Below, one piece after another: positions 1-64,000 of a stretch of 64,000 bases of DNA (position 1 is its first letter; every line of letters starts with the position of its first letter). The position numbers were made by a program, and so were the translations under genes. The stretch spans positions 434,001-498,000 of the forward strand of contig NZ_JRMH01000002.1 in NCBI RefSeq assembly GCF_000803315.1. The letters run 5' to 3'. The DNA comes from Pectobacterium actinidiae. Lineage in GTDB: Bacteria; Pseudomonadota; Gammaproteobacteria; Enterobacterales; Enterobacteriaceae. The notes beneath the pieces are model-generated. The model was not told where the DNA came from and ran no database searches. It was given only the letters and a program-made list of their open reading frames with translations.

Positions 1-1
1 C

Positions 2-706
2 ATGACGGTGCTCATCAGCCTGCTCTGGGTCATGTACAACATGACCATTTTAGGCGGAGCCGTCGCGGTTGCCGTAGAAGCGAAGCAGGTGCGTCAGGCA
101 CACCGGGTGGAAATGTCGATGTCCGCCGCGATTCTGCGCCCCGACGGTCATCTGTTCCCCTGCGTGCTGCGTGACTATTCCGATGGCGGTGTCGGCGTTG
201 AAGCGCGTGAATCTGGCATTGTTCAGGTCGGGGACAGCGTCTCGCTGTTGTTAAAACGCGGCCAGCAGGAATACGCCTTCCCGTTCAGCGTCACCCGCGC
301 GTTCGACAACAAAATTGGCCTGCGCATGACCAACCTGACCATTCGCCAGCATATTGATTTCATTCAATGTACGTTTGCCCGCGCCGACACCTGGGCGCTC
401 TGGCAAGACAGCTTCCCGCAGGATAAACCGGTCGAAAGTCTGGTTGATGTGCTGGCTCTCGGCTTTCGCGGCTACTTACGTCTGGCCGATTACGCGCCGC
501 CCGTCATACGCAACATTATTCTGGCCTTCCTCAACATCGTGGTGTGGGTTGTGTCATTCATCCCGCGCTATGTGGGGAAACGCACCCTAACAGGCCAGTC
601 AGGCGCTGCGCTGCCGGAAAACATCAGACATCAGGGCAAGACACCGTCTGCCCATGAAACGCGATTTGCACAAGAGAACCTGTTTACAGAAAAGACAGTG
701 GCTTAA
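2..706 (+). CDS. bcsA: Cellulose synthase catalytic subunit BcsA, C-terminal part (cut by window edge)
   Basis: This is the last ~234 residues of BcsA, the inner-membrane glycosyltransferase that polymerises UDP-glucose into cellulose and is switched on by cyclic-di-GMP. The visible part begins in a transmembrane helix and continues into a PilZ domain. The c-di-GMP motif is seen as RQAHR (RxxxR) followed by DYSDGG (D/NxSxxG). A further hydrophobic helix near residues 165-185 is followed by a polar tail. The catalytic domain lies upstream of the window, so the Met at position 2 is internal and not the start. bcsB follows after 74 bp, consistent with one operon bcsA-B-Z-C. Confidence 0.93.
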   Translation: MTVLISLLWVMYNMTILGGAVAVAVEAKQVRQAHRVEMSMSAAILRPDGHLFPCVLRDYSDGGVGVEARESGIVQVGDSVSLLLKRGQQEYAFPFSVTRAFDNKIGLRMTNLTIRQHIDFIQCTFARADTWALWQDSFPQDKPVESLVDVLALGFRGYLRLADYAPPVIRNIILAFLNIVVWVVSFIPRYVGKRTLTGQSGAALPENIRHQGKTPSAHETRFAQENLFTEKTVA

Positions 707-780
707 TTGCCATTCACAGGCCGTGATCAACGGTCTTTCTCCCGACAACGAGAAAGCCCCTTAACATTGATGATGACACG

Positions 781-3111
781 ATGACGAAAAAAATAATCTG
801 GTTCACCGCATTGGCTTTAGGCGTCAGCTCATTATCTCAGGCTGTCACCACGCCGAACGCACAAACACCCGCCGAAGGGGGCGTGGCCCAGCCGCCTGCC
901 AATGCTGCCAACGCAACACCCGCGACGACGAGCATGCCTGCGATCCCGCTGGTGCAGCCGCCGGCCAACGCCGCCGTACGCAATGTGGTGATGCCATTTG
1001 CGCAAATTGCGCCTGCGCCGGGCACCTTTGCGCTACGCGGCATTAATCCCGACGGACAGATTGAGTTTGGCGTTCGCAGCGACGAAGTCGTCACACAGGC
1101 TTCACTCGACCTCGAATTTACCCCGTCACCGGCGCTGATCCCCACCGAGTCGCATATCAAGGTTTACCTGAACAATGAGCTCATGGGCGTCACCACGATT
1201 AGCAAAGAGCAGATGGGGAAATCCAACCGCGTGCGCATTCCTATCGATCCGCGCTACATCACGGACTTTAACCGCATGCAGTTGGTGTTCGTCGGCCATT
1301 ATCAGAACATCTGTGAAAACCCGGCCAGCACCAGCCTGTGGCTGGATGTCAGCAAAGCCAGCGCGCTCAATCTGCAATTCCAGAAGCTGACGCTGAAAAA
1401 CGATCTGTCGCCGTTCCCTGCGCCGTTTTTTGACAGCCGCGATACCCGCCCGCTAACGCTACCCATCGTCTTTGCCGGCCAGCCGGATCTGGTGCAGCAG
1501 CGTGCCGCCGCGGTGCTCGCCTCCTGGTTTGGCAGCAAAGCACAATGGCGTGGGCAGTCTTTCCCTGCCCTCTTCAACCAGTTGCCAACGAGTCACGGTA
1601 TTGTGTTCGCCACCAACGATAAGCGGCCGGATTTCCTGCGTGACTCCCCCGCCGTGAACGGACCAACGGTGTCTATCATCAGCCACCCCAACGATCCTCA
1701 CATTAAACTACTGCTGGTGCAGGGGCGTGATGATAATGAACTGCTTACCGCCGTGCAGGGCATCGCACAGGGGAACGCGCTATTCCGTGGGCAAAGCGTC
1801 ACGATCGATAAGGTCGAACAACTCGCCCCACGGCAGCCGTATGATGCACCAAACTGGGTGCGCACCGATCGCCCGATGACCTTCGCCGAACTACAGCAAT
1901 ATAATGAACAGCTGCAAACCGACGGTATCGTGCCTCGACCGATTTCACTGACCATGAACCTGCCGCCTGATCTGTTTATGGTTCGCAGTCAGGGCATCGA
2001 TATGCGCCTGAAATATCGTTACACGGCGCCGCAAATTCAGGACGGATCGCGCCTGAGCATCAACCTGAACAACCAGTTCGTACAGGCCTTCTCGCTGGTA
2101 CCAGAACAGGACCAGAATTCCCTGTTGATGCGCCTACCGCTCACGCAGGGGCTATGGGATTCCGACAAGAGTCTGTCCATTCCGGCGCTGAAACTGGGTA
2201 CCACCAACCAGTTGCGCTTTGATTTCAATTACACCACGCTGCTTTCCAGCGGCACCGCCGACCGCTGTGAAACCTATACGCCGGTCGTCAATCACGCCGT
2301 CATCGACAGCAATTCGACCATTAATTTCTCTGGCTATCGCCACTTTATGGCGATGCCGGATCTGCGCGCCTTCGCCAATGCCGGCTACCCGTTCAGCCGA
2401 CTGGCTGACCTGTCACAAACGCTGGTGCTGGTGAACAAACAACCACAACCGGCTCAGGTCAGCGCGCTGCTGAATGCCATCGGCAACATTGGGGCGCAAA
2501 CCGGCTACCCGGCGCTGGCGGTACAACTCAGCGATGACTGGACGCAGATAGATAAGCAGGACAGCGATATTTTGATGATCGGCGCTATCCCGCCGGAGCT
2601 GCACGACAGCAGCAAAATCAACCTGCTGGTCGAGCAAACGCAAAGCTGGATTAAGCAGCCGATACGCCAGACTGCTGTTCTGGACATGGATGCGCCCGAA
2701 TCTGACGCGACGCCAGACAGCAAGGCCACCGTCAGCGGTGACGGCCCAATGTCGGCGATTATCGGCTTCCAGTCCCCGTATCACGACCAGCGTAGCGTCG
2801 TCGCGCTACTCGCCGATAGCCCGCAGGGCTATACGCTACTCAATAACACGCTGATCGACAGCGAAAAAAGAGCCTCACTGTTCGGTTCCGTTTCCGTCAT
2901 CCGTGAATCGGGCATCAATAATCTGCGCGTCGGTGACGTTTACTACGTCGGCCACCTGCCGTGGTGGGAACGTATCTGGCACGCCTTGGCGCAGCATCCC
3001 GTCTGGCTGGCTATTATGTCCACCGTCACCGTCATTATTGTCGCCTGGCTGCTATGGCGTAGTCTGAAATTCTTCAGTCGCCGCCGCCTATCGCCGGATG
3101 AAAGGGACTAA
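781..3111 (+). CDS. bcsB: Cellulose synthase regulatory/periplasmic subunit BcsB
   Basis: BcsB (776 aa) is the periplasmic partner of BcsA; it guides the glucan through the periplasm and its C-terminal helix is needed for BcsA activity. It begins with a signal peptide (MTKKIIWFTALALGVSS) followed by a Pro/Ala-rich linker. The long periplasmic region has the family's alternating carbohydrate-binding and flavodoxin-like domains. It ends with one transmembrane helix (about residues 738-760) and a basic cytoplasmic tail. Length is normal for enterobacterial BcsB. The stop is followed 6 bp later by the bcsZ start. No disruption is seen. Confidence 0.95.
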   Translation: MTKKIIWFTALALGVSSLSQAVTTPNAQTPAEGGVAQPPANAANATPATTSMPAIPLVQPPANAAVRNVVMPFAQIAPAPGTFALRGINPDGQIEFGVRSDEVVTQASLDLEFTPSPALIPTESHIKVYLNNELMGVTTISKEQMGKSNRVRIPIDPRYITDFNRMQLVFVGHYQNICENPASTSLWLDVSKASALNLQFQKLTLKNDLSPFPAPFFDSRDTRPLTLPIVFAGQPDLVQQRAAAVLASWFGSKAQWRGQSFPALFNQLPTSHGIVFATNDKRPDFLRDSPAVNGPTVSIISHPNDPHIKLLLVQGRDDNELLTAVQGIAQGNALFRGQSVTIDKVEQLAPRQPYDAPNWVRTDRPMTFAELQQYNEQLQTDGIVPRPISLTMNLPPDLFMVRSQGIDMRLKYRYTAPQIQDGSRLSINLNNQFVQAFSLVPEQDQNSLLMRLPLTQGLWDSDKSLSIPALKLGTTNQLRFDFNYTTLLSSGTADRCETYTPVVNHAVIDSNSTINFSGYRHFMAMPDLRAFANAGYPFSRLADLSQTLVLVNKQPQPAQVSALLNAIGNIGAQTGYPALAVQLSDDWTQIDKQDSDILMIGAIPPELHDSSKINLLVEQTQSWIKQPIRQTAVLDMDAPESDATPDSKATVSGDGPMSAIIGFQSPYHDQRSVVALLADSPQGYTLLNNTLIDSEKRASLFGSVSVIRESGINNLRVGDVYYVGHLPWWERIWHALAQHPVWLAIMSTVTVIIVAWLLWRSLKFFSRRRLSPDERD

Positions 3112-3117
3112 CGCACC

Positions 3118-4233
3118 ATGCCGCACGGGCTGCGCTACCTGATCCCCACGCTGCTGTGGCTATGGGCTTCCCTGGCCACCGCCGCGAGCTGCGATTGGCC
3201 AGCCTGGGAGCAGTACAAGCAGCATTACATCAGCGCGGAAGGACGGGTGATTGATACCTCAACACCCAATAAAATCACCACGTCCGAAGGGCAAAGCTAC
3301 GCCATGTTCTTTGCGCTGGTCGCCAACGATCGCGTGATGTTTGATCGGCTGCTGCAATGGACGGAAAACAACCTGTCCGCGGGCGATTTACGCACTAACC
3401 TGCCCGCCTGGTTATGGGGAGAAAGCCCCGATAAACACTGGACAGTGCTGGATCCGAATTCCGCTTCCGATGCCGACCTGTGGATTGCCTATAGCCTGCT
3501 TGAAGCCGGTCGGCTGTGGAAAGAAGCACGCTATCAAACGCTGGGCACCGCATTGCTCGCACGCATCGCCAAGGAAGAGGTGGTTAACATTCCGGGGCTG
3601 GGCGTGATGCTGTTACCCGGCAAAGTGGGTTTCGTAGAGAAAGACAGCTGGCGCTTGAACCCCAGCTATCTTCCACCACAGCTGCTGGCTCGATTTGCTC
3701 CGCTGGATGAGAAGTGGAAAGCGATGCAGCGCACCACACAGCGCCTGCTGTTAGAAACCGCGCCAAAAGGGTTCTCGCCTGACTGGGTCATCTGGCAAAA
3801 AGGCAAAGGCTGGCAGCCCGATACCACCAAACCCAATGTCGGCAGCTATGACGCCATCCGCGTCTATCTGTGGGCGGGGATGATGGCCAACAGCAGCAAA
3901 GGGAAAACCGACTTGCTCAAACAGTTTCAGCCGATGATTCAGCAGACGATCCAGCAAGGGCGACCGCCTGAAAAAGCGGATACCGCGACAGGCACTGTTA
4001 CCGGACAGGGATCGGTAGGCTTTTCCGCTTCACTGCTTCCGATGCTATCCCGTCAATCGAATGCGCTGGCCGTCCAGCGCCAGCGGCTCGCCGACAATCC
4101 ACCGGGTGACGATGCCTATTTCTCTGCCTCTCTGACGCTCTTTGGTCAGGGATGGGATCAAAAGCGCTACCGCTTCACGTCACAAGGCCAACTTTTACCG
4201 TCCCGGGGCAGCCAATGCACAACAACACCTTAA
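3118..4233 (+). CDS. bcsZ: Periplasmic endo-1,4-beta-glucanase BcsZ (GH8)
   Basis: BcsZ (371 aa) is the family-8 cellulase that trims cellulose in the periplasm during secretion. A signal peptide ends near TAAS at residue 24. The GH8 acid Glu57 lies in TTSEGQSYAMFF. A conserved Asp is seen in NSASDADLWIAYSL, and a third acidic residue in GSYDAIRVYLW. The gene starts 6 bp after bcsB, and its 3' end overlaps the likely bcsC start by 19 bp, which suggests translational coupling. The order bcsB-bcsZ-bcsC is that of E. coli-type operons. Confidence 0.95.
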   Translation: MPHGLRYLIPTLLWLWASLATAASCDWPAWEQYKQHYISAEGRVIDTSTPNKITTSEGQSYAMFFALVANDRVMFDRLLQWTENNLSAGDLRTNLPAWLWGESPDKHWTVLDPNSASDADLWIAYSLLEAGRLWKEARYQTLGTALLARIAKEEVVNIPGLGVMLLPGKVGFVEKDSWRLNPSYLPPQLLARFAPLDEKWKAMQRTTQRLLLETAPKGFSPDWVIWQKGKGWQPDTTKPNVGSYDAIRVYLWAGMMANSSKGKTDLLKQFQPMIQQTIQQGRPPEKADTATGTVTGQGSVGFSASLLPMLSRQSNALAVQRQRLADNPPGDDAYFSASLTLFGQGWDQKRYRFTSQGQLLPSRGSQCTTTP

Positions 4234-7200
4234 ACTGGCTGCGTGTCCTCCCGTTATTGCTGGTTGCTGCACCGCAGGCATACAGCGAGGATACCGCGCC
4301 ACCAGAGCAATTTCTGATGGAACAGGTACGTCTGGGAGAAGCCAGCAACAAAGACGAACTCGTGCGTCAGTCGCTCTTTCGACTGGAACTTATCGCTCCA
4401 AATAACCCTGAAGTGATAGCCGCCAAATTACGGCTGTCGATGCGTCAGGGCGATCAGACGCAGGCTCGTCAGCTGTTGGAGAAACTGAAAACGCTGGCAC
4501 CCGATTCCACTGCCTATCGCCATGCAAGCATGATACTGGCACTGACGCAGGAAGAGATGCGCCAGCAGCTACAGAAGGCACGCTCGCTATCTACCGCCGG
4601 ACGCTACGCGGAAGCCAAAGTGGAATACGACGCACTCTTTCACGGCGAGCCGCCAACGCTCGATCTCGCCGTGGAGTATTGGCGCATGGTTTCCTATTTA
4701 CCAAATCAGGCATCGACCGCAATTAAGCAACTGAGCGCGCTGGATCAGGTTTACCCTGACAACGTTCCGCTGCGCCTGGCGTTATCATACTTGCTCTTTA
4801 CTCAGGATAGTAATGAGCAGACCTATCCTTTGCTGAAACAGCTGGCTAACGCTCCCGTTGGACGCAGTCAGGCTGCGTCGCTATGGCTGGCAATCATTCA
4901 GCGAATGCCCGTCACGCCGCAGAGCGTGGCAGAGTTAAATCGCTTTCTGACCCTATTTAATGAAGGAAAACAGGCAGAAACCGCGCGCAAAGCGCTCAAC
5001 CGCCAGCAAAAAATGTTAGCTGACGCGACCTATCAGGCACGCCTCCGTAGTCTGGCACAGGTTGGAAGCGGCGGTGGCGACAGCACCATACTCAATGAAC
5101 TGAATAAAGCGCTGTCTGCCACGCCCAATACACCGGAACTGATCGGCGCGGTGGCTCTGGTTTATCTGCGCGAAGGCGATCGAAAAAAAGCGCTGGAACA
5201 GTTTCAGAAGGCATTACAGGTGGATATGAGCCGTCTGCACAGCGGCAGATGGGAAGGACTCATCCAAAATACGCAAGACTGGACCACCATTGCGAAAGGT
5301 GACAATGCATTGAAAGCCAACAATCTGGCGCTGAACTGGCTGCGCCTTCTCCCGTTATTGCTGGTGACTGCGCCGCAGGCATACAGCGCAGAAACCGCAT
5401 CGCCAGAGCAGTTTCTGATGGAACAGGTGCGCCTGGGAGAAGCCAGTAACAAAGACGATCTTGTCCGCCAGTCGCTCTATCGTCTGGAACTTATCGACCC
5501 AGATAACCCCGAGGTTATTGCCGCCAAATTACGGCTGGTACTGCGTCAAGGCGATCAGGCGCAGGCGCGCCAGCAGTTGGAAAGGCTGAAGACTGTGGCG
5601 CCCGACTCGGCTTTCTATCGTCAGGCAGAAATGACACTGGCGCTGACGCAGGAAACCGCGCGTCAACAGTTACAACAGGCGCGTTTACTGTCTACCGCCG
5701 GACGTTACCCAGAATCCAAAGCACAGTACGATGCGCTCTTTCACGGTGAGCCGCCAACGCTCGATCTCGCCGTTGAGTATTGGCGTCTGGTCTCTCGCTT
5801 GCCGAATCAGGAAACGGTCGCGATTAAGCAACTGGAAGCGCTGGATCAGATTTACCCGGATAACGTTCCGCTGCGCATGGTGTTATCACGCTTGTACTTT
5901 AGCCAAAACCTCAATGAGCGGGCTTACCCTTTATTGGAACAACTTTCTAATGATCCTGTCGGACGCAGTCAGGCCGCATCGCTATGGCTGGAAATCATTG
6001 GCCGAATGCCCGTCACGTCGCAGAGTGTAGCGGAACTCAACCGCTTCCTGACCGTATTCAAAGACGGTGAACAGGCAGAAACTGCACGCAAAGAGCTCAA
6101 CCGCCAGCAGGGAATGATGGCCGATCCGACCTATCAGGCGCGGCTCCACAGTCTCGCACAGGTGGACAGCGGCGGCGGCAATAGCGCCACGATCAATGAA
6201 CTGAATAAAGCGCTGACCGCCACGCCAAACGATCCTGAGCTGATCGGCGCAGTGGGTCTGGTTTACCTGCGCGCAGGCGATCGCGCAAAAGCGCTGACAC
6301 AGTTTCAGAAAGCATTGCAGGCGGATACTGATCGCCTCAACAGCGGTAAATGGGAAGGGCTCATCCAAAGCACGCAATATTGGAACACGATTGCGGAAGG
6401 CGACAACGCGCTAAAAGCGAACAACCTACCGCTGGCGCGGCAGAAATATCAGCAGGCGCGCCAGATGGATAACACCAACGCCTATGCGCTAATTGGTCTG
6501 GGTGATGTCGCCGTTGCCAGTAAGAATGATGCCGCCGCCCAGCCGTTCTATCAGCAGGCCTTGCGCCTTGAACCCGGCAATGACAACGCCTTGCGCGGCC
6601 TGGTCGGCATTTATCAGCGGCAGTCGCCGGAGAAAGCACTCGCTTACCTCAACAGCCTGTCACCCAGCCAGCAGAATGCGATGCGAGAGCCGCTTGCCGC
6701 ACTGCGGCTCGATATCCTGAAACAGCAGGCGGACAGACTTTCAGAACAACAGCAGTGGGCGCAGGCGGAGGAGAAGTATCGTCAGGCGAACCAGCAGGAT
6801 CCGAACGATGTGTGGCTGGCCTATCGCTATGCTCAGACGCTGCGCCAGTTGGGACAAACGCAGCAGGCGGACAGTGTGGTACAGCGTGCGACGTCTATTC
6901 CCCTAACCAACGCGGAAAAAAATTACGTTTATTCACTTTATCTGTCGTCCACCAATCGCGATGAGCAAGCACTCGCTCACCTGAACACGCTTCCCACAGC
7001 ACAGTGGAGCGACGATATGCGCGACTTATCCCAACGTTTGACGATGCAAACCACGTTAGCTAAAGCGGAAGCGATACGCGACGCGGGTGACGAATCCGCC
7101 GCTATCGCTTTCCTCCGTCAGCAACCGGCTGACACCCGCATCGATCTCCTGCTGGCAGACTGGGCGCTGGCGCGAGGTGAATACGCTACCGCGCTGGCGG

Positions 7201-8810
7201 ATTATCAGCGCATCCGCTCGCGGGAACCACAGAACCCCGATGCACAACTGGGGGAAATCGAGGCGTTTATCGCACAGGGTCAGCAAGATGACGCGCGTCA
7301 ACGTCTGAACCAGCTCCCAGTACAGGCCGCGGATACCCTCAACACGCAGCGGCGCGTCGCCAACGCCTGGCAAGCGGTCGGGGATCCGCAAAAATCGGCG
7401 GCTCTTTTCCGTCAGCTAAAAATCGAGGCGCAGAAAGAGCCTGTCGGCCAGACTACTATCAATCAAACGACAGCGCTGGTTTACCGCGATGCGGCACGCG
7501 TTGAACAGCAGCAGTCCCAACCTGAGCAAGCGCAGCAGGACTACAAACAGGCAATGGTTGCCAGCGGCATTACCCCCACGCTGCCACAAAGCGACGATGA
7601 TTACACCCGGCTAACGCGCAATCAGGCAGGGGACGACTGGCTGCAACGCGGCATCCGTGCCGATGCCGCAGACCTGTACCGCAAGCAGGATATTACCGTC
7701 ACCCTTGACCACGATTACTCGGGTTCGAGCGGGACAGGCGGGATTTCCGATCTGAGCGCCCACAATACCCTGTTGCAGATAGACATGCCGCTGTATGACG
7801 GCCGCGCCTTCTTCCGCACCGATACCGTACAGATGAATGCCGGCACCTTCTCAGCGGACAGCAACGGTGCCTATCGGGAAACCTTCGGCACCTGTGCCAC
7901 GCAGGACTGCTTCGACGGCAAATCGCAGAAAGCCACCGGCACCAGCGTCGCCGCAGGCTGGAAGAACGATCGCTGGTCAGCGGATATCGGTACCACGCCG
8001 CTTGGCTTTGATGTCGTCGACATCGTCGGCGGCGCAAGCTACAGCGGTGACTGGCGGCAAATCGGCTGGACGGCGACGGCATCGCGCCGCCCAATATCCA
8101 GCTCATTACTCGCCTTCGGCGGCACCAAAGATCCGGGAACGGGCATGACCTGGGGCGGCGTGCGTGCCACAGGCGTCAGCCTCGGGCTGAGCTACGATCG
8201 GGGCGAAGCGCACGGCGTTTGGAGTGATTTCAGCGTCCACCAGATCACCGGTAAGAACGTGGCCGATAATGACCGCGCCCGCGCCATGGCAGGTTATTAC
8301 TACAAGCTGATTAACGAGGATAACCGACGCGTCACGGTCGGCCTCAACAGCATGTGGTGGCGTTATCAGAAGGATTTAAGCGGTTACTCGCTCGGTCAAG
8401 GCGGCTACTACAGCCCACAGCAATACCTCTCGCTGGGTGTACCGGTGAACTATCGGCAGCGGACGGAAAACTGGTCGTGGGAACTCGGCGGATCGCTGTC
8501 GTGGTCACGTTCCTCCACGAAAGATCAGCGGCGCTATCCGCTAGTCGGCCTGCTTGGCAGCGCCGCATTAACCGACAGAGACGCTATCGAAACAGGCAGC
8601 AGCAGTTCCGGCTTCGGTTACACGGCGCGTGCCGTCGTCGAACGCCGCCTCAGCTCACACTGGACGCTGGGTGTCGGTATCGACATTCAGCAAGCGAAGG
8701 ACTACACCCCCAGCCACGGCCTGATCTATGTGCGCTACTCCGCCTCCGGCTGGCAGGGCGATCTCGACAGCCCACCGCAGCCGCTTACACCGTACGCGGA
8801 CTTTAAGTAG
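4215..8810 (+). CDS. bcsC: Cellulose export outer-membrane protein BcsC with an internally duplicated TPR region
   Basis: BcsC carries the glucan through a periplasmic TPR scaffold and a C-terminal outer-membrane beta-barrel. I place the start at ATG 4215 (MHNNTLNWLRVLPLLL), which gives a clean signal peptide ending near AYS; an in-frame ATG at 4152 lies deeper inside bcsZ. The protein is 1,531 aa. E. coli BcsC is about 1,157 aa, and the excess equals one 367-residue unit repeated in tandem. The repeated unit includes the hydrophobic core of the signal peptide, so a second one (LNWLRLLPLLLVTAPQAYS) sits at residues ~373-391. After the repeats come normal TPRs and, from ~1150, the barrel domain. 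The frame is open throughout, so the gene may be functional. Confidence 0.93.
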   Translation: MHNNTLNWLRVLPLLLVAAPQAYSEDTAPPEQFLMEQVRLGEASNKDELVRQSLFRLELIAPNNPEVIAAKLRLSMRQGDQTQARQLLEKLKTLAPDSTAYRHASMILALTQEEMRQQLQKARSLSTAGRYAEAKVEYDALFHGEPPTLDLAVEYWRMVSYLPNQASTAIKQLSALDQVYPDNVPLRLALSYLLFTQDSNEQTYPLLKQLANAPVGRSQAASLWLAIIQRMPVTPQSVAELNRFLTLFNEGKQAETARKALNRQQKMLADATYQARLRSLAQVGSGGGDSTILNELNKALSATPNTPELIGAVALVYLREGDRKKALEQFQKALQVDMSRLHSGRWEGLIQNTQDWTTIAKGDNALKANNLALNWLRLLPLLLVTAPQAYSAETASPEQFLMEQVRLGEASNKDDLVRQSLYRLELIDPDNPEVIAAKLRLVLRQGDQAQARQQLERLKTVAPDSAFYRQAEMTLALTQETARQQLQQARLLSTAGRYPESKAQYDALFHGEPPTLDLAVEYWRLVSRLPNQETVAIKQLEALDQIYPDNVPLRMVLSRLYFSQNLNERAYPLLEQLSNDPVGRSQAASLWLEIIGRMPVTSQSVAELNRFLTVFKDGEQAETARKELNRQQGMMADPTYQARLHSLAQVDSGGGNSATINELNKALTATPNDPELIGAVGLVYLRAGDRAKALTQFQKALQADTDRLNSGKWEGLIQSTQYWNTIAEGDNALKANNLPLARQKYQQARQMDNTNAYALIGLGDVAVASKNDAAAQPFYQQALRLEPGNDNALRGLVGIYQRQSPEKALAYLNSLSPSQQNAMREPLAALRLDILKQQADRLSEQQQWAQAEEKYRQANQQDPNDVWLAYRYAQTLRQLGQTQQADSVVQRATSIPLTNAEKNYVYSLYLSSTNRDEQALAHLNTLPTAQWSDDMRDLSQRLTMQTTLAKAEAIRDAGDESAAIAFLRQQPADTRIDLLLADWALARGEYATALADYQRIRSREPQNPDAQLGEIEAFIAQGQQDDARQRLNQLPVQAADTLNTQRRVANAWQAVGDPQKSAALFRQLKIEAQKEPVGQTTINQTTALVYRDAARVEQQQSQPEQAQQDYKQAMVASGITPTLPQSDDDYTRLTRNQAGDDWLQRGIRADAADLYRKQDITVTLDHDYSGSSGTGGISDLSAHNTLLQIDMPLYDGRAFFRTDTVQMNAGTFSADSNGAYRETFGTCATQDCFDGKSQKATGTSVAAGWKNDRWSADIGTTPLGFDVVDIVGGASYSGDWRQIGWTATASRRPISSSLLAFGGTKDPGTGMTWGGVRATGVSLGLSYDRGEAHGVWSDFSVHQITGKNVADNDRARAMAGYYYKLINEDNRRVTVGLNSMWWRYQKDLSGYSLGQGGYYSPQQYLSLGVPVNYRQRTENWSWELGGSLSWSRSSTKDQRRYPLVGLLGSAALTDRDAIETGSSSSGFGYTARAVVERRLSSHWTLGVGIDIQQAKDYTPSHGLIYVRYSASGWQGDLDSPPQPLTPYADFK
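4230..6431 (+). repeat. Tandem in-frame duplication of 1,101 bp inside bcsC
   Basis: Copy 1 spans 4230-5330 and copy 2 spans 5331-6431, each exactly 1,101 bp (367 codons). Both begin at LNWLR and end at KANNL. By eye roughly four in five residues match, so the duplication is not brand new, and both copies keep the reading frame. The first block covers the hydrophobic core of the signal peptide plus the N-terminal TPR repeats. After copy 2 the sequence continues with ARQKYQQARQMD, which is the expected unduplicated BcsC sequence. Confidence 0.93.
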
Positions 8811-9037
8811 CATAGGCATTAACAAGCAATGAGATGTCGATACTCTTAAAACACACTTGAATCGCCTAAACACAACATAATTTTAGTTACGGGAACAACA
8901 TCAATATTTTTAGCCATTTATTTCTGCATGACGGATTAAAGATACACAACATGATGAAGACATATTTATTTTTATCACTCTCTTTATATAAAAATTATTA
9001 ACAATTTATTTCCCTATTTCATAATCTATTATTCAAT

Positions 9038-10432
9038 ATGACATACACTATTGAGATAAAAAAAATGCCTATAACCATGACTTACGGTTTTTTACTCGCA
9101 CTTGCTTTTTCTATAACGGCTACTTATGCATTCGAAAAAGAAAAAACGAGTATGGAAAACATAATTAGCTCACTACCTATATCATCAGAAAGTGAAGAAA
9201 ACACCCCTGAATTCATTTCTAAAACATCAGAAATATTTCTTTCCAACGTATTTAACGTCGTCACACTTAGCGACCAAAGCTACGCCTTTGCATCGATTTC
9301 TGATGCAGTCATAGAAGGCATAACCTCATCGCCATCTGCTGCAATCGCTGTTTTAAAAAAGAGACAAGGTGAGTGGAAAGTTGAACATTATCTTGCAATA
9401 AATTCAGCTGACACGGCACTCACGAAAGCGTTCGGTATGGCGCTATCTAAAGATGAATCTGTTTTGTCTGTTGCAGTACGGGAAGGTGTCGTATTACTGG
9501 ATGTATCCAGTATGATACAGGGACAGATAACGTCATATTATGTCGATCTTAATACTGGATATACGAACCGGCGCGATAGACCAGGGTCTATCGCCGTCGT
9601 TTCAGGAAATGACAATAGGCACTTTTTTATTGCCGATGAATATGGTGAGTTTCCCGGTTATTACGGATTGGGCGACGTGGCGATCGTTTCTTACCAAAGA
9701 GAGCCTGATGGCAGAATTTCTGCCCAAAGGCTAGGATATATAAGACCGGAACAGAATGCGATTGCTGGACTTAATATTTCACCTGATGGAAAAACTCTCT
9801 ATATACCAAGCCAAGTCTCACCTGAATATCAATATAGAGATTTTGCAGGCCTGGATCATCTTGAAGTCGCAAAGCAGTGCGGAAACAGCTTTAGTGGTTC
9901 GATTTCGATTGTAGACGTAGAAACTCTTTTACAGAAGGCCGAGACTAACCCTGGTAATGGGAACAGAGTTCTTAATAACGTTATTCAAGCTAAAGTAGCT
10001 GCGGGTTGCGGCGTTGTTCGTATTGCAGTCAGCAATGATAGTAAGACCATATGGTCTACCGCTCGTACAGATAATAAAATTCATGCCTTTGATGCCACAC
10101 GTTTGCGCAATGATCCTAATAACGCTTATCTTTATTCGGCGTCCTCCGGCGGAACGGCTCCCGTTGGTATATCTTCCTTTTCCGAAGATCGTTATCTAGC
10201 TGTTTCTAACTCTAATCGATTCGATGGCGTAGATGAAAATGGCAACCCGGCAATACCGAATATTTCTATTTTTGACGTGAGTAAAAGAGAACAACCTGAA
10301 TTGCTTAAAAAAATCACCAGCGGAGAGTTTCCCAGAGATATTTCCCGAAATCCTAATGATCAATCAGTATTCGTCGCAAACTGGCGTTCTTTTACCTTTC
10401 AGGAAATCTCTATCGCCCCAATATCTGAATAG
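9038..10432 (+). CDS. Secreted beta-propeller (YncE/lactonase-like) protein of unknown function
   Basis: This 464-residue protein is not one I can name. It begins with a signal peptide: a basic n-region (IEIKK), a hydrophobic core (GFLLALAFSITATY) and a likely cut after ATYA. Starting at the next Met (9065) would remove the positive charges, so 9038 is preferred, although neither start has a strong ribosome site. The body has beta-propeller repeats such as NISPDGKTLYIPS, AVSNDSKTIWS and NPNDQSVFVAN, as in YncE or lactonase-type propellers. Two cysteines near residues 287 and 329 could form a disulfide. The gene and its 227 bp leader are clearly more AT-rich than bcsC, suggesting acquisition. 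A link to cellulose is only positional. Confidence 0.72.
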   Translation: MTYTIEIKKMPITMTYGFLLALAFSITATYAFEKEKTSMENIISSLPISSESEENTPEFISKTSEIFLSNVFNVVTLSDQSYAFASISDAVIEGITSSPSAAIAVLKKRQGEWKVEHYLAINSADTALTKAFGMALSKDESVLSVAVREGVVLLDVSSMIQGQITSYYVDLNTGYTNRRDRPGSIAVVSGNDNRHFFIADEYGEFPGYYGLGDVAIVSYQREPDGRISAQRLGYIRPEQNAIAGLNISPDGKTLYIPSQVSPEYQYRDFAGLDHLEVAKQCGNSFSGSISIVDVETLLQKAETNPGNGNRVLNNVIQAKVAAGCGVVRIAVSNDSKTIWSTARTDNKIHAFDATRLRNDPNNAYLYSASSGGTAPVGISSFSEDRYLAVSNSNRFDGVDENGNPAIPNISIFDVSKREQPELLKKITSGEFPRDISRNPNDQSVFVANWRSFTFQEISIAPISE

Positions 10433-10507
10433 CGCTAAGCAATCAATGTCCTGAAGCCGTATGACTTAACAGGAAAGGGTGACGAATATGATACGTAAAT
10501 AACGAGC

Positions 10508-11566
10508 TCAGGATAACTTAACGCTCCCGCCTTTACGCCACTGACGAGGGCTGATGCCAAACCAGCGACGGAATGCCCGGGAAAAGGCGCTCACTTCGGA
10601 ATAACCGAGCAACAGCGCCATTTCCGAAATCGGCAGTTGTTTCTGTTGGAGATAGTGCGTCGCCATTTCACAACGCAGCTTGTCTACCAACAGTGAAAAA
10701 CTCAGCCCTTCCTCCCGCAGGCGGCGCTGAAGCGACCAACTAGATAACCCCACTTTTTCTGCCACCTCTTCCAGCGTCGGCTCTTTCTGCATCAATAACA
10801 GATGAACCTGCGTACGTACCTGATCGACAATACTTTGCTGTGGCGATGTCTCGTTCAGGCGGCGAATGGCATCTTGCATCACCAACAGCAGCGTCATATC
10901 ACGTTCCGGCATGGTACGAACCAACTGATGTTTGGGAATCAGCAGGGAATTGTAGGGTTGATCGAAATAAACCGGTGCGTCGAACACCTTACAGTGCTCA
11001 TGCCACATTTCAGGACGCGGATGCTCAAAATGTACTTCGCGTGGCGCCCAATGCCTGCCCAGAACGTGGCGAATCAGGTTCAGAAACATGCCGAGCGTCA
11101 GTTCGGCATCCTGACGGCGATGTAAAATGGCGCCGTGCCGCACCTGATAGTCCAGCCGCCAGCAGTCGCCTTTATCCACCATGCGCGTCAGCGTATCGTG
11201 TTGATGGCAGGGAAATGCCTTCACCACGTTGTGCAGCGCCTGCTCCAGCGTGTCCGAACATAAACCGATATAACCGATCAGGCCTAATGACTGCGGTTTA
11301 AACTGCTTACCGTAGTGTAAACCGAAATTATCAACACCCGAGTTACGCGCGGCTTCCTCCATCACTCGACAGTAGTTCACCAGCCCCAAACTGAGCGTCG
11401 GACTGGCGAGTTGCTCGGGATCGACACCGCTGATGCCGAAGATACGATCGGCATCACCGCCGTTATCGTGAATAAAGTCGCCGAGCCCGGTTGCCGCCGC
11501 CGCCAAAACACCGCGGTTGCAGGAGAACGCCGCATTCAGCGCCGAAGAGTACGTCACGTTTTCCAT
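10508..11566 (-). CDS. AraC-family transcriptional regulator (OruR/ArgR-like)
   Basis: A 352-aa regulator with an N-terminal arabinose-binding-type domain of the OruR/ArgR branch and a C-terminal AraC-type double helix-turn-helix. The second HTH is seen as ISEMALLLGYSEVSAFSRAF followed by RRWFGISPRQWR. The start has a good Shine-Dalgarno (GAGGTG about 10 nt upstream). It lies downstream of the kinase gene on the same strand and is separated from it by a strong hairpin. The natural guess is that it controls the neighbouring kinase/permease/phospho-lyase genes; this is inference. Confidence 0.85.
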   Translation of the reverse strand: MENVTYSSALNAAFSCNRGVLAAAATGLGDFIHDNGGDADRIFGISGVDPEQLASPTLSLGLVNYCRVMEEAARNSGVDNFGLHYGKQFKPQSLGLIGYIGLCSDTLEQALHNVVKAFPCHQHDTLTRMVDKGDCWRLDYQVRHGAILHRRQDAELTLGMFLNLIRHVLGRHWAPREVHFEHPRPEMWHEHCKVFDAPVYFDQPYNSLLIPKHQLVRTMPERDMTLLLVMQDAIRRLNETSPQQSIVDQVRTQVHLLLMQKEPTLEEVAEKVGLSSWSLQRRLREEGLSFSLLVDKLRCEMATHYLQQKQLPISEMALLLGYSEVSAFSRAFRRWFGISPRQWRKGGSVKLS

Positions 11567-11680
11567 TGCCTGTCACCTCGCCGTATCACTCTGCCCGCCA
11601 ACGGGCAATAAAACGATCAGCAAGTTTCATACCAGTCCGTACTACCGTGAAATCAAAGAGTTATAAAGATCCCATTAAAG

Positions 11681-11716
11681 CGGACGGGCATTAAAGTGGC
11701 ACAAGCTGCCCGTCCG
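11681..11716 (-). terminator. Perfect 10-bp-arm hairpin after the kinase gene
   Basis: CGGACGGGCA (11681-11690) and TGCCCGTCCG (11707-11716) form a perfect stem with a 16-nt loop, just after the kinase stop codon and before the AraC gene. On the minus strand the stem is followed by GCTTTAATGGG, a weak U-tract, so it may be a leaky terminator or an mRNA-stabilising hairpin. Confidence 0.55.
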
Positions 11717-11724
11717 TGGTGCAT

Positions 11725-12732
11725 TCAGACCACACCAATCGGCAAATCACTGGTTTCCAGATAACGATGACACAGACGTACACTGTGCTTTGCCCAGTCA
11801 GAGCCGAGGCTTTGCGCCATTTCCGTTTCTGCATGTGATCCCACCCACGCGGTAAGCTGGATACGCCGTTGGATCAGCAGCGTCGGCAACAACGCCAGCT
11901 CCTCATCGCTGACGTGAGCCACACGTTCGTAGCCACATAGCCAGTTTTCAACCCACTCCGCCGCACGCGGATGGTGCTCCACAAAACTAATCGCTGCGGC
12001 CAAATCGTGCAGATACCACCCCATACCGCAGTCGTCAAAATCGATCACTCGCGTTTCGCCGCGATGCAAAAGCAGATTGGTCAGGCGCAGGTCAGCATGA
12101 ATCAGCCCATAGCGATGCGGCGCTTTGCCAAAGGCCGCCATCTCTGCCCCCATACGCGCAATCGCCTCTTCGACAATATCGTGTTCGCCAACCGACAAAT
12201 TTGGCGCATCGCGCCAGTTCCCCCAGTGGCTCTGCGCACTCACCATCGTATGATGATCCCAGACAATACGCCGGAAACCGTCAGGTTTTTGCCAGTGACG
12301 GCTGTGCTGGTGCAGACGGGCGGTGATTTCGCCCAGTTGCCGAAACGCACGCGGATCGACGCTGGTGGTCGGCATATCGCCGTCAATCCAGTGGAACAGC
12401 ACGGCATAGCGACAGGAACCATCAGAAAGACTTAGCGACTGCACGCGCTCCCCAGTCGCATCGCGTAGCGCTTCCGGAACGACAATCCCCGTCTCACGCA
12501 GTGCGTCCAGCCACAGTAACTCGCTTTCAATCTCCGCTTTCTGATGATAATGGCTGCGGTGTAACCGCAGGGCATAACGCTTACCTGCCGACGAGACAAG
12601 AAACGTCGCATTTTCCGAGCGGCACAGTAGCCGCACATCCCCTTGCAACGCTGCCGGATAATAGCCAAGCGCCCGATGCGCCAGCGCCGTAATTTCTGCG
12701 TTACTTAAGGTGTCGTATTGTTTAGCACTCAT
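11725..12732 (-). CDS. APH-fold kinase, probable amino-alcohol (ethanolamine/aminopropanol) or hydroxylysine kinase
   Basis: A 335-aa member of the aminoglycoside phosphotransferase/choline kinase superfamily. The start at 12732 (MSAKQYDT) has a GGAG ribosome site 8 nt upstream; a longer frame exists but lacks this. The Brenner motif is HADLRLTNLLLH, and the Mg-binding motif is VIDFDDCGMG. It is divergent from an ethanolamine-type permease and a class III PLP enzyme of the ammonio-phospho-lyase type. That pairing matches hydroxylysine kinase with phosphohydroxylysine lyase, or ethanolamine/aminopropanol kinase with its phospho-lyase. It probably phosphorylates the amino alcohol that the lyase then splits. 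The exact substrate cannot be read from sequence. Confidence 0.78.
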   Translation of the reverse strand: MSAKQYDTLSNAEITALAHRALGYYPAALQGDVRLLCRSENATFLVSSAGKRYALRLHRSHYHQKAEIESELLWLDALRETGIVVPEALRDATGERVQSLSLSDGSCRYAVLFHWIDGDMPTTSVDPRAFRQLGEITARLHQHSRHWQKPDGFRRIVWDHHTMVSAQSHWGNWRDAPNLSVGEHDIVEEAIARMGAEMAAFGKAPHRYGLIHADLRLTNLLLHRGETRVIDFDDCGMGWYLHDLAAAISFVEHHPRAAEWVENWLCGYERVAHVSDEELALLPTLLIQRRIQLTAWVGSHAETEMAQSLGSDWAKHSVRLCHRYLETSDLPIGVV

Positions 12733-12989
12733 GGTTACCACTCCGACGCGAGTCAATGAGCGCTCAGCATGGCGTGTGCCGCCCATAGAAACTTGACGCA
12801 CCAGAACCCCTGTTTGACTCCAGAAAGCACATGAGCGATGTCACCAACAAAAGTTGACTTCAGCGCGCAGCATTCAGTACGCCAGCGTCAAGTTTTCAAG
12901 CGAAAAGCGTGGGCATTATCGCTGCACAAGCCAATGGGGTTGCCGTATCGGCCCCCAATAATCATGAGCAGACTGACGGGGATAATGTG
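12733..12989. promoter_or_regulatory. Divergent promoter region between kinase and permease genes
   Basis: A 257-bp gap between two divergent genes that appear to serve one pathway. A possible extended permease reading frame starts at 12909, but the strong GGGGA ribosome site at 12978-12981 points to ATG 12990. I see no convincing operator. Confidence 0.5.
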
Positions 12990-14351
12990 ATGACGAGCAA
13001 ATTAAAGCCCACACTGGGCACCCTGCATTTGTGGGGCATTGCGGTAGGACTGGTAATTTCTGGTGAATATTTTGGCTGGAGCTATGGTTGGGGCGTTGCG
13101 GGTACGTTGGGTTTTTTGATCACCACACTGTTCATCGCCGCCATGTACACCTGTTTCATTTTTAGCTTTACCGAACTCACCACGGCGATCCCGCATGCGG
13201 GCGGCCCTTTTGCCTACAGCCGACTCGCGTTTGGCGATCTGGGCGGGTTGATTGCTGGCATGGCCACGCTGATTGAATTTGTTTTCGCCCCACCGGCTAT
13301 TTCGATGGCGATTGGCGCATATCTGAACGTGCAATATCCCGAACTAAATCCCAAATTCGCGGCCGTTGGTGCGTACCTGATCTTCATGAGCCTGAACATC
13401 CTTGGCGTGAAGCTGGCAGCCATGTTTGAGCTGGTGGTGACGCTGCTGGCGGTGATAGAACTCCTGGTATTCATGGGCGTGGTCGCACCGGGCTTCAGCC
13501 TGAGCAACTTCGTGGCACACGGCTGGGCAGGACAGAATGAATTTTCACCCGGCGCGATTTCCGGTATGTTCGCGGCAATACCGTTCGCTATCTGGTTTTT
13601 CCTCGCTATCGAAGGCGCAGCAATGGCGGCGGAAGAGGCTAAAGATCCCAAACGTACCATCCCGCGTGCCTATGTGAGCGGTATTCTGACGCTGGTAGTG
13701 CTGGCGATTGGTGTGATGCTCATGGCCGGTGGCGTAGGCGACTGGCGTCAGCTCTCCGATCTCAACGATCCCTTGCCACAGGCGATGAAAATAATCGTCG
13801 GCGAAAACTCCAACTGGATGCACATGCTGGTATGGATTGGCCTGTTCGGCCTGATCGCCAGCTTCCACGGCATTATTCTGGGTTACTCACGCCAGTTCTT
13901 CGCATTGGCGCGTGCCGGCTATCTGCCACCGGGGCTTGCCAAACTGTCCCGCTTTCACACACCGCACCGCGCCATTCTGGCTGGCGGCGCAATCGGGATT
14001 ACCGCTATTTTCTGTGACGGGATTAACCTACAGGGCATGAACCTGACGGCGGCCATGATAACCATGGCGGTTTTTGGTGCCATCGTCATGTACATCATGA
14101 GCATGCTCAGCCTGTTCCGCCTGCGCCGTAGCGCACCCGATATGGCACGCAGCTATCGCGCGCCCGGCTACCCGATTGTTCCTGCATTCGCCCTCGTCTG
14201 TGCCATCATCTGCCTGATAGCCATGCTCTGGTTCAACCCGATGATCGGCGCAATATTTTGTACCTTTATGCTACTCGGCTACCTCTATTTCCTGACCACT
14301 AAAACCCGTCGGGAAACGCTACTCGAACCGCTTATCGCCGATGCCAAATAG
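12990..14351 (+). CDS. APC-family permease, ethanolamine-permease type
   Basis: A 453-aa amino acid/polyamine/organocation transporter with about 12 hydrophobic helices, integral to the inner membrane. The start at 12990 follows GGGGA with 8 nt spacing. Helix 1 contains LHLWGIAVGLVISGEYFGWS, the GxxxSG-like substrate segment of the ethanolamine permease (Eat) branch. Helix 3 follows with TTAIPHAGGPFAYSR. It is followed after 33 bp by the PLP phospho-lyase gene, so the two are co-transcribed. It likely imports the amino alcohol or hydroxy-amino acid handled by the kinase and lyase. Confidence 0.85.
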   Translation: MTSKLKPTLGTLHLWGIAVGLVISGEYFGWSYGWGVAGTLGFLITTLFIAAMYTCFIFSFTELTTAIPHAGGPFAYSRLAFGDLGGLIAGMATLIEFVFAPPAISMAIGAYLNVQYPELNPKFAAVGAYLIFMSLNILGVKLAAMFELVVTLLAVIELLVFMGVVAPGFSLSNFVAHGWAGQNEFSPGAISGMFAAIPFAIWFFLAIEGAAMAAEEAKDPKRTIPRAYVSGILTLVVLAIGVMLMAGGVGDWRQLSDLNDPLPQAMKIIVGENSNWMHMLVWIGLFGLIASFHGIILGYSRQFFALARAGYLPPGLAKLSRFHTPHRAILAGGAIGITAIFCDGINLQGMNLTAAMITMAVFGAIVMYIMSMLSLFRLRRSAPDMARSYRAPGYPIVPAFALVCAIICLIAMLWFNPMIGAIFCTFMLLGYLYFLTTKTRRETLLEPLIADAK

Positions 14352-14384
14352 CACTGAAAAACACATTTTATAACGGGAGTGATT

Positions 14385-15728
14385 ATGGCAACGCGTTCTA
14401 CCATCATGGATACCAACAGTTTTCGCGCCGAGCATGCCGATGCACTCAACGCAGATATCCGTACGCTAACCGACAAACGCAGTCGGGTCTTGGGCGAGTC
14501 CTATCGGCTGTTCTACCGTAAACCGGTTCATCTGGTGCGCGGCGAAGGGCAATATCTCTGGGACGCTGACGGCAAAAAATACCTCGACGTGTATAACAAC
14601 GTCGCCAGCATCGGCCACTGCCACCCGGCAGTGATCGATGCCGTTCATCAACAAATGACGATGCTGAACACCCATACCCGCTATCTGCATGAACGTATTC
14701 TGGACTATTCGGAGCAACTCCTTGCTACCGCACCCGTCGCCATCAACCGAGCCATGTATATGTGCACCGGTTCGGAAGCCAACGACCTGGCGATCCGCGT
14801 GGCGCGCGCCTGGAGCGGCGGCACTGGGGTTATCGTCACTCGTGAAGCCTACCACGGCACCAGCGATCTGACCTCAGGTGTGTCACCCGCATTGGGCAGT
14901 GGTCAGCCGCTGGCGGCGACCACGCGGCTGGTCCCTCCACCGGATACCTATCGGGTCAATACACCGGATCTGGGCATATGGTTCGCGAATGAAATCCAGA
15001 GACAGATCGACGATATGGCGGCGCACGGCATCACATTTGCCGCGTTTCTTGCTGATTCCATTTTTTCTTCCGATGGCGTTCACCCAAATCCACGCGGTTT
15101 TTTGCGTCCCGTTATTGATGTCGTCCACCGCAACGGCGGCATTTTCATCGCCGATGAAGTGCAGCCCGGTTTTGCACGCACCGGTGATAGCTTCTGGGGC
15201 TTCGCGCGGCATGACGTGGTGCCAGACATCATCACCACCGGCAAACCCATGGGCAATGGTATTCCGGTTTCCGGTCTGCTAGCGAAGAGCGAGGTGCTCG
15301 CCGCTTTTAGCGATCAAATCCCCTACTTCAACACGTTTGGCGGGAATCCAGTCGCAATGGCCGCCGCACAGGCGGTACTGAAAGTGATCCATGATGAACA
15401 GCTTCAGGAACACAGCCGCATCGTAGGCGCACAACTCCTGGCGGAGCTGACTACCTTACAAGACAAATACGCCTGTGTAGGCAACGTACGCGGTGCGGGG
15501 TTATTCATCGGGTTTGAGCTGGTGAGTGACAGAGAGAACAAAACACCGGATAAAACGCTGGCACTGAATCTGACAGAAGCGCTACGCGACTGTGGTGTAC
15601 TGACGTCCGTGGCGGGTCCTTATGGCAACGTGCTTAAACTGCGTCCGCCGCTGGCATTCCAGACGCAAGATATCGACTGGCTGGTCGGCGCGCTGGATGA
15701 CTGCCTGGGGGCGCTGACGCACACTTGA
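14385..15728 (+). CDS. Class III PLP enzyme, probable amino-alcohol-O-phosphate (ethanolamine-P / phosphohydroxylysine) phospho-lyase
   Basis: A 447-aa fold-type I PLP enzyme of aminotransferase class III. ATG 14385 is preferred because GGGAG lies 5 nt upstream. The PLP site shows CTGSEAND (phosphate loop), YHGTSD, an Asp in IADEVQPGFARTG, and the Schiff-base Lys in TTGKPMGNG. The sequence resembles the AGXT2L1/AGXT2L2 (ETNPPL/PHYKPL) group, which does not transaminate but eliminates ammonia and phosphate from O-phosphoethanolamine or 5-phosphohydroxylysine. A neighbouring kinase gene supports this reading. Soft-rot Erwinia are known biochemically to degrade ethanolamine and 1-aminopropan-2-ol through such a phospho-lyase. 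A general aminotransferase annotation would be the conservative alternative. Confidence 0.8.
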   Translation: MATRSTIMDTNSFRAEHADALNADIRTLTDKRSRVLGESYRLFYRKPVHLVRGEGQYLWDADGKKYLDVYNNVASIGHCHPAVIDAVHQQMTMLNTHTRYLHERILDYSEQLLATAPVAINRAMYMCTGSEANDLAIRVARAWSGGTGVIVTREAYHGTSDLTSGVSPALGSGQPLAATTRLVPPPDTYRVNTPDLGIWFANEIQRQIDDMAAHGITFAAFLADSIFSSDGVHPNPRGFLRPVIDVVHRNGGIFIADEVQPGFARTGDSFWGFARHDVVPDIITTGKPMGNGIPVSGLLAKSEVLAAFSDQIPYFNTFGGNPVAMAAAQAVLKVIHDEQLQEHSRIVGAQLLAELTTLQDKYACVGNVRGAGLFIGFELVSDRENKTPDKTLALNLTEALRDCGVLTSVAGPYGNVLKLRPPLAFQTQDIDWLVGALDDCLGALTHT

Positions 15729-15774
15729 TTTCGCATCCGAGCTATTTAACAGGTAATGGCATGAACTGAAAAAC

Positions 15775-15802
15775 TCAGGAGCCTACCGAAGCAGGCTCCT
15801 GA
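15775..15802. terminator. Bidirectional terminator between the phospho-lyase gene and ggt
   Basis: TCAGGAGCCT (15775-15784) and AGGCTCCTGA (15793-15802) form a perfect 10-bp stem between convergent genes. The U-tract is poor on both sides, so efficiency is uncertain. Confidence 0.65.
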
Positions 15803-15814
15803 AGCTCATTTACA

Positions 15815-17608
15815 TTAATACCCTATCGCTGCCCCGGCCGGGCGGCGGATATCATTTGCACCGTACAGGTAACCTTCACGCACTTTGCCGGATACTGCCG
15901 AGTCATTGCCTGAATCCGCTGGCGTGACGCCCGCTGCGCCCGGTAAACCGACCAGAATCAGCTCCGCTGCGCCCCAAGGCGTCTGTTCCACCATCTTGTA
16001 GCCGCGCTGCTTCAGCAGGTTCAGCGTATCGGCAGATAGCCCACGCTGTTCATAATACACCTCATCCGGTAGCCACTGATGATGGATACGTGGTGCGTCC
16101 ACCGCTTCCTGCGGCGCCATGCCGTGGTCAATAATATTCAGCGCCGTTTGCAGCGTGATGGTGATAATGCGCGAACCACCGGGTGAACCGAGCACCATGA
16201 ACACTTTACCGTCTTTCGTCACCAGCGACGGGCTCATGGACGAAAGTGGGCGCTTACCGGGGGCGATCGAATTACGCTCCCCTTGCACCAAACCGTACAA
16301 GTTTTTCTCGCCCACTTTAACGGTAAAATCATCCATTTCGTTGTTGAGGAAAAAGCCCGTACCCGGCGCAATCACCACCGAACCAAAACGTCCGTTGACG
16401 GTATACGTGGTGGACACCGCATTGCCCTGATTATCCACGATGGAGTAGTGCGTCGTTTCTGGTCGCTCGTGCGGACCGATCCCCGGCTGTACGTTTTTGG
16501 ACGGCGTCGCGTTCTCCGGTTCGATTTGTTTGCGAATTTCAGCAGCGTAATCCTTGCTCAACAGGCGCTCGACGGGGTTGCTCACAAACGCCGGGTCGCC
16601 GAGGTAGGTATTGCGATCCATGTAAGCGTGACGCATCGCTTCCGTCAGCACATGCACGGTGGCCGCCGAGTTAAAGCCTGTCGATTTAATGTCGTAACCT
16701 TCGACAATATTGAGGATTTCACACATCGTGACGCCACCGGAGCTGGGCGGTGGCGAAGAGACAAATTGATAACCGCGATAGTTACAGGTTATCGGTGCCG
16801 TTTCGGTAATGCGGTAATTGGCAAAATCAGCCGCTGTCAGCATTCCGCCGCCCTGCTTCGCCGCTTTCTCCACCGTCTGTGGGATCGTACCCTTATAGAA
16901 GGCATCCGGTCCTTTAGCGGCGATCGCCGCCAGCGTATTCGCCAGATCGGTTTGCACCAGCTTATCGCCGGGCTGTAACGCACTACCGTCAGGACGCAGG
17001 AAAATGCGCGCCGCCTCAGGATCGGCTTTGAAGCGCTTGACGGTGGTGTCCAGAATATCGGTGTCTGCCCGCGTAAGCTCAAAGCCTTCACGCGCCAGTT
17101 TAATCGCCGGTGCCATCACCTGCTCGCGCGTCAATTTGCCGTATTTTTGCAGTGCGGTATCCAGCCCCAGCACCGTTCCCGGTACGCCAGCGGCCAGATA
17201 GCCGTACAGGCTCGCGTCTTTTTTCACGCTCCCATCAGCGTTCAGATACATGTCGGCGCTGGCCGCCGCTGGTGCGGTTTCACGGAAATTGATAAAGGTG
17301 TCTTTTCCATCGGCCAGATGCAGCGTCATAAACCCACCGCCGCCGATATTGCCACAACAGGGGTTCACCACCGCCTGTGCATAGCCCACGGCCACGGCAG
17401 CATCAATCGCATTCCCGCCCATCTTCATGATATCGACGCCAATCTGTGAAGCCAGATACTGCGAGCTGACCACCATGCCGTTTTTCGCTTCCACCGCAGG
17501 AGCCGACGCTGCCTGTACCGTTCCACTCACCAGCAGCGTCGCCACACTCAGTGACAACAGCCATTTCCCCGATGCCGTACTTCCCAATATTGTATTTCTT
17601 ATCCTCAT
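15815..17608 (-). CDS. ggt: Gamma-glutamyltranspeptidase
   Basis: A 597-aa periplasmic enzyme that hydrolyses or transfers the gamma-glutamyl group of glutathione and related peptides. The signal peptide ends around VQAAS. The conserved N-terminal GGNAIDAAVA and GGGFMTLH motifs are present. The autoprocessing and catalytic threonine is the first Thr of TTHYS (about residue 385), which separates large and small subunits. The glycine motif PPPSSGGV and the SMSPSLV segment are intact. The gene has its own transcription unit, convergent with the phospho-lyase gene. Confidence 0.94.
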   Translation of the reverse strand: MRIRNTILGSTASGKWLLSLSVATLLVSGTVQAASAPAVEAKNGMVVSSQYLASQIGVDIMKMGGNAIDAAVAVGYAQAVVNPCCGNIGGGGFMTLHLADGKDTFINFRETAPAAASADMYLNADGSVKKDASLYGYLAAGVPGTVLGLDTALQKYGKLTREQVMAPAIKLAREGFELTRADTDILDTTVKRFKADPEAARIFLRPDGSALQPGDKLVQTDLANTLAAIAAKGPDAFYKGTIPQTVEKAAKQGGGMLTAADFANYRITETAPITCNYRGYQFVSSPPPSSGGVTMCEILNIVEGYDIKSTGFNSAATVHVLTEAMRHAYMDRNTYLGDPAFVSNPVERLLSKDYAAEIRKQIEPENATPSKNVQPGIGPHERPETTHYSIVDNQGNAVSTTYTVNGRFGSVVIAPGTGFFLNNEMDDFTVKVGEKNLYGLVQGERNSIAPGKRPLSSMSPSLVTKDGKVFMVLGSPGGSRIITITLQTALNIIDHGMAPQEAVDAPRIHHQWLPDEVYYEQRGLSADTLNLLKQRGYKMVEQTPWGAAELILVGLPGAAGVTPADSGNDSAVSGKVREGYLYGANDIRRPAGAAIGY

Positions 17609-17819
17609 GAAGACCCCTTTATCCCATTGATTTCACTGGCTGCTGTATCTCTACTCTCTTGCGAAGCCAACTTGCAAAGTCCGCGCCAATAAACGGCAAC
17701 AGCTTAGCGGATTCACCAGCAGCAGTAAGAAGCGTAGAAAAGGCATGAGAAATTGCGAAAATAGCCGCTTATCTTTGCGACACTGCACGATAAATACGCC
17801 CCATTGTGGAACATAAGGC

Positions 17820-18731
17820 TCACAGCTGCCGCACGGGTCGCCATAAACGCAGCCGCGCACCAAACACATTCACCAGCAGGCCGACCATAATCAGTACCGC
17901 ACCCACAATCTGTAATAGCGAGAGGGATTCCCCAAGAAAGACGGCGGCACTGACCAATCCAACCACCGGCACCAGCAGTGACAAGGGCGCCACACGCCAG
18001 GTTTCATAACGCGCCAGCAGGCTGCCCCAAATCCCATAACCGATGATGGTTGCCGCAAATGCCAGATAAACCAACGACAAGATCGTCGGCAGTTGGATGG
18101 TCGTTAAACTATGGACAATCACGTCCACACCTTCGAACAGCCAGGAACTGATGAAAAATGGCACGACAGGCACCAATGCACCCCACACCACTAGCGACAT
18201 GATGCGTACATCGCTGTTTTTACTCATGATGATTTTATTGGTGATGTTACCCAACGCCCATGACAGTGCCGCGGCCAGCGTCAGCAGCAGCGTGGTGGCG
18301 GTCATACCCGATGACAGTTGCAACGACGTACGACCTTCTGCCAGCACCACCATCCCTAGCGCCGCCACCAGAATCCCGACAACGTGATTCCAGCGCAGCT
18401 TTTCCGACAGCAAAACCGCGCCAACCAGCAGCGTAAAAAAAGCCTGAGCCTGCAACACCAGCGAAGCAATCCCCGCGGGCATGCCCAGCTTGATAGCGAG
18501 AAACAGAAAGCCAAACTGACCGAAGCTGATTGTCATGCCATAGGCGAGCAACCATTTCAGGGGAATACGCGGAAAAGGAACAAAGAAAATAGCCGGGAGC
18601 GCCACCAGCGAAAAACGTAGCCCCGCCAGTAAAAAAGGCGGCATATCGTTCAGCCCGACTTTAATCACCACAAAGTTCACACCCCATAACACCACAACAC
18701 AAAGCGCGAGCAGCGCATCTTTCAACGACAT
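17820..18731 (-). CDS. EamA/DMT-family transporter
   Basis: A 303-aa inner-membrane protein with about ten hydrophobic helices arranged as two EamA halves. The N-terminal helix contains LWGVNFVVIKVGL, typical of the RhaT/EamA exporters. The second half contains ALSWALGNITNK. The family exports amino acids and metabolites; the substrate here is unknown. It lies alone between ggt and the DUF4432 gene on the same strand. Confidence 0.87.
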   Translation of the reverse strand: MSLKDALLALCVVVLWGVNFVVIKVGLNDMPPFLLAGLRFSLVALPAIFFVPFPRIPLKWLLAYGMTISFGQFGFLFLAIKLGMPAGIASLVLQAQAFFTLLVGAVLLSEKLRWNHVVGILVAALGMVVLAEGRTSLQLSSGMTATTLLLTLAAALSWALGNITNKIIMSKNSDVRIMSLVVWGALVPVVPFFISSWLFEGVDVIVHSLTTIQLPTILSLVYLAFAATIIGYGIWGSLLARYETWRVAPLSLLVPVVGLVSAAVFLGESLSLLQIVGAVLIMVGLLVNVFGARLRLWRPVRQL

Positions 18732-18857
18732 TCTTATCCCCTGATCACATTCGTAACAAATACCTTTCCCAAGGTACGCGCAAAATGAAAAAACGGATAA
18801 GAAAAGATAATTATGACGTTACGTGACAGTGATTAAGCGTGACCATAATGTGGGGTA

Positions 18858-18883
18858 GCCGACCACCCGAATTCGTAGTCGGC
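18858..18883 (-). terminator. Weak hairpin downstream of the DUF4432 gene
   Basis: GCCGAC (18858-18863) and GTCGGC (18878-18883) form a short stem just beyond the stop of the minus-strand gene at 18894. No U-run follows, so this is only a candidate terminator. Confidence 0.35.
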
Positions 18884-18893
18884 AAGATAGCGA

Positions 18894-20102
18894 TTACTCG
18901 ACGGCGATGGGTTTTTCCGTCAGCGTGATTTTATTATCGCCCTGAATGGCTTTCACTTTCTGTTCTGTTTTCTGTACCGCGTCAGCGCTACTCAGCAGAC
19001 TGTACGTCAGCTCAAACGTGGTGCTCTGGCCGGGTTGGAGTTTTTTAACCCGCCCTTGTTCACGCTCTATCGTCACCGGGTAGGCGTAGTTAGTACCGGG
19101 TTCGATGCCCGTCACGTAACCCTGTTTCTCCGTATCTGTGTTTTTCCACAGCGTCAGCAGCGGCAGTTGATGGGTATCAAAGGCGATCGACACGCCTTTA
19201 TCTCCCGCCTTGTTCACCAGCGCCGCCAGCGTTTTGCCCTGTGCATCCGTATACGGCGTAATGTTAAACACCATTTCATCAAAGTCTTTGGTTGGCCCTT
19301 TATAGGTTTGCCAGGTTGCCAGACCGGCTTTGGCGTGGTCATTGAACGGAGAAATCTCTTTTACTGGTGCGATGAAACGCGCACCCTCTTCCAGAATCGG
19401 CGTGCCGAAATTGCTGTGGTAGATAATTTGATAGTCTCGCGGGTAGTCGGCTTTGTTCGTCAGCACATCGTGCACGGTAAACGACTCGCTGCCGGGGACG
19501 TAACGCAGCTCAGTCCAGGTTTCCAGATTCGACTTCTTGAAGCTGTTTTCCTTGAGCAGTCCCCGTACCGTAATGGTATGCGGCGCTGTATCGCTGACCT
19601 CCACCACCACTTTTGAAGCAGGTGTGTTGCCCGCACGGCCATGCAAGGTATAGATCATGCCATCGCTGACGACCGGGTGACCCGTCCATTCGAAGCCGCA
19701 GCGCACCATCATCTCATTGAAACCTTCCAGCCAGCCCAATCCATTACGGCTTTCCAGATTGATGGTATTCGGGTTTACGACCTCATCAACCGGCGAATCC
19801 CACCCTAGACGGATGTTTTTGCCTGTTACATGCAGCAAGTTCATCCCTCGCGTCGGGCTAAGGGCAATTTTCAGGCCGTTCTGACTGGTAATCGTGATCA
19901 CTTTACTGCCTTCCTGACGGCCGCCGTGCAGGACTTTTTGCTCAATGCTGAAAGGCTGATTTTTGATCTTCAGGGCATCACTGCCAATTTGCCAGTTTCC
20001 CTTTTCGACACTGCCTTCAGCATCTGTCAGCACAAACGTCTGCGCCGAGAGTTGCCATGATGTCAGCGCCAGTGTAATGCCTATAGCCAGTAATTTTTTC
20101 AT
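18894..20102 (-). CDS. Secreted aldose 1-epimerase-like protein (DUF4432 type)
   Basis: A 402-aa protein with a signal peptide (MKKLLAIGITLALTSWQLSAQ), so it is exported to the periplasm. The start at 20102 is chosen because AAGGGA lies at the right distance; an ATG three codons earlier overlaps that ribosome site. The body has galactose-mutarotase-like beta-sandwich features seen in DUF4432: PTRGMNLLHV, GWLEGFNEMMVRCG, LHGRAGNTPAS and GIEPGTNYAYP. It probably acts on a sugar or sugar-like ligand in the periplasm; the substrate is unknown. Confidence 0.82.
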   Translation of the reverse strand: MKKLLAIGITLALTSWQLSAQTFVLTDAEGSVEKGNWQIGSDALKIKNQPFSIEQKVLHGGRQEGSKVITITSQNGLKIALSPTRGMNLLHVTGKNIRLGWDSPVDEVVNPNTINLESRNGLGWLEGFNEMMVRCGFEWTGHPVVSDGMIYTLHGRAGNTPASKVVVEVSDTAPHTITVRGLLKENSFKKSNLETWTELRYVPGSESFTVHDVLTNKADYPRDYQIIYHSNFGTPILEEGARFIAPVKEISPFNDHAKAGLATWQTYKGPTKDFDEMVFNITPYTDAQGKTLAALVNKAGDKGVSIAFDTHQLPLLTLWKNTDTEKQGYVTGIEPGTNYAYPVTIEREQGRVKKLQPGQSTTFELTYSLLSSADAVQKTEQKVKAIQGDNKITLTEKPIAVE

Positions 20103-20494
20103 GTTAACCATCCCTTTTTGCTGAATTGTTTTAGCTAATGCGAGCTAAAGACTACAAATCAGCGGATGGTCAGAATGTGATAACTATCACCAGATGAAAA
20201 AATTCGGCATTGTTGCGTTATTTATTCGATTAGCATCACTAATTCATTATGAATGGCATCTATATTTACAGAATTATTGAGATGTTGATCGGTAAAAGCT
20301 GACATCGTTTCAGCAAAATAAATCATGCTGTCTACCCCCTTTTTCCCGACAACGAGTTCATCAGCAATTTATGCCAAATTATACAAATTTAACGAGATAA
20401 AAAATTACCGGACTGTTTTTTCACCACATTGCACCCTATCAGCGCAAGCGCTATGGTTGCCGCTAACCTGTGTACGACCACTGATAAATAAACT
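20103..20494. other. Divergent intergenic region, DUF4432 gene / avtA
   Basis: A 392-bp AT-rich gap containing the promoters of both flanking genes. A perfect inverted repeat, TTTAGCT-N6-AGCTAAA, lies near 20132-20152, close to the DUF4432 gene start, and could be an operator. No further gene was seen. Confidence 0.45.
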
Positions 20495-21745
20495 ATGAAC
20501 TTTTCTCTTTTCGGCAAGAAATTCACGCGCCACGCTGGCATCACTCAGTTAATGGACGATCTGAACGAAGGGCTGCGTACGCCAGGCGCAATCATGCTGG
20601 GGGGCGGCAATCCGGCACACATCCCAGAGATGGATAGCTACTTCAAACAGCTGTGTCAGGATATGCTGGAACAAGGGAAATTAACGGAAGCGCTATGCAA
20701 CTACGACGGCCCGCAAGGTAAGGACACACTGCTTAATGCATTGGCCGAACTGCTGAGTAATGAATTAGGCTGGCAGATTGGACCACAGAACATTGCACTA
20801 ACAAATGGCAGCCAGAGTGCGTTTTTCTACTTATTTAATCTGTTTGCCGGTCGCCACAGCGATGGCAGCCTGAAAAAGGTGCTGTTCCCGCTGGCACCAG
20901 AATATATCGGCTATTCGGATTCCGGGCTGGATGACAACATGTTCGTCTCCGTTCGCCCTCAGATCGAGCTGTTGCCCGAAGGGCAATTTAAATATCACGT
21001 CGATTTCGATAACTTGTCGATTACTGAGGATATCGGGCTGGTTTGCGTATCTCGCCCGACCAATCCAACCGGTAACGTGCTGACCGACGATGAGCTGATG
21101 CGTCTGGATATTCTGGCGCAGCAGCACAACATTCCCCTGCTGATTGATAACGCCTATGGTGTGCCTTTCCCCGGCATCATCTTCAGCGATGCGACGCCGC
21201 TGTGGAACCCGAACATCATCCTGTGTATGAGCCTGTCCAAGCTAGGTCTACCTGGCTCACGCTGCGGTATCGTCATTGCAGATGAAAAGGTGATTTCCGC
21301 CATCGGCAACATGAACGGCATCATTAGCCTGTCTCCGGGGGCAATCGGCCCGGCACTGGCACATGAGATGATTCAGCGTGGCGATCTGCTGCGCTTATCT
21401 AACGACGTCGTCCGCCCGTTCTACCAGCAGCGTGTAACGGAAACCATCGCGATCATTCGCCGCTATCTATCACCCGAACAGTGCCTGATTCATAAGCCGG
21501 AAGGTGCGATCTTCCTGTGGCTGTGGTTTAAGGATCTGCCTATCACGACAGAAATTCTGTACCAGCGCCTGAAAAAACGCGGCGTCCTCATGGTGCCGGG
21601 TCACTATTTCTTCCCCGGCTTAGATCAGAACTGGCCGCACGCTCACCAGTGCATGCGCATGAATTATGTGCCGGAGCCGGAAAAAATCGAACGCGGTATT
21701 GCGATTCTGGCGGAAGAAGTGGAAAAAGCGATGCAGGAAGGCTAA
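20495..21745 (+). CDS. avtA: Valine-pyruvate aminotransferase AvtA
   Basis: A 416-aa class I/II PLP aminotransferase that interconverts valine and pyruvate with 2-ketoisovalerate and alanine. The N-terminus (MNFSLFGKKFTRHAGITQLM) and LGGGNPAHIPEM are characteristic of AvtA. The PLP lysine is in MSLSKLGLPGSRCGI, the phosphate-binding segment is TNGSQSAFF, and RPTNPTGN is the conserved substrate/PLP segment. Length is normal. It marks the left boundary of the type VI island. Confidence 0.95.
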   Translation: MNFSLFGKKFTRHAGITQLMDDLNEGLRTPGAIMLGGGNPAHIPEMDSYFKQLCQDMLEQGKLTEALCNYDGPQGKDTLLNALAELLSNELGWQIGPQNIALTNGSQSAFFYLFNLFAGRHSDGSLKKVLFPLAPEYIGYSDSGLDDNMFVSVRPQIELLPEGQFKYHVDFDNLSITEDIGLVCVSRPTNPTGNVLTDDELMRLDILAQQHNIPLLIDNAYGVPFPGIIFSDATPLWNPNIILCMSLSKLGLPGSRCGIVIADEKVISAIGNMNGIISLSPGAIGPALAHEMIQRGDLLRLSNDVVRPFYQQRVTETIAIIRRYLSPEQCLIHKPEGAIFLWLWFKDLPITTEILYQRLKKRGVLMVPGHYFFPGLDQNWPHAHQCMRMNYVPEPEKIERGIAILAEEVEKAMQEG

Positions 21746-22217
21746 TTCGCCACAAAAATAGACGCGTCATTAAACGAAATACGGTTGGGGTACAGGCACA
21801 CTTGCCCCACCGTTTTTATTTTGCCGTCCGCTTCCCACAACGCGCGGTGGCAATACCAAGCCAGCGCCAGATCCTATCTCTTATTTACCTACTTTTTGTC
21901 ATCTCATCGCCTCCACAACATCAGGCGACTAACGATAATAATCAAAATTATTTTTTGCATTTTTAATCGGTAATAACAGTCATTTACTCCTAATTAATCG
22001 TTAATTCATTCCAATAAGACGGCAATCTCTTAACACTAACTAAAACTTTCAGAATAACTGCGCATTCTGCGCAACTTTTTGCTCACTTTCTGGTGTAAAT
22101 CACTTTTTGCGCAATTTTTGCAAACGATTCGCGAAGTCTGCGCAACTTCTTGCTCAGATTTTGCTTAGTAAAAATTTGAATTAGTAAAATTACCCTATAA
22201 AACAAATACATAAAATA
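21746..22217. promoter_or_regulatory. AT-rich hcp upstream region with four TGCGCA sites
   Basis: The gap between avtA and hcp has no convincing gene. Within it, TGCGCA occurs at 22059, 22068, 22108 and 22139. Two copies sit inside a longer repeat TCTGCGCAACTT(T/C)TTGCTCA at 22066-22085 and 22137-22156, spaced 71 bp apart. This clustering 60-160 bp upstream of a sigma-54-type promoter is what an activator (enhancer-binding protein) site array would look like. Confidence 0.6.
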
Positions 22218-22233
22218 TGGCACATGAATTGCT
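22218..22233 (+). promoter_or_regulatory. Sigma-54 (-24/-12) promoter of hcp
   Basis: TGGCACATGAATTGCT matches the RpoN consensus TGGCAC-N5-TTGC(A/T) at every defined position, with the GG and GC doublets 12 nt apart. Transcription would begin near 22244, giving a ~55-nt leader before the hcp ATG at 22299. Confidence 0.8.
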
Positions 22234-22298
22234 ATGTGAACGGCGAAGTACTAACCCCGTTTAACAATTCATTTCGTTCAACAACAAGGAGCAAGACT

Positions 22299-22817
22299 AT
22301 GCCAACTCCATGCTATATCAGCATCGAAGGTAAAACTCAGGGCAACATTACCGCGGGTGCTTTCACTTCTGATTCTGTCGGCAACATCTATGTGGAAGGC
22401 CACGAAGACGAAATGCTGGTACAGGAATTCAAACACATCGTCACCGTACCAACTGACCCACAGTCTGGTCAGCCGTCCGGCCAACGTGTGCACAAACCGT
22501 TCAAATTCACCGTCGCGCTGAACAAAGCCGTTCCGCTGATGTACAACGCCCTGGCGTCTGGTGAAATGCTGCCGACCGTGACCTTGAAATGGTACCGCAC
22601 GTCGGTTGAAGGTAAGCAAGAGCACTTCTTCTCTACCATCCTGACCGATGCCACCATCGTTGACGTTAACTGCCAGATGCCACACTGCCAGGATCCCGCG
22701 AAGCTGGACTACACCCAACTGATTGAAGTGTCACTGGCCTACCGCAAAATCGACTGGGAACACACCGTTGCCGGGACTTCTGGTTCCGATGACTGGCGTG
22801 CGCCGGTCGAAGCGTAA
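22299..22817 (+). CDS. hcp: Type VI secretion tube protein Hcp
   Basis: Hcp (172 aa) stacks as hexameric rings to make the inner tube of the T6SS. The start MPTPCYISIEGK at 22299 has AAGGAG 8 nt upstream; the longer upstream frame has no such signal. The sequence keeps the family features GNITAGAF, VEGHEDEM, and a C-terminal LIEVSLAYRKIDWEH. It is the first gene of hcp-vgrG-eagR-rhs, with a hairpin between it and vgrG. No other T6SS structural genes are in the window, so this is an orphan effector locus that relies on a machine encoded elsewhere. Confidence 0.96.
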   Translation: MPTPCYISIEGKTQGNITAGAFTSDSVGNIYVEGHEDEMLVQEFKHIVTVPTDPQSGQPSGQRVHKPFKFTVALNKAVPLMYNALASGEMLPTVTLKWYRTSVEGKQEHFFSTILTDATIVDVNCQMPHCQDPAKLDYTQLIEVSLAYRKIDWEHTVAGTSGSDDWRAPVEA

Positions 22818-22826
22818 TAGCTATTT

Positions 22827-22850
22827 AACCCGGGCATGCCCGGGTTTTCT
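22827..22850 (+). terminator. Hairpin with U-run between hcp and vgrG
   Basis: AACCCGGGCATGCCCGGGTT is a perfect palindrome (22827-22846) followed by TTCT, 10 bp after the hcp stop. A partial terminator here would let hcp be made in excess over vgrG-rhs, as its stoichiometry requires. Confidence 0.8.
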
Positions 22851-22907
22851 GCATTGAGCCATGGCCCACGCCATGCCTGAGTGTGGATGACAGCATCAGG
22901 AGGACGG

Positions 22908-24761
22908 ATGGCAAACAGTACAGGATTACAGTTCACCGTTAAGGTCGGCGCATTGCCTGCATCAACCTTTTCCGTAGTGGATTTTCAGCTCAGCGAGGCG
23001 CTTAACCAGCCGTTTGCCCTGTCGCTGAATCTGGCCAGCCCCTTACCGGGGATCGATTTTGGTGCTGTTCTCGACCAGCCCTGCGAACTCCTGGTGTGGT
23101 ACGAAGGCGAACTCCAAAGACGAGTGAGCGGTATTGTCAGCGCGTTCGCACAGGGTGACACCGGCTTTCGCCGCACGCGTTATCAGGCGGAAATCCGTCC
23201 GGCGCTGTGGCGTTTGGGGCTACGCACCAACGCCCGCATCTTTCAGGCACAGAAGCCAGAGGCAATTATCGGCGCACTGCTAGAAGAAGCAGGAATCACC
23301 GACTATGCCTTTGCGCTGCGTAACGAACACGCGGTGCGAGAATACTGCGTGCAGTACCGTGAAAGCGATTTAGCCTTTATTACCCGACTGGCCGCCGAAG
23401 AAGGCCTATTCTTCTTCCATGAGTTTGAGGAAGGCAAACACCGTGTCGTCTTTGCCGACGATGCAGGCGCGTTGGCAAAAGGACCTGAGCTGTTTTTCAA
23501 CCTGGCGACACAGGGGCTGAGTGAAGGCGCATACGTCCACCGTTTCCGCTATGCCGAGGCGGTGAGTACTGCCGAGGTGGCGCTAAAGGATTACAGCTTC
23601 AAGACGCCAGCTTATGGCCTGCTGCACCAGAAGATAAGCGGTGAACTGGAACACCAGCGCGAAAGCTATCAGCACTTCGACTACCCCGGCCGTTTTAAAC
23701 AAGATCCAAGCGGCAAGGCATTTACCGGCTATCGACTGGACGCGCTGCGAGCGGGGGCGATGACCGGATCGGGCGAATCCAATGCTGCTGAACTGATGCC
23801 GGGCAGCAGTTTTACCTTAACCGAACACCCCAATCTGGCACTCAATATCGCCTGGCAACTGGTTGCCATCACCCACAGCGGGCAGCAGCCGCAGGCGCTG
23901 GAAGAAGAAAGCGGCGGCGAACCGACCACCTACAGCAACAGCTTCGAGGTCGTGAAGGCCAGCACCACCTGGCGTGCTGATCTGCCGTACAAGCCGATGG
24001 TAGACGGTCCACAAATCGCCACCGTCGTCGGCCCGGCGGGTGAAGAGATCTACTGCGACCAATACGGCCGGGTAAAATTACAATTCCCGTGGGACCGCTA
24101 CGGCGCGAGCGATGACCAGAGCTCCTGCTGGGTTCGCGTCAGCCAAGGTTGGGCCGGTGGTCAATACGGCCTGATCGCCATCCCACGCATAGGCCATGAA
24201 GTCATTGTGAGTTTCCTCGAAGGCGACCCAGACCAACCGATCGTGACGGGCAGAACCTTTCACGCCACCAATCCATCGCCCTACCCGCTTCCTGCTAACA
24301 AGACGCGCACCTCAATCCGCACATCAACCCACAAAGGCGCAGGGTTCAACGAACTGCGCTTTGAGGATCAGGCCGGTCAGGAAGAAGTGTTTATCCATGC
24401 TCAGAAAGACATGAACACCGTGGTGCTGAATAACCGCAGTACATCGGTGAATGTGGATCACAACGAAAACATTGGCCGCGATCAGACGGTCGTCGTGCAG
24501 CAGAACCAAACGGTTTCCGTCATTGCCGATCAGATTACCGAGATCCAGGGGGAGCAAACGGTGGTGGTGAAGAAAAACCGGAGCACCGTCGTGGAAGACA
24601 ACGAAACGCTAAGGGTAACCAACGATATCTTTATCCACGCCGAAGATGGCAGCATTCAGATTGGTACGGGTGCGGGCTATATCTCAATCAAGCACAGCGG
24701 GGATATTGAGATCGTCGGGAATAACCTGACGCTGAACGGCACCCGTATCGATTTGAATTAA
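22908..24761 (+). CDS. vgrG: Type VI secretion spike protein VgrG
   Basis: VgrG (617 aa) trimerises as the puncturing spike on the Hcp tube. The start MANSTGLQF at 22908 has AGGAGG upstream. Family motifs include [53 protein letters not shown] and [19 protein letters not shown]. The C-terminus is the short gp5-like repeat stalk ending NGTRIDLN. It has no C-terminal effector extension. It is followed closely by eagR and rhs, whose PAAR domain should cap this spike. Confidence 0.96.
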
Positions 24762-24769
24762 GGATGACT

Positions 24770-25177
24770 ATGTATCAGATGAATGAAGGGACGCTGGCTA
24801 TCCCCGCTGATTGGCGTGATGAATCACTCCATGTTTTTGTTCTGCCGGGAGATGCCATCAATTTGGTTGTCAACCGTACCCCAATTGACTTCGGTCTGAC
24901 AGCAGAGACGGTTTATCAGCAGACGTTAGGCCAGTTTGCAGCACACCTGAAAGGGTATGAAGAGCGCGGCATTTGGACATTGACGCTGGATGGGCAACCC
25001 GCACACGGCCTGGAATATACCTGGCGGTCGCCGGAAGGGCCGATGCATCAGGTTGTCGTGATGCAGGTGCGCGGTGAGTTATTGATGACGTTTACCGTAA
25101 CCGTAGCAGGCGAGCTCAGTGCGGAGCAGAAGACAGCAATGCTGGCGGTGGTCGAGACATTTAAAGCTGCCACCTGA
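24770..25177 (+). CDS. EagR-type (DcrB/DUF1795) chaperone for the Rhs effector
   Basis: A 135-aa DUF1795 protein. Start 24770 (MYQMNEGTLAIP) is preferred because AAGGA lies 5 nt upstream; another ATG is 6 bp earlier. EagR chaperones bind the N-terminal transmembrane helices of prePAAR Rhs effectors and load them on VgrG. Visible family traits are the LNVVN-like strand (INLVVNRTPID) and the acidic DWRDESLHVF start. Its place between vgrG and an rhs with N-terminal hydrophobic helices fits this role. Confidence 0.88.
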   Translation: MYQMNEGTLAIPADWRDESLHVFVLPGDAINLVVNRTPIDFGLTAETVYQQTLGQFAAHLKGYEERGIWTLTLDGQPAHGLEYTWRSPEGPMHQVVVMQVRGELLMTFTVTVAGELSAEQKTAMLAVVETFKAAT

Positions 25178-25188
25178 AAGGAGTCATC

Positions 25189-28100
25189 ATGCTGAGTGAC
25201 ATTCTGAACCGTGTTGCCCGCGTCGGTGCCATGCACGCAGGCAAAGGCCCGACGCCGCCTGCTGGTCGTCCTCAACCGGGCCAGGGAAAACCCCCGACAT
25301 CACCGGGCAAAACCATCAAGCACAAAAGCTTTCTCGGCGCGCTGGCTGGAGCGATCGCAGGAGCGGTTGTGGCAGCGGTAGCCTTTGCCGCCGCTGCGGC
25401 AGTCGCAGGAGCCATTGCCGTCGCCGTTGTCGGAACGGGTGGCATGGGGGCGGCACTGGTTGTCGGGGCAGTCAAACTGGCGGTGGGATTTGGTGCCGTC
25501 AGCCTGCTGGGGGGGTTAATTAGTAGCGTCTCCAGCAAAGTTTCCGCCATGGTAGACAGCGGATCCCCGCCGTTTGGGCCGGTTTCTTCAGGCTCAGATA
25601 CGGTGTTTGCGGAGAAGCAGAAGATTTCCCGCGCTGAAGTTGACACGGTCGCCTGTACCAAACACAACTCGCCTCAGTTGATTGCGCAAGGAAGTGAAAC
25701 TGTCTACGTCAATGGATCACCGGCCGCACGTATCGACGATAAAACCGTCTGTGGCGCCACCATCAAGGAAGGAGCATCCACCGTCTTTTTTGGATCCGGT
25801 CAGCAAACCTGTCTGGAGATTAGTGACGAATTCAGTTGGTGGGAAAAAGCGCTACTGATCGCGGTAGAGTTTCTGGTTCCGCCCAGCCGGGGCATGTTCA
25901 AAGGACTCGGCAAGCTGTTTACACGTGGTCCCACCGCGGTGCTCAAAGGCATCCGCATGGGTGCGTTGAGAACAGCAGTAGGGCTACGGAGAGCGGTTCG
26001 ATGTGCCAGCAAAGGATTTAAAAATAACAAAGGTTTGGCACGCTTTAAGGAAGCGACCCGGGGTTTTCTAAAAGATCCGGTCTACATTCCCAGCGGGGAT
26101 GTGATCGAGATGCGTCAGGATATTGAGCTTGGGCAAACTCTCCCTCTGCTCTTTGAACGCACTTACCGCTCCACCGCTACCCATGACGGCCTGCTGGGAC
26201 ACGGCTGGTATGACACCTGGAGCGAAACGGCACAGGTCAGCCGCGATGGCCTGAATACCCACGTCGTCATCACACTGGCGCAGGGATACGACATCGATTT
26301 CACCTTCCATCAGGATGTGCAGTCGGTATTTTGTCCGCTCTATCCCGCTTTTACTCTGTACCGGCGGGCAAAGGGCTTTAGCCTATGGGATCGTGACAGC
26401 CTCACCTGGCGTGAATTCGATGTGCCTCAGGGCGATCGGCTACTTCTGTCTTCGATACATGACCCGCACGACAACCGCATTACCCTGATCCGCGATCCAA
26501 AAGGCTATCTGCGCAAGGTACGCCACAGTGATGGTATCGAACTGCTGCTGGTGTGGCGAGGCGAGTATCTGCACCAGATACAGAGTATTGATACCGGGCA
26601 GAAAACCCTGCTGGCTGAATACCGGCAGGATGAACAGGGCCGACTGGTCGAGGCCGATGCTGCCCATGCCTATCATCTGCTCTACGACTACGACAAAGAA
26701 AACCGACTCACGCGCTGGCATGACAACGACCAGACCTGGGCGAGTTACGACTATGATCATCAGGGTCGTTGCATCTACACCACCTGTGCCGACGGCTATC
26801 TGACCGCGCATTTTGAGTATCTCGACGATCGCGTAGTCATGACCGACGGATTAGGTCAGCGCAGCGAATTTGGCTTCAATCACCTGCACCTGATGAGCTG
26901 GGAAAAATCCCCGTTAGGGCACGTCACCCGCTACGATTACGACGACCACGGCAACCTGCTGCGTGAGATTTCCCCAGCAGGCCGGGTGATTGAGTTCACC
27001 TATCTGGACGACAGTGGACTGGTGAGCGCATTCACCGACGGCAGCGGTCATGCCTGGGCCTATGACTACGACGACGCGCAGCGGTTATGCGGTATCACCG
27101 ATCCGCTGGGGCGCATCTGGCAATGGGCGTTCGATGAGGCTGGCAATCCGGAGAAACTCACGGGGCCGGATACCCGCGAAGTACGATTTACCTGGAACCG
27201 CCACGGCCTTCTGACGCAGGTGAGCGATCAGGCGGGCGAGGTTCAGGCACGGCTGCGTTACGATCACCGCCAACGGTTGCTAAGTGCCAGCGATGCGCTG
27301 GGGCGTACCCAGCAGTTGCGCTATGACCAGCAGGACAGAGTCGTGCAGTGGCAGCGGCCGGACGGCGCGCAATACCGGCTGGGCTATCGCCGTGCGAGCT
27401 GGAAACTGCCGGAGCAACTGATACGCCCCGATGAGAAAGAGGAAAAGCGTCAGTACGACAAGCATAACAATCTGCTGAGCTATGTGGACGGCAACGGGGC
27501 ACTGTGGCGCCAGAGCTACGGCTCCTTTGACCTGCTCACCTCGCGGACGGATGCACAAGATCGCACCTGGCGTTACGAGTACGACAAAGAGAGCCAGCAG
27601 TTGGTCGCCGTTATCGCCCCGGACGGCAGTCGCTGGCAATGGTGGCTGGATGCCGACGCGCGGGTTATCCGCGAACGGGATATGGCGGGCACCGACACCC
27701 ACTACAGCTATGACGAAGACGGCAACTGCATCGCCATCCGCAATGCCGAAGGCGAAATCCGCCACTTCCTGTATGACGGACGCGGGCTGCTCATCAAAGA
27801 AACCGCACCGGACGATACCCTTCATTATCGCTATGACGCCGCAGGCAGGCTAGTCGAAGTCACCTCCGCAACCAGTCATATCCAACTGGAGTATGACCTC
27901 CGTGACCGGGTGGTGCGGGAGTGGCTGAACGGCACCCTGCTTACCCGGCAGTTTGATGATACCGCACGCACTGTGGCACGCACGCTGGCCTGGGAAGACC
28001 AGAGCGATGATGCCCTGATCAGCACCTTTGCTTACAGCGCCGCGGGTGAACTGCAACAGGTGCAGTTGCCGGACGGCGCGGAGCTCACCCTTGCCCATGA

Positions 28101-29544
28101 TGCCGCCGGACGGGAATCTTCCCGTTCAGGCGGGGCGTTCGCCCAGCACCGGGAATATGACGTGATGGGCTGGCTGACGCGCGAGATGAGCGGTCAGCAG
28201 CAGGATGGTCGTCTGCATGCCACACAGACAAGGGAATACCTGTACGACGGCGTGGGCAATCTGGCTGGCGTTCGCCATAACCGTGAAACCCGAGGCTATC
28301 GTCTGGACGCCACCGGGCGCGTGCTGTCCGTCCTGAGCGGTGGCGCAGGCCGCGCAGTCGAAACTGACGAAGCCTATCGCTATACCCGCAACGGCCTGCC
28401 GCAGGATACCTCCCGACTCACCGAATGGCAGGCGGGCAGGCTGACTCAGCACGACGATACTCACTATCAGTACGACAAAGCCGGACGGCTGATACGCAAG
28501 CAGGTGGTGCAGCCAGGCTATCGCCCCCAGGTCTGGCACTACCGCTGGGACAGCCGTAACCAGCTCCGGGTTGTCGACACCCCGGCGGGCGAACGCTGGT
28601 TCTACCGCTACGACCCGTTCGGGCGGCGCACCAGCAAACGCTGTGAGCAGACGCTGGATGATATCCGCTACCTGTGGGACGGCGACCAGATAGCCGAGGT
28701 GCGGCATTATCGCAACGGTGAACGCGTTGCCCGCCGCCACTGGGTACACAACGGCTGGGAGTTGCTGGTTCAGCAGCGGCAGAATAACCACGGACGCTGG
28801 GAAACCGATTTTGTCACCAGCAGCCAGAACGGTGAACCTCAGGCCCTGTACCGACCCGACGGCACCCTACGCTGGCAGGCACCGAAAAGCACCCTCTGGG
28901 GGCAGCGACCAGGCTCTGCTGAAGACCCTGCCGACCCGGGCCTTGCCTTTGCCGGACAGTACCGTGACACAGAAAGCGGGCTATGTTATAACCGTTTTCG
29001 GTACTACGACCCTGCCGGTGGATGTTATGTCTCGCCTGACCCGATAGGGGTGTTGGGGGGTGATAACAATTACGGGTATGTACAGAATCCGCTTACATGG
29101 ATCGATCCGTTTGGGTTGGCTGGCTGTAATATACGATACGGTGAACTAGATCACCTAGGTCGCCCAACTGGTGTAAAAGCTCGCTTAGATTCAAGCTATA
29201 TAAATACAGGTACGCACGCTAATCCTGCTATCCAGCCACCTGGATTTATTACAGGAGCAGGTTCTAATCGTGCTCGTGGACATTTGTTGGGGCGGCAATT
29301 GGGCGGTTCGGGCGATGATGTGCGTAATTTGGTTACTATTCAACATCGTCCAGTGAATACCCCAGATATGAGCAGTATCGAAGGACGTATAAGAAAAGCG
29401 TTAGAACGAGGGGAAATAGTTGATGTATCGGTAACGCCTATCTATAAAGGTCCTTCTAGAATACCAGCGGGTATAACAATGAATGCTCAAGGTAGTGGCG
29501 GCTTCTTTGAAAGCGTTACTCTTCTTAATCCTCCAGGAATGTAA
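25189..29544 (+). CDS. rhs: Rhs-family T6SS effector with PAAR domain and C-terminal nuclease tip
   Basis: A 1,451-aa Rhs toxin. Order: N-terminal prePAAR segment with Ala/Val/Gly-rich hydrophobic helices (about residues 48-120), PAAR domain (about 125-215, SGSDTVFAEKQ, GSETVYVNGSPAARIDD), YD/Rhs repeats (about 300-1270), then the core end SPDPIGVLGG and IDPFGLAG. The variable tip begins at C1313 (29125) and is 139 aa. The tip carries RARGHLLGRQLGGSGDDVRNLV, the signature of DNA/RNA non-specific endonucleases (NS_2 type), with likely catalytic His1365. The tip is AT-richer than the core, typical of exchangeable tips. The adjacent SUKH protein is the expected immunity partner. Confidence 0.94.
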   Translation: MLSDILNRVARVGAMHAGKGPTPPAGRPQPGQGKPPTSPGKTIKHKSFLGALAGAIAGAVVAAVAFAAAAAVAGAIAVAVVGTGGMGAALVVGAVKLAVGFGAVSLLGGLISSVSSKVSAMVDSGSPPFGPVSSGSDTVFAEKQKISRAEVDTVACTKHNSPQLIAQGSETVYVNGSPAARIDDKTVCGATIKEGASTVFFGSGQQTCLEISDEFSWWEKALLIAVEFLVPPSRGMFKGLGKLFTRGPTAVLKGIRMGALRTAVGLRRAVRCASKGFKNNKGLARFKEATRGFLKDPVYIPSGDVIEMRQDIELGQTLPLLFERTYRSTATHDGLLGHGWYDTWSETAQVSRDGLNTHVVITLAQGYDIDFTFHQDVQSVFCPLYPAFTLYRRAKGFSLWDRDSLTWREFDVPQGDRLLLSSIHDPHDNRITLIRDPKGYLRKVRHSDGIELLLVWRGEYLHQIQSIDTGQKTLLAEYRQDEQGRLVEADAAHAYHLLYDYDKENRLTRWHDNDQTWASYDYDHQGRCIYTTCADGYLTAHFEYLDDRVVMTDGLGQRSEFGFNHLHLMSWEKSPLGHVTRYDYDDHGNLLREISPAGRVIEFTYLDDSGLVSAFTDGSGHAWAYDYDDAQRLCGITDPLGRIWQWAFDEAGNPEKLTGPDTREVRFTWNRHGLLTQVSDQAGEVQARLRYDHRQRLLSASDALGRTQQLRYDQQDRVVQWQRPDGAQYRLGYRRASWKLPEQLIRPDEKEEKRQYDKHNNLLSYVDGNGALWRQSYGSFDLLTSRTDAQDRTWRYEYDKESQQLVAVIAPDGSRWQWWLDADARVIRERDMAGTDTHYSYDEDGNCIAIRNAEGEIRHFLYDGRGLLIKETAPDDTLHYRYDAAGRLVEVTSATSHIQLEYDLRDRVVREWLNGTLLTRQFDDTARTVARTLAWEDQSDDALISTFAYSAAGELQQVQLPDGAELTLAHDAAGRESSRSGGAFAQHREYDVMGWLTREMSGQQQDGRLHATQTREYLYDGVGNLAGVRHNRETRGYRLDATGRVLSVLSGGAGRAVETDEAYRYTRNGLPQDTSRLTEWQAGRLTQHDDTHYQYDKAGRLIRKQVVQPGYRPQVWHYRWDSRNQLRVVDTPAGERWFYRYDPFGRRTSKRCEQTLDDIRYLWDGDQIAEVRHYRNGERVARRHWVHNGWELLVQQRQNNHGRWETDFVTSSQNGEPQALYRPDGTLRWQAPKSTLWGQRPGSAEDPADPGLAFAGQYRDTESGLCYNRFRYYDPAGGCYVSPDPIGVLGGDNNYGYVQNPLTWIDPFGLAGCNIRYGELDHLGRPTGVKARLDSSYINTGTHANPAIQPPGFITGAGSNRARGHLLGRQLGGSGDDVRNLVTIQHRPVNTPDMSSIEGRIRKALERGEIVDVSVTPIYKGPSRIPAGITMNAQGSGGFFESVTLLNPPGM

Positions 29545-29547
29545 ATC

Positions 29548-30078
29548 ATGACCATGCCTAAATTAGATAGTATTTTAGTCCCACCGGTTTCTCCCAATGA
29601 GTCTGGTAGCGGTGATGCTTGGCCTTCTATAGATGAAGGCATTACATTTCCTAATGACTATGTTGAGTTTATCAGTAGCTATGGTACGGGACGAATTGCT
29701 AATTTTATTGCGATATTTAGTCCATTTACTCAAAATAATGATCTTAATTTTTTTGAGCAAAAAAAATTAATTATTGAAGACTTTGATTACCTTAATAATG
29801 AAGATCCAGACTATTTTAAATATAACCTTTATCCGGAAAAAAACGGACTTTTACCAATAGGTGTAACGGATAATGGTGATTATATTTTTTGGGTTGTTTC
29901 CGATCTAAAAAATAGTGATGCATGGGGAACGGCAATAGTTGCGTCTAGATCACCTGATATAGAATATTTTGATGAAAACATAACATCTTTATTGTCTGGT
30001 GTGTTATTAAAAAAAATAAAACCAGATTCGTTACCTAATAACTTCCCTCCTGATAATATCATTTTTGAGAAATATTAG
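29548..30078 (+). CDS. SUKH (SMI1/KNR4)-family immunity protein for the Rhs nuclease
   Basis: A 176-aa cytoplasmic protein starting 3 bp after rhs. It shows SUKH features: FPNDYVEFISSYGTG near the start and LLPIGVTDNGDYIFWVV in the middle. SUKH proteins are the commonest immunity partners of polymorphic nuclease toxins, including an Rhs nuclease of Dickeya. It is strongly AT-rich like the toxin tip, so tip and immunity gene form one exchange unit. Neutralisation of this tip is inferred from adjacency. Confidence 0.85.
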   Translation: MTMPKLDSILVPPVSPNESGSGDAWPSIDEGITFPNDYVEFISSYGTGRIANFIAIFSPFTQNNDLNFFEQKKLIIEDFDYLNNEDPDYFKYNLYPEKNGLLPIGVTDNGDYIFWVVSDLKNSDAWGTAIVASRSPDIEYFDENITSLLSGVLLKKIKPDSLPNNFPPDNIIFEKY

Positions 30079-30082
30079 AAAT

Positions 30083-30120
30083 AAGCCGGAAGCGATCCCA
30101 CGATCCTTCCGGCTTTATTT
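30083..30120 (+). terminator. Cassette-end hairpin, copy 1
   Basis: AAGCCGGAAG (30083-30092) and CTTCCGGCTT (30106-30115) form a perfect stem followed by TATTTTA, just after the SUKH immunity gene. Near-identical hairpins follow the second and fourth cassettes. Confidence 0.85.
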
Positions 30121-30145
30121 TACCTGTTGTTTATTCCGTGCGGGG

Positions 30146-30370
30146 TCAGAGATTAATCTCCGTCTCAATCAGTATCCTTCCCCGCTCCACAGTCACCATT
30201 ATCGGCATCCCGGTCATAAACCCTGATTCTTCCAGCCAGCGGCCTTTAAGGTTAATCGCTGACGGCGGGTTGGGCCTGCCGTTTTGCGGGGCGTATCCCA
30301 CCGTGTAGTAACGTGCTGTTTTGGTTGCTTTATTAACGGTGACGTCTGACTTAGAATGTGCCTTAGCCAT
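30146..30370 (-). CDS. SymE-like protein, copy 1
   Basis: A 74-aa protein of the SymE toxin family; E. coli SymE is an SOS-induced, AbrB-fold protein repressed by the antisense RNA SymR. Start MAKAHSKSD is preferred over an upstream in-frame start. Motifs: YYTVGYAPQNGRPNPPSAINLKGRWLEESGF, and VERGRILIETE at the end (shown in part). It points towards the rhs/immunity cassette end, from which it is separated by the hairpin. This is the only complete-looking symE of the four copies and fragments in the island. Whether it is toxic or has a SymR-like RNA is unknown. Confidence 0.8.
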   Translation of the reverse strand: MAKAHSKSDVTVNKATKTARYYTVGYAPQNGRPNPPSAINLKGRWLEESGFMTGMPIMVTVERGRILIETEINL

Positions 30371-30443
30371 AGTAACTACCTCGTTTAGTTGCTTGTGGTG
30401 AGCGGCGTGGGTGTGCTCGTAACACATCCGCGTCGCGTTCGTT

Positions 30444-30800
30444 TTAATCCTTCTCTTTGCCCATCGGCTTCGTCACTCGTGCCATAGTCTGGGAAACCTG
30501 ATTCTTCACAATCATCGCATCCAGCACGGCTTTAGCCACTTCCTGCTCTTCAGCAGGCATGGCAGCGACGGCTTCAAACCTCAGCTTCAAATCATCTTCC
30601 GGCTCACATTCACCGGGTTCAAACAGCAGAAAATCAGATGAAACATGCAGCACAATGGTGAGCTTCTTTAAGGCCTCGGCGGTAGGCTGTAAGCTACCGG
30701 CTTCGTAGCGTTTAATCTGTTGTACATGGATACCGGTGGCGTCAGAGAGGCTTTGTTGTGTCAAACCCGTGATCTGCATCCCGGTCATAAAGCCCAACAC
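30444..30800 (-). CDS. Xre-type HTH regulator whose N-terminus is fused to a symE remnant
   Basis: A 118-aa frame. From LTQQSLSDATGIHVQQIKRYEAGSLQP onwards it is an ordinary Cro/C1-type helix-turn-helix protein with the usual enterobacterial C-terminal region (EDDLKLRFEAVAAMPAEEQ, AVLDAMIVK). The first ~8 residues (LGFMTGM) and the DNA upstream come from a symE gene, so the regulator has lost its own start. Translation could begin at GTG 30800 or ATG 30788, the latter with GGAGG 11 nt upstream supplied by symE DNA. It may still bind DNA, because the HTH is nearly whole, or may be a remnant. Confidence 0.65.
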   Translation of the reverse strand: MLGFMTGMQITGLTQQSLSDATGIHVQQIKRYEAGSLQPTAEALKKLTIVLHVSSDFLLFEPGECEPEDDLKLRFEAVAAMPAEEQEVAKAVLDAMIVKNQVSQTMARVTKPMGKEKD

Positions 30801-30914
30801 CTCCAGCCAGCGGCCTTTAAGGTTAATCGCTGACGGCGAGTTTGGTCTGCCATTCTGCGGGAGTATCTCACCGTGTATTAACGTTATATTTTAGTTGTTT
30901 TATTTACACTTAAG
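30777..30914 (-). pseudogene. symE fragment, copy 2 (frameshifted, fused to xre)
   Basis: DNA closely matching the N-terminal two thirds of symE copy 1 (compare 30209-30350). One base is missing around the GY(A/S)PQNG codons, which shifts the frame, and the gene is cut at MTGM where the Xre coding sequence begins. At its other end it abuts rhs fragment 2 at 30917. Confidence 0.75.
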
Positions 30915-30916
30915 TC

Positions 30917-31277
30917 GCGCCAGAGCTACGGCTCCTTTGACCTGCTCACCTCGCGGACGGATGCACAAGATCGCACTTGGCGTTACGAGTACGACAAAGA
31001 GAGCCAGCAGTTGGTCGCCGTTATCGCCCCGGATGGTAGCCGCTGGCAATGGTGGCTGGATGCCGACGCGCGGGTTATCCGCGAACGGGATATGGCGGGC
31101 ACCGACACCCACTACAGCTATGACGAAGACGGCAACTGCATCGCCATCCGCAATGCCGAAGGCGAAATCCGCCACTTCCTGTATGACGGACGCGGGCTGC
31201 TCATCAAAGAAACCGCACCGGACGGGAATCTTCCCGTTCAGGCGGGGCGTTCGCCCAGCACCGCGAATATGACGTGA
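30917..31277 (+). pseudogene. Rhs core fragment 2a, frameshifted by a deletion
   Basis: Nearly identical to the main rhs gene from 27507 (RQSYGSFDLLT onwards) up to KETAPDG. It then shifts frame because 298 bp present in the main gene (between two CCGGACG heptamers at 27808 and 28106) are missing. Translation would end at the TGA at 31275-31277. It has no Rhs N-terminus, PAAR or start region, so it is a displaced piece. The remainder of the same fragment continues in another frame from 31274. Confidence 0.85.
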
Positions 31278-32578
31278 TGGGCTGGCTGACGCGCGAGATG
31301 AGCGGTCAGCAGCAGGATGGTCGCCTGCATGCCACACAGACAAGAGAATACCTGTACGACGGCGTGGGCAATCTGGCTGGCGTTCGCCATAACCGTGAAA
31401 CCCGAGGCTATCGTCTGGACGCCACCGGGCGCGTGCTGTCCGTCCTGAGCGGTGGCGCAGGCCGCGCGGTCGAAACTGACGAAGCCTATCGCTATACCCG
31501 CAACGGCCTGCCGCAGGATACCGCCCGACTCACCGAATGGCAGGCGGGCAGGCTGACTCAGCACGACAATACTCACTATCAGTACGACAAAGCCGGACGG
31601 CTGATACGCAAGCAGGTGGTTCAGCCGGGCTACCGTCCTCAAGTCTGGCACTACCGCTGGGACAGCCGTAACCAGCTCAGAGTCGTTGACACCCCGACGG
31701 GCGAACGCTGGTTCTACCGCTACGACCCGTTCGGACGACGTACCGGCAAACGCTGTGAGCAGACGCAGGATGATATCCGCTACCTGTGGGACGGCGACCA
31801 GATAGCCGAGGTGCGGCATTATCGCAACGGTGAACGCGTTGCCCGCCGCCACTGGGTACACAACGGCTGGGAGTTGCTGGTTCAGCAGCGGCAGAATACT
31901 GACGGACGCTGGGAAATCGATTTTGTCACCAGCAGCCAGAACGGTGAACCTCAGGCCCTGTACCGGCCCGACGGCACCCTGCGCTGGCAGGCACCGAAAA
32001 GCACCCTCTGGGGGCAGCGCCCAGGCTCCGCGGAAGACCCTGCCGACCCGGGCCTTGCCTTTGCCGGACAGTACCGTGACACCGAAAGCGGGCTATGTTA
32101 TAACCGTTTTCGGTACTACGACCCAGCCGGTGGATGTTATGTCTCGCCGGACCCGATAGGGGTGTTGGGGGGGGAAAATAATTACGCTTACGCACCTAAT
32201 CCTATTAGTTGGATCGACCCGCTAGGTCTCGCTAAATGTCCATTGCCATCTAAAGTCAATTTAACGCGTGATGGAGTACAGCACGTTAAGGATCGACATG
32301 TGGGTAATAAAATTGGCTGGGACCATAAAAGTAAATGGACGATAGGAAATGCTGAATGGAAATCAACGGTAAGAAATGTATTCCGTAATCCTGACCGAAT
32401 TACGCGGGATGGGTCTAGGCTTGTTTATGAAAAAACATTGCCAAGAACTGTCGGGCGAACACCTGAAGGCGAGGCTTTGACAAAGGTTAGGGTTGTTGTT
32501 GAATCTAATGGTGATTTGGTTACTGCATTCCCACAAAGTGTATTCAGGGATGTAAAAATAACTGACTTAATATTGTAA
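31274..32578 (+). CDS. Orphan Rhs C-terminus with a putative BECR-type RNase tip
   Basis: A 434-residue open frame (GTG 31274 or ATG 31277) that continues rhs fragment 2 after its 298-bp deletion. It runs from MGWLTREMSG through the Rhs core end SPDPIGVLGG and IDPLGLA and then a new tip of ~113 aa. The tip has HVKDRHVGNKIGW, KSKW, a GRTPEG segment and LVTAFP near its end. This arrangement of a His-rich start, a basic centre and a closing TAFP recalls barnase/EndoU/colicin-E5-like (BECR) RNases; this is a pattern match by eye. Without PAAR or a start region it cannot be delivered alone, but it can recombine with the main rhs through >800 bp of near identity. Confidence 0.75.
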   Translation: MMGWLTREMSGQQQDGRLHATQTREYLYDGVGNLAGVRHNRETRGYRLDATGRVLSVLSGGAGRAVETDEAYRYTRNGLPQDTARLTEWQAGRLTQHDNTHYQYDKAGRLIRKQVVQPGYRPQVWHYRWDSRNQLRVVDTPTGERWFYRYDPFGRRTGKRCEQTQDDIRYLWDGDQIAEVRHYRNGERVARRHWVHNGWELLVQQRQNTDGRWEIDFVTSSQNGEPQALYRPDGTLRWQAPKSTLWGQRPGSAEDPADPGLAFAGQYRDTESGLCYNRFRYYDPAGGCYVSPDPIGVLGGENNYAYAPNPISWIDPLGLAKCPLPSKVNLTRDGVQHVKDRHVGNKIGWDHKSKWTIGNAEWKSTVRNVFRNPDRITRDGSRLVYEKTLPRTVGRTPEGEALTKVRVVVESNGDLVTAFPQSVFRDVKITDLIL

Positions 32579-32586
32579 GGGAAGGT

Positions 32587-32880
32587 ATGTCTTTGGATTT
32601 TCAAATAAAATTTGACGATGAGATATTTAATCTTGACATTAGTGAATCTTTACATTCTTCAATATTTTCTAATTCAACAAGATGGAGTAGTTTTAAACAA
32701 CTAAGGAAAATAAAAGATTATTATCGCACCGACTGTTTATTTAAGGGTGACGATGCTATTTTGTTTATAAATGAATTTATTGAAGTCTGTGAAAATAATT
32801 CATTGGAAGAAATAAAAATAGAAAAAATAAAATCGTTGCTAAGTAAAAAAATAATCTATATCAGAGTTAGTGGTGACTAA
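32587..32880 (+). CDS. Putative immunity protein of orphan cassette 2
   Basis: A 97-aa acidic, AT-rich small protein, 8 bp after the orphan tip, with an AAGG ribosome site before ATG. I do not recognise its family. Position directly behind a toxin tip, size and composition make it the likely immunity protein for that tip. It has no signal peptide or membrane segment, which fits protection against a cytoplasmic nuclease. Confidence 0.65.
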   Translation: MSLDFQIKFDDEIFNLDISESLHSSIFSNSTRWSSFKQLRKIKDYYRTDCLFKGDDAILFINEFIEVCENNSLEEIKIEKIKSLLSKKIIYIRVSGD

Positions 32881-32886
32881 TGAAAC

Positions 32887-32926
32887 AAGCCGGAAGCGAT
32901 CTCAACGATCCTTCCGGCTTTTTATT
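32887..32926 (+). terminator. Cassette-end hairpin, copy 2
   Basis: AAGCCGGAAG (32887-32896) and CTTCCGGCTT (32911-32920), with the stem followed by TTTATTATC. Arms are identical to copy 1 at 30083; only the loop differs (CGATCTCAACGATC against CGATCCCACGATC). Confidence 0.85.
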
Positions 32927-32956
32927 ATCTGCTGCTCAGTTGCGGTTGTTTACTGA

Positions 32957-33217
32957 CTAATTATCCCCCACCACATCCAGCCTACCGGGAAAGCGCTTAA
33001 GCCAGCAGGTAACGGCGTATTCATCGAACGGCGCAATGCTGAGGGCTTGCAGGTCTTGCCAGAGTGCGCGGATATCCTGTGTAGTAATCACAATGCAGCC
33101 GGGCATGATGCGAAGCCTGAGCGGTTGCCCGGTACTGAACCCGGCTTCCTTCAGCCATTGCCCAGCGATGTTGATAGCCGGGGTGTCGTGGTTGCCCTTG
33201 ATGGGTCGATAGCCCAC
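32957..33217 (-). pseudogene. symE-like gene, copy 3, 5'-truncated by an rhs fragment
   Basis: An 86-residue SymE-like frame (GYRPIKGNHDTPAINIAGQW, then LKEAGFSTGQPLRL and MPGCIVITTQD), with a C-terminal extension longer than in copy 1. Reading upstream, FTRVGYRP still fits SymE, but then the sequence runs antisense into rhs fragment 3 at 33251 and the natural start is gone. The only nearby start is the internal GTG at 33217. It is a different symE lineage from copies 1, 2 and 4, judging by its sequence. Confidence 0.65.
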
Positions 33218-33250
33218 ACGGGTAAAGCGTTCGGCCTGAGAGATTTTAAA

Positions 33251-34036
33251 TGGGAAACCGATTTTGTCACCAGCAGCCAGAACGATGAACCTCAGGCCCT
33301 GTACCAGCCCGACGGCACCCTGTGCTGGCAGGCACCGAAAAGCACCCTCTGGGGGCAGTGGCCAAGCTCCGCGGAAGACCCTGCCGACCCGGGCCTTGCC
33401 TTTGCCGGACAGTACCGTGACACCGAAAGCGGGCTATGTTATAACCGTTTTCGGTACTACGACCCAGCCGGTGGATGTTATGTCTCGCCTGACCCGATAG
33501 GGGTGTTGGGGGGAGAGAGTAACTACGGGTATGTACAGAATCCCAATGAATTAATAGATCCATTAGGGTTAGCGGGATGCAGTAAGTACCTAAAAGGATG
33601 GGGAAGAGGAAAAGCAGGATTTGAGAACTTCTGGAATAACTCGACACAGAAGCAATTCATGAAAGCATGGAGTAATCCAAAGTTTAAAGAAAATATCATG
33701 GATCGACTTCGTAAAGCCGGTGGTTCAAAAGGCGGGGGGTTTCATGAATGGTTACCTGTCTCTCAAGCTGACAAATTTAAACAAATGGGTGTTTCGTTTA
33801 ACGACTATATGAAGTGGAGAACACCGACTGGCCAGGTTAAGTTCTTGGACGATCTTGGTGTTATGGGGACGCATACTCTGCCACATAGCGGTGGTGTTAC
33901 GACCCAGTCGTCATTAGCCCACAGTGAACTTATTAAAATTGCTGGTAAAGCCACGGATATAAATAGTTATCTAAATGCTGTGAGAAAATGGTCTAGTAAA
34001 CGGCTTCCATTTGGTCTATTTGATCTTCCATTTTAA
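33251..34036 (+). CDS. Orphan Rhs C-terminus 3 with HNH/EndoVII-like nuclease tip (5'-truncated)
   Basis: From 33251 the DNA matches the last part of the Rhs core (WETDFVTSSQN to SPDPIGVLGG, then IDPLGLAG). A new tip of ~150 residues follows. The tip has KAGGSKGGGFHEWLPVSQ, DKFKQMG, RTPTG, then GTHTLPH and AHSELI. The HEW motif followed by spaced histidines resembles the HNH/EndoVII toxins with an EHHH pattern (Tox-HNH-EHHH). The frame is open upstream to an ATG at 33047 inside antisense symE DNA, so there is no natural start. It is a silent tip reservoir unless recombined into the main rhs. Confidence 0.75.
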   Translation, partial: WETDFVTSSQNDEPQALYQPDGTLCWQAPKSTLWGQWPSSAEDPADPGLAFAGQYRDTESGLCYNRFRYYDPAGGCYVSPDPIGVLGGESNYGYVQNPNELIDPLGLAGCSKYLKGWGRGKAGFENFWNNSTQKQFMKAWSNPKFKENIMDRLRKAGGSKGGGFHEWLPVSQADKFKQMGVSFNDYMKWRTPTGQVKFLDDLGVMGTHTLPHSGGVTTQSSLAHSELIKIAGKATDINSYLNAVRKWSSKRLPFGLFDLPF

Positions 34037-34053
34037 TTATAGGTGTTAAGATA

Positions 34054-34470
34054 ATGAGTAAGGAAAAATACGCTATTTGGTATTCTGTTTCGACGAATTA
34101 TGAAGCTATCATGGATAACTTTTCTATCAATGATAATGAATGTAAATTTGAAAGAGATTTTCATTTAAAAAACAGACTCATAGACTACGACCATGCAATT
34201 ATTATATGGTATGGAAAAGAACAAGGAGAACTAGGTAACTTATCTAGAAAAAAAAATATAAATCTTGAAGAGGGATTTGATTTTATAACATCAAAAGTAT
34301 CTCTCCTTTTGGAGAAGAAAAATGTTGATAAGATAAGCTATCTTTTTGCTTTGCCTGATTTTGAATATAAAGGTAAAGTAAAATCTAATGATACACTTCG
34401 CTTCGGCGGCCATGTAACTTGTGAGCGGCCAAATAGTAGTTGGCTTGACGAAATACTGAGCGATATGTAA
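34054..34470 (+). CDS. Putative immunity protein of orphan cassette 3
   Basis: A 138-aa AT-rich protein beginning 17 bp after the tip. It has alternating hydrophobic strands (HAIIIWYGKE, KISYLFALPDFEYKG), suggesting a small alpha/beta cytoplasmic protein. It loosely recalls Imm22-type immunity proteins, but I would not insist. Adjacency to an HNH-like tip is the main evidence for an immunity role. Confidence 0.65.
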   Translation: MSKEKYAIWYSVSTNYEAIMDNFSINDNECKFERDFHLKNRLIDYDHAIIIWYGKEQGELGNLSRKKNINLEEGFDFITSKVSLLLEKKNVDKISYLFALPDFEYKGKVKSNDTLRFGGHVTCERPNSSWLDEILSDM

Positions 34471-34484
34471 GAGTATTCATAGCA

Positions 34485-34512
34485 GGAAGATCCTCTTTGG
34501 ATCTTCCAAATT
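34485..34512 (+). terminator. Terminator hairpin after cassette 3
   Basis: GGAAGATCC (34485-34493) and GGATCTTCC (34499-34507) form a perfect 9-bp stem with loop TCTTT, followed by AAATTTT. Its sequence is unlike the hairpins behind the other cassettes. Confidence 0.75.
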
Positions 34513-34634
34513 TTCGGTGTCAGAAAATGTAAAAAGTATAACTGCCACACAAGATGAGATTAGTGCATTGAAGAAACCCATCATGTACACTAAATTTTCT
34601 TGCAATGATTCCTAGCCACTAAAATATGCAGTAA

Positions 34635-34889
34635 AGTTACGCTATCAATTCATTCCTCGATAAAATCATCGAAGATTATTATCTTGATGCGCCTGACTAT
34701 ATTCGAGGACGAAGTGTCTATGACGTTTCTGGTGATTTGATAAGTATATTTTTGCATAAATATCAATTACCTGCTAGCTATTTTATTCATCCTAAAACAG
34801 GCCAAAGAATAGTTGAGATCAATAAGAATCTCGCGGTAATATCTGCGCGAGAAGGTTGGTTAAATGAATTTTTCACTAAAAAATATTGA
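34635..34889 (+). pseudogene. Remnant of a fourth toxin tip (no Rhs core left)
   Basis: An 82-codon open stretch without a start that ends at TGA 34887. It reads as the C-terminal part of a small protein (FLDKIIEDYYLDAPDYIRG, HPKTGQRIVEINKNLAVIS, REGWLNEFFTKKY). It is preceded by an in-frame stop at 34632 and by no Rhs core. Its stop overlaps the start of the following immunity-like remnant by 26 bp, the usual toxin/immunity spacing. I do not recognise the toxin family. Confidence 0.5.
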
Positions 34890-35270
34890 ATTTCCATAAG
34901 TTATAGAAAGTGTAGCTGAACCAGCATTTTATTTAGGAAACTATTTGAGTGTACATTTTTTAGGTATCGATAGCCGAGAAAAAGAAATTAACAGTCACCT
35001 AAAATGCAACGAGTCAGACATGCCTGATGAAGTTTATAATAATGCTGGGTATAGAATAGCTAACTTTTACTTTAAAATTTTATACTTCTTTTATTGCACT
35101 GGCAAAACTCTGGTTTATCTAATTATCTTAATGGCACTGAACTTCATCTTGGTGTCTATGGAGAGATTAATCAGAATAATGAGTTAGTAGGATATTTTTT
35201 CATTGGAAATAATTTACTTTTTTCAGTAAAAGCGAAAATATACTTGATGTCTATTGATAATAATTTATAA
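34864..35270 (+). pseudogene. Decayed immunity gene of cassette 4
   Basis: Begins ATG at 34864 (MNFSLKNIEFP) but meets TAA at codon 12. It reads on as VIESVAEPAFYLGNYLSVHF and NNAGYRIANFYFK, then needs a frameshift near 35070-35105 to continue as SGLSNYLNGTELHLGVYGE and LLFSVKAKIYLMSIDNNL to TAA 35268. One nonsense and one frameshift lesion make it non-functional. An alternative short frame starting inside (34945-35187) is an artefact of the unshifted reading. Confidence 0.6.
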
Positions 35271-35277
35271 ATAAAAA

Positions 35278-35318
35278 ATCCGGAAGCGATCCTAACGATG
35301 CTTCCGGATTTATTTTAT
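35278..35318 (+). terminator. Cassette-end hairpin, copy 3
   Basis: ATCCGGAAGC (35278-35287) and GCTTCCGGAT (35300-35309) followed by TTATTTTAT. It is the same element as at 30083 and 32887, with compensating changes in the stem, and its downstream flank matches the flank of copy 1. Confidence 0.8.
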
Positions 35319-35344
35319 CTGCTGTTATTCCGTGATGTGCGACG

Positions 35345-35391
35345 TCAGAGATTCATCTCCGTCTCAATCACCAGTCTCCCGCGCTCAACGG
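35345..35391 (-). pseudogene. symE fragment, copy 4 (last 15 codons)
   Basis: On the minus strand this reads VERGRLVIETEMNL and stop, matching the C-terminus of symE copy 1 (VERGRILIETEINL). Upstream the match ends abruptly at the dppF terminator region, marking the right edge of the type VI island. Confidence 0.75.
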
Positions 35392-35394
35392 GTT

Positions 35395-35441
35395 GGGCAA
35401 AAAATCCAAAGCCCCCACGCCCCGGTAAAGCGGCGTGGGGC
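35395..35441 (-). terminator. Terminator of the dpp operon
   Basis: CCCCACGCC (35413-35421) and GGCGTGGGG (35432-35440) form a GC-rich stem; on the minus strand it is followed by TTTGGATTTTTT. It lies 13 bp after the dppF stop. Confidence 0.85.
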
Positions 35442-35453
35442 ATTAAAGACAAA

Positions 35454-36464
35454 CTAGGCGACAGCGGTGCCCTGTTCATCCTGATCGACAGCGAAGCAGG
35501 CGACCTGCTGCTCACCGTAGGTTTTCAGCTGTGGCTGGAACTGGGTGCAGGTGCTGAAGCAGCGCTGACAGCGGGCATTGAACGCACAGCCCGGTGGTGG
35601 ATTCAGTGGGCTAGGTAGCTCACCTGTCAGCTTGATGCGCTCGCGGCGTAAATCCGGATTCAGGCGCGGCGTCGCGGAAAGTAACGCCTGCGTATACGGG
35701 TGGCGCGGATTATTGAAAATGGCGTCTTTACTGCCCTTCTCCACACAGCGCCCCAGATACATCACCATCACTTCATCAGCGATATGTTCGACAACGGACA
35801 GATCGTGCGAGATGAAGACGTAAGACAGCCCCAGATCCTGCTGCAAGTCCATCATCAGATTCAGCACCTGTGCGCGAACCGACACGTCTAGCGCCGAAAC
35901 AGGTTCGTCGGCAATCACCACGTCAGGGTCCAGCATCAACCCACGAGCGATAGCGATACGCTGGCGTTGGCCGCCGGAGAACATATGCGGGTAGCGATCA
36001 TAATGCTCCGTTTTCAACCCCACTTTCGCCATCATCGCCAGCGCTTTTTCACGACGCTCAGCTTTTGACAGCTCAGTGTTGATCTGGAGCGGTTCCTCCA
36101 GGATCTGGCCGACTTTCTTACGTGGATTGAGCGATCCATAAGGATTCTGGAAAACGATCTGGATCTTCTGCCGACGCAGTTTCTGCGCTTGCGGATCGTG
36201 CTTCAGCAGATCCTGCCCCTGATAGTACAGTTCACCATCCGATGGGGTTTCAATCATCGTCAGCAGGCGACCCAGCGTGGACTTTCCACAGCCAGATTCT
36301 CCTACCACCGCTAGCGTCTTACCACGCTCCAGCGTAAAGGAAACGCCGTCCAACGCTTTCACCATCCGCTCTGGCGCGAAAAAGCCCTTTTTCACCGGGT
36401 AGTGTTTTTTCAAATCAATCGCATGCAGCAAATACGACTGCGATGTTGCGTTCAGTTCACTCAT
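35454..36464 (-). CDS. dppF: Dipeptide ABC transporter ATP-binding protein DppF
   Basis: A 336-aa ATPase of the dipeptide/heme importer. Walker A is GESGCGKST, the ABC signature [14 protein letters not shown] and Walker [13 protein letters not shown]; the C-terminal oligopeptide/dipeptide extension carries the FeS-like cysteines ([14 protein letters not shown]). It overlaps dppD by 4 bp. It forms the nucleotide-binding heterodimer with DppD under the DppBC permease. Confidence 0.96.
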
Positions 36465-37441
36465 AGGGTTGGCCTCCCCGCATCATCCAGCGGTGTATGA
36501 CATTTCACCTGACGACCAGGAATATCGCGCAGTGCAGGTTCTTCCTGACGGCAGCGGCCCTGTGCATAGGGGCAACGCGGGTTGAGTAGACAGCCGTTCG
36601 GGCGGTCATATTTACCCGGTACCACACCCGGCAACGATGCCAGTCGGGATTTATCCGCCGCAAACTCCGGTAACGCGCGTAGCAGCGCCTGGGTATACGG
36701 ATGACGCGGTGCGCGGAAAATATCCGCCGCTTTGCCTGATTCCACGACCTGTCCGGCATACATCACAATGATGTGGTGTGCCGCTTCAGCCACCAGCGCC
36801 AAATCGTGCGTAATCAGGATCAGCGCCATGTTTTCACGCTGCTGCAATTCGAGCAGCAGCTCGATGATCTGCGCCTGAATGGTCACGTCCAGCGCCGTGG
36901 TTGGTTCATCGGCAATCAGCAGCTTCGGCCGACAGGCAATCGCCATCGCGATCATCACGCGCTGGCTCATCCCGCCGGAAAGCTGGTGCGGATACACGTC
37001 AAGACGCGAACCCGGATCGGGAATCCCAACCAGCGTCAGCAGGTCAACCGCACGCTGACGACGGGTTTTGCGGTTACCGCCCTGATGCACCTTGATGGCT
37101 TCCATAATCTGGTAGCCCACGGTGTAGCACGGGTTCAGGCTGGTCATCGGATCCTGAAAAATCATCGCGACTTCAGAGCCCACCAGATTACGCCGTTCTT
37201 TCTCAGAAATTTTTGTTAAATCACGCTGGTTAAATTCCAGCTTGTCGGCCATCACTTTGCCGGGGTAATCAATCAGTCCCATAATCGCCAGCGAGCTGAC
37301 GGATTTACCGGAGCCGGATTCCCCGACGATACCGACGACCTGACCTTGTTCAACCTGGTAGCTGATACGATCGACTGCACGGAACGGCAGATCCTCATCA
37401 CCAAAGTGAACCGACAATTTATCTACATTGAGCAACGCCAT
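36461..37441 (-). CDS. dppD: Dipeptide ABC transporter ATP-binding protein DppD
   Basis: A 326-aa ATPase. The start [16 protein letters not shown] at 37441 matches the E. coli protein; a longer frame upstream overlaps the dppC end region and is not used. Walker A is GESGSGKSV, the signature [14 protein letters not shown] and Walker [13 protein letters not shown]. The C-terminal Cys cluster is present ([14 protein letters not shown]). Start lies 13 bp after dppC. Confidence 0.96.
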
Positions 37442-37454
37442 CTCTCTACCTCGA

Positions 37455-38357
37455 CTACTGCTTGAGTTTGGGGTCGAGAGCATCACGCAAGCCGTCCCCC
37501 ATCAGGTTAAACGCCAATACCGTCAGTAAGATTGCCAGACCGGGGAACGTCACCACCCACCAGGCGCTTTGCGCAAATTGCAAAACGTCCGACAGCATGG
37601 TGCCCCACTCTGGCGTTGGCGGCTGTGCGCCCATACCGAGGAAACCCAAAGCAGCCATATCGAGAATGGCGTTAGAAAAGCCGAGAGAAGCCTGCACAAT
37701 CAGCGGAGCCAGGCAGTTCGGAAGAATGTTGACGAACATTTGGCGTGCCGAACTCGCTCCCGCCACGCGTGAAGCGGTGACGTAATCGCGATTGACTTCC
37801 ACCAGTACCGCCGCACGGGTCAAACGGACATAGTGCGGCAATGCCACGAAGGTCAGCGCCAGCGAGGCGTTCACAATCGAAGGCCCGAAGACGGCGACCA
37901 GCACCAGCGCCAGCAGCAGGCTCGGCAGTGCCAGCATGATATCGACGATACGCATGATGAGCGCATCGACCACGCCGCCGAAATATCCGGCCAACAGACC
38001 GAAGATCACCCCCAGCACCAGCGACAGTGCGACGACCAGACAGCCAACCAGCAGCGACAGGCGTGCGCCGTACATCAGACGGGACAGGACATCACGTCCG
38101 ACATCGTCCGTTCCCAGAATAAACTGCCAGCTTCCGCCCTCTTGCCAGACCGGCGGACGAAGCAGCGCATCGCGGAACTGCTCCGCAGGCGCATGCGGTG
38201 CCAGTACGTTGGCACCAATGGCGATAATCAGCATCAGCACGACATACACCATGCCAACGACCGCCCCTTTGTTACGTTTAAAATAGTGCCAGAATTCCTG
38301 TAGCGGGGTCATCGGCTTCGGTGCGCTGTTTACAACAGGTTCAGTGACGTGTGTCAT
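37455..38357 (-). CDS. dppC: Dipeptide ABC transporter permease DppC
   Basis: A 300-aa inner-membrane permease, the same length as E. coli DppC. Start MTHVTEPVV at 38357 is preferred over an upstream in-frame Met. [20 protein letters not shown] is the conserved N-terminus, and the binding-protein-dependent (EAA-like) loop is seen in [21 protein letters not shown]. It lies 13 bp after dppB. Confidence 0.96.
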
Positions 38358-38370
38358 CTTAGCCTTCCCC

Positions 38371-39390
38371 TTATTTCTTGTGACGGATGCGTGGGTTAAC
38401 CACACCGTAGAGCACATCGACCAGCAGGTTCACCAGAATAATCATGGTTGCCACCAGCAGTACGCCGCCCTGAACCACCGGATAGTCACGACGCTGCAAC
38501 GCATCGATCAACCACCGTCCCAGCCCCGGCCAGGAGAAAATGGTTTCCGTCAGGATCGCCCCAGCCAGCATGGTGCCGACCTGCAAACCAATCACTGTTA
38601 CCACCGGCAGCATCGCATTACGCAACGCGTGCACGATAATCACACGCAGACGGCTCAGCCCTTTAGCACGGGCGGTGCGGATATAGTCCTCACCCAGCAC
38701 TTCCAACATCGCAGAGCGCGTCATACGCACTATCACCGCCAGTGGAATGGTGCCCAGCACGATGGCAGGCAGGATCATATGTTCAACCGCGTCGATAAAA
38801 TCGCCTTCCTCGCCCCAGAACAGGGTATCGATCAGCATAAAGCCGGTCAGCGGCATACTGTCATCGAGGAAAATCGTGTCGCTGATACGTCCCGAAACGG
38901 GCGTCAGATTGAGCTGAACGGAAACGAGCATAATCAGCATCATGCCCCACCAGAAGATAGGCATGGAGTAGCCCGTCAGCGCCAGGCCAACAGAGGTATG
39001 ATCGAAAATAGAACCACGTTTGACCGCAGCCAACACGCCAACCGGGATCCCAACCGCGATAGCAAACAGCATCGCGCAGATACCCAGTTCCAACGTCGCT
39101 TTGAAGCGAGGTACGAACTCTTCCCACACGGGGATGCGGCTTTTGAGGGAGATCCCCAGATCGCCCTGCAACACACCGCCAATATAGTGGATGTATTGCT
39201 GCCAAAGGGGCTTGTCCAGCCCCATTTCTGCCAGCAATTGCGCATGGCGCTCGGCGGAAATCCCCCGCTCCCCCGCCATGATCATCACCGGGTCGCCCGG
39301 AATCATGTGCACGAATGCGAAGGTCAATAGGGTGATACCAATAAACGTTGGGATAACGAGCCCCAAACGCCGGAGTATGAACTGCAACAT
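38371..39390 (-). CDS. dppB: Dipeptide ABC transporter permease DppB
   Basis: A 339-aa inner-membrane permease, the length of E. coli DppB. It starts MLQFILRRLGLVIPTFIGIT and carries the EAA-like loop YIRTARAKGLSRLRVIIVHALRNA. It is separated from dppA by 233 bp that hold a hairpin, which usually makes DppA more abundant than the membrane parts. Confidence 0.96.
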   Translation of the reverse strand: MLQFILRRLGLVIPTFIGITLLTFAFVHMIPGDPVMIMAGERGISAERHAQLLAEMGLDKPLWQQYIHYIGGVLQGDLGISLKSRIPVWEEFVPRFKATLELGICAMLFAIAVGIPVGVLAAVKRGSIFDHTSVGLALTGYSMPIFWWGMMLIMLVSVQLNLTPVSGRISDTIFLDDSMPLTGFMLIDTLFWGEEGDFIDAVEHMILPAIVLGTIPLAVIVRMTRSAMLEVLGEDYIRTARAKGLSRLRVIIVHALRNAMLPVVTVIGLQVGTMLAGAILTETIFSWPGLGRWLIDALQRRDYPVVQGGVLLVATMIILVNLLVDVLYGVVNPRIRHKK

Positions 39391-39544
39391 ATCCCGAACT
39401 CTCTATTTATGCCCGTTGGCTCATTGGCCATCAGGCTTATCATTGCTCACAGCTAAAAAATCGTCAGGAACGATTTTAAACGTCGTGTGCGACGGCCCGC
39501 CGGATGACGGGCAGGAAGTCTGCCATAAAAACGTAACGGGCAAG

Positions 39545-39596
39545 AAACCCCGCCTCCACGGCTCCTCTAATGAGAAACCGCAAGGTCGGGGTTTTT
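39545..39596. terminator. Intercistronic hairpin between dppA and dppB
   Basis: AAACCCCG (39545-39552) and CGGGGTTT (39587-39594) close a large imperfect stem-loop. On the minus strand it lies just behind the dppA stop. It likely stabilises dppA mRNA or attenuates read-through to dppB. Confidence 0.6.
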
Positions 39597-39623
39597 AATG
39601 TCCGTGAAAATTGAGTGGCTGAC

Positions 39624-41231
39624 TTAATCCAACGTCACGTTGTTGAAGCTATGCACGCCACGCGGCTGAACTACATAGCCTTTCACGTTTTTACGCACTG
39701 GCTCATACACGGTGGAGTGCGCGACAATCAGTGCCGGAGCCTGATCGTGCATCACAACCTGTGCTTGTTTGTACAGCTCAATACGTTTTTCGTGATCGGA
39801 AATGGCACGCGCCGGTTGGATCAAATCTTCAAACGGCTTGTAGCACCACTTGGAATAGTTGGAGCCATTTTTAGCTGCGTCGCAGCTGAACAAGGTCGCG
39901 AAGAAGTTATCTGGATCCCCATTGTCGCCCGTCCAGCCCATCAGCACGGTCTGGTGCTCGCCGTCTTTCGCACGCTTCAGATACTCGCCCCACTCGTAGG
40001 TGACGATCTTGGCTTTCACACCCACTTTCGCCCAGTCGGACTGAATCATTTCCGCCATACGACGGGCGTTCGGGTTGTACGGACGCTGTACTGGCATTGC
40101 CCACAGGTCGATAGCGAAGCCGTCAGCCATGCCTGCTTCTTTCAGCAGGGCTTTCGCTTTCTCAGGATCGTAGCTGTAGTCTTTAACGTCTTTGTTGTAG
40201 CCCCACATGGTCGGCGGGATCAGGTTGGTTGCAGCTTGGCCAGCACCCTGATAGACCGCATCGATGATGGCAGACTTGTTCACCGCATAGTTCAGCGCCT
40301 GGCGAATCTTGACGTTATCCAGCGGTTTTTTCTCAACGTTGTAAGACAGGTAGCCGACGTTCAGACCAGGCTGTTCCATCAACGTGATGTTTTTGTCTTC
40401 TTTCATGCGGGCGAGATCGGCCGGATTTGGATACGGCATGATCTGGCATTCGTCTTTTTGCAGCTTGGCGTAACGTACGGAAGCATCTGGCGTGATGGAG
40501 AAGACCAGACGGTCAACGCCCGGCTTGGTACCCCAGAAACCTTCAAAGGCTTTGTACAGAATGCGGGAATCTTTCTGGTACTGCTGGAGCTGGAACGGGC
40601 CTGTACCGATTGGATTCAGGTCAATCTTCTCTGGCGTACCCGCTTTCAGCATCTTATCCGCGTATTCCGCTGACATGATAGAAGCGAAGTCCATCGCCAG
40701 GTTTGCCAGGAACGGCGCTTCAGGGCGGTTCAGCACAAAGCGGACGGTGTAATCGTCGACTTTTTCGATTTTGCTGACCAGCTCCGGCATACCCATACCT
40801 TGATAGTATTCATAGCTGCCGCCAGACACTTTATGGTACGGATGGTTGGCATCCTGCTGACGCATGAAGGAGAAAATCACGTCATCGGCATTGAATTCAC
40901 GAGACGGTTTGAAATCCTTGCTGTCTTGCCATTTCACGCCTTTGCGTAGATGGAAAGTATAGGTTTTACCGTCTTCGCTAATATCCCATTTTTCAGCCAG
41001 ACCCGGGCTAGTGTCCGTGGTGCCGTCTTTAAACTCCACCAAACGGTTATAAATAGGAATAGAGCTGGCATCAAACGTTGTGCCGGAGGTGAACAGCTGT
41101 GGGTTAAAACCTTCCGGGGAGCCTTCTGAGCAGTAAACCAGCGTTTTTGCCTGAACGCCTGCGGCGACGGACATGGCGAGCAAGCCAAGGCCGAACTTCA
41201 ACACCCTTGATCTAACGAGGGATTTTTCCAT
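39624..41231 (-). CDS. dppA: Periplasmic dipeptide-binding protein DppA
   Basis: A 535-aa SBP family 5 protein, the length of E. coli DppA; it binds dipeptides, and heme in enteric bacteria. The start MEKSLVRS at 41231 has GGAGC upstream and gives a signal peptide ending VQAKTLVYCSEGSPEGF. The first gene of dppABCDF, transcribed leftwards. The leader is CA-rich, as in genes regulated by the small RNA GcvB. Confidence 0.96.
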   Translation of the reverse strand: MEKSLVRSRVLKFGLGLLAMSVAAGVQAKTLVYCSEGSPEGFNPQLFTSGTTFDASSIPIYNRLVEFKDGTTDTSPGLAEKWDISEDGKTYTFHLRKGVKWQDSKDFKPSREFNADDVIFSFMRQQDANHPYHKVSGGSYEYYQGMGMPELVSKIEKVDDYTVRFVLNRPEAPFLANLAMDFASIMSAEYADKMLKAGTPEKIDLNPIGTGPFQLQQYQKDSRILYKAFEGFWGTKPGVDRLVFSITPDASVRYAKLQKDECQIMPYPNPADLARMKEDKNITLMEQPGLNVGYLSYNVEKKPLDNVKIRQALNYAVNKSAIIDAVYQGAGQAATNLIPPTMWGYNKDVKDYSYDPEKAKALLKEAGMADGFAIDLWAMPVQRPYNPNARRMAEMIQSDWAKVGVKAKIVTYEWGEYLKRAKDGEHQTVLMGWTGDNGDPDNFFATLFSCDAAKNGSNYSKWCYKPFEDLIQPARAISDHEKRIELYKQAQVVMHDQAPALIVAHSTVYEPVRKNVKGYVVQPRGVHSFNNVTLD

Positions 41232-41264
41232 TACTTGTGCTCCATTGTGGATGATGTTGTGTGC
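41232..41264 (-). promoter_or_regulatory. CA-rich dppA leader, probable GcvB small-RNA target
   Basis: On the mRNA strand the leader reads CACACAACATCATCCACAA then GGAGCACAAGTA before the ATG. A C/A-rich stretch over and upstream of the ribosome site is the known pairing site of GcvB in Salmonella and E. coli dppA. The small RNA gene itself is not in this window. Confidence 0.6.
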
Positions 41265-41360
41265 TATACCCGCCATACTCCAAGCTGCATATGCGTCGCT
41301 AAAACACGGAAATTAACAACGCTGGTATTCCGTCCTGCATCTCGAAATCAATTGGGTATG
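41265..41360 (-). repeat. ~100-bp imperfect-palindromic intergenic repeat, copy 1
   Basis: Starts TATACCCGCCATACTCCAAG and ends TCGAAATCAATTGGGTATG. Read on the minus strand it matches the element at 51616-51723 at both ends (ATACCC-AA...TCGAG...GCAGG, and GCA(C/T)ATGCA(A/G)CTTG(A/G)AGTATG). It sits directly upstream of the dppA leader and could be within its 5' UTR. Confidence 0.65.
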
Positions 41361-42667
41361 GTTGGCCAGACCTGTATTTTTACGAACTGTGGTCTGTACC
41401 CTGTCGCCCGAAGGCAAAATTAAAATAATGAGGGAGAAGAAAGGTGGTTACCGAAACCGATGGCCGTCACGCTGTTGGATAGAGTCATAATAACTACAAC
41501 GTATACTTTGACGCGCCACAACCCGCTCACGGATGCTGGATGAAGACGTAGAATCATTCAGACAAGCCGCTGCTTTCCTCCTTATATCCCTATGACGCCC
41601 TCAATTTCTCAACAGATGGCGGTGACGTCAATATAAGCTGTAAGGATTTACAAAATTTCCTTACATTTTCTTAAAAGAGAAAATACAAATTCCTCACTTC
41701 AAGGAAGGCATATTCTCTGTTTTTTGACGAAAAAACAGCAATAGAAACTGATACATTGCGGACATAAAGAAATTATCACCATTAAAAAAACTATAGTCAT
41801 CTGGTCTTACATGTCCAAGATTTGAGCACTATTTTTTGTTAAAAACGTTAACGGCAGGTGAAAATCCTGACGGATAATAAGAAATTCTGATATTTACCCT
41901 TTAGCCATAAGTAGATTAACGACTATCTACGCTACATAAAAAAACTCTATGCGGCACAAAAACACGGCGTTCCTCTCTTAGGCTGGTCGAAAACACACAT
42001 CGCCGTGTTGTGAAAGACGAGATTTGCGTACCCCATACATTGGGTAACGCCTGCCAGATAGATAAAGGGGAATAAAACGAGATAAAGATCACATTCCGTT
42101 CACAGCATCGGCGCTAAGGCACTAGCCCAAGGAACTGTGATATTGCTCAATAATAAATCGGCTATTTTAGTTAAATAAATATTTTCACTAAAATGAAAAC
42201 ACGCTATTTACTTATTCCAACAACGTGGTATTTTTCACTTTGTTGCTTATCTCGCCGAGATTTTTTATTCCCCGCACTCCCCAATGAATTATTTTAATTA
42301 CAAAAAAACGATATAAGTTATTTAAAATGGAGTTGCTGATAAGTTCACAAATACGTAATTAACGTATTATTTTTAACATTCCCTCATGCTAGATTACTCT
42401 CCAACGTGATTCATTGTTAAATAACATCAACTATTCCTTATCTTTTTGTTACTAACTGATAAAAAAACAAAAAACGTATTTTTCTGCCTTTTGATAATAA
42501 ACATCCCGCTGTCATTGGCATTAGCAACGCTCGATAATCGCACTGATGTCGGCGAGAAAAAAGCCAATAAGATTCGTCGATAACGATGCACTATCAATAT
42601 CGCAACGACATTACGCAGCGGGGATGTAATTTCTTTCTGTACCAACTGTCCTAGCAGGGTGAATATA
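41361..42667. other. 1.3-kb gene-free region upstream of the citrate transporter
   Basis: Strongly AT-rich with stops in all frames and no convincing protein gene, tRNA or known RNA. The part next to 41361 should hold the dppA promoter (leftward) and the part before 42668 the transporter promoter (rightward). The size is unusual for this genome and suggests lost genes or a long regulatory region. I see no duplicated cit sequence in it. Confidence 0.5.
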
Positions 42668-44011
42668 ATGAAAAAAATTGAAACTGATATTTTATGTGAG
42701 AACGATCTCGCTCTGGAAACACAGACATCGTTTATCGGAGGGTTTTTTAAAAAGAAAATCGGCTCCGTTCCCATTGCACTTTTTATAGCGATTGCCGCCA
42801 TTGTCGCTATCGCTGCCTACGAAGGATATTTGCCGAAAAATATGATTGGCGGTTTCGCCGTCATCATGACAATGGGTTTTTTACTGGCACATATTGGCAG
42901 CAACATTCCCGTGTTCAAAGATATCGGCGGCCCGGCGATTCTATGCCTGATGGTGCCTTCTGTGATGGTGTATTTTAATTTATTCAATGACAACACCATG
43001 AAAACAGTCCACCTGTTGATGAAAGAGGCTAATTTCCTATATTTCGTCATCGCCTGTCTGGTGGTCGGCAGTATCCTGGGTATGAACCGTAAGATCCTGA
43101 TTCAGGGGATGGTTCGTATGTTCGTCCCACTGGTCATCGGTACCGCAACGGCGCTGGCGACTGGTCTTCTGGTCGGTAAACTGTGCGGCTACAGTTTCTA
43201 TCACACCTTCTTCTTCATTATCGTGCCAATCATCGGTGGCGGTATTGGCGAAGGCATCCTGCCATTATCCCTCGCCTATTCTGCCATTCTGGGACAAAGC
43301 CCGGACGTTTATGTGGCTCAGTTAGCACCCGCAGCCGTCGTCGGCAACATCTTTGCAATTCTGTGTGCTGGCGTGCTGTCCCGTCTGGGTATGCGCCGCA
43401 AAGATCTGAACGGTGAAGGCCGTCTGGTTCGCAGCGATGAAGACAACGCGATGTTTGCCGTAAACGAAGCACCAAAACCGGTCGATTTTCACCTGATGGG
43501 CGGCGGATTGTTGATGATTTGCGCCTTCTTCATCGTCGGCGGTCTGTTTGAAAAACTGGTACACATCCCTGGCCCGGTGTTGATGATTCTGATCGCCGTG
43601 TTCTGCAAATATGGTCGCGTGATTCCTGCCGTCATGGAAACCGGTGCGCACAGCGTTTACAAGTTCGTATCCAGTTCTCTGGTATGGCCACTGATGATCG
43701 GGCTGGGCATGTTGTATATCCCACTGGAGAGCGTCGTCGCGGTATTCTCTGTAGGTTACGTCATCGTGTGTGGCTCTGTGGTACTGTCCATGGCGCTGGT
43801 GAGCTTCCTGATCGCGCCTTACCTGAACATGTACCCGATTGAGGCTTCCATCGTGACCACGTGCCACAGCGGGCTGGGCGGAACAGGTGACGTCGCGATT
43901 TTGTCTGCTTCTAACCGTATGTCTCTGATGCCATTCGCACAGATCGCTACCCGTATCGGCGGCGCGTCTACCGTCATCGCCGCCACGCTGCTGCTGGGCT
44001 GGGTTGTCTAA
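42668..44011 (+). CDS. 2-hydroxycarboxylate (citrate/malate) transporter, CitS family
   Basis: A 447-aa inner-membrane symporter. ATG 42668 (MKKIETDIL) has AGGG about 10 nt upstream. The two re-entrant-loop motifs of the 2HCT family are present: IIGGGIGEGILPLS and CHSGLGGTGDVAILSAS. The conserved substrate Arg is in PFAQIATRIGGAS. Such carriers import citrate or malate with Na+ or H+. The CitA/CitB-type two-component genes ~1.4 kb away probably control it. No citrate lyase genes are in the window. Confidence 0.9.
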   Translation: MKKIETDILCENDLALETQTSFIGGFFKKKIGSVPIALFIAIAAIVAIAAYEGYLPKNMIGGFAVIMTMGFLLAHIGSNIPVFKDIGGPAILCLMVPSVMVYFNLFNDNTMKTVHLLMKEANFLYFVIACLVVGSILGMNRKILIQGMVRMFVPLVIGTATALATGLLVGKLCGYSFYHTFFFIIVPIIGGGIGEGILPLSLAYSAILGQSPDVYVAQLAPAAVVGNIFAILCAGVLSRLGMRRKDLNGEGRLVRSDEDNAMFAVNEAPKPVDFHLMGGGLLMICAFFIVGGLFEKLVHIPGPVLMILIAVFCKYGRVIPAVMETGAHSVYKFVSSSLVWPLMIGLGMLYIPLESVVAVFSVGYVIVCGSVVLSMALVSFLIAPYLNMYPIEASIVTTCHSGLGGTGDVAILSASNRMSLMPFAQIATRIGGASTVIAATLLLGWVV

Positions 44012-44034
44012 TCCGACCACGCTTCCCCACTAAT

Positions 44035-44067
44035 AAAAACGCCACGGTGATTGCCGTGGCGTTTTTA
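44035..44067 (+). terminator. Terminator of the 2HCT transporter gene
   Basis: AAAAACGCCACGG-TGATTG-CCGTGGCGTTTTT is a perfect stem with U-tracts on both strands, 24 bp after the stop. It may serve both directions. Confidence 0.92.
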
Positions 44068-44137
44068 TTCACAGTATTGGCGCAGAGAGTCCTGCTTTTC
44101 CAGCAGCAGCCATTGGTAACGGTTTAGCTTACCGCAA
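44068..44137 (-). pseudogene. Diverged duplicate of the citB 3' end
   Basis: On the minus strand this reads LGSCGKLNRYQWLLLEKQDSL then RQYCE and stop. The citB gene ends YGSTGRPVYLYRLLPEKQ then DSLRQYCE and stop. At DNA level 44061-44111 and 45391-45440 share most bases but clearly differ. So a second, diverged citB tail lies next to the transporter terminator, and the effector/immunity pair sits between the two tails. Confidence 0.8.
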
Positions 44138-44410
44138 CTACCTAACCTTTTTGAAAATGATCAGAATAAGGATCACACTAATTGGGAAACCAATTAGTGT
44201 GGCTGAATACATGGAATCCATAGACTCTCTCATATCAGCCAGTATCGCAAAATGGTATTCAACTGACACTGTTTTATCAGATAAAAAAGCCATTCTTTCC
44301 TTGTCTTGAACATGTCCAAAAGAAAAAAGAGCAATGCTTATCAAATAACAAAAAGAGACAAGGCAAATACTCAACCATCGAATAAACGTCTTGCATTTAC
44401 TTGTTAACAT
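44138..44410 (-). CDS. Small two-helix membrane protein, putative immunity protein
   Basis: A 90-aa protein starting at ATG 44410, which overlaps the last codons and stop of the upstream gene by 14 bp (translational coupling). It has a transmembrane helix near the N-terminus (FIRWLSICLVSFCYLISIAL), a polar loop, and a second helix near the C-terminus (LIGFPISVILILIIF). This suits a periplasm-facing immunity protein for a cell-envelope-acting effector. No family recognised. Confidence 0.65.
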   Translation of the reverse strand: MLTSKCKTFIRWLSICLVSFCYLISIALFSFGHVQDKERMAFLSDKTVSVEYHFAILADMRESMDSMYSATLIGFPISVILILIIFKKVR

Positions 44411-45290
44411 CGTGTGCCCCATCCAATAACCCACCGATAGTACCACCAGAATAAGGTGAAATTTTACCTATACCAGAAACAACCTCGGAGACGACTCTTA
44501 ACGCAGTATCTTCGCTTATCGATGTGTAGTTATCGGTATTCGGGTACTGCTTTCTAAATTCACTGGTCATATCAACAACAAGCATCGATGACTCAGTGCT
44601 TTTTCGCTCTAAATATCGCTGTAGCGATACCGGAACGGCGAAATCTTCTTCGTAATTAATCTGTATCTGAGAGTTAATCGTATATCCTCCCTCAAATACC
44701 TGTGATCCCGCAATCTTCACGCCTTTTGTTGCATGGGTTGTACAGTTCACGCCTGTAACATCATATTGATCGATTGTTCGACCGTTTCTTTTAGTGCCTT
44801 CCCCCATCTTGATGGTTTCTTTCACCTTGCCACCTGAGCGCCATAGCTTTTCAAAGTACAATCGGGCAATCGTAGGATCTGCATCTGTAATGACGAATGC
44901 CTTCGCTTCCATCTTGTACAGCTCTTCTCGGTAATATGTCCTGGCATCGTCAAATCGCAAAAAATTTAAGATGCCATCACCCACAGCCCCGGCAACACCA
45001 GACCGTCTACCGAATCGACCATAAGTGAACACAAAAGCAGTATTACCCTCATGCACTGAAACAAAGGTGTGGCCTGTCCCCTTAATTTCTGTCCAGATAA
45101 ATACACCGTTCTCTAACGGGTTATTTTCTTTTTTGCACTCTTGAATTTGATTAACCCACTCCCCTTTTGAGGGCGTGAGGTAAATAGGGTCATCCCTAAA
45201 GTAATTTGTTGGTTCGGGCTTAATATTTTCCCGTGGATTCCGCCACAGCCCTAACCCGCGGCCGTACTGCATAAATTTATTGTGTTCCAC
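44397..45290 (-). CDS. Putative effector with permuted papain-like (NlpC/P60-type) Cys-His site
   Basis: A 297-aa protein with no signal peptide. GTG 45290 has GGAG 8 nt upstream, a good start; ATG 45272 is the alternative. GTGHTFVSVHEGN (His74) precedes YDVTGVNCTTHATKG (Cys183). His before Cys is the order in circularly permuted NlpC/P60 enzymes such as YiiX/LRAT-type proteins, so a cysteine peptidase, amidase or acyltransferase activity is plausible. It is AT-richer than the cit genes around it and is coupled to a small membrane protein. I infer a toxin/immunity pair, perhaps T6SS-delivered; this is not proven by any motif. Confidence 0.6.
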   Translation of the reverse strand: MEHNKFMQYGRGLGLWRNPRENIKPEPTNYFRDDPIYLTPSKGEWVNQIQECKKENNPLENGVFIWTEIKGTGHTFVSVHEGNTAFVFTYGRFGRRSGVAGAVGDGILNFLRFDDARTYYREELYKMEAKAFVITDADPTIARLYFEKLWRSGGKVKETIKMGEGTKRNGRTIDQYDVTGVNCTTHATKGVKIAGSQVFEGGYTINSQIQINYEEDFAVPVSLQRYLERKSTESSMLVVDMTSEFRKQYPNTDNYTSISEDTALRVVSEVVSGIGKISPYSGGTIGGLLDGAHDVNK

Positions 45291-45393
45291 TCAACCAACT
45301 CCATTTGGTTTCATCGTCACTGAATGGTGTATAAGCACAAGGCGGGATCGCTCCCGCCTTGTTTCTGTTTTTATTTACCTTATTCGCCGCGTT

Positions 45394-46116
45394 TTATTCG
45401 CAGTATTGGCGCAACGAGTCCTGTTTTTCCGGCAACAGGCGATACAGATAAACCGGTCGGCCGGTAGAGCCGTACAGGATGTTGGTGGTCAGGATACCGG
45501 TATCGGACAGATAGATCAGGTATTTACGGCAGGAGACGCGGGAGATACCAATCGCATTCGCCAGCATCTCAGTAGAGAACTCGATGCCCTGATTGCCTTC
45601 AATCCACTCACAGACGGTACGCAACGTCAGGCTGGTCAGCCCTTTCGGCAATTTCTTACGTTCACTGACCGTGCTGCTGCTGGTACGGCGAATCAGGTTA
45701 TCGATATCCGACTGCCCAACAAAATCACGGTGCTTGAACAAGTTCGCCTCTTCGCGATAGGCGGTCAGCGCCTGTTCGAAACGCGAAAACTGGAAAGGCT
45801 TAATCAGGTAATCCACAACGCCGTAGTGCAGCGCTTTTTTGATGGTATACACATCGCTGGCAGACGAGATGATAATGACGTCCGTTTTTTCACTGAACTC
45901 ACGGATAGTCGGCAGCAGATCCAGTCCATTATCCTGCTGCATATAAATATCCAGCAGTACCAAATCGATTTCCGAGTCAGGTTGCATCAGCAGGTTTCGC
46001 GCCTGCTGCAACGTGGGAACCGTCGCATAGCAGCTAAATCCAGAAACCTGGTTCAGATAAGATTTGTTAAGCTCTGCAACCATGGCATCGTCATCAACAA
46101 TCAGTACATTAATCAT
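45394..46116 (-). CDS. citB: CitB/DpiA-type response regulator
   Basis: A 240-aa two-component regulator. The start MINVLIVDDD at 46116 gives a normal receiver domain; the acidic pocket is DDD, the phospho-Asp is in VLLDIYMQQ, and the Lys is in LIKPFQ. The C-terminal winged-HTH (CitB type) is seen in SLTLRTVCEWIE and ISRVSCRKYLIYL. It overlaps citA by 8 bp and is co-transcribed with it. It should activate transport genes when CitA senses citrate. Confidence 0.93.
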   Translation of the reverse strand: MINVLIVDDDAMVAELNKSYLNQVSGFSCYATVPTLQQARNLLMQPDSEIDLVLLDIYMQQDNGLDLLPTIREFSEKTDVIIISSASDVYTIKKALHYGVVDYLIKPFQFSRFEQALTAYREEANLFKHRDFVGQSDIDNLIRRTSSSTVSERKKLPKGLTSLTLRTVCEWIEGNQGIEFSTEMLANAIGISRVSCRKYLIYLSDTGILTTNILYGSTGRPVYLYRLLPEKQDSLRQYCE

Positions 46117-47737
46117 GGTCAAACAGCCTTGCTTGATAAGGAATAGTAACGAAAAACTGGGTGTACACCTCAGGTTCTGATTCAAACTCGATGGTGCCGC
46201 CAATCTTCTCCAGACTCTGTTTGGTCAGGTACAGGCCAATACCGCGCCCGCTGCCTTTGGTAGAGAATCCCTGTTCATAAATGCGCGCCTGACTCTCCGG
46301 CGAAATACCGGGGCCGTCATCCCCCACGGTACAGTGAAGGCGGCCATTCTGATGATGGAAGCTCACGCTGATTTCGCAATTTTCCTGACTATCAATCGCG
46401 TCCATCGCATTCTCAATCAGATTACCCAATACGGTAATCAACTCATTCGTAGCATCGACATCATCGGTATCCGGCAGCAGGCTCTCCTCGCTGATGGAGA
46501 GCGTAATGCCGAGATCGCGTGCGCGGTTGATTTTACCCAACAGGAAGCCGGCAATCACTGGCGATTTCACTTTACGAATAATCGAACCAATTTCCGCCTG
46601 ATAATTATTGGCGGTCTTCAGGATATAATCTTCCAGCTGCGAGTAATATTTTAAGTGCAGCATCCCCAGGATGACGTGCAGCTTATTCATAAACTCGTGC
46701 GACTGCGCACGCAGCGCATCCGCATAGTAGGACATGCCACTCAACCGTTGCAGCAGCTGGCTAATCTCCGTTTTATCACGGAACGTCGCAATCGCGCCGA
46801 TAATATCGCCCTTCACGAAAACCGGAACGGTGTTAGTCAGCAGCAGATGACCGTTAAAGTTAATCTCTTCATCGCGTCGTGGCGTACCGCTCTCCAGTAC
46901 CTGTTTCAGGTGTAGATGTTCAAGCCACTGGTCGCTGACGCGTTCGGCTGGCTTCAAAACCGGTGTTTCACCGCCCTGTGGATTATTTTGCCGGAAAAGC
47001 CGTCGCGCCTCATCATTGATGACGGTAATCCGACCATGCTGATCGACCGCGATAACGCCTTCTTTGATGTGTTTGAGCATCGCGTTACGCTGTTCAAACA
47101 GGTTCGAGATCTCAAACGGCTCGAATCCCAGCATAATGCGCTTGAGCACTTTCACCAGAATCAACGTGCCCAGCCAGCCGACCAGCGCCCCCGCCAATAG
47201 CGTCCAGGGAATCATCCAGCGGTTATCGCTGATCACCTTCTGCACGCTGGTTAAAGCAATCCCGAGCGCAACAACGCCAACCTGCTTATGATTACTGTCG
47301 AAAACCGGCGTAAAGACCCGTAGCGCGGGATCGAGCGTACCTCGATTGATGGAGGTATTTTCCATGCCCAACAGCGCCGGGTAGATATCCCGACCGGCAA
47401 AATGCTCACCAATCCTTTCCGGTTCCGGGTGGCTATGGCGCACCGTATCCATGTCCGTAACGGTGACGAAGAGCAACTGATTACGCTGACGAATCGTCTC
47501 CGCAGCAATCTGCACTTCCTCAGGTCGGCCAATCCCTTTCAGTTCATCAATAACCACGGGAGAAGCGGCAAATGTGCGAGCAATCGCAAAGGCTTTTTCT
47601 CGCAGATGATCTTCTGAAAGCTGATTAATGCGAAAAAACAGCAAGGAATAGACCACCAGCAACACCGCGCCAAGCACAACTGACACCATCAGAAACACCG
47701 ATGTTCCCAGCTTTAGCGGTGCCTTTTTCTTGCCCAT
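46109..47737 (-). CDS. citA: CitA/DpiB-type citrate sensor kinase
   Basis: A 542-aa sensor kinase. Start 47737 (MGKKKAPLKLG) has GGAGAG upstream. It has two transmembrane helices (about 18-40 and 172-195) flanking a periplasmic PASp domain with the citrate site RHSHPEPERIGEHF. A cytoplasmic PAS follows, then the H-box QSHEFMNKLHVILG and the ATPase boxes NLIENAMDAID, DDGPGIS and GRGIGLYL. The family phosphorylates CitB on citrate binding. It lies between citB and a DASS transporter, all on the same strand. Confidence 0.94.
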   Translation of the reverse strand: MGKKKAPLKLGTSVFLMVSVVLGAVLLVVYSLLFFRINQLSEDHLREKAFAIARTFAASPVVIDELKGIGRPEEVQIAAETIRQRNQLLFVTVTDMDTVRHSHPEPERIGEHFAGRDIYPALLGMENTSINRGTLDPALRVFTPVFDSNHKQVGVVALGIALTSVQKVISDNRWMIPWTLLAGALVGWLGTLILVKVLKRIMLGFEPFEISNLFEQRNAMLKHIKEGVIAVDQHGRITVINDEARRLFRQNNPQGGETPVLKPAERVSDQWLEHLHLKQVLESGTPRRDEEINFNGHLLLTNTVPVFVKGDIIGAIATFRDKTEISQLLQRLSGMSYYADALRAQSHEFMNKLHVILGMLHLKYYSQLEDYILKTANNYQAEIGSIIRKVKSPVIAGFLLGKINRARDLGITLSISEESLLPDTDDVDATNELITVLGNLIENAMDAIDSQENCEISVSFHHQNGRLHCTVGDDGPGISPESQARIYEQGFSTKGSGRGIGLYLTKQSLEKIGGTIEFESEPEVYTQFFVTIPYQARLFDHD

Positions 47738-47810
47738 GTCACTCTCCGAAACCACCATCATCACACCGTTATCTTATACTGTTTCGTCGCGTTTCGCGTG
47801 CCGTGATGCA

Positions 47811-47837
47811 TACGCCCCGTCACAAGGACAGGGCGTA
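47811..47837 (-). terminator. Hairpin between citA and the DASS transporter gene
   Basis: TACGCCC (47811-47817) and GGGCGTA (47831-47837) form a stem with a 13-nt loop, downstream of the DASS transporter gene stop. The U-run is weak; it may only attenuate. Confidence 0.45.
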
Positions 47838-47926
47838 GGCTTAAAGAAGGGAGATCAGACTTAACGTTGCGGTATATTCGCGTCAGGAATGTACCGCATC
47901 AGGAAAGCCAGTGCGTATCTGCACTT

Positions 47927-49339
47927 TTACCAGAAACCGAGCAGTTTCCACCACATTCCGCCAACACCCAACCAGATAGGGATGATGACCAGACTGACCA
48001 GGAAACCGATTTTCCACCAGGTCCCCAGCGGCATATAGCCTGTGCCGAACAAAATCGGAGCCGGGCCACTTGAGTAGTGGGTCGTGGACATAAACAGGTT
48101 ACTGAAGATACCGAACACCAGTACGGTCAGCATCGGCGGTGCACCGGCAGCCAGTGCGATAGAGACGAAAATCGCATACATGGCACTGATGTGAGCAATC
48201 GCGCTCGCCATCAGGTAGTGGCTGTAGTAGTACACCAGCAGCAGCAGACCCAACATCGGCAGCCAGTGCATCCCGCTTACCGCATTACCGGCCAATCCGC
48301 CCAGCCAGGCAATCAGGCCCATTTTGTTGAGCTGACCCGCCAGTGTCATCAATACGGCAAACCATACCACGGTGTGCCAGGCTTCTTTCTCACTGACCAC
48401 GTCGTCCCAGGTCAGCGCACGGCTAAGCAACAGCACGCTCAGGCCCGCCAGTGCGGTCAGCGTCGCGTCGATATTCAGCGTGGAACCCAGCACCCAGAAG
48501 GTCACCAGACCCAGGAACACGCCCAGCACCACCCACTCATCGCGGGTCATTTTGCCCATTTCACGCAGTCTTTCGACGGCGATCGCACGCATTTCTGAGG
48601 TTTTCTTCAGTTCAGGCGGGTAGAAACGGTAGATCAGGTAAGGAATCAGCGCCAAAGACAGGAAGCCCGGCAGCAGTGTCGCCAGCGCCCAATCCGTCCA
48701 ACTGATGTGAATACCGAACTGGGAAGCCAGTTTCGCCACCATTGGGTTACCCGCCATGGAGGTCATAAACATCGCAGAAGTCACGGCGTTACACTGGAAA
48801 ATGGACTGTACCAGGAACGCACCAATGCGACGCTGCGTGCCTTTTTCCGGCGTGGAGTCGTAGGCTTCGGCAATAGAACGGAACAGCGGCGTGATGATCC
48901 CACCGCAGCGTGCAGACGTAGAAGGCATGGCCGGAGCAAATAGCAGGTCGGTAAACACCAGACCATACGCCAGACCGAGAGAGCTATTCCCCAGCTTACT
49001 GATGAACAGCAGACCAATGCGTCGGCCAAAGCCGGTTTTGATAAAACCGCGAGAGATAAAGAAGGCACAGGCGATCATCCAGATAGTGGGATCGCTAAAA
49101 CCCGCCAGTACCTCTTTAATGGATAATAATCCCAATATGGCGACCGTGGTCAGGCTGAACATCGCCATTGCGCCAAGCGGGTAAGGAGAGAGAATCAGAC
49201 CGACAACGGTGGCAATGAAAATCGCCATCAGATGCCAGGCATCGGGTTTAACCCCATCAGGAACCGGCAATAACCATAATCCACCGGCGATACAAAGGAT
49301 AACTAGAAGCTTTATCAACCTGCTGTTATTCGCAGACAT
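47927..49339 (-). CDS. DASS-family dicarboxylate/citrate transporter (CitT-like)
   Basis: A 470-aa inner-membrane protein with about 12-14 helices. Start 49339 (MSANNSRL) is preferred; an ATG six codons upstream is weaker. Family features: WLLPVPDGVKPDAWHL near the start, FAPAMPSTSARCGGI in the middle and TTHYSSGPAPILFGTGYM near the end, as in CitT/TtdT and plastid SODiT1-type carriers. Such proteins exchange citrate, tartrate, malate or 2-oxoglutarate for succinate. Beside citAB a citrate role is likely; the exact substrate is inferred. Confidence 0.88.
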   Translation of the reverse strand: MSANNSRLIKLLVILCIAGGLWLLPVPDGVKPDAWHLMAIFIATVVGLILSPYPLGAMAMFSLTTVAILGLLSIKEVLAGFSDPTIWMIACAFFISRGFIKTGFGRRIGLLFISKLGNSSLGLAYGLVFTDLLFAPAMPSTSARCGGIITPLFRSIAEAYDSTPEKGTQRRIGAFLVQSIFQCNAVTSAMFMTSMAGNPMVAKLASQFGIHISWTDWALATLLPGFLSLALIPYLIYRFYPPELKKTSEMRAIAVERLREMGKMTRDEWVVLGVFLGLVTFWVLGSTLNIDATLTALAGLSVLLLSRALTWDDVVSEKEAWHTVVWFAVLMTLAGQLNKMGLIAWLGGLAGNAVSGMHWLPMLGLLLLVYYYSHYLMASAIAHISAMYAIFVSIALAAGAPPMLTVLVFGIFSNLFMSTTHYSSGPAPILFGTGYMPLGTWWKIGFLVSLVIIPIWLGVGGMWWKLLGFW

Positions 49340-49910
49340 AAGAACACCACTCTTCATTAAAACGGATTCTGTATTCCCCTCATACTTCGAGCCGTGCTCG
49401 AATGATTCAGGAGATATTCACGACGGATGTCCCGTGCGGAGGAGTGGGTATTTCGTTATTCTTCCTTCGTCACCCTGCTGAAAACAACGCAACAGGAATC
49501 ATCTGCGGAAAAAAAGACGAGAAAACAAGGGTTCGAAGTTGCTTCTCTCGTCTAATCAAATCAAGTGATTAATGAAGAGATAGTATTATAATGCGCCTAT
49601 AAAATAGCGTAACTTTAGTTACTAAAGGGGTTCATTAATTTATTTAAGAAACTACCACGGTTTTTATTTCCCTATAAAAAACCCTTAATATTCAATAATA
49701 ATTGACATTTAAAGAACATAAAATTAACGAAGTTAACGACAAAGCAGTGATAAAAAAACCTTATACCTAATAGTGGTAATATAATCCTTTTCCAGACAGT
49801 CAGTTATCCATTCCTTATTTATTTACTCAGGTATTCCTTTATTCAAAAATAAAGAAATAAGTCGCCATTATTCGGCGAGAAAATAGTATTTTTTATCCAG
49901 CTGATAACAT
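49340..49910. other. 571-bp intergenic region, DASS transporter / yidE
   Basis: AT-rich, with no gene seen. It holds the transporter promoter (leftward) and an inverted repeat AGACGAGA (49515-49522) / TCTCGTCT (49546-49553). A small hairpin TCGCC-N7-GGCGA (49862-49878), followed on the minus strand by a U-rich run, is a plausible yidE terminator. Confidence 0.5.
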
Positions 49911-51569
49911 TTAGAGCGTGAGGAACAGTACAGCTAACAGCTGCGGCGACATAATTCGCATAAACATCGCCAGCGGATAAACCGTTGCATAAGACAGCGC
50001 CGCCGCACCGCTGGTCGGGTGAAGCCCATTGGCAAATGCCAACGCAGGTGGATCGGTCATGGAACCCGCCAGCATGCCGCACAGCGTCAGATAGTTCATC
50101 TTACCCAGCGTTCGCGCCAGTATGCCAACCAGCAGCAGCGGCACAATGGTAATCAGCGCGCCATAGCCAATCCACCACATTCCATCGCCGTTTAATAACG
50201 TATCGACGAAGTCGCCGCCAGATTTCAGCCCCACAACCGATAAGAACAACACAATGCCGAGTTCACGCAGCGCCAGGTTAGCACTGGGCGGCATAAACCA
50301 GTGAAGTTTACCGATCCCGCCGATGCGTCCCAGCACCAGCGCCACCACCAGCGGCCCGCCAGCCAGTCCGAGCCGCAGCGCAACGGGAAAGCCGGGAATC
50401 ATCAGCGGCACTGAACCCAGCAGTACGCCTAGCCCGATGCCGATAAAGACGGGCAGCATCTGTACCTGCTGAAGCTTTTGCTGCGCATTCCCCACGATAT
50501 CCGCAACGGCATCAATCGCCGTTTTCCGCCCCACCAGATTCAGAATATCGCCAAATTGCAGGCTGGCCTGATTACTGGCGACCAGCTCGACACCCGCGCG
50601 ATTCAAGCGCGAAATTACGACGTCGTAGTTTTGCTTCAGATTGAGTTCGCGAATCTTGCGTCCCAGCACTTTCTCATTTGTCACCACGACACGTTCCACG
50701 TGGAGATCGGTGCCCCGCGTCGAAAGCGACGTTTCCACTTCATTACCGATGACCAACCTCGCTTGCTCCAGATCGCTTTTCGCACCAACCAGATGCAGGT
50801 AGTCGCCCAGTTGGATCAGCGTCTGCGGTGATGGCACCATCAGCTCATCGCCGCGTTTCAGGCGGGAGCAGACGATGGTGTCGCGGTTCAGAATCGGCAC
50901 ATCCTGAATCGCCAACCCTTGCAGATTGGTATTCGTCACCGACACATTTATCGTGTGAAGCTGCTCGTGATGCAGACCGTTGCTGACCTCAAACTGCTTT
51001 GCTTCGTTCTCTACCGCCACGCGAAACAGGACGCGCATCAGCCACATCACTAGTAAAATGCCGCAAATCCCCAGCGGATACGCCATCGCGTAGCCCGTTC
51101 CCATCTGGTTCACCAATGCTGAACTTGAACCGAGATCGGTCAAAATCTGCTGACCCGCACCGAGCGAAGGCGTGTTGGTCACCGCGCCGGAAAAAATACC
51201 GAGAATAATAGGCAAAGGAATATTGAGCAGTTTGTGCAGCAGGACGGTCACCACACTGCCGAGAAACACCGTCAGCAGAGCAAACGCATTGAGGCGCAGG
51301 CCAGATACCCGCAGGGAGGAAAAGAAACCCGGCCCGACCTGAATACCAATGGTATAGACAAACAGGATCAGACCGAACTCCTGAATGACGTGCAACATGT
51401 CATCATTCAATTGAATCTGGTACTGATGGGCAACATGACCGACGATGATCCCACCGAACAGAACCCCGCCAATCCCTAAACCAACGCCGTAAATCCGCCA
51501 GTTACCGATCCATAACCCCAGAACCGCCACCAGCGCCAGCATACTCACGGTAAGTGCGATATCACTCAT
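49911..51569 (-). CDS. yidE: YidE-type putative transporter (AspT/YidE/YbjL family)
   Basis: A 552-aa inner-membrane protein close to E. coli YidE (553 aa). The N-terminus ([22 protein letters not shown]) and [11 protein letters not shown] are characteristic. Two RCK_C (TrkA-C) domains lie between two membrane halves (about 190-370). The repeated half contains [17 protein letters not shown]. The family includes the aspartate:alanine exchanger; substrate here is unknown. It is next to ibpB, as in E. coli. Confidence 0.93.
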
Positions 51570-51615
51570 ACCCCTATCCTTTGCGGACGTTTTTATTGGG
51601 AAATGCCACTGCCGC

Positions 51616-51723
51616 TATACCCTAAATAACTCGAGTGGCGTGCAGGCGGTAAGAGACGGACACATTCATCTGGAACGAATTTGACCAGCCAACGCACATG
51701 CAACTTGAAGTATGACGAGTATA
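51616..51723 (+). repeat. ~108-bp imperfect-palindromic intergenic repeat, copy 2
   Basis: Runs from TATACCCTAAATAACTCGAG to ACTTGAAGTATGACGAGTATA, with inverted terminal TATAC(C/T)C / GAGTATA. The same ends occur in reverse orientation at 41265-41360. The element lies in the yidE promoter region. Repeats with these ends are familiar in intergenic DNA of Pectobacterium, Serratia and Yersinia relatives; function unknown. Confidence 0.7.
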
Positions 51724-51833
51724 TTTTAATTCTGGCAGAATGCCGGGGTAGGAAACGTGGTGGGCAACACAAAACCGCGCCCGTAATGATACGAGCGCGG
51801 GGAAATCATCAAACGAATGATGCGGATGTCGCG

Positions 51834-52286
51834 TTATGACGCGTCGTCAGCAGACTGCTGGTTCAAGGCCGGACGACCACCGCCGATGGCGATACGCTGA
51901 GGCTGCAAGGCTTCCGGCACGTCACGCACCAGATCGATATGCAGTAGGCCATTTTCAAAATGTGCATCGGACACATGCAGGTGTTCTGCCAGCGTAAAGC
52001 TCAGCGTGAAAGGTTTAAACACCAACCCCTGATGCAGATATTCCACGGCTTTCTGAGTCGGTGCCGGAGAACCTTTCACAGTCAGGCGCGGGCCTTCTAC
52101 TTCGATATCCAGATCGCTCTGTCGGAACCCTGCCAGCGCCAGCGTGATGCGGTAGTGGTTGTCGTCTTTCTTCTCGATGTTATACGGAGGAAAATCAACC
52201 GGTTCCTGACTGCCTTGCATTGAGCTGGCTAATTTGTCGAAACCGATCCACTGACGCAGTAAAGGTGATAAGTCGTAGTTACGCAT
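51834..52286 (-). CDS. ibpB: Small heat-shock protein IbpB
   Basis: A 150-aa alpha-crystallin-type chaperone that binds aggregating proteins together with IbpA. Start [20 protein letters not shown] at 52286 has a normal IbpB N-terminus; a longer upstream frame is spurious. The crystallin domain shows [20 protein letters not shown] and the C-terminal IAIGG (IxI motif). It lies downstream of ibpA on the same strand. Confidence 0.95.
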
Positions 52287-52441
52287 AATATAACTCCTTC
52301 TAAGAAGCGAGATTAAGATGCCCATGCGGGCGTACCTTATGCCAGCCACGTTCAATAGCTGGCGTCGTCCCCATTCGGCAGACGAGGCGTTCATTTACGG
52401 CATTGCCGTTTCAGGCAATGCGCAATCGATTTGATAGTGAT

Positions 52442-52855
52442 TTACTTAATTTCAATCCGGCGCGGCTTCATCGCTTCCGGCACGATACGTTCGAGATCGA
52501 TATACAGCAGCCCATTTTCCAGATTGGCGCCTTTTACCTGAATATGTTCGGCCAGTTGGAATTTACGTTCAAAGTTGCGCTCGGCAATCCCCTGATACAG
52601 GTAGTTGCGGGCAACCTGCTCACCGGCGTGGGCACCTTTTACAATCAATAAGTTGTCGTGTGCGGTGATGTCCAGTTCCTGCTCGGCAAAGCCGGCTACG
52701 GCAATCGCGATGCGGTATTGGTTCTCGTCAACCAGCTCGACGTTGTAGGGAGGGTAGCCGCCGTTACTCTGGGTCTGGCCGGTTTCTAATAGGTTGAACA
52801 GGCGATCAAAACCAATAGCAGAACGATACAGTGGGGAAAAATCGGGGTTACGCAT
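52442..52855 (-). CDS. ibpA: Small heat-shock protein IbpA
   Basis: A 137-aa alpha-crystallin-type chaperone, E. coli length. It begins [20 protein letters not shown], has [20 protein letters not shown], and ends with the IxI motif RRIEIK. AGGAGG precedes the start. Transcribed with ibpB from a sigma-32 promoter. The leader GCUGCAUGUUUAGGAGGCUG could fold over the ribosome site, as in ROSE-type RNA thermometers of this gene. Confidence 0.96.
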
Positions 52856-52969
52856 AAAACAGCCTCCTAAACATGCAGCGAGGATTTATTTTTTACCTTC
52901 CCTAAGGACAGGCTCACAGCCGGAACAGATACCCTGACGGCATATCATTTTCCTTCCGGCTTACCATCA

Positions 52970-52997
52970 ATATGGTGACCCCCTTCAGACTTTCAAG
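52970..52997 (-). promoter_or_regulatory. Sigma-32 (heat-shock) promoter of ibpAB
   Basis: On the minus strand CTTGAAA (52991-52997) is followed after 13 nt by CACCATAT (52970-52977), close to the RpoH consensus CTTGAAA-N13/14-CCCCATnT. It gives a ~110-nt leader before ibpA. Confidence 0.8.
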
Positions 52998-53241
52998 AGG
53001 CAAAAAAGAAAAATCTCTGGGTTTCATGCAATATTCACTCACACAGTGGGCGTTATCACATACACTCAAGATAGGCAGGCTTTGACCTCATACCGATCGT
53101 TTAAGCATTGAGATACACGGGGCGACCACAGAAGTGAGGCGTCCTGCGGGAACCTCCCCCTGTGTTTCCCCTAAAAACGGACTTAAGTGACCAGTATTAA
53201 GCTTTGACCCGCTCTGGCAGCGGTTCTTAATGGACAGGAAT

Positions 53242-53601
53242 ATGACCTTACTGAAAAGTGCGTTGTTCTCTTTCATCATTACTGGTAGCGGTGCGGTGGC
53301 AACCAGCGGTTGCTCCAGCGTGATGACGCATACCGGAAGCGATCAGGGATACTATTCCGGCACGCGCGCCAATGTGGATATGCTGCGTGACGACGAGACC
53401 AGTTGGGCCATGATGCCGCTGGTCGCGATCGACCTGCCGTTCTCGGCGGTCGCTGACACGCTATTGCTACCCTACGACTACTACCGCGCGGGCAGCAGCG
53501 ATAAGAACAAATTGTCGACACGCGAACGTATTTCGCACAGCGAAGAACAAAGCCAGACCGCCAGTTCACAGCTCGCCACCACACCGCATAATCAGCTGTG
53601 A
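53242..53601 (+). CDS. yidQ: YidQ/YceK-family lipoprotein
   Basis: A 119-aa putative lipoprotein. Start 53242 (MTLLKSALFSFIITG) has AGGA upstream; an earlier Met lacks it. The lipobox-like segment is ATSGCSSVMTHTG, with the modified Cys near residue 24. The DUF1375 domain motif LPFSAVADTLLLPYD is intact. It sits between ibpA and yidR exactly as in E. coli. Confidence 0.9.
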   Translation: MTLLKSALFSFIITGSGAVATSGCSSVMTHTGSDQGYYSGTRANVDMLRDDETSWAMMPLVAIDLPFSAVADTLLLPYDYYRAGSSDKNKLSTRERISHSEEQSQTASSQLATTPHNQL

Positions 53602-53635
53602 TAGCACCACTCTCGCCATAAACCAGCGAAACCCG

Positions 53636-54937
53636 CTACGCCGTTGCGACGACGAAAAGCTGATTAAAACCGTCAATCTCCCGCATATACGCAATGTGCT
53701 CCCCATCAGGGGAAAAGACCACGGCATCCGCACTCGGTGCACTGTCCGTCCGCGCCGTCAGCCGAATAAGCTCACCACTTTCCGCATCACACAGCATGAT
53801 GCTGTTATCACACACAAATGCCAGAGAATGTCCGTCCGGGTGCCAGTTAAAGGCAGACTGTACGCCGTGTTCCGTGCGCGTTACCTGTCTTGGTTCACCG
53901 CCATTCGGGGAAAGCGTCCACAGCTGCACCACACCTGCCTCATCCCGCATCAGAAACGCAATCTCACTGCCGTCGGGCGAGGCACGTAGCCAGTGGCGCG
54001 GCTGATTGACCAAACCAGGATAACGGCGCGAGTGCGTAAAGGTTAAACGTCGCTGCTGCACACTCGCAGGTGGTGCAGGCATTGACGTTGCCGTGCCCAT
54101 CAGTGGCGCATCGCCTGTTGTGGCGTACTCTTCCAGCGCGTCCGGCAAATCGACGATAAAGATCTCTGGCACCGTTGTCCCGTCCGCCGCACGCGTATCG
54201 CCGATAAACGCTAGCGCCCAGCGTTGGCGCGAGCCATCTTGCCGGATATAGCCCGAAGCCCCCACCCAGCCTTCTTCATAGGCGCGATTGATTTCATCAC
54301 TACCGGGCTGCGGCTGCGGCGTCGTTTTGCTGACCAGCACACAATAGTGGCTGCCGTCATATTCACGAGGATGGCTTTTCTCAACCACAACGCCCTGTAG
54401 CGGCACGGCGACACCCACGTTGCGCAAGTTCAGTGCCGGATCGCACTCATGCAGTACGTGGTCGTTATAGGTAAAGCTCAGGCGGCTGGCATCCGGGCTG
54501 AAGACGTGGACATGCGTACCACCACGCAGCGCGCCGGCCTGATAAGGCGGCGTAATAGAGAAGGCATCGAGCGTGATGGCCTCATCGCGCTGGCGATCCG
54601 CCACTATCGTTCCGCGACGATGGTGAAAGTCATACTGCCACTCGCCGTCTGGATTTTCCGGCCCGTGGATAAAGACATAGCGCAGCGGCTCCTGCGGGCT
54701 ACAGGTCACCACGCCCACATGCGCCCCCGCCGTCGCACGGTAAATCACCTCGGTCTTCAGACTTTTCAGGTGTATTCGTTCAATGGTCAGTCCTGTGAAT
54801 GAAGATCCATAAGGTCTTACATCATAAACCAGCCACATTCCATCGCATGACCAGCAATTAATGTTAGTAAGTTGATGACCTACAGCATTAAATGTTAGTT
54901 GAACCTCATCAGACAAGCCATCACCCCACTTATTCAA
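53636..54937 (-). CDS. yidR: YidR, TolB-like propeller protein (DUF3748)
   Basis: A 433-aa protein close to E. coli YidR (about 415 aa). Conserved features: RGTHVHVFSPDASR-like segment, FIHGPENPDGEW, PGSDEINRAYEEGWVG and repeated WD/TolB-type blades ending SPDGEHIAY. No signal peptide is evident at this start. Function unknown. The start may be a few codons downstream, since E. coli YidR begins nearer QLTF. Confidence 0.92.
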   Translation of the reverse strand: MNKWGDGLSDEVQLTFNAVGHQLTNINCWSCDGMWLVYDVRPYGSSFTGLTIERIHLKSLKTEVIYRATAGAHVGVVTCSPQEPLRYVFIHGPENPDGEWQYDFHHRRGTIVADRQRDEAITLDAFSITPPYQAGALRGGTHVHVFSPDASRLSFTYNDHVLHECDPALNLRNVGVAVPLQGVVVEKSHPREYDGSHYCVLVSKTTPQPQPGSDEINRAYEEGWVGASGYIRQDGSRQRWALAFIGDTRAADGTTVPEIFIVDLPDALEEYATTGDAPLMGTATSMPAPPASVQQRRLTFTHSRRYPGLVNQPRHWLRASPDGSEIAFLMRDEAGVVQLWTLSPNGGEPRQVTRTEHGVQSAFNWHPDGHSLAFVCDNSIMLCDAESGELIRLTARTDSAPSADAVVFSPDGEHIAYMREIDGFNQLFVVATA

Positions 54938-55151
54938 TATCAGTCAGTGTTTTGTAAATAAAACTCAGTTTTATGTATAACATATTGTTTTTTATTTAAA
55001 AAAAACAAAAAACAATCATAATTGTCATTCAAAAAAATAGAAAGAATACCTCAATAACATCCGTTTTTTAATTCATTAGCATCGGCGTAACATTCTTCAT
55101 ATCGAAAGGGCAGCCCCCTTTCACCTATCAAACAGAAAAGGATAAGACATC

Positions 55152-55409
55152 ATGAAAAACGTAAAAACCATCGCTGCTGCTGTTGTTCTCGCTACCATGA
55201 CTTTCGGTGCTTCTGCTGCTGAATATGTGTCACCTTCACAGGCTCAGAACCTGGAAAAAGCAGGCGTCGTTACCGCTACGGCTAAAGACCTTAGCTCACT
55301 ACAGGCTAAGCTCGCGGCGAAAGCAGAAAAAGCAGGCGCTAAAGCTTATACCATCACGTCTGCGACCGGTAACGATCAGCTGCGTGGCTCTGCGGTAATC
55401 TTCAACTAA
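55152..55409 (+). CDS. Small periplasmic DUF1471 (BhsA/McbA-like) protein
   Basis: An 85-aa secreted protein. The signal peptide MKNVKTIAAAVVLATMTFGASA is followed by the DUF1471 domain, with KAGAKAYTITSATGNDQLRGSA near the end (given in part). AAAAGGAT precedes the start. Relatives (BhsA, McbA, YhcN) respond to stress and affect biofilm. It is monocistronic, ending in a strong terminator. Confidence 0.9.
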   Translation: MKNVKTIAAAVVLATMTFGASAAEYVSPSQAQNLEKAGVVTATAKDLSSLQAKLAAKAEKAGAKAYTITSATGNDQLRGSAVIFN

Positions 55410-55485
55410 TCGTTGTTTACCCAGAGTTTTTATCCCGATAAGTCATCATAGAAACACCTGCAAGACATCACGTATTACCCTCTTT

Positions 55486-55522
55486 CCGGCTTGCCTCCTC
55501 ATCAGGGCAAGCCGGTTTTTTT
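55486..55522 (+). terminator. Terminator of the DUF1471 gene
   Basis: CCGGCTTGCC (55486-55495) and GGCAAGCCGG (55506-55515) form a perfect 10-bp stem followed by seven T. It lies 30 bp before the convergent glycosidase stop, so it may serve both. Confidence 0.93.
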
Positions 55523-55552
55523 ATGCGCGCTTGTCTTCAAAAAACCTTGTCC

Positions 55553-56950
55553 TCAGAAACCATTTTCGGCCGCTATCGCCGCGAACCATTCCCCGCTTTT
55601 CTTCACCGTGCGTTTTTGCGTCGCCAAATCCAGTTGCACGAAACCATAGCGGTTTTTATAGGCATTCGACCACGACCAGTTATCGATAAACGTCCACATA
55701 TGGTAGCCGAGGCAGTTACTGCCTTCCGCGATACCTTTGTGTACAAATTTCAGGTGATCGCGGACAAAATCGATGCGGTAATCATCCTGAATCTGGCCGT
55801 TGGCATCGAAACGTTGTTCATTCTCCACCCCCATGCCGTTTTCCGAAATAAAGCAGCGCGGATTGCCGTAATTCACCCGCAGGTTGGTCAGGATGTCATA
55901 GATGCCCGGTTCATAAATTTCCCAACCGCGATAGGGATTCATTTTGCGTCCCGGCATGTCATAGCTGGAGAAGAACCACTCGGGCATAAACGGGCTATCA
56001 GGGTTGACCAGACTGTCGCGGCACTGAATACGGCGCGGCTGGTAATAGTTAATGCCCAGCAGATCGACAATCCCATCGGCCAGCAGCGCCCGATCGTTAG
56101 GCTGACAGCTCGGCAGTTGGCCGTATTGATGTAGCAGATCGACCAGTTCCTGCGGATATTCGCCCCTCAGCGCAGGATCAAGGAAACTGCGGTTAAACAT
56201 CAGATCGGCAATGTTGGCGGCTTTGACATCCGCCGGATGCTGCGATCGCGGGTAGGAAGGCGTCAGGTTGAGGATAATGCCAATTTCCCCGCCCTGAGAC
56301 TGCTCGCGATACGCCCTCACCGCCAGCGCGTGCGCCAGCATGGTGTGGTACGCCACCGTGGCAGCTCGTTTGAAATCCACCACGTTCGGGTAGTGGAAAT
56401 CATACAGATACCCGCCTTCGACCGGCACCACGGGTTCATTGAACGTAAACCAGTGCTTTACTCTGTCACCAAACAGGCGGAAGCAGGTCGCTGCATAGCC
56501 TGCATAGGCCGCCGCCACCGCCCGGTTTTCCCAGCCGCCCATCCGTTGCATCACCATCGGCATATCAAAATGGAACAGATTGATAAACGGCGTGATGCCC
56601 TGCGCCAGCATTTCATCAATGATCTGATTATAAAACGCGACCGCCTGCGGATTCGGCTCACCGACGCCATCAGGAATCAGCCGCGCCCAGGAGATCGACG
56701 TTCGGAACGTGTTGTGATTCAGCGTCTTCAGCAACGCGATATCTTCACGCCAGTGCTGATAAAACGTGGAAGTATCCGCCGGCCCAACCTGCTGGTGAAA
56801 ACGGCCGGGCTGCGTGGCAAACCATTCGTCCCACACGGTGGCGCTTTTACCATCGTTGAGGCTTTCGCCTTCCGTTTGCGGTGCCGAACTGGCGCTGCCC
56901 CACCAAAAATTCGCGGGAAAGCGAAAATCGTTCTGAAGATGATCGTGCAT
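55553..56950 (-). CDS. GH1 6-phospho-beta-glucosidase
   Basis: A 465-aa cytoplasmic glycoside hydrolase that splits the phosphorylated beta-glucosides (cellobiose type) brought in by the adjacent PTS. It begins FRFPANFWWGSASSAPQTEG; the acid/base Glu is in TFNEP and the nucleophile in FISENGMG. The C-terminal KNRYGFVQLDLATQKRTVKKS is typical of the phospho-specific subgroup. It is the last gene of an EIIB-EIIC-glycosidase operon. The substrate (cellobiose, arbutin, salicin) is inferred from context. Confidence 0.92.
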   Translation of the reverse strand: MHDHLQNDFRFPANFWWGSASSAPQTEGESLNDGKSATVWDEWFATQPGRFHQQVGPADTSTFYQHWREDIALLKTLNHNTFRTSISWARLIPDGVGEPNPQAVAFYNQIIDEMLAQGITPFINLFHFDMPMVMQRMGGWENRAVAAAYAGYAATCFRLFGDRVKHWFTFNEPVVPVEGGYLYDFHYPNVVDFKRAATVAYHTMLAHALAVRAYREQSQGGEIGIILNLTPSYPRSQHPADVKAANIADLMFNRSFLDPALRGEYPQELVDLLHQYGQLPSCQPNDRALLADGIVDLLGINYYQPRRIQCRDSLVNPDSPFMPEWFFSSYDMPGRKMNPYRGWEIYEPGIYDILTNLRVNYGNPRCFISENGMGVENEQRFDANGQIQDDYRIDFVRDHLKFVHKGIAEGSNCLGYHMWTFIDNWSWSNAYKNRYGFVQLDLATQKRTVKKSGEWFAAIAAENGF

Positions 56951-56975
56951 ACGTTCCTCTCTGCTTCACTCGTGT

Positions 56976-58298
56976 TTATACGCTGGCGCTGGCTTCGCCT
57001 GCGGCCTGCTGTTGTTTCTCCTGCTCCTGTTTGAGCAACGTGCGCTCATAGACTTTCAGGAACGGGTAATACATCGCGGCCGACATCACCATGCAGAGCA
57101 AACACATGATCACTGGGCTAAACGCCCAGTTCGCCGCCCATGATGCGCCAATCGGTGCAGGCGTCGTCCACGGAGTCAGGGAAACCACCTGCGCGATCCA
57201 GCCGAGCTTCGTCGCCGTATAGGCAATGACAGCATTGACCATCGGCACGAAAATAAACGGCAGGAACAGCAGCGGATTCATGATGATCGGCGCGCCAAAC
57301 AGAATCGGTTCGTTGATGTTGAAAAAGCTCGGCACTACGCCCATACGGCCAATCGTACGCAGATGAACGGCGCGACTACGCAGCAGCAAAAAGGCCAGCG
57401 GCAGCGTGGAACCGACCCCGCCGATCAGCAGGTAGTGATCCCAGAAGCCCTGCAAATAAATATGCGGCAGCGGCGCTCCCGCCGAAAGCGCAGCCTGATT
57501 CAGTGCCAGGTTGGTCATCCAGAACGGGTTCATAATCCCGGTAACGATCAGCGCGCCGTGAATCCCGGCAAACCACAAAATCTGGCAAATAAATACCGAA
57601 ATCAGAATCGCAGGCAGCGAATCCGACGCCGAAATCAGCGGTGCCAGCAGGTGCATGATGGCTTCCGGGATAATCATGCCGGTCGCAGACTGGATGAACA
57701 GATTAAACGGATGCAGCGTCGCGACGATGACCAGCACCGGAATGAGGATTTCAAACGAACGCGCCACGCCAGTCGGCACCTCTTTCGGCAGGCGAATTGT
57801 GATGTTACGTTTCTTCAGCCAGGCATACACCTCACCCGCATAAATCGCGGTCAGAATCGCGGTAAAAATCCCTTCCCCAGAGAAGTACTGGGTGGAAATT
57901 TGCTTCTCGTGATAAGGCGCCGCCACCAGCAAGAATGCCATCAGCGCCAGCAGGCCGGTCATGATCGGATCCAGCTTGTAATGCTTGCCGAGGCTGGCCC
58001 CAATCCCCACCGAGATAAAGAAGGTCATGACCCCCATACTGAGGTAGTACGGCAGCATCAGCTGTTCACGGTAGGCAACGGAAAAATCGAGCCACGCGCG
58101 GGCAAATCCCAGCGTGGTATCCGGCGCAAACGGCGGGAAAATGAACACCAGCATAAACGAACCGATGATCATGAAAGGCAGCGCGGCGATAAAACCATCA
58201 CGAATCGCGATGATGTGACGCTGTTGTCCCACCACACCCGCCAGCGGGGTAATTTTTTGCTCGATGATATTCACCATCGACTGATAGAGGCCACTCAT
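56976..58298 (-). CDS. PTS cellobiose/lichenan-type EIIC permease
   Basis: A 440-aa membrane component of the lactose/cellobiose (Lac family) PTS. It begins MSGLYQSMVNIIEQKITPLAG and shows the signature ILFGAPIIMNPLLFLPF and WTTPAPIGA. It overlaps the EIIB gene by 4 bp. It moves the sugar while EIIB phosphorylates it. No EIIA gene is present in this operon, so EIIA must come from elsewhere. Confidence 0.93.
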   Translation of the reverse strand: MSGLYQSMVNIIEQKITPLAGVVGQQRHIIAIRDGFIAALPFMIIGSFMLVFIFPPFAPDTTLGFARAWLDFSVAYREQLMLPYYLSMGVMTFFISVGIGASLGKHYKLDPIMTGLLALMAFLLVAAPYHEKQISTQYFSGEGIFTAILTAIYAGEVYAWLKKRNITIRLPKEVPTGVARSFEILIPVLVIVATLHPFNLFIQSATGMIIPEAIMHLLAPLISASDSLPAILISVFICQILWFAGIHGALIVTGIMNPFWMTNLALNQAALSAGAPLPHIYLQGFWDHYLLIGGVGSTLPLAFLLLRSRAVHLRTIGRMGVVPSFFNINEPILFGAPIIMNPLLFLPFIFVPMVNAVIAYTATKLGWIAQVVSLTPWTTPAPIGASWAANWAFSPVIMCLLCMVMSAAMYYPFLKVYERTLLKQEQEKQQQAAGEASASV

Positions 58299-58618
58299 AG
58301 CGGTTGTCCTGATTTTTCGATCAGTGAAAAGGCGAAATCCAGCACGTTGTCACCGCGCTGCATACCGTAATCCATCATGTCTATCGCTGCTACGGGCACG
58401 CCTTTTCCCGCGGCTTTCTCCTGAAAGGACGCCAGCATATATTTCACCTGTGGCCCCAGCAGCACAATGTCATACTTCCCGACCTGTTCATCAAATTCAT
58501 GGGCGGCGTAGGCGGCAATCTCAACGTCCAGACCACGTGAGCTGGCCGCCTCCTTCATCTTTCTCATTAAAAGGCTGGTAGACATCCCAGCGGAACAACA
58601 AAGCATGATCCTTTTCAT
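58295..58618 (-). CDS. PTS cellobiose-type EIIB component
   Basis: A 107-aa cytoplasmic phosphocarrier. Start 58618 (MKRIMLCCSAGMSTSLLMRKM) has GGGG about 8 nt upstream. Active-site Cys8 lies in the CSAGMSTSLL loop. First gene of the operon, transcribed leftwards. The upstream region carries a tandem repeat and a LacI-type palindrome. Confidence 0.93.
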   Translation of the reverse strand: MKRIMLCCSAGMSTSLLMRKMKEAASSRGLDVEIAAYAAHEFDEQVGKYDIVLLGPQVKYMLASFQEKAAGKGVPVAAIDMMDYGMQRGDNVLDFAFSLIEKSGQPL

Positions 58619-58639
58619 TTTCAATACCCCGTCGCATTA

Positions 58640-58702
58640 CGTTATGAATAAAAAGCGTTACGAATAAAAAGCGTTATGAATAAAAAAACGTCATCAATAA
58701 AG
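58640..58702. repeat. Tandem 16-bp repeats upstream of the EIIB gene
   Basis: CGTTATGAATAAAAAG at 58640, CGTTACGAATAAAAAG at 58656 and CGTTATGAATAAAAAAA at 58672, then a decayed fourth unit CGTCATCAATAAAG at 58689. They lie in the leader just upstream of the EIIB start. Copy number could vary by slippage. Confidence 0.8.
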
Positions 58703-58761
58703 CATCGTGAATCAACACGGCCATTGGATATATGCATTAGAAACCCTTTCATGGAAACACA

Positions 58762-58779
58762 ATGGAAACCGTTTTCCAT
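58762..58779. promoter_or_regulatory. LacI-family operator upstream of the cellobiose PTS operon
   Basis: ATGGAAACCGTTTTCCAT is an almost perfect palindrome with the central CG typical of LacI/GalR-family sites. A half-match, CATGGAAAC, lies 10 bp away at 58750. No LacI-type gene is near, so the regulator acts in trans. Confidence 0.7.
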
Positions 58780-59064
58780 GAAAAAAAACAAGATATGAGA
58801 ATAGGTTCACGAAATAGTAGACATTGCCGGAAACAATGTGAGGCAGGTCATGGAAAACGTATTTCAGACGTGAAGGACAGATAAAACCCACTATTGCTGT
58901 GCTTATAACGCTAAGTGTGCTGATTTCAGGCATTTTCTACTTTTGGCTATAAAAACGACAAATTGAGATTTAAAAAGCCCGCCCTCCACCTGTTATGTTT
59001 ATCACCTGATGTTTCATTTTCTCGGTGTATTTTAATTTTTAGTTATAAGGGAGAGACCACAAGC

Positions 59065-60087
59065 ATGTCATTGATGATGAAACAATCGGTCACGGAAGGG
59101 CGTGGAGAAAGCGCGTCATTATGGAACAACGTGACGGCGCGGCTGCGCCAGCTCCCCACCATTCTGGCCACCGGTGCCGTGCTGCTCATGTCCGCCGCTC
59201 ATGCGCAGGACAGCGTCCCGACGCAATTACGCGTCGGCTACCAGAAAGGCTCGGTCAGTCTGGTGCTGGCAAAATCGCACCAACTGCTGGAAAAGCAGTT
59301 CCCCAACACCAAAATCAGCTGGATTGAATTCCCTGCCGGGCCGCAGATGCTGGAAGCGCTTAATGTTGGCAGCATCGATCTGGGCGGTACCGGCGATATC
59401 CCGCCTATTTTTGCGCAGGCCGCCGGCGCTGACCTGCTGTATGTCGGCGTGGAACCGCCGAAGCCCGAAGCCGAAGTGATTCTGGTGCGGGAAGACAGCC
59501 CGGTGAAAACTGTTTCCGACCTAAAAGGTCGTAAGGTCGCCTTCCAGAAAGGCTCCAGTGCGCACAACACGCTGCTGCGAGCGCTGCAACGCGACGGGCT
59601 GAAATTTACCGATATCAAACCGACCTACCTGACCCCTGCTGACGCCCGCGCCGCCTTCCAGCAAGGCAACGTCGATGCATGGGCAATTTGGGATCCCTAC
59701 TATTCCGCCGCGCTGTTGGAAGGCGGCGTCCGCGTACTGGTTGACAGCAGCGGGCTGGGCAAAACCGGTTCCTTCTATCTGGCTGGCCGTCCTTACACCG
59801 AGGCGCACGGCACCTTTATTCGTCAGGTGCTGGACGTGCTGACCAAGGCGGATGCCTTAACGATCAGCGACCGGGCGCAAAGCGTCACACTGCTGGCAAA
59901 CGCGGTAGGACTGCCGGAAAAAGTGATTGAAACGGCGCTCGATCATCGCCCACCGACCACTGTCGAACCGCTGGATGCCGCCACGATACAGGCACAGCAA
60001 TCCACCGCCGACCTGTTTTATGAAAATCGGCTGGTGCCAGTGAAGGTCAATATCGCAGAGCGCGTCTGGCGTCCCAAAGCGAACTAA
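59065..60087 (+). CDS. ssuA: Aliphatic sulfonate-binding periplasmic protein SsuA
   Basis: A 340-aa ABC-type binding protein for alkanesulfonates. Start 59065 (MSLMMKQSV) has GGGAG upstream; the signal peptide hydrophobic part is [16 protein letters not shown]. The fold motifs [33 protein letters not shown] and [11 protein letters not shown] are those of SsuA. First gene of ssuADCB. Unlike the E. coli operon, no ssuE flavin reductase gene precedes it. Confidence 0.94.
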
Positions 60088-60127
60088 CCCGCTTATCCCA
60101 AACAAGATTGTTCAAGGAGTTAACACC

Positions 60128-61270
60128 ATGAGTCTTAACGTATTCTGGTTTCTGCCCACCCACGGAGACGGTCGCTATCTTGGTAGCACTGAGGGCGCAC
60201 GTCATGTTGACTACAGCTACCTGCAACAGGTGGCACAGGCCGCTGAGCGGCAAGGATTCGGCGGCGTACTGCTGCCGACAGGTCGCTCCTGCGAGGATTC
60301 CTGGCTCGTTGCAGCCTCGCTCATTCCAGTGACGCAGCGGCTAAAATTTCTCGTCGCCCTGCGCCCCGGTGTGATTTCCCCCACCATCGCCGCACGTCAG
60401 GCCGCGACGCTGGACAGGCTGTCGAACGGTCGGGCGCTGTTCAATCTGGTGACTGGCGGCGACCCGGAAGAGTTGGCCGCCGAAGGGCTGTTCCTCAGCC
60501 ATGAAGAACGCTACGAAGCCTCGGCGGAATTCACTCATATCTGGCGCAGACTACTGGAAGGTGAAACCGTCGATTTCGCAGGCAAACATATTCAGGTCAA
60601 AGACGCCAAACTGCTTTATCCGCCCGTTCAGCAGCCGCGTCCACCGCTCTACTTTGGTGGTTCCTCTGAGGCCGCGCAGAATCTGGCGGCAGAGCAGGTC
60701 GATCTCTACCTGACATGGGGTGAACCGCCTGAGCAAGTTAAAGAAAAGTTGGCGGAAGTCCGCGCCAAAGCGGCGGCGCAAGGTCGTGAGGTTCGCTTCG
60801 GTATTCGCCTGCACGTCATCGTGCGGGAAACCACTGAAGAGGCCTGGCAAGCTGCCGATCGGCTGATTTCCCATCTGGATGAAAAAACCATCGCCGACGC
60901 ACAGGCGGCGCTCGCGCGTTTCGATTCTGTCGGTCAGCAGCGCATGGCCGCCCTGCACGGCGGCAAAAAGGACAAGCTGGAGATCAGCCCGAATCTGTGG
61001 GCAGGCATCGGTCTGGTGCGCGGCGGCGCGGGTACCGCGCTGGTTGGCGATGGCCCGACGGTGGCCGAACGCATTCAGGAATACGCCGATCTCGGGATTG
61101 ATACCTTTATTCTGTCCGGCTATCCACATCTGGAAGAGGCGTATCGCGTGGGCGAACTGCTGTTCCCGCACCTCGATCTGGCACAGCAGCCCACGCCTCT
61201 GCATGCGGTGAGCAATGCGGGAGAAGTGGTGGCAAATCGTTATGTGCCGCGCAACGTTTCGCAAAGCTGA
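60128..61270 (+). CDS. ssuD: FMNH2-dependent alkanesulfonate monooxygenase SsuD
   Basis: A 380-aa two-component monooxygenase that releases sulfite from C-S compounds using FMNH2 and O2. It begins [19 protein letters not shown]. Typical segments are [26 protein letters not shown] and [14 protein letters not shown] precedes the start. It needs a flavin reductase (SsuE), which is not in this operon. Confidence 0.95.
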
Positions 61271-61280
61271 GGAACCGATC

Positions 61281-62075
61281 ATGGCAAGAACGCTCTCTTC
61301 ACTGGCACAGCGGTTTGCGCCTTTCCTGCTCCCCGTGACGCTACTGGTCGCGTGGCAGGTCTCCGTCGAGTTCGGCTGGCTATCTAACCGAATTCTGCCT
61401 GCGCCCAGTTCAGTGATCACCGCAGGGTGGTCGCTCATCGCTAACGGCGAGCTCTGGCAGCATCTGGCTATCAGCGGTTGGCGCGCCCTGATCGGGTTTG
61501 CTATCGGCGGCAGTATCGGATTGGTGCTTGGTTTTATCACCGGGCTGTCACGCTGGGGCGAGCGCCTGCTGGACAGTTCGGTGCAGATGATCCGCAACGT
61601 GCCTCATCTGGCACTCATTCCGCTGGTGATCCTGTGGTTCGGCATTGATGAGGCGGCCAAGATCTTTCTGGTCGCGCTGGGTACGCTGTTCCCGGTTTAT
61701 CTCAACACCTATCACGGCATTAAAAACATCGATCGCGGTCTGCTGGAAATGGCGCGTAGTTATGGCCTTTCCGGTATTAGCCTGTTCTCTCAGGTGGTGC
61801 TGCCCGGTGCGCTGCCATCTATCATGGTCGGTATTCGTTTTGCGCTGGGCTTTATGTGGCTAACGCTCATCGTCGCGGAAACCATTTCTGCCAACTCCGG
61901 CATCGGCTACCTCGCCATGAACGCCCGCGAATTTCTGCAAACAGACGTGGTGGTGGTCGCCATCATCCTTTACGCCCTGCTCGGCAAGCTGGCCGATATC
62001 AGCGCGCAGGGGCTGGAGCGCATTTGGCTGCGCTGGAATCCGGCTTATCAAACCTCATCGGGGGACGCATCATGA
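61281..62075 (+). CDS. ssuC: Aliphatic sulfonate ABC transporter permease SsuC
   Basis: A 264-aa inner-membrane permease. Start 61281 ([12 protein letters not shown]) follows GAGGAA, 10 bp after ssuD; a longer frame overlaps ssuD and is not supported. The EAA loop is seen in [22 protein letters not shown]. Its stop overlaps the ssuB start (ATGA). Confidence 0.95.
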
Positions 62076-62887
62076 CCGCTGTTACCGATTCTGCAACGCA
62101 CTCTCATTCACCGTCGCCGCTCACCAAAGGGACGCCGCTGACGCTCGACGCCATCACCAAGCACTACGGCCACCGCACCGTGCTGAATGACGTGCAGTTG
62201 CGCATTCCTTCCGGGCAGTTTGTGGCCATCGTCGGCCGCAGCGGCTGCGGCAAAAGCACCCTGCTGCGCCTGCTTGCCGGGCTGGAAGCCGCCAGCAGCG
62301 GCGAACTGCTGACCGGCACCGCGCCGCTCAGCAGCGCGAAAGACGACACGCGGCTGATGTTTCAGGAAGCGCGCCTGCTGCCGTGGAAAAAGGTAATCGA
62401 TAATGTCGGATTGGGGCTGCGCGGCAACTGGCGGGAGAAAGCGCAGGACGCGCTGGCTGCTGTCGGGCTGGCGGATCGCGCGAGCGACTGGCCGGCGGCA
62501 CTGTCCGGTGGTCAGAAACAGCGCGTCGCGCTGGCGCGTGCGCTCATTCATCATCCACGCTTACTGCTGCTGGATGAACCGCTAGGGGCGCTGGATGCCT
62601 TGACCCGTATCGAGATGCAAAGCCTGATCGAAAATCTGTGGCTCCAACATGGGTTCACCGTGTTGCTGGTCACACACGATGTCTCCGAAGCCATTGCGCT
62701 GGCCGACCGCGTGATTCTGATCGAAGAAGGTCGCGTAGGGTTGGATATCACGGTCGATTTACCCCGACCACGGCGTCGCGGTTCGGCAAAGCTGGCGGAA
62801 CTGGAAGCGAATGTCCTGGAACGCGTTCTCACCCCGCCAACCACATCACTTTCTGTCACTCCGCCAGCGATAGCGAGGTCATCCTAG
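62072..62887 (+). CDS. ssuB: Aliphatic sulfonate ABC transporter ATPase SsuB
   Basis: A 271-aa ATPase. The start at 62072 overlaps the ssuC stop by 4 bp; the Met further upstream lies inside ssuC in another frame. Walker A is GRSGCGKST, the signature [14 protein letters not shown] and Walker [13 protein letters not shown]. Last gene of ssuADCB. Confidence 0.95.
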
Positions 62888-62977
62888 CGCTGGGCGCTCT
62901 CGTGAAAATAAGTCAGCATGATTCAATAATATGAGATACCCAGCGGCTGAATCGCTATGTATCTCATTGGGTTAATG

Positions 62978-63853
62978 TCAGAAAAGAAAGCCAAGCCTCA
63001 GACTGAGGTTGGTATCCTGTTTGAATCCCTGTTCGACGGAAAGATCCCGACCACCTGATAGCTGAAGCTGAACGCCAGGCGTAATGAAATGAGACGCAGA
63101 GAGACGGACATAAGTACTGTCGAGCCGGTCATCCTGACTCACGCCATTAATACGGCTCTCCGCTCCCGTTATCCATCCGCCGCCGACCCCAAACTGGGTG
63201 GCTGGTGTCAGGTTATAGCGAAGATACGCCTGATATTCATAGCGTGGACTTTGCTTGAGCGTGGTTTTATTTGCTCCGAATTCACCATTTGCCGTCGTCC
63301 AGGAGACATCCACTCCGGTATCAAAAGCCCAGGAATCGGAGAAATGATGGATCCACACCCCCTGCAATAAATAACGCCAGCGATTTTCGCCAATATTTAT
63401 CGCTTGTTCATTATCGTAGGCTCCGGTTGGAGCATAAATAAACGGTGCCAGAGCAAGAATATCCGCGCCTGAGTTATTCACCCTGAACTTGAAAGGCACC
63501 CCCAGAACAATATCTCCCATACCGGAAGCGTTTCCGAGTGAACTCGCATCCCCCATCGCATCCGCCTTGGCAAACGGAATAATCATTTGCGGCTCGATAC
63601 TGATATCTTCCGTTGGGCGAAATCCATGAATAAAGCGCAGCAGCGTGGCTTCTGTCCGTAATCGATAATCGCCAGCGACTTTTTTATCCTGCGAGAAAAA
63701 CGCATCGCTGTGAGCATACTGAAAATAAGCCAACGCCAGGTTTTTATCTGCCGGCAACATTTCATAGTCCCCGGGTGAGAACTCAAGCGCGTGGGCCGGC
63801 ACGCAGAGAGACGCGGCGAAAAGAAATCCGGTACTACCATATATTTTTTTCAT
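62978..63853 (-). CDS. Outer-membrane MetA-pathway-of-phenol-type beta-barrel protein
   Basis: A 291-aa protein with a signal peptide (MKKIYGSTGFLFAASLCVPAHA) and a beta-barrel body ending in an aromatic residue (LSLRLGFLF), as outer-membrane proteins do. Segments such as FAKADAMGD, GMGDIVLGVPF and LAPFIYAPTGAYDNE are those of the MetA/phenol-degradation porin family. Substrate unknown. Monocistronic as far as visible. Confidence 0.85.
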   Translation of the reverse strand: MKKIYGSTGFLFAASLCVPAHALEFSPGDYEMLPADKNLALAYFQYAHSDAFFSQDKKVAGDYRLRTEATLLRFIHGFRPTEDISIEPQMIIPFAKADAMGDASSLGNASGMGDIVLGVPFKFRVNNSGADILALAPFIYAPTGAYDNEQAINIGENRWRYLLQGVWIHHFSDSWAFDTGVDVSWTTANGEFGANKTTLKQSPRYEYQAYLRYNLTPATQFGVGGGWITGAESRINGVSQDDRLDSTYVRLSASHFITPGVQLQLSGGRDLSVEQGFKQDTNLSLRLGFLF

Positions 63854-63910
63854 GAAGATTCCCCGTTGTTCTGCCGCAAAAGCCCCGTTTCTGGATGGCA
63901 GATTCCATGT

Positions 63911-64000
63911 CTATTCTTCCTCTTCGGTAAGCGGTTCACTGAGTGTCTCTGGGAATGACTCCTTTTTCACTACAGGCGTATTAGCCGAAGGATTGAAAAG
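63911..64000 (-). CDS. C-terminal end of a gene entering from the right edge
   Basis: On the minus strand the last 29 codons read LFNPSANTPVVKKE then SFPETLSEPLTEEEE and stop at 63911. It is an acidic tail with no recognisable domain. It lies ~57 bp upstream of the MetA-type gene and on the same strand, so they may be co-transcribed. Too short to name. Confidence 0.5.
   Translation of the reverse strand, partial: LFNPSANTPVVKKESFPETLSEPLTEEEE

Follow-up and report, generated by a model that had tools for sequence, protein, structure and literature searches.

The locus lies in a 64,000-nucleotide stretch of Pectobacterium actinidiae DNA, analysed as a whole and called the window here. Core pieces ending in DPxGL, variable tips and immunity genes follow a full-length rhs gene, the organization of an orphan rhs-CT/immunity array (Table 1), and the two genes flanking the island are directly adjacent, leaving an empty site, in 5 of the 24 relatives fetched. 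The earlier note had described three hairpins, each lying between an immunity gene and symE DNA of the opposite strand, and this arrangement is confirmed in the window, with hairpin 3 belonging to the decayed fourth cassette and not to cassette 3. Its placing of the junctions between old and new rhs modules at symE DNA also holds, as homology to the core begins directly beside symE at 30914 (rhs nt 2316) and at 33251 (nt 3610). Two further joints involve symE DNA: that between the truncated HTH gene and the symE fragment at 30767, and that between symE and the dppF-side flank at 35391. The PF01381 match of the HTH gene starts at profile position 9, and its homology with loci L090 and L093 stops at 30767–30768. 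The first displaced core piece carries an internal deletion. Tip CT2 gave no match in NCBIfam, and the cassette common to the window and L203 stops 23 nt past the stem of hairpin 2.

Table 1. Features of the rhs island and its flanks (window positions)
Feature	Position	Strand	Basis and remarks
ORF taken to be vgrG (T6SS spike)	22881..24758	+	ORF upstream of rhs gene; conserved with rhs, equivalent site in relatives
Small chaperone gene, presumably Eag-type (DcrB-like)	24764..25174	+	ORF; conserved in relatives' islands
Full-length PAAR-Rhs gene with tip CT1 (Endonuclea_NS_2)	25189..29544	+	Pfam RHS_repeat, PAAR, PF13930
GACCCGATAGGG at DPIG codons, site of tip 1	29038..29049	+	Sequence inspection; in relatives equivalent sites join tip-carrying units
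Immunity gene 1 (SUKH/SMI1-KNR4)	29548..30078	+	Pfam PF14568, PF09346
Hairpin 1	30083..30115 (stem 30086–30112)	.	Probable two-way terminator; left edge of constant block; folds on both strands, start of homology block
symE1, intact	30146..30427	-	PF08845, 77 bits (cut-off 29)
Predicted SymR-like antisense RNA over symE1 start	30365..30439	+	Rfam RF01809, 47 bits, E 1e-6; below the curated gathering score of 61
RstR-family HTH repressor gene, N-terminus cut, running on into symE antisense	30444..30800	-	NF041951, 105 bits (cut-off 80)
symE fragment without hairpin	30767..30907	-	84–85% identity to symE1
Displaced rhs core piece 1	30914..32221	+	rhs nt 2316–2626 joined to 2918–3921
GACCCGATAGGG, site of tip 2	32150..32161	+	Sequence inspection
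Displaced tip CT2	32234..32575	+	Primary tip in L203
Immunity gene 2	32587..32880	+	90% identity in L203
Hairpin 2	32887..32920 (stem 32890–32917)	.	Folds on both strands
symE2, different SymE subtype, 5' end absent	32957..33250	-	PF08845, 65 bits (cut-off 29); alignment
Displaced rhs core piece 2	33251..33579	+	rhs nt 3610–3938
GACCCGATAGGG, site of tip 3	33491..33502	+	Sequence inspection
Displaced tip CT3	33572..34036	+	Primary tip in L204 and L210
Immunity gene 3	34054..34470	+	87–97% identity in L204, L210, L218
Fourth tip/immunity cassette, decayed	34687..35262	+	87–90% identity to L269 cassette
Hairpin 3	35277..35310 (stem 35280–35307)	.	Near-identical stem; folds on both strands
symE fragment joined to dppF-side flank (island's right border)	35337..35391	-	
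Peptide ABC-transporter ATPase gene adjoining island, presumably dppF	35454..36464	-	

The complete unit in relatives and its symE gene

The earlier note had the cassettes travelling as units of tip, immunity gene, hairpin and symE. That modules do travel follows from the window tips, which occupy the primary position in one genome and a displaced one in another, at an identical chromosomal site, and from the DNA block common to the loci, which mostly begins at the hairpin regardless of the immunity gene that precedes it. The extent of the unit had been misjudged, for in relatives it is far larger, spanning 5.5–7.9 kb in the order tip, immunity gene, hairpin, symE (−), repressor (−), DnaG-like primase (+), Xer-type tyrosine recombinase (+) and right end; the constant part begins with the hairpin. 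Displaced tips, marked by DPIG or VENN, follow 27 of the 34 recombinase genes (24 loci) within 3 kb to the right, and the right end stops exactly at these codons (Rhs DPIG, 19; CdiA VENN, 8), a count that starts from the recombinase genes and is independent of the right-end motif. The six bases before DPIG are CCCTAT (17), TCCTAT (1) or CCCGAT (1) and those before VENN are GTTGTT (8/8), while the site at the joints reads GAYCCGATAGG or GTKGAGAATAAC; CCCTAT is absent from the 23 core-borne Rhs sites. The seven recombinase genes without DPIG or VENN comprise four at contig ends, one in L275 and two in L158. In other genera, where 0.9–1.5 kb to the right was examined and two of the six positives repeat genomes from the count above, five of 11 recombinase matches have no such joint (L289, L290, L293, L297 and L299).

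Compared from one site to the next, neighbouring units match at 100% in L265 (6,705 bp), L267 (6,591 bp) and L110 (7,570 bp), and at 99.7% and 96.2% in L272 and L112, respectively. The L267 unit recurs at 100% identity in L268, and the two rhs genes that carry it differ greatly: the L268 core before it has 26% identity to the C-type core, and upstream of the site the two loci showed no DNA similarity over 600 nt. In relatives, two copies of the site enclose recombinase, primase, repressor, symE, hairpin and tip/immunity pair. Every part of the unit is mapped in L272; the L265 and L267 maps have no HTH match, although L099, from the same genome as L265, has one. Tips displaced by units keep 22–30 core residues. 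The recombinase had no match among 50,697 phage records, a search confined to the recombinase and silent on helper phages, and the integron integrase models reached 115 and 60 bits on L099, short of their cut-offs of 265 and 435.

As judged from these sequence comparisons, symE belongs to the constant genes of the unit, evolves under purifying selection (median dN/dS 0.07, 152 pairs) and is not the insertion site. Its proposed role as a recombination partner is not borne out, the exact joint lying at DPIG or VENN codons and not inside symE. In a sample of one symE per genus (52 genera; of the 55 positive genomes, the P. actinidiae genome, G084 and G093 were left out), eight are preceded by rhs, 22 by a CdiA VENN profile match and one (L168) by a CdiA VENN recognized by eye, one lacks room and 20 lie elsewhere; to call symE a universal toxin-cassette gene is therefore too strong. 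A further 71 loci, biased to the symE type of the window, divide into 46 rhs, 16 CDI-like (14 by VENN string; L131 and L143 by VENN profile, refetched as L164 and L165), six near contig ends and three neither.

It is possible, though we doubt it, that symE, together with SymR and the HTH repressor, acts mainly as an addiction module retaining the array. The purifying selection noted above would suit such a role, as would the HTH gene adjoining 48 of 119 symE genes, the SymR-like matches in 9/20 and 5/20 loci (three of them above the curated score) and the carriage of symE, likewise in reverse orientation, by Xanthomonas integron cassettes (PMC12444791). Against it, three of the four window copies are broken, and E. 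coli SymE is described as binding DNA and as inhibiting growth at high expression (PMC11894785).

Probable tip replacement and the relics in the window

We consider it probable that the window is a worn record of repeated tip replacement by integrative elements, each carrying one tip and its immunity gene. The recombinase would recombine a circular form of the element at the 12-bp sequence over the rhs DPIG codons, or, in a sister group, at the VENN codons of cdiA, which would place the new tip in frame after the resident core, with the old tip remaining beyond the element. Transcription of the cargo and, from the opposite side, of symE would both stop at the hairpin, which would mark the meeting point of variable cargo and constant backbone, with SymE, repressor and SymR forming a regulated or addictive module. 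The backbone would later be lost. Homologous recombination within the core would be a further way for cassettes to spread, probably as a single crossover of a circle already bearing a symE'–core joint, from which the occurrence of one joint before different tips would follow.

The hairpin–symE–HTH stretch of the window is collinear with the left parts of L090 and L093 (87–88% identity over 691–696 nt). A recombinase of this group is absent from the genome (best match 36%), in which only hairpin–symE(–repressor) stubs were found, and neither the window nor the C1 array, the other rhs locus found in the genome, yielded a right end; the window thus holds no complete element. Moreover, its displaced tips keep about 440 and 110 core residues, in contrast to the 22–30 left by units, so insertion at DPIG alone cannot have made the array and a second route, by homologous recombination, is needed. 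Among 55 displaced core pieces (some from loci overlapping in one genome), 32 follow a symE remnant within 230 nt to their left, in keeping with the clustering of breakpoints near symE anticipated by the earlier note, 10 start at core residue 1554–1556, which is what the units predict, and 13 do neither.

The published model (PMC2935791, PMC5361080) is homologous or homology-facilitated illegitimate recombination via the core, which might have acted alone, with hairpin and symE as passengers downstream of the donor gene. The long core pieces of the window speak for this, as do joints reused with different tips: the core-774 joint of the first displaced piece recurs in L096/L204 before a different tip, joints 1250 and 1218 each occur twice in the C1 array, joint 983 occurs twice in L273, and joint 1055 is found in both L269 and L270. 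However, such recombination leaves unexplained the exact joints of right end to DPIG and to VENN, the identical site-to-site neighbours and the presence of one unit in two very different rhs genes, and we regard it as improbable as the sole process.

Two deposited circular "plasmids" resemble the excised form of the element. The first (NZ_CP072857.1, 11,289 bp) contains two units, with 22–27 core residues each, one exact CCCTATGACCCGATAGG joint and one joint with a mismatch; the second (NZ_CP055112.1, 8,758 bp) has one such joint, with a mismatch, and additionally contains an IS and a core segment of some 177 residues. Both records are assemblies, and tandem chromosomal copies could be their source.

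The hairpin at the probable joint between cargo and backbone

On either strand, the three window hairpins have folding energies of −20.9 to −23.5 kcal/mol (z −5.3 to −7.3), and in each of the six folds none of 200 shuffles was as good. T-runs flank the G+C-rich stem on both sides, so that sequence and folds together have the form of an intrinsic terminator; a simple terminator scan listed none of the three. The hairpin, which the earlier note had taken for the cassette end, is probably a two-way terminator, as predicted from its sequence, and the joint between cargo and backbone rather than the end of the unit.

Nine places in the whole genome fit the hairpin pattern. Eight of them lie in the two rhs loci, which rules out a REP-like dispersed repeat, and the ninth (window 53333) pairs in its outer bases only. 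The C1 array holds six more such hairpins, with no symE found behind one of them, and all seven SymE matches of the genome are confined to the two rhs loci. The reversed pattern, used as a control, gave no matches in this genome or in 25 genomes of the genus, and five strand matches in 119 genomes, all in G085. Across the genus there are 50 exact hairpin matches, of which 30 were fetched (2.4–3.0 kb examined each): 28 have symE, 27 an rhs core end and 29 at least one of these, a result that does not go against the tie of hairpin and symE to rhs cassettes drawn in the earlier note. For other genera the list came from an ungapped hairpin finder, which misses the bulged Pectobacterium stem and served those genera only. 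In hairpin-spanning comparisons, 4,188 of 4,403 pairs have at most 20 nt in common on the immunity side, while among 76 pairs with the same immunity gene 13 cease to be homologous within 59 nt on the symE side; the pairs are non-independent, and the 76 include some coding matches to the loose pattern.

This reassortment of immunity genes and symE types within 0–59 nt of the hairpin, and the recurrence of the stem sequence in Xenorhabdus and Edaphovirga loci and, more loosely, in Serratia, would be expected if the hairpin itself were the recombination site, acting as a folded single strand, which would account for its conserved sequence. We find this most unlikely, as the exact unit ends lie at DPIG or VENN and not at the hairpin, the T-runs on both sides suit a terminator, and the CDI-type units (L112, L274) have a hairpin type of their own, whose stem sequence varies while pairing, judged by eye, is kept. 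Two other roles were discarded: the hairpin is not part of SymR, which covers the opposite end of symE, and, as the unit ends lie at DPIG/VENN, it is not the end of the mobile element.

Wider meaning and known systems

The acquisition of unrelated tips by Rhs and CdiA toxins, with old ones kept as spares, has been explained by homologous recombination (PMC2935791). A unit that brings its own recombinase and has an exact site and what look like circular forms makes the question directly testable. In a broader view, for which the case is evenly balanced, a single dedicated class of integrative elements would serve both Rhs and CdiA, with a tip and its immunity gene as the sole apparent cargo. 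The protein motifs DPxGL and VENN, at the border of constant and variable parts, would be the DNA attachment sites of these elements, so that much of the polymorphic-toxin tip diversity of Enterobacterales would come from warhead replacement that is site-specific, at times crosses clades and passes through circular, self-replicating intermediates. If true, this would account for variability that starts at DPxGL and VENN and for symE lying backwards behind so many toxin cassettes, and would link Rhs and CDI through one delivery vehicle.

In shufflon-type switching, a tyrosine recombinase likewise changes the C-terminus of a protein at intragenic sites, by inversion within the locus, whereas tip replacement as proposed here would proceed by insertion of imported units. 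Phage satellites and small integrative elements carry a recombinase, a primase and a divergent repressor, as does the unit; in contrast to phage satellites, no packaging or structural genes were noticed in the units, and the cargo is a toxin tip. Integrons also place the newest cassette beside a fixed gene, push older ones downstream and use a tyrosine recombinase, and symE cassettes are known from those of Xanthomonas (PMC12444791), but here the unit carries its own recombinase, the site lies in coding sequence and the old tip is parted from its core.

No description of the element was found in the open-licence papers covered. Kawano et al. (2007) noted a Cro/cI HTH gene, a DnaG-type primase-helicase and haemagglutinin and RHS contexts in SymE neighbourhoods (PMC1891008); recombinase, exact site, tip cargo, hairpin and unit ends are absent from the sections cited. 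For CDI islands, integrase and transposase genes have been reported among the orphans and site-specific recombination suggested (PMC4927057), with no element, site or symE/hairpin defined in the text consulted. Similar too are the arrays of orphan rhs-CT/rhsI and cdiA-CT/cdiI modules (Jackson 2009, PMC2935791; Poole 2011, PMC3150448), which likewise consist of a full-length gene followed by displaced tips and immunity genes, with tips primary in one strain and displaced in another. Homologous recombination and circles were proposed for them, and the missing integrase was named as a gap in that model (PMC2935791); the units described here add a recombinase, a primase, an exact site and the occurrence of one unit in two very different rhs genes.

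The window's hairpins and symE genes

Behind the full-length rhs and its SUKH gene, the island of the window carries displaced tips 2 and 3, both with an immunity gene and a shortened core piece (the constant part of rhs). The earlier note had described hairpins at cassette ends, each followed by symE on the opposite strand, and this arrangement was confirmed: all three hairpins (30086, 32890 and 35280) have immunity-side sequence on one side and symE DNA of the opposite strand on the other. They fold strongly on either strand and have T-runs on either flank, the pattern expected for a two-way terminator between convergent genes; a simple terminator scan returned none of the three.

Features of the rhs island in the window
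Feature	Position (strand)	Remark
vgrG-chaperone-rhs island	22881-35391	adjoins dppF-like gene
Full-length rhs, nuclease tip	25189-29544	followed by SUKH immunity gene
symE1	30146-30427 (-)	
HTH repressor gene	30444-30800 (-)	RstR repressor family, start cut away
Decayed cassette no. 4	34687-35262	

All PF08845 matches (7/7) and rhs core end matches (9/9) in the genome fall within the window locus and a second array at C1:3448-3459 kb, whose core is 42-57% identical to the window's, compared over the core end. This second array (G000:C1:3446000-3460000; L008, L009) holds six further hairpins, five with symE DNA directly behind; no symE was found behind the hairpin near c1r 11217. It also contains two cassette pairs that share symE-core joints and resemble each other in their internal core deletions; a transposase-like gene pair is visible by eye midway along it.

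Of 24 genomes of the genus, own genome counted, 18 carry the exact hairpin pattern, compared with 0 of 16 others, and the reversed pattern, used as a control in the same genomes, gave no match. When 30 of the 50 exact matches were fetched and 2.4-3.0 kb viewed per locus, a symE match was present in 28/30 and an rhs core end in 27/30; L035 was the sole locus of the 30 with neither in the stretch viewed. A looser pattern also picks up, in other genera, stray sequences that lack both symE and rhs. At L242 (G126) the hairpin adjoins rhs core ends, with no symE match within the 3 kb viewed.

Among 71 loci picked for similarity to the window's symE type, an rhs end lies on the other strand in 46, at a distance of 424-1654 nt from the 3' end of symE; the rest have CdiA-like genes (16), lie near contig ends (6) or show neither (3). 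With one symE per genus across 52 genera, 8 lie by rhs, 22 by CDI genes (VENN profile) and 20 elsewhere. Published passages report single cases of symE: in Erwinia amylovora it follows a T6SS-region toxin (PMC7764402), in a Proteus ICE it separates cdiI from an orphan (PMC11278526), and a further case is from Dickeya (PMC8386352). Two symE of Sodalis sp. (L118, L119) lie away from toxins, that of L119 adjoining genes that resemble a restriction-modification set; Serratia silvae L144 has a second, shorter symE-like gene in the same orientation beside several symE copies. The isrA family (RF01385) scores above its gathering threshold opposite the symE coding sequence in L058 (1527-1655) and L071 (1523-1651), and may be a symE-linked RNA.

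A larger unit with defined ends

Homology between loci begins at the hairpin, spans symE and then an HTH gene, and in many loci continues for >2 kb beyond; the unit is larger than hairpin and symE alone. The HTH gene, present for 48 of the 119 symE examined, is in most cases 115-150 nt away from the SymE domain. Next come a primase-like protein of 969-1095 residues (DnaG zinc ribbon and Toprim, with a weak P-loop match in 3/4 copies) and a 343-370-residue tyrosine recombinase (PF00589 in 4/4; 573 and 587 bits against NF002331, cut-off 371, in the two tested). Where there was room on the 5' side of symE, primase and recombinase were found in 19/61 and 17/61 of the symE-similarity set, and in 7/49 and 8/49 of the per-genus set. 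The window's hairpin-symE-HTH stretch matches the left part of the units in loci L090 and L093 at 87-88% identity.

To map the right end, DPIG (Rhs) or VENN (CdiA) codons were sought within 3 kb to the right of 34 recombinase genes from 24 loci, and were found for 27, at 799-2224 nt; the seven without either comprise four near contig ends, one in L275 and two in L158. At the 19 DPIG joints the site, GAYCCGATAGG, follows directly on CCCTAT (17), TCCTAT (1) or CCCGAT (1); at the eight VENN joints GTTGTT always precedes, and the site is GTKGAGAATAAC. Core-borne rhs sites are preceded by six variable bases, CCCTAT in none. The half-sites CCCTAT/ATAGGG and GTTGTT/AATAAC (the latter with one mismatch) are inverted about six bases, the usual layout for tyrosine recombinases. 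In other genera the recombinase was matched at 1e-45 in 11 of 119 genomes; with 0.9-1.5 kb to the right, a flank maybe too short in some, a joint was present in six of the 11 matches and absent from five. Tandem units with recombinase and primase in L158 (G085:C19), 99.96% identical over 5.3 kb, have a repeat edge in another coding motif, GDSKAAKG, and are possibly a third target type.

Mobility and the origin of the window array

Compared over their whole length between sites, adjacent units show 100% identity in L265 (6,705 bp), L267 (6,591 bp) and L110 (7,570 bp), 99.7% in L272 and 96.2% in L112; in L271 the alignment is confined to the backbone, at 84%. In genome G010 the 6,591-bp unit of L267 recurs, 100% identical, inside a second rhs gene, whose core has 26% identity with the C-type core, and is followed there by another tip. 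Two third-party circular records look like free forms of the unit: NZ_CP072857.1 of Lonsdalea populi, with two units, and NZ_CP055112.1 of Shigella flexneri, which has one joint together with a core piece of ~177 residues and an insertion of the ISEc1 family. Typing classes both as non-mobilizable and names no replicon. The recombinase had no match among phage records. Plasmid records matching the CDI-type recombinase are Salmonella plasmids in 142 of 160 cases, and 25 of the 26 matches listed cover ~70% of the query where no gene is annotated, which probably marks a relic carried by a plasmid lineage. Proteins with 35-45% identity to the element primase are encoded in 13 plasmid records of Leptospira.

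The flank gene of the window island is present in 25/25 genomes of the genus. Upstream of it, the 24 relatives fetched comprise five empty sites (L207, L209, L213, L222, L224), ten vgrG-rhs islands, two partial at a contig end and seven with other or no rhs content. The window's tips move between primary and displaced positions among these relatives: L203 has CT2 as its primary tip, CT3 is primary in L204 and L210 and displaced in L218, and CT1, borne by the window's full-length rhs, is displaced in L204. The CT2 cassette common to the window and L203 (94% identity) ends 23 nt past the hairpin, after which the symE types differ. In L212 a hairpin and truncated symE (16251-16487) adjoin the dpp gene, and the 17 kb fetched gave no rhs match; this stretch is a scar at the chromosomal site of the window island.

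No recombinase of the element group was found in the window's own genome (best match 36%), nor any right end in the window island or C1 array; elsewhere in the window the search gave a single match, with five mismatches, and in element loci, its positive control, 24 matches. The window's displaced tips retain long core pieces starting at joints of truncated symE with core, which fall in the 5' half of symE and are reused (the core-774 joint stands ahead of CT2 in the window and of CT1 in L204). Among 55 displaced core pieces, 32 have a symE remnant within 230 nt, 10 start at the element site and 13 otherwise. The simplest reading of the window would be arrival of elements followed by homologous recombination in the core. 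Elements would first have brought the tips, leaving hairpin, symE and repressor behind each immunity gene; later, circles or fragments bearing a symE-core joint would recombine homologously into the core and push the resident tip backward.

The role of symE and comparison with known systems

A median dN/dS of 0.07 (152 pairs, 18 intact SymE domains) indicates that the SymE protein matters. E. coli SymE is described in part of one report as a DNA-binding, nucleoid-condensing protein (PMC11894785). Repressor and SymR may regulate symE, which may also have an addiction role.

In the open-licence literature, no account of the element, its site or the unit ends was found. Integrase genes are mentioned among CDI orphans in a passage of one paper (PMC4927057), and Kawano 2007 (PMC1891008) lists, in the relevant part, HTH, primase-helicase, haemagglutinin and RHS as SymE neighbours. 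Pseudomonas plasmid NZ_CP090650.1 (L304) runs TpsA2-type gene, hypothetical gene, VbhA-family antitoxin at the place symE would take, HTH, CHC2 protein, XerC, RelE pair and a second partial copy; its layout is similar to that of the unit, but another toxin-antitoxin gene replaces symE.
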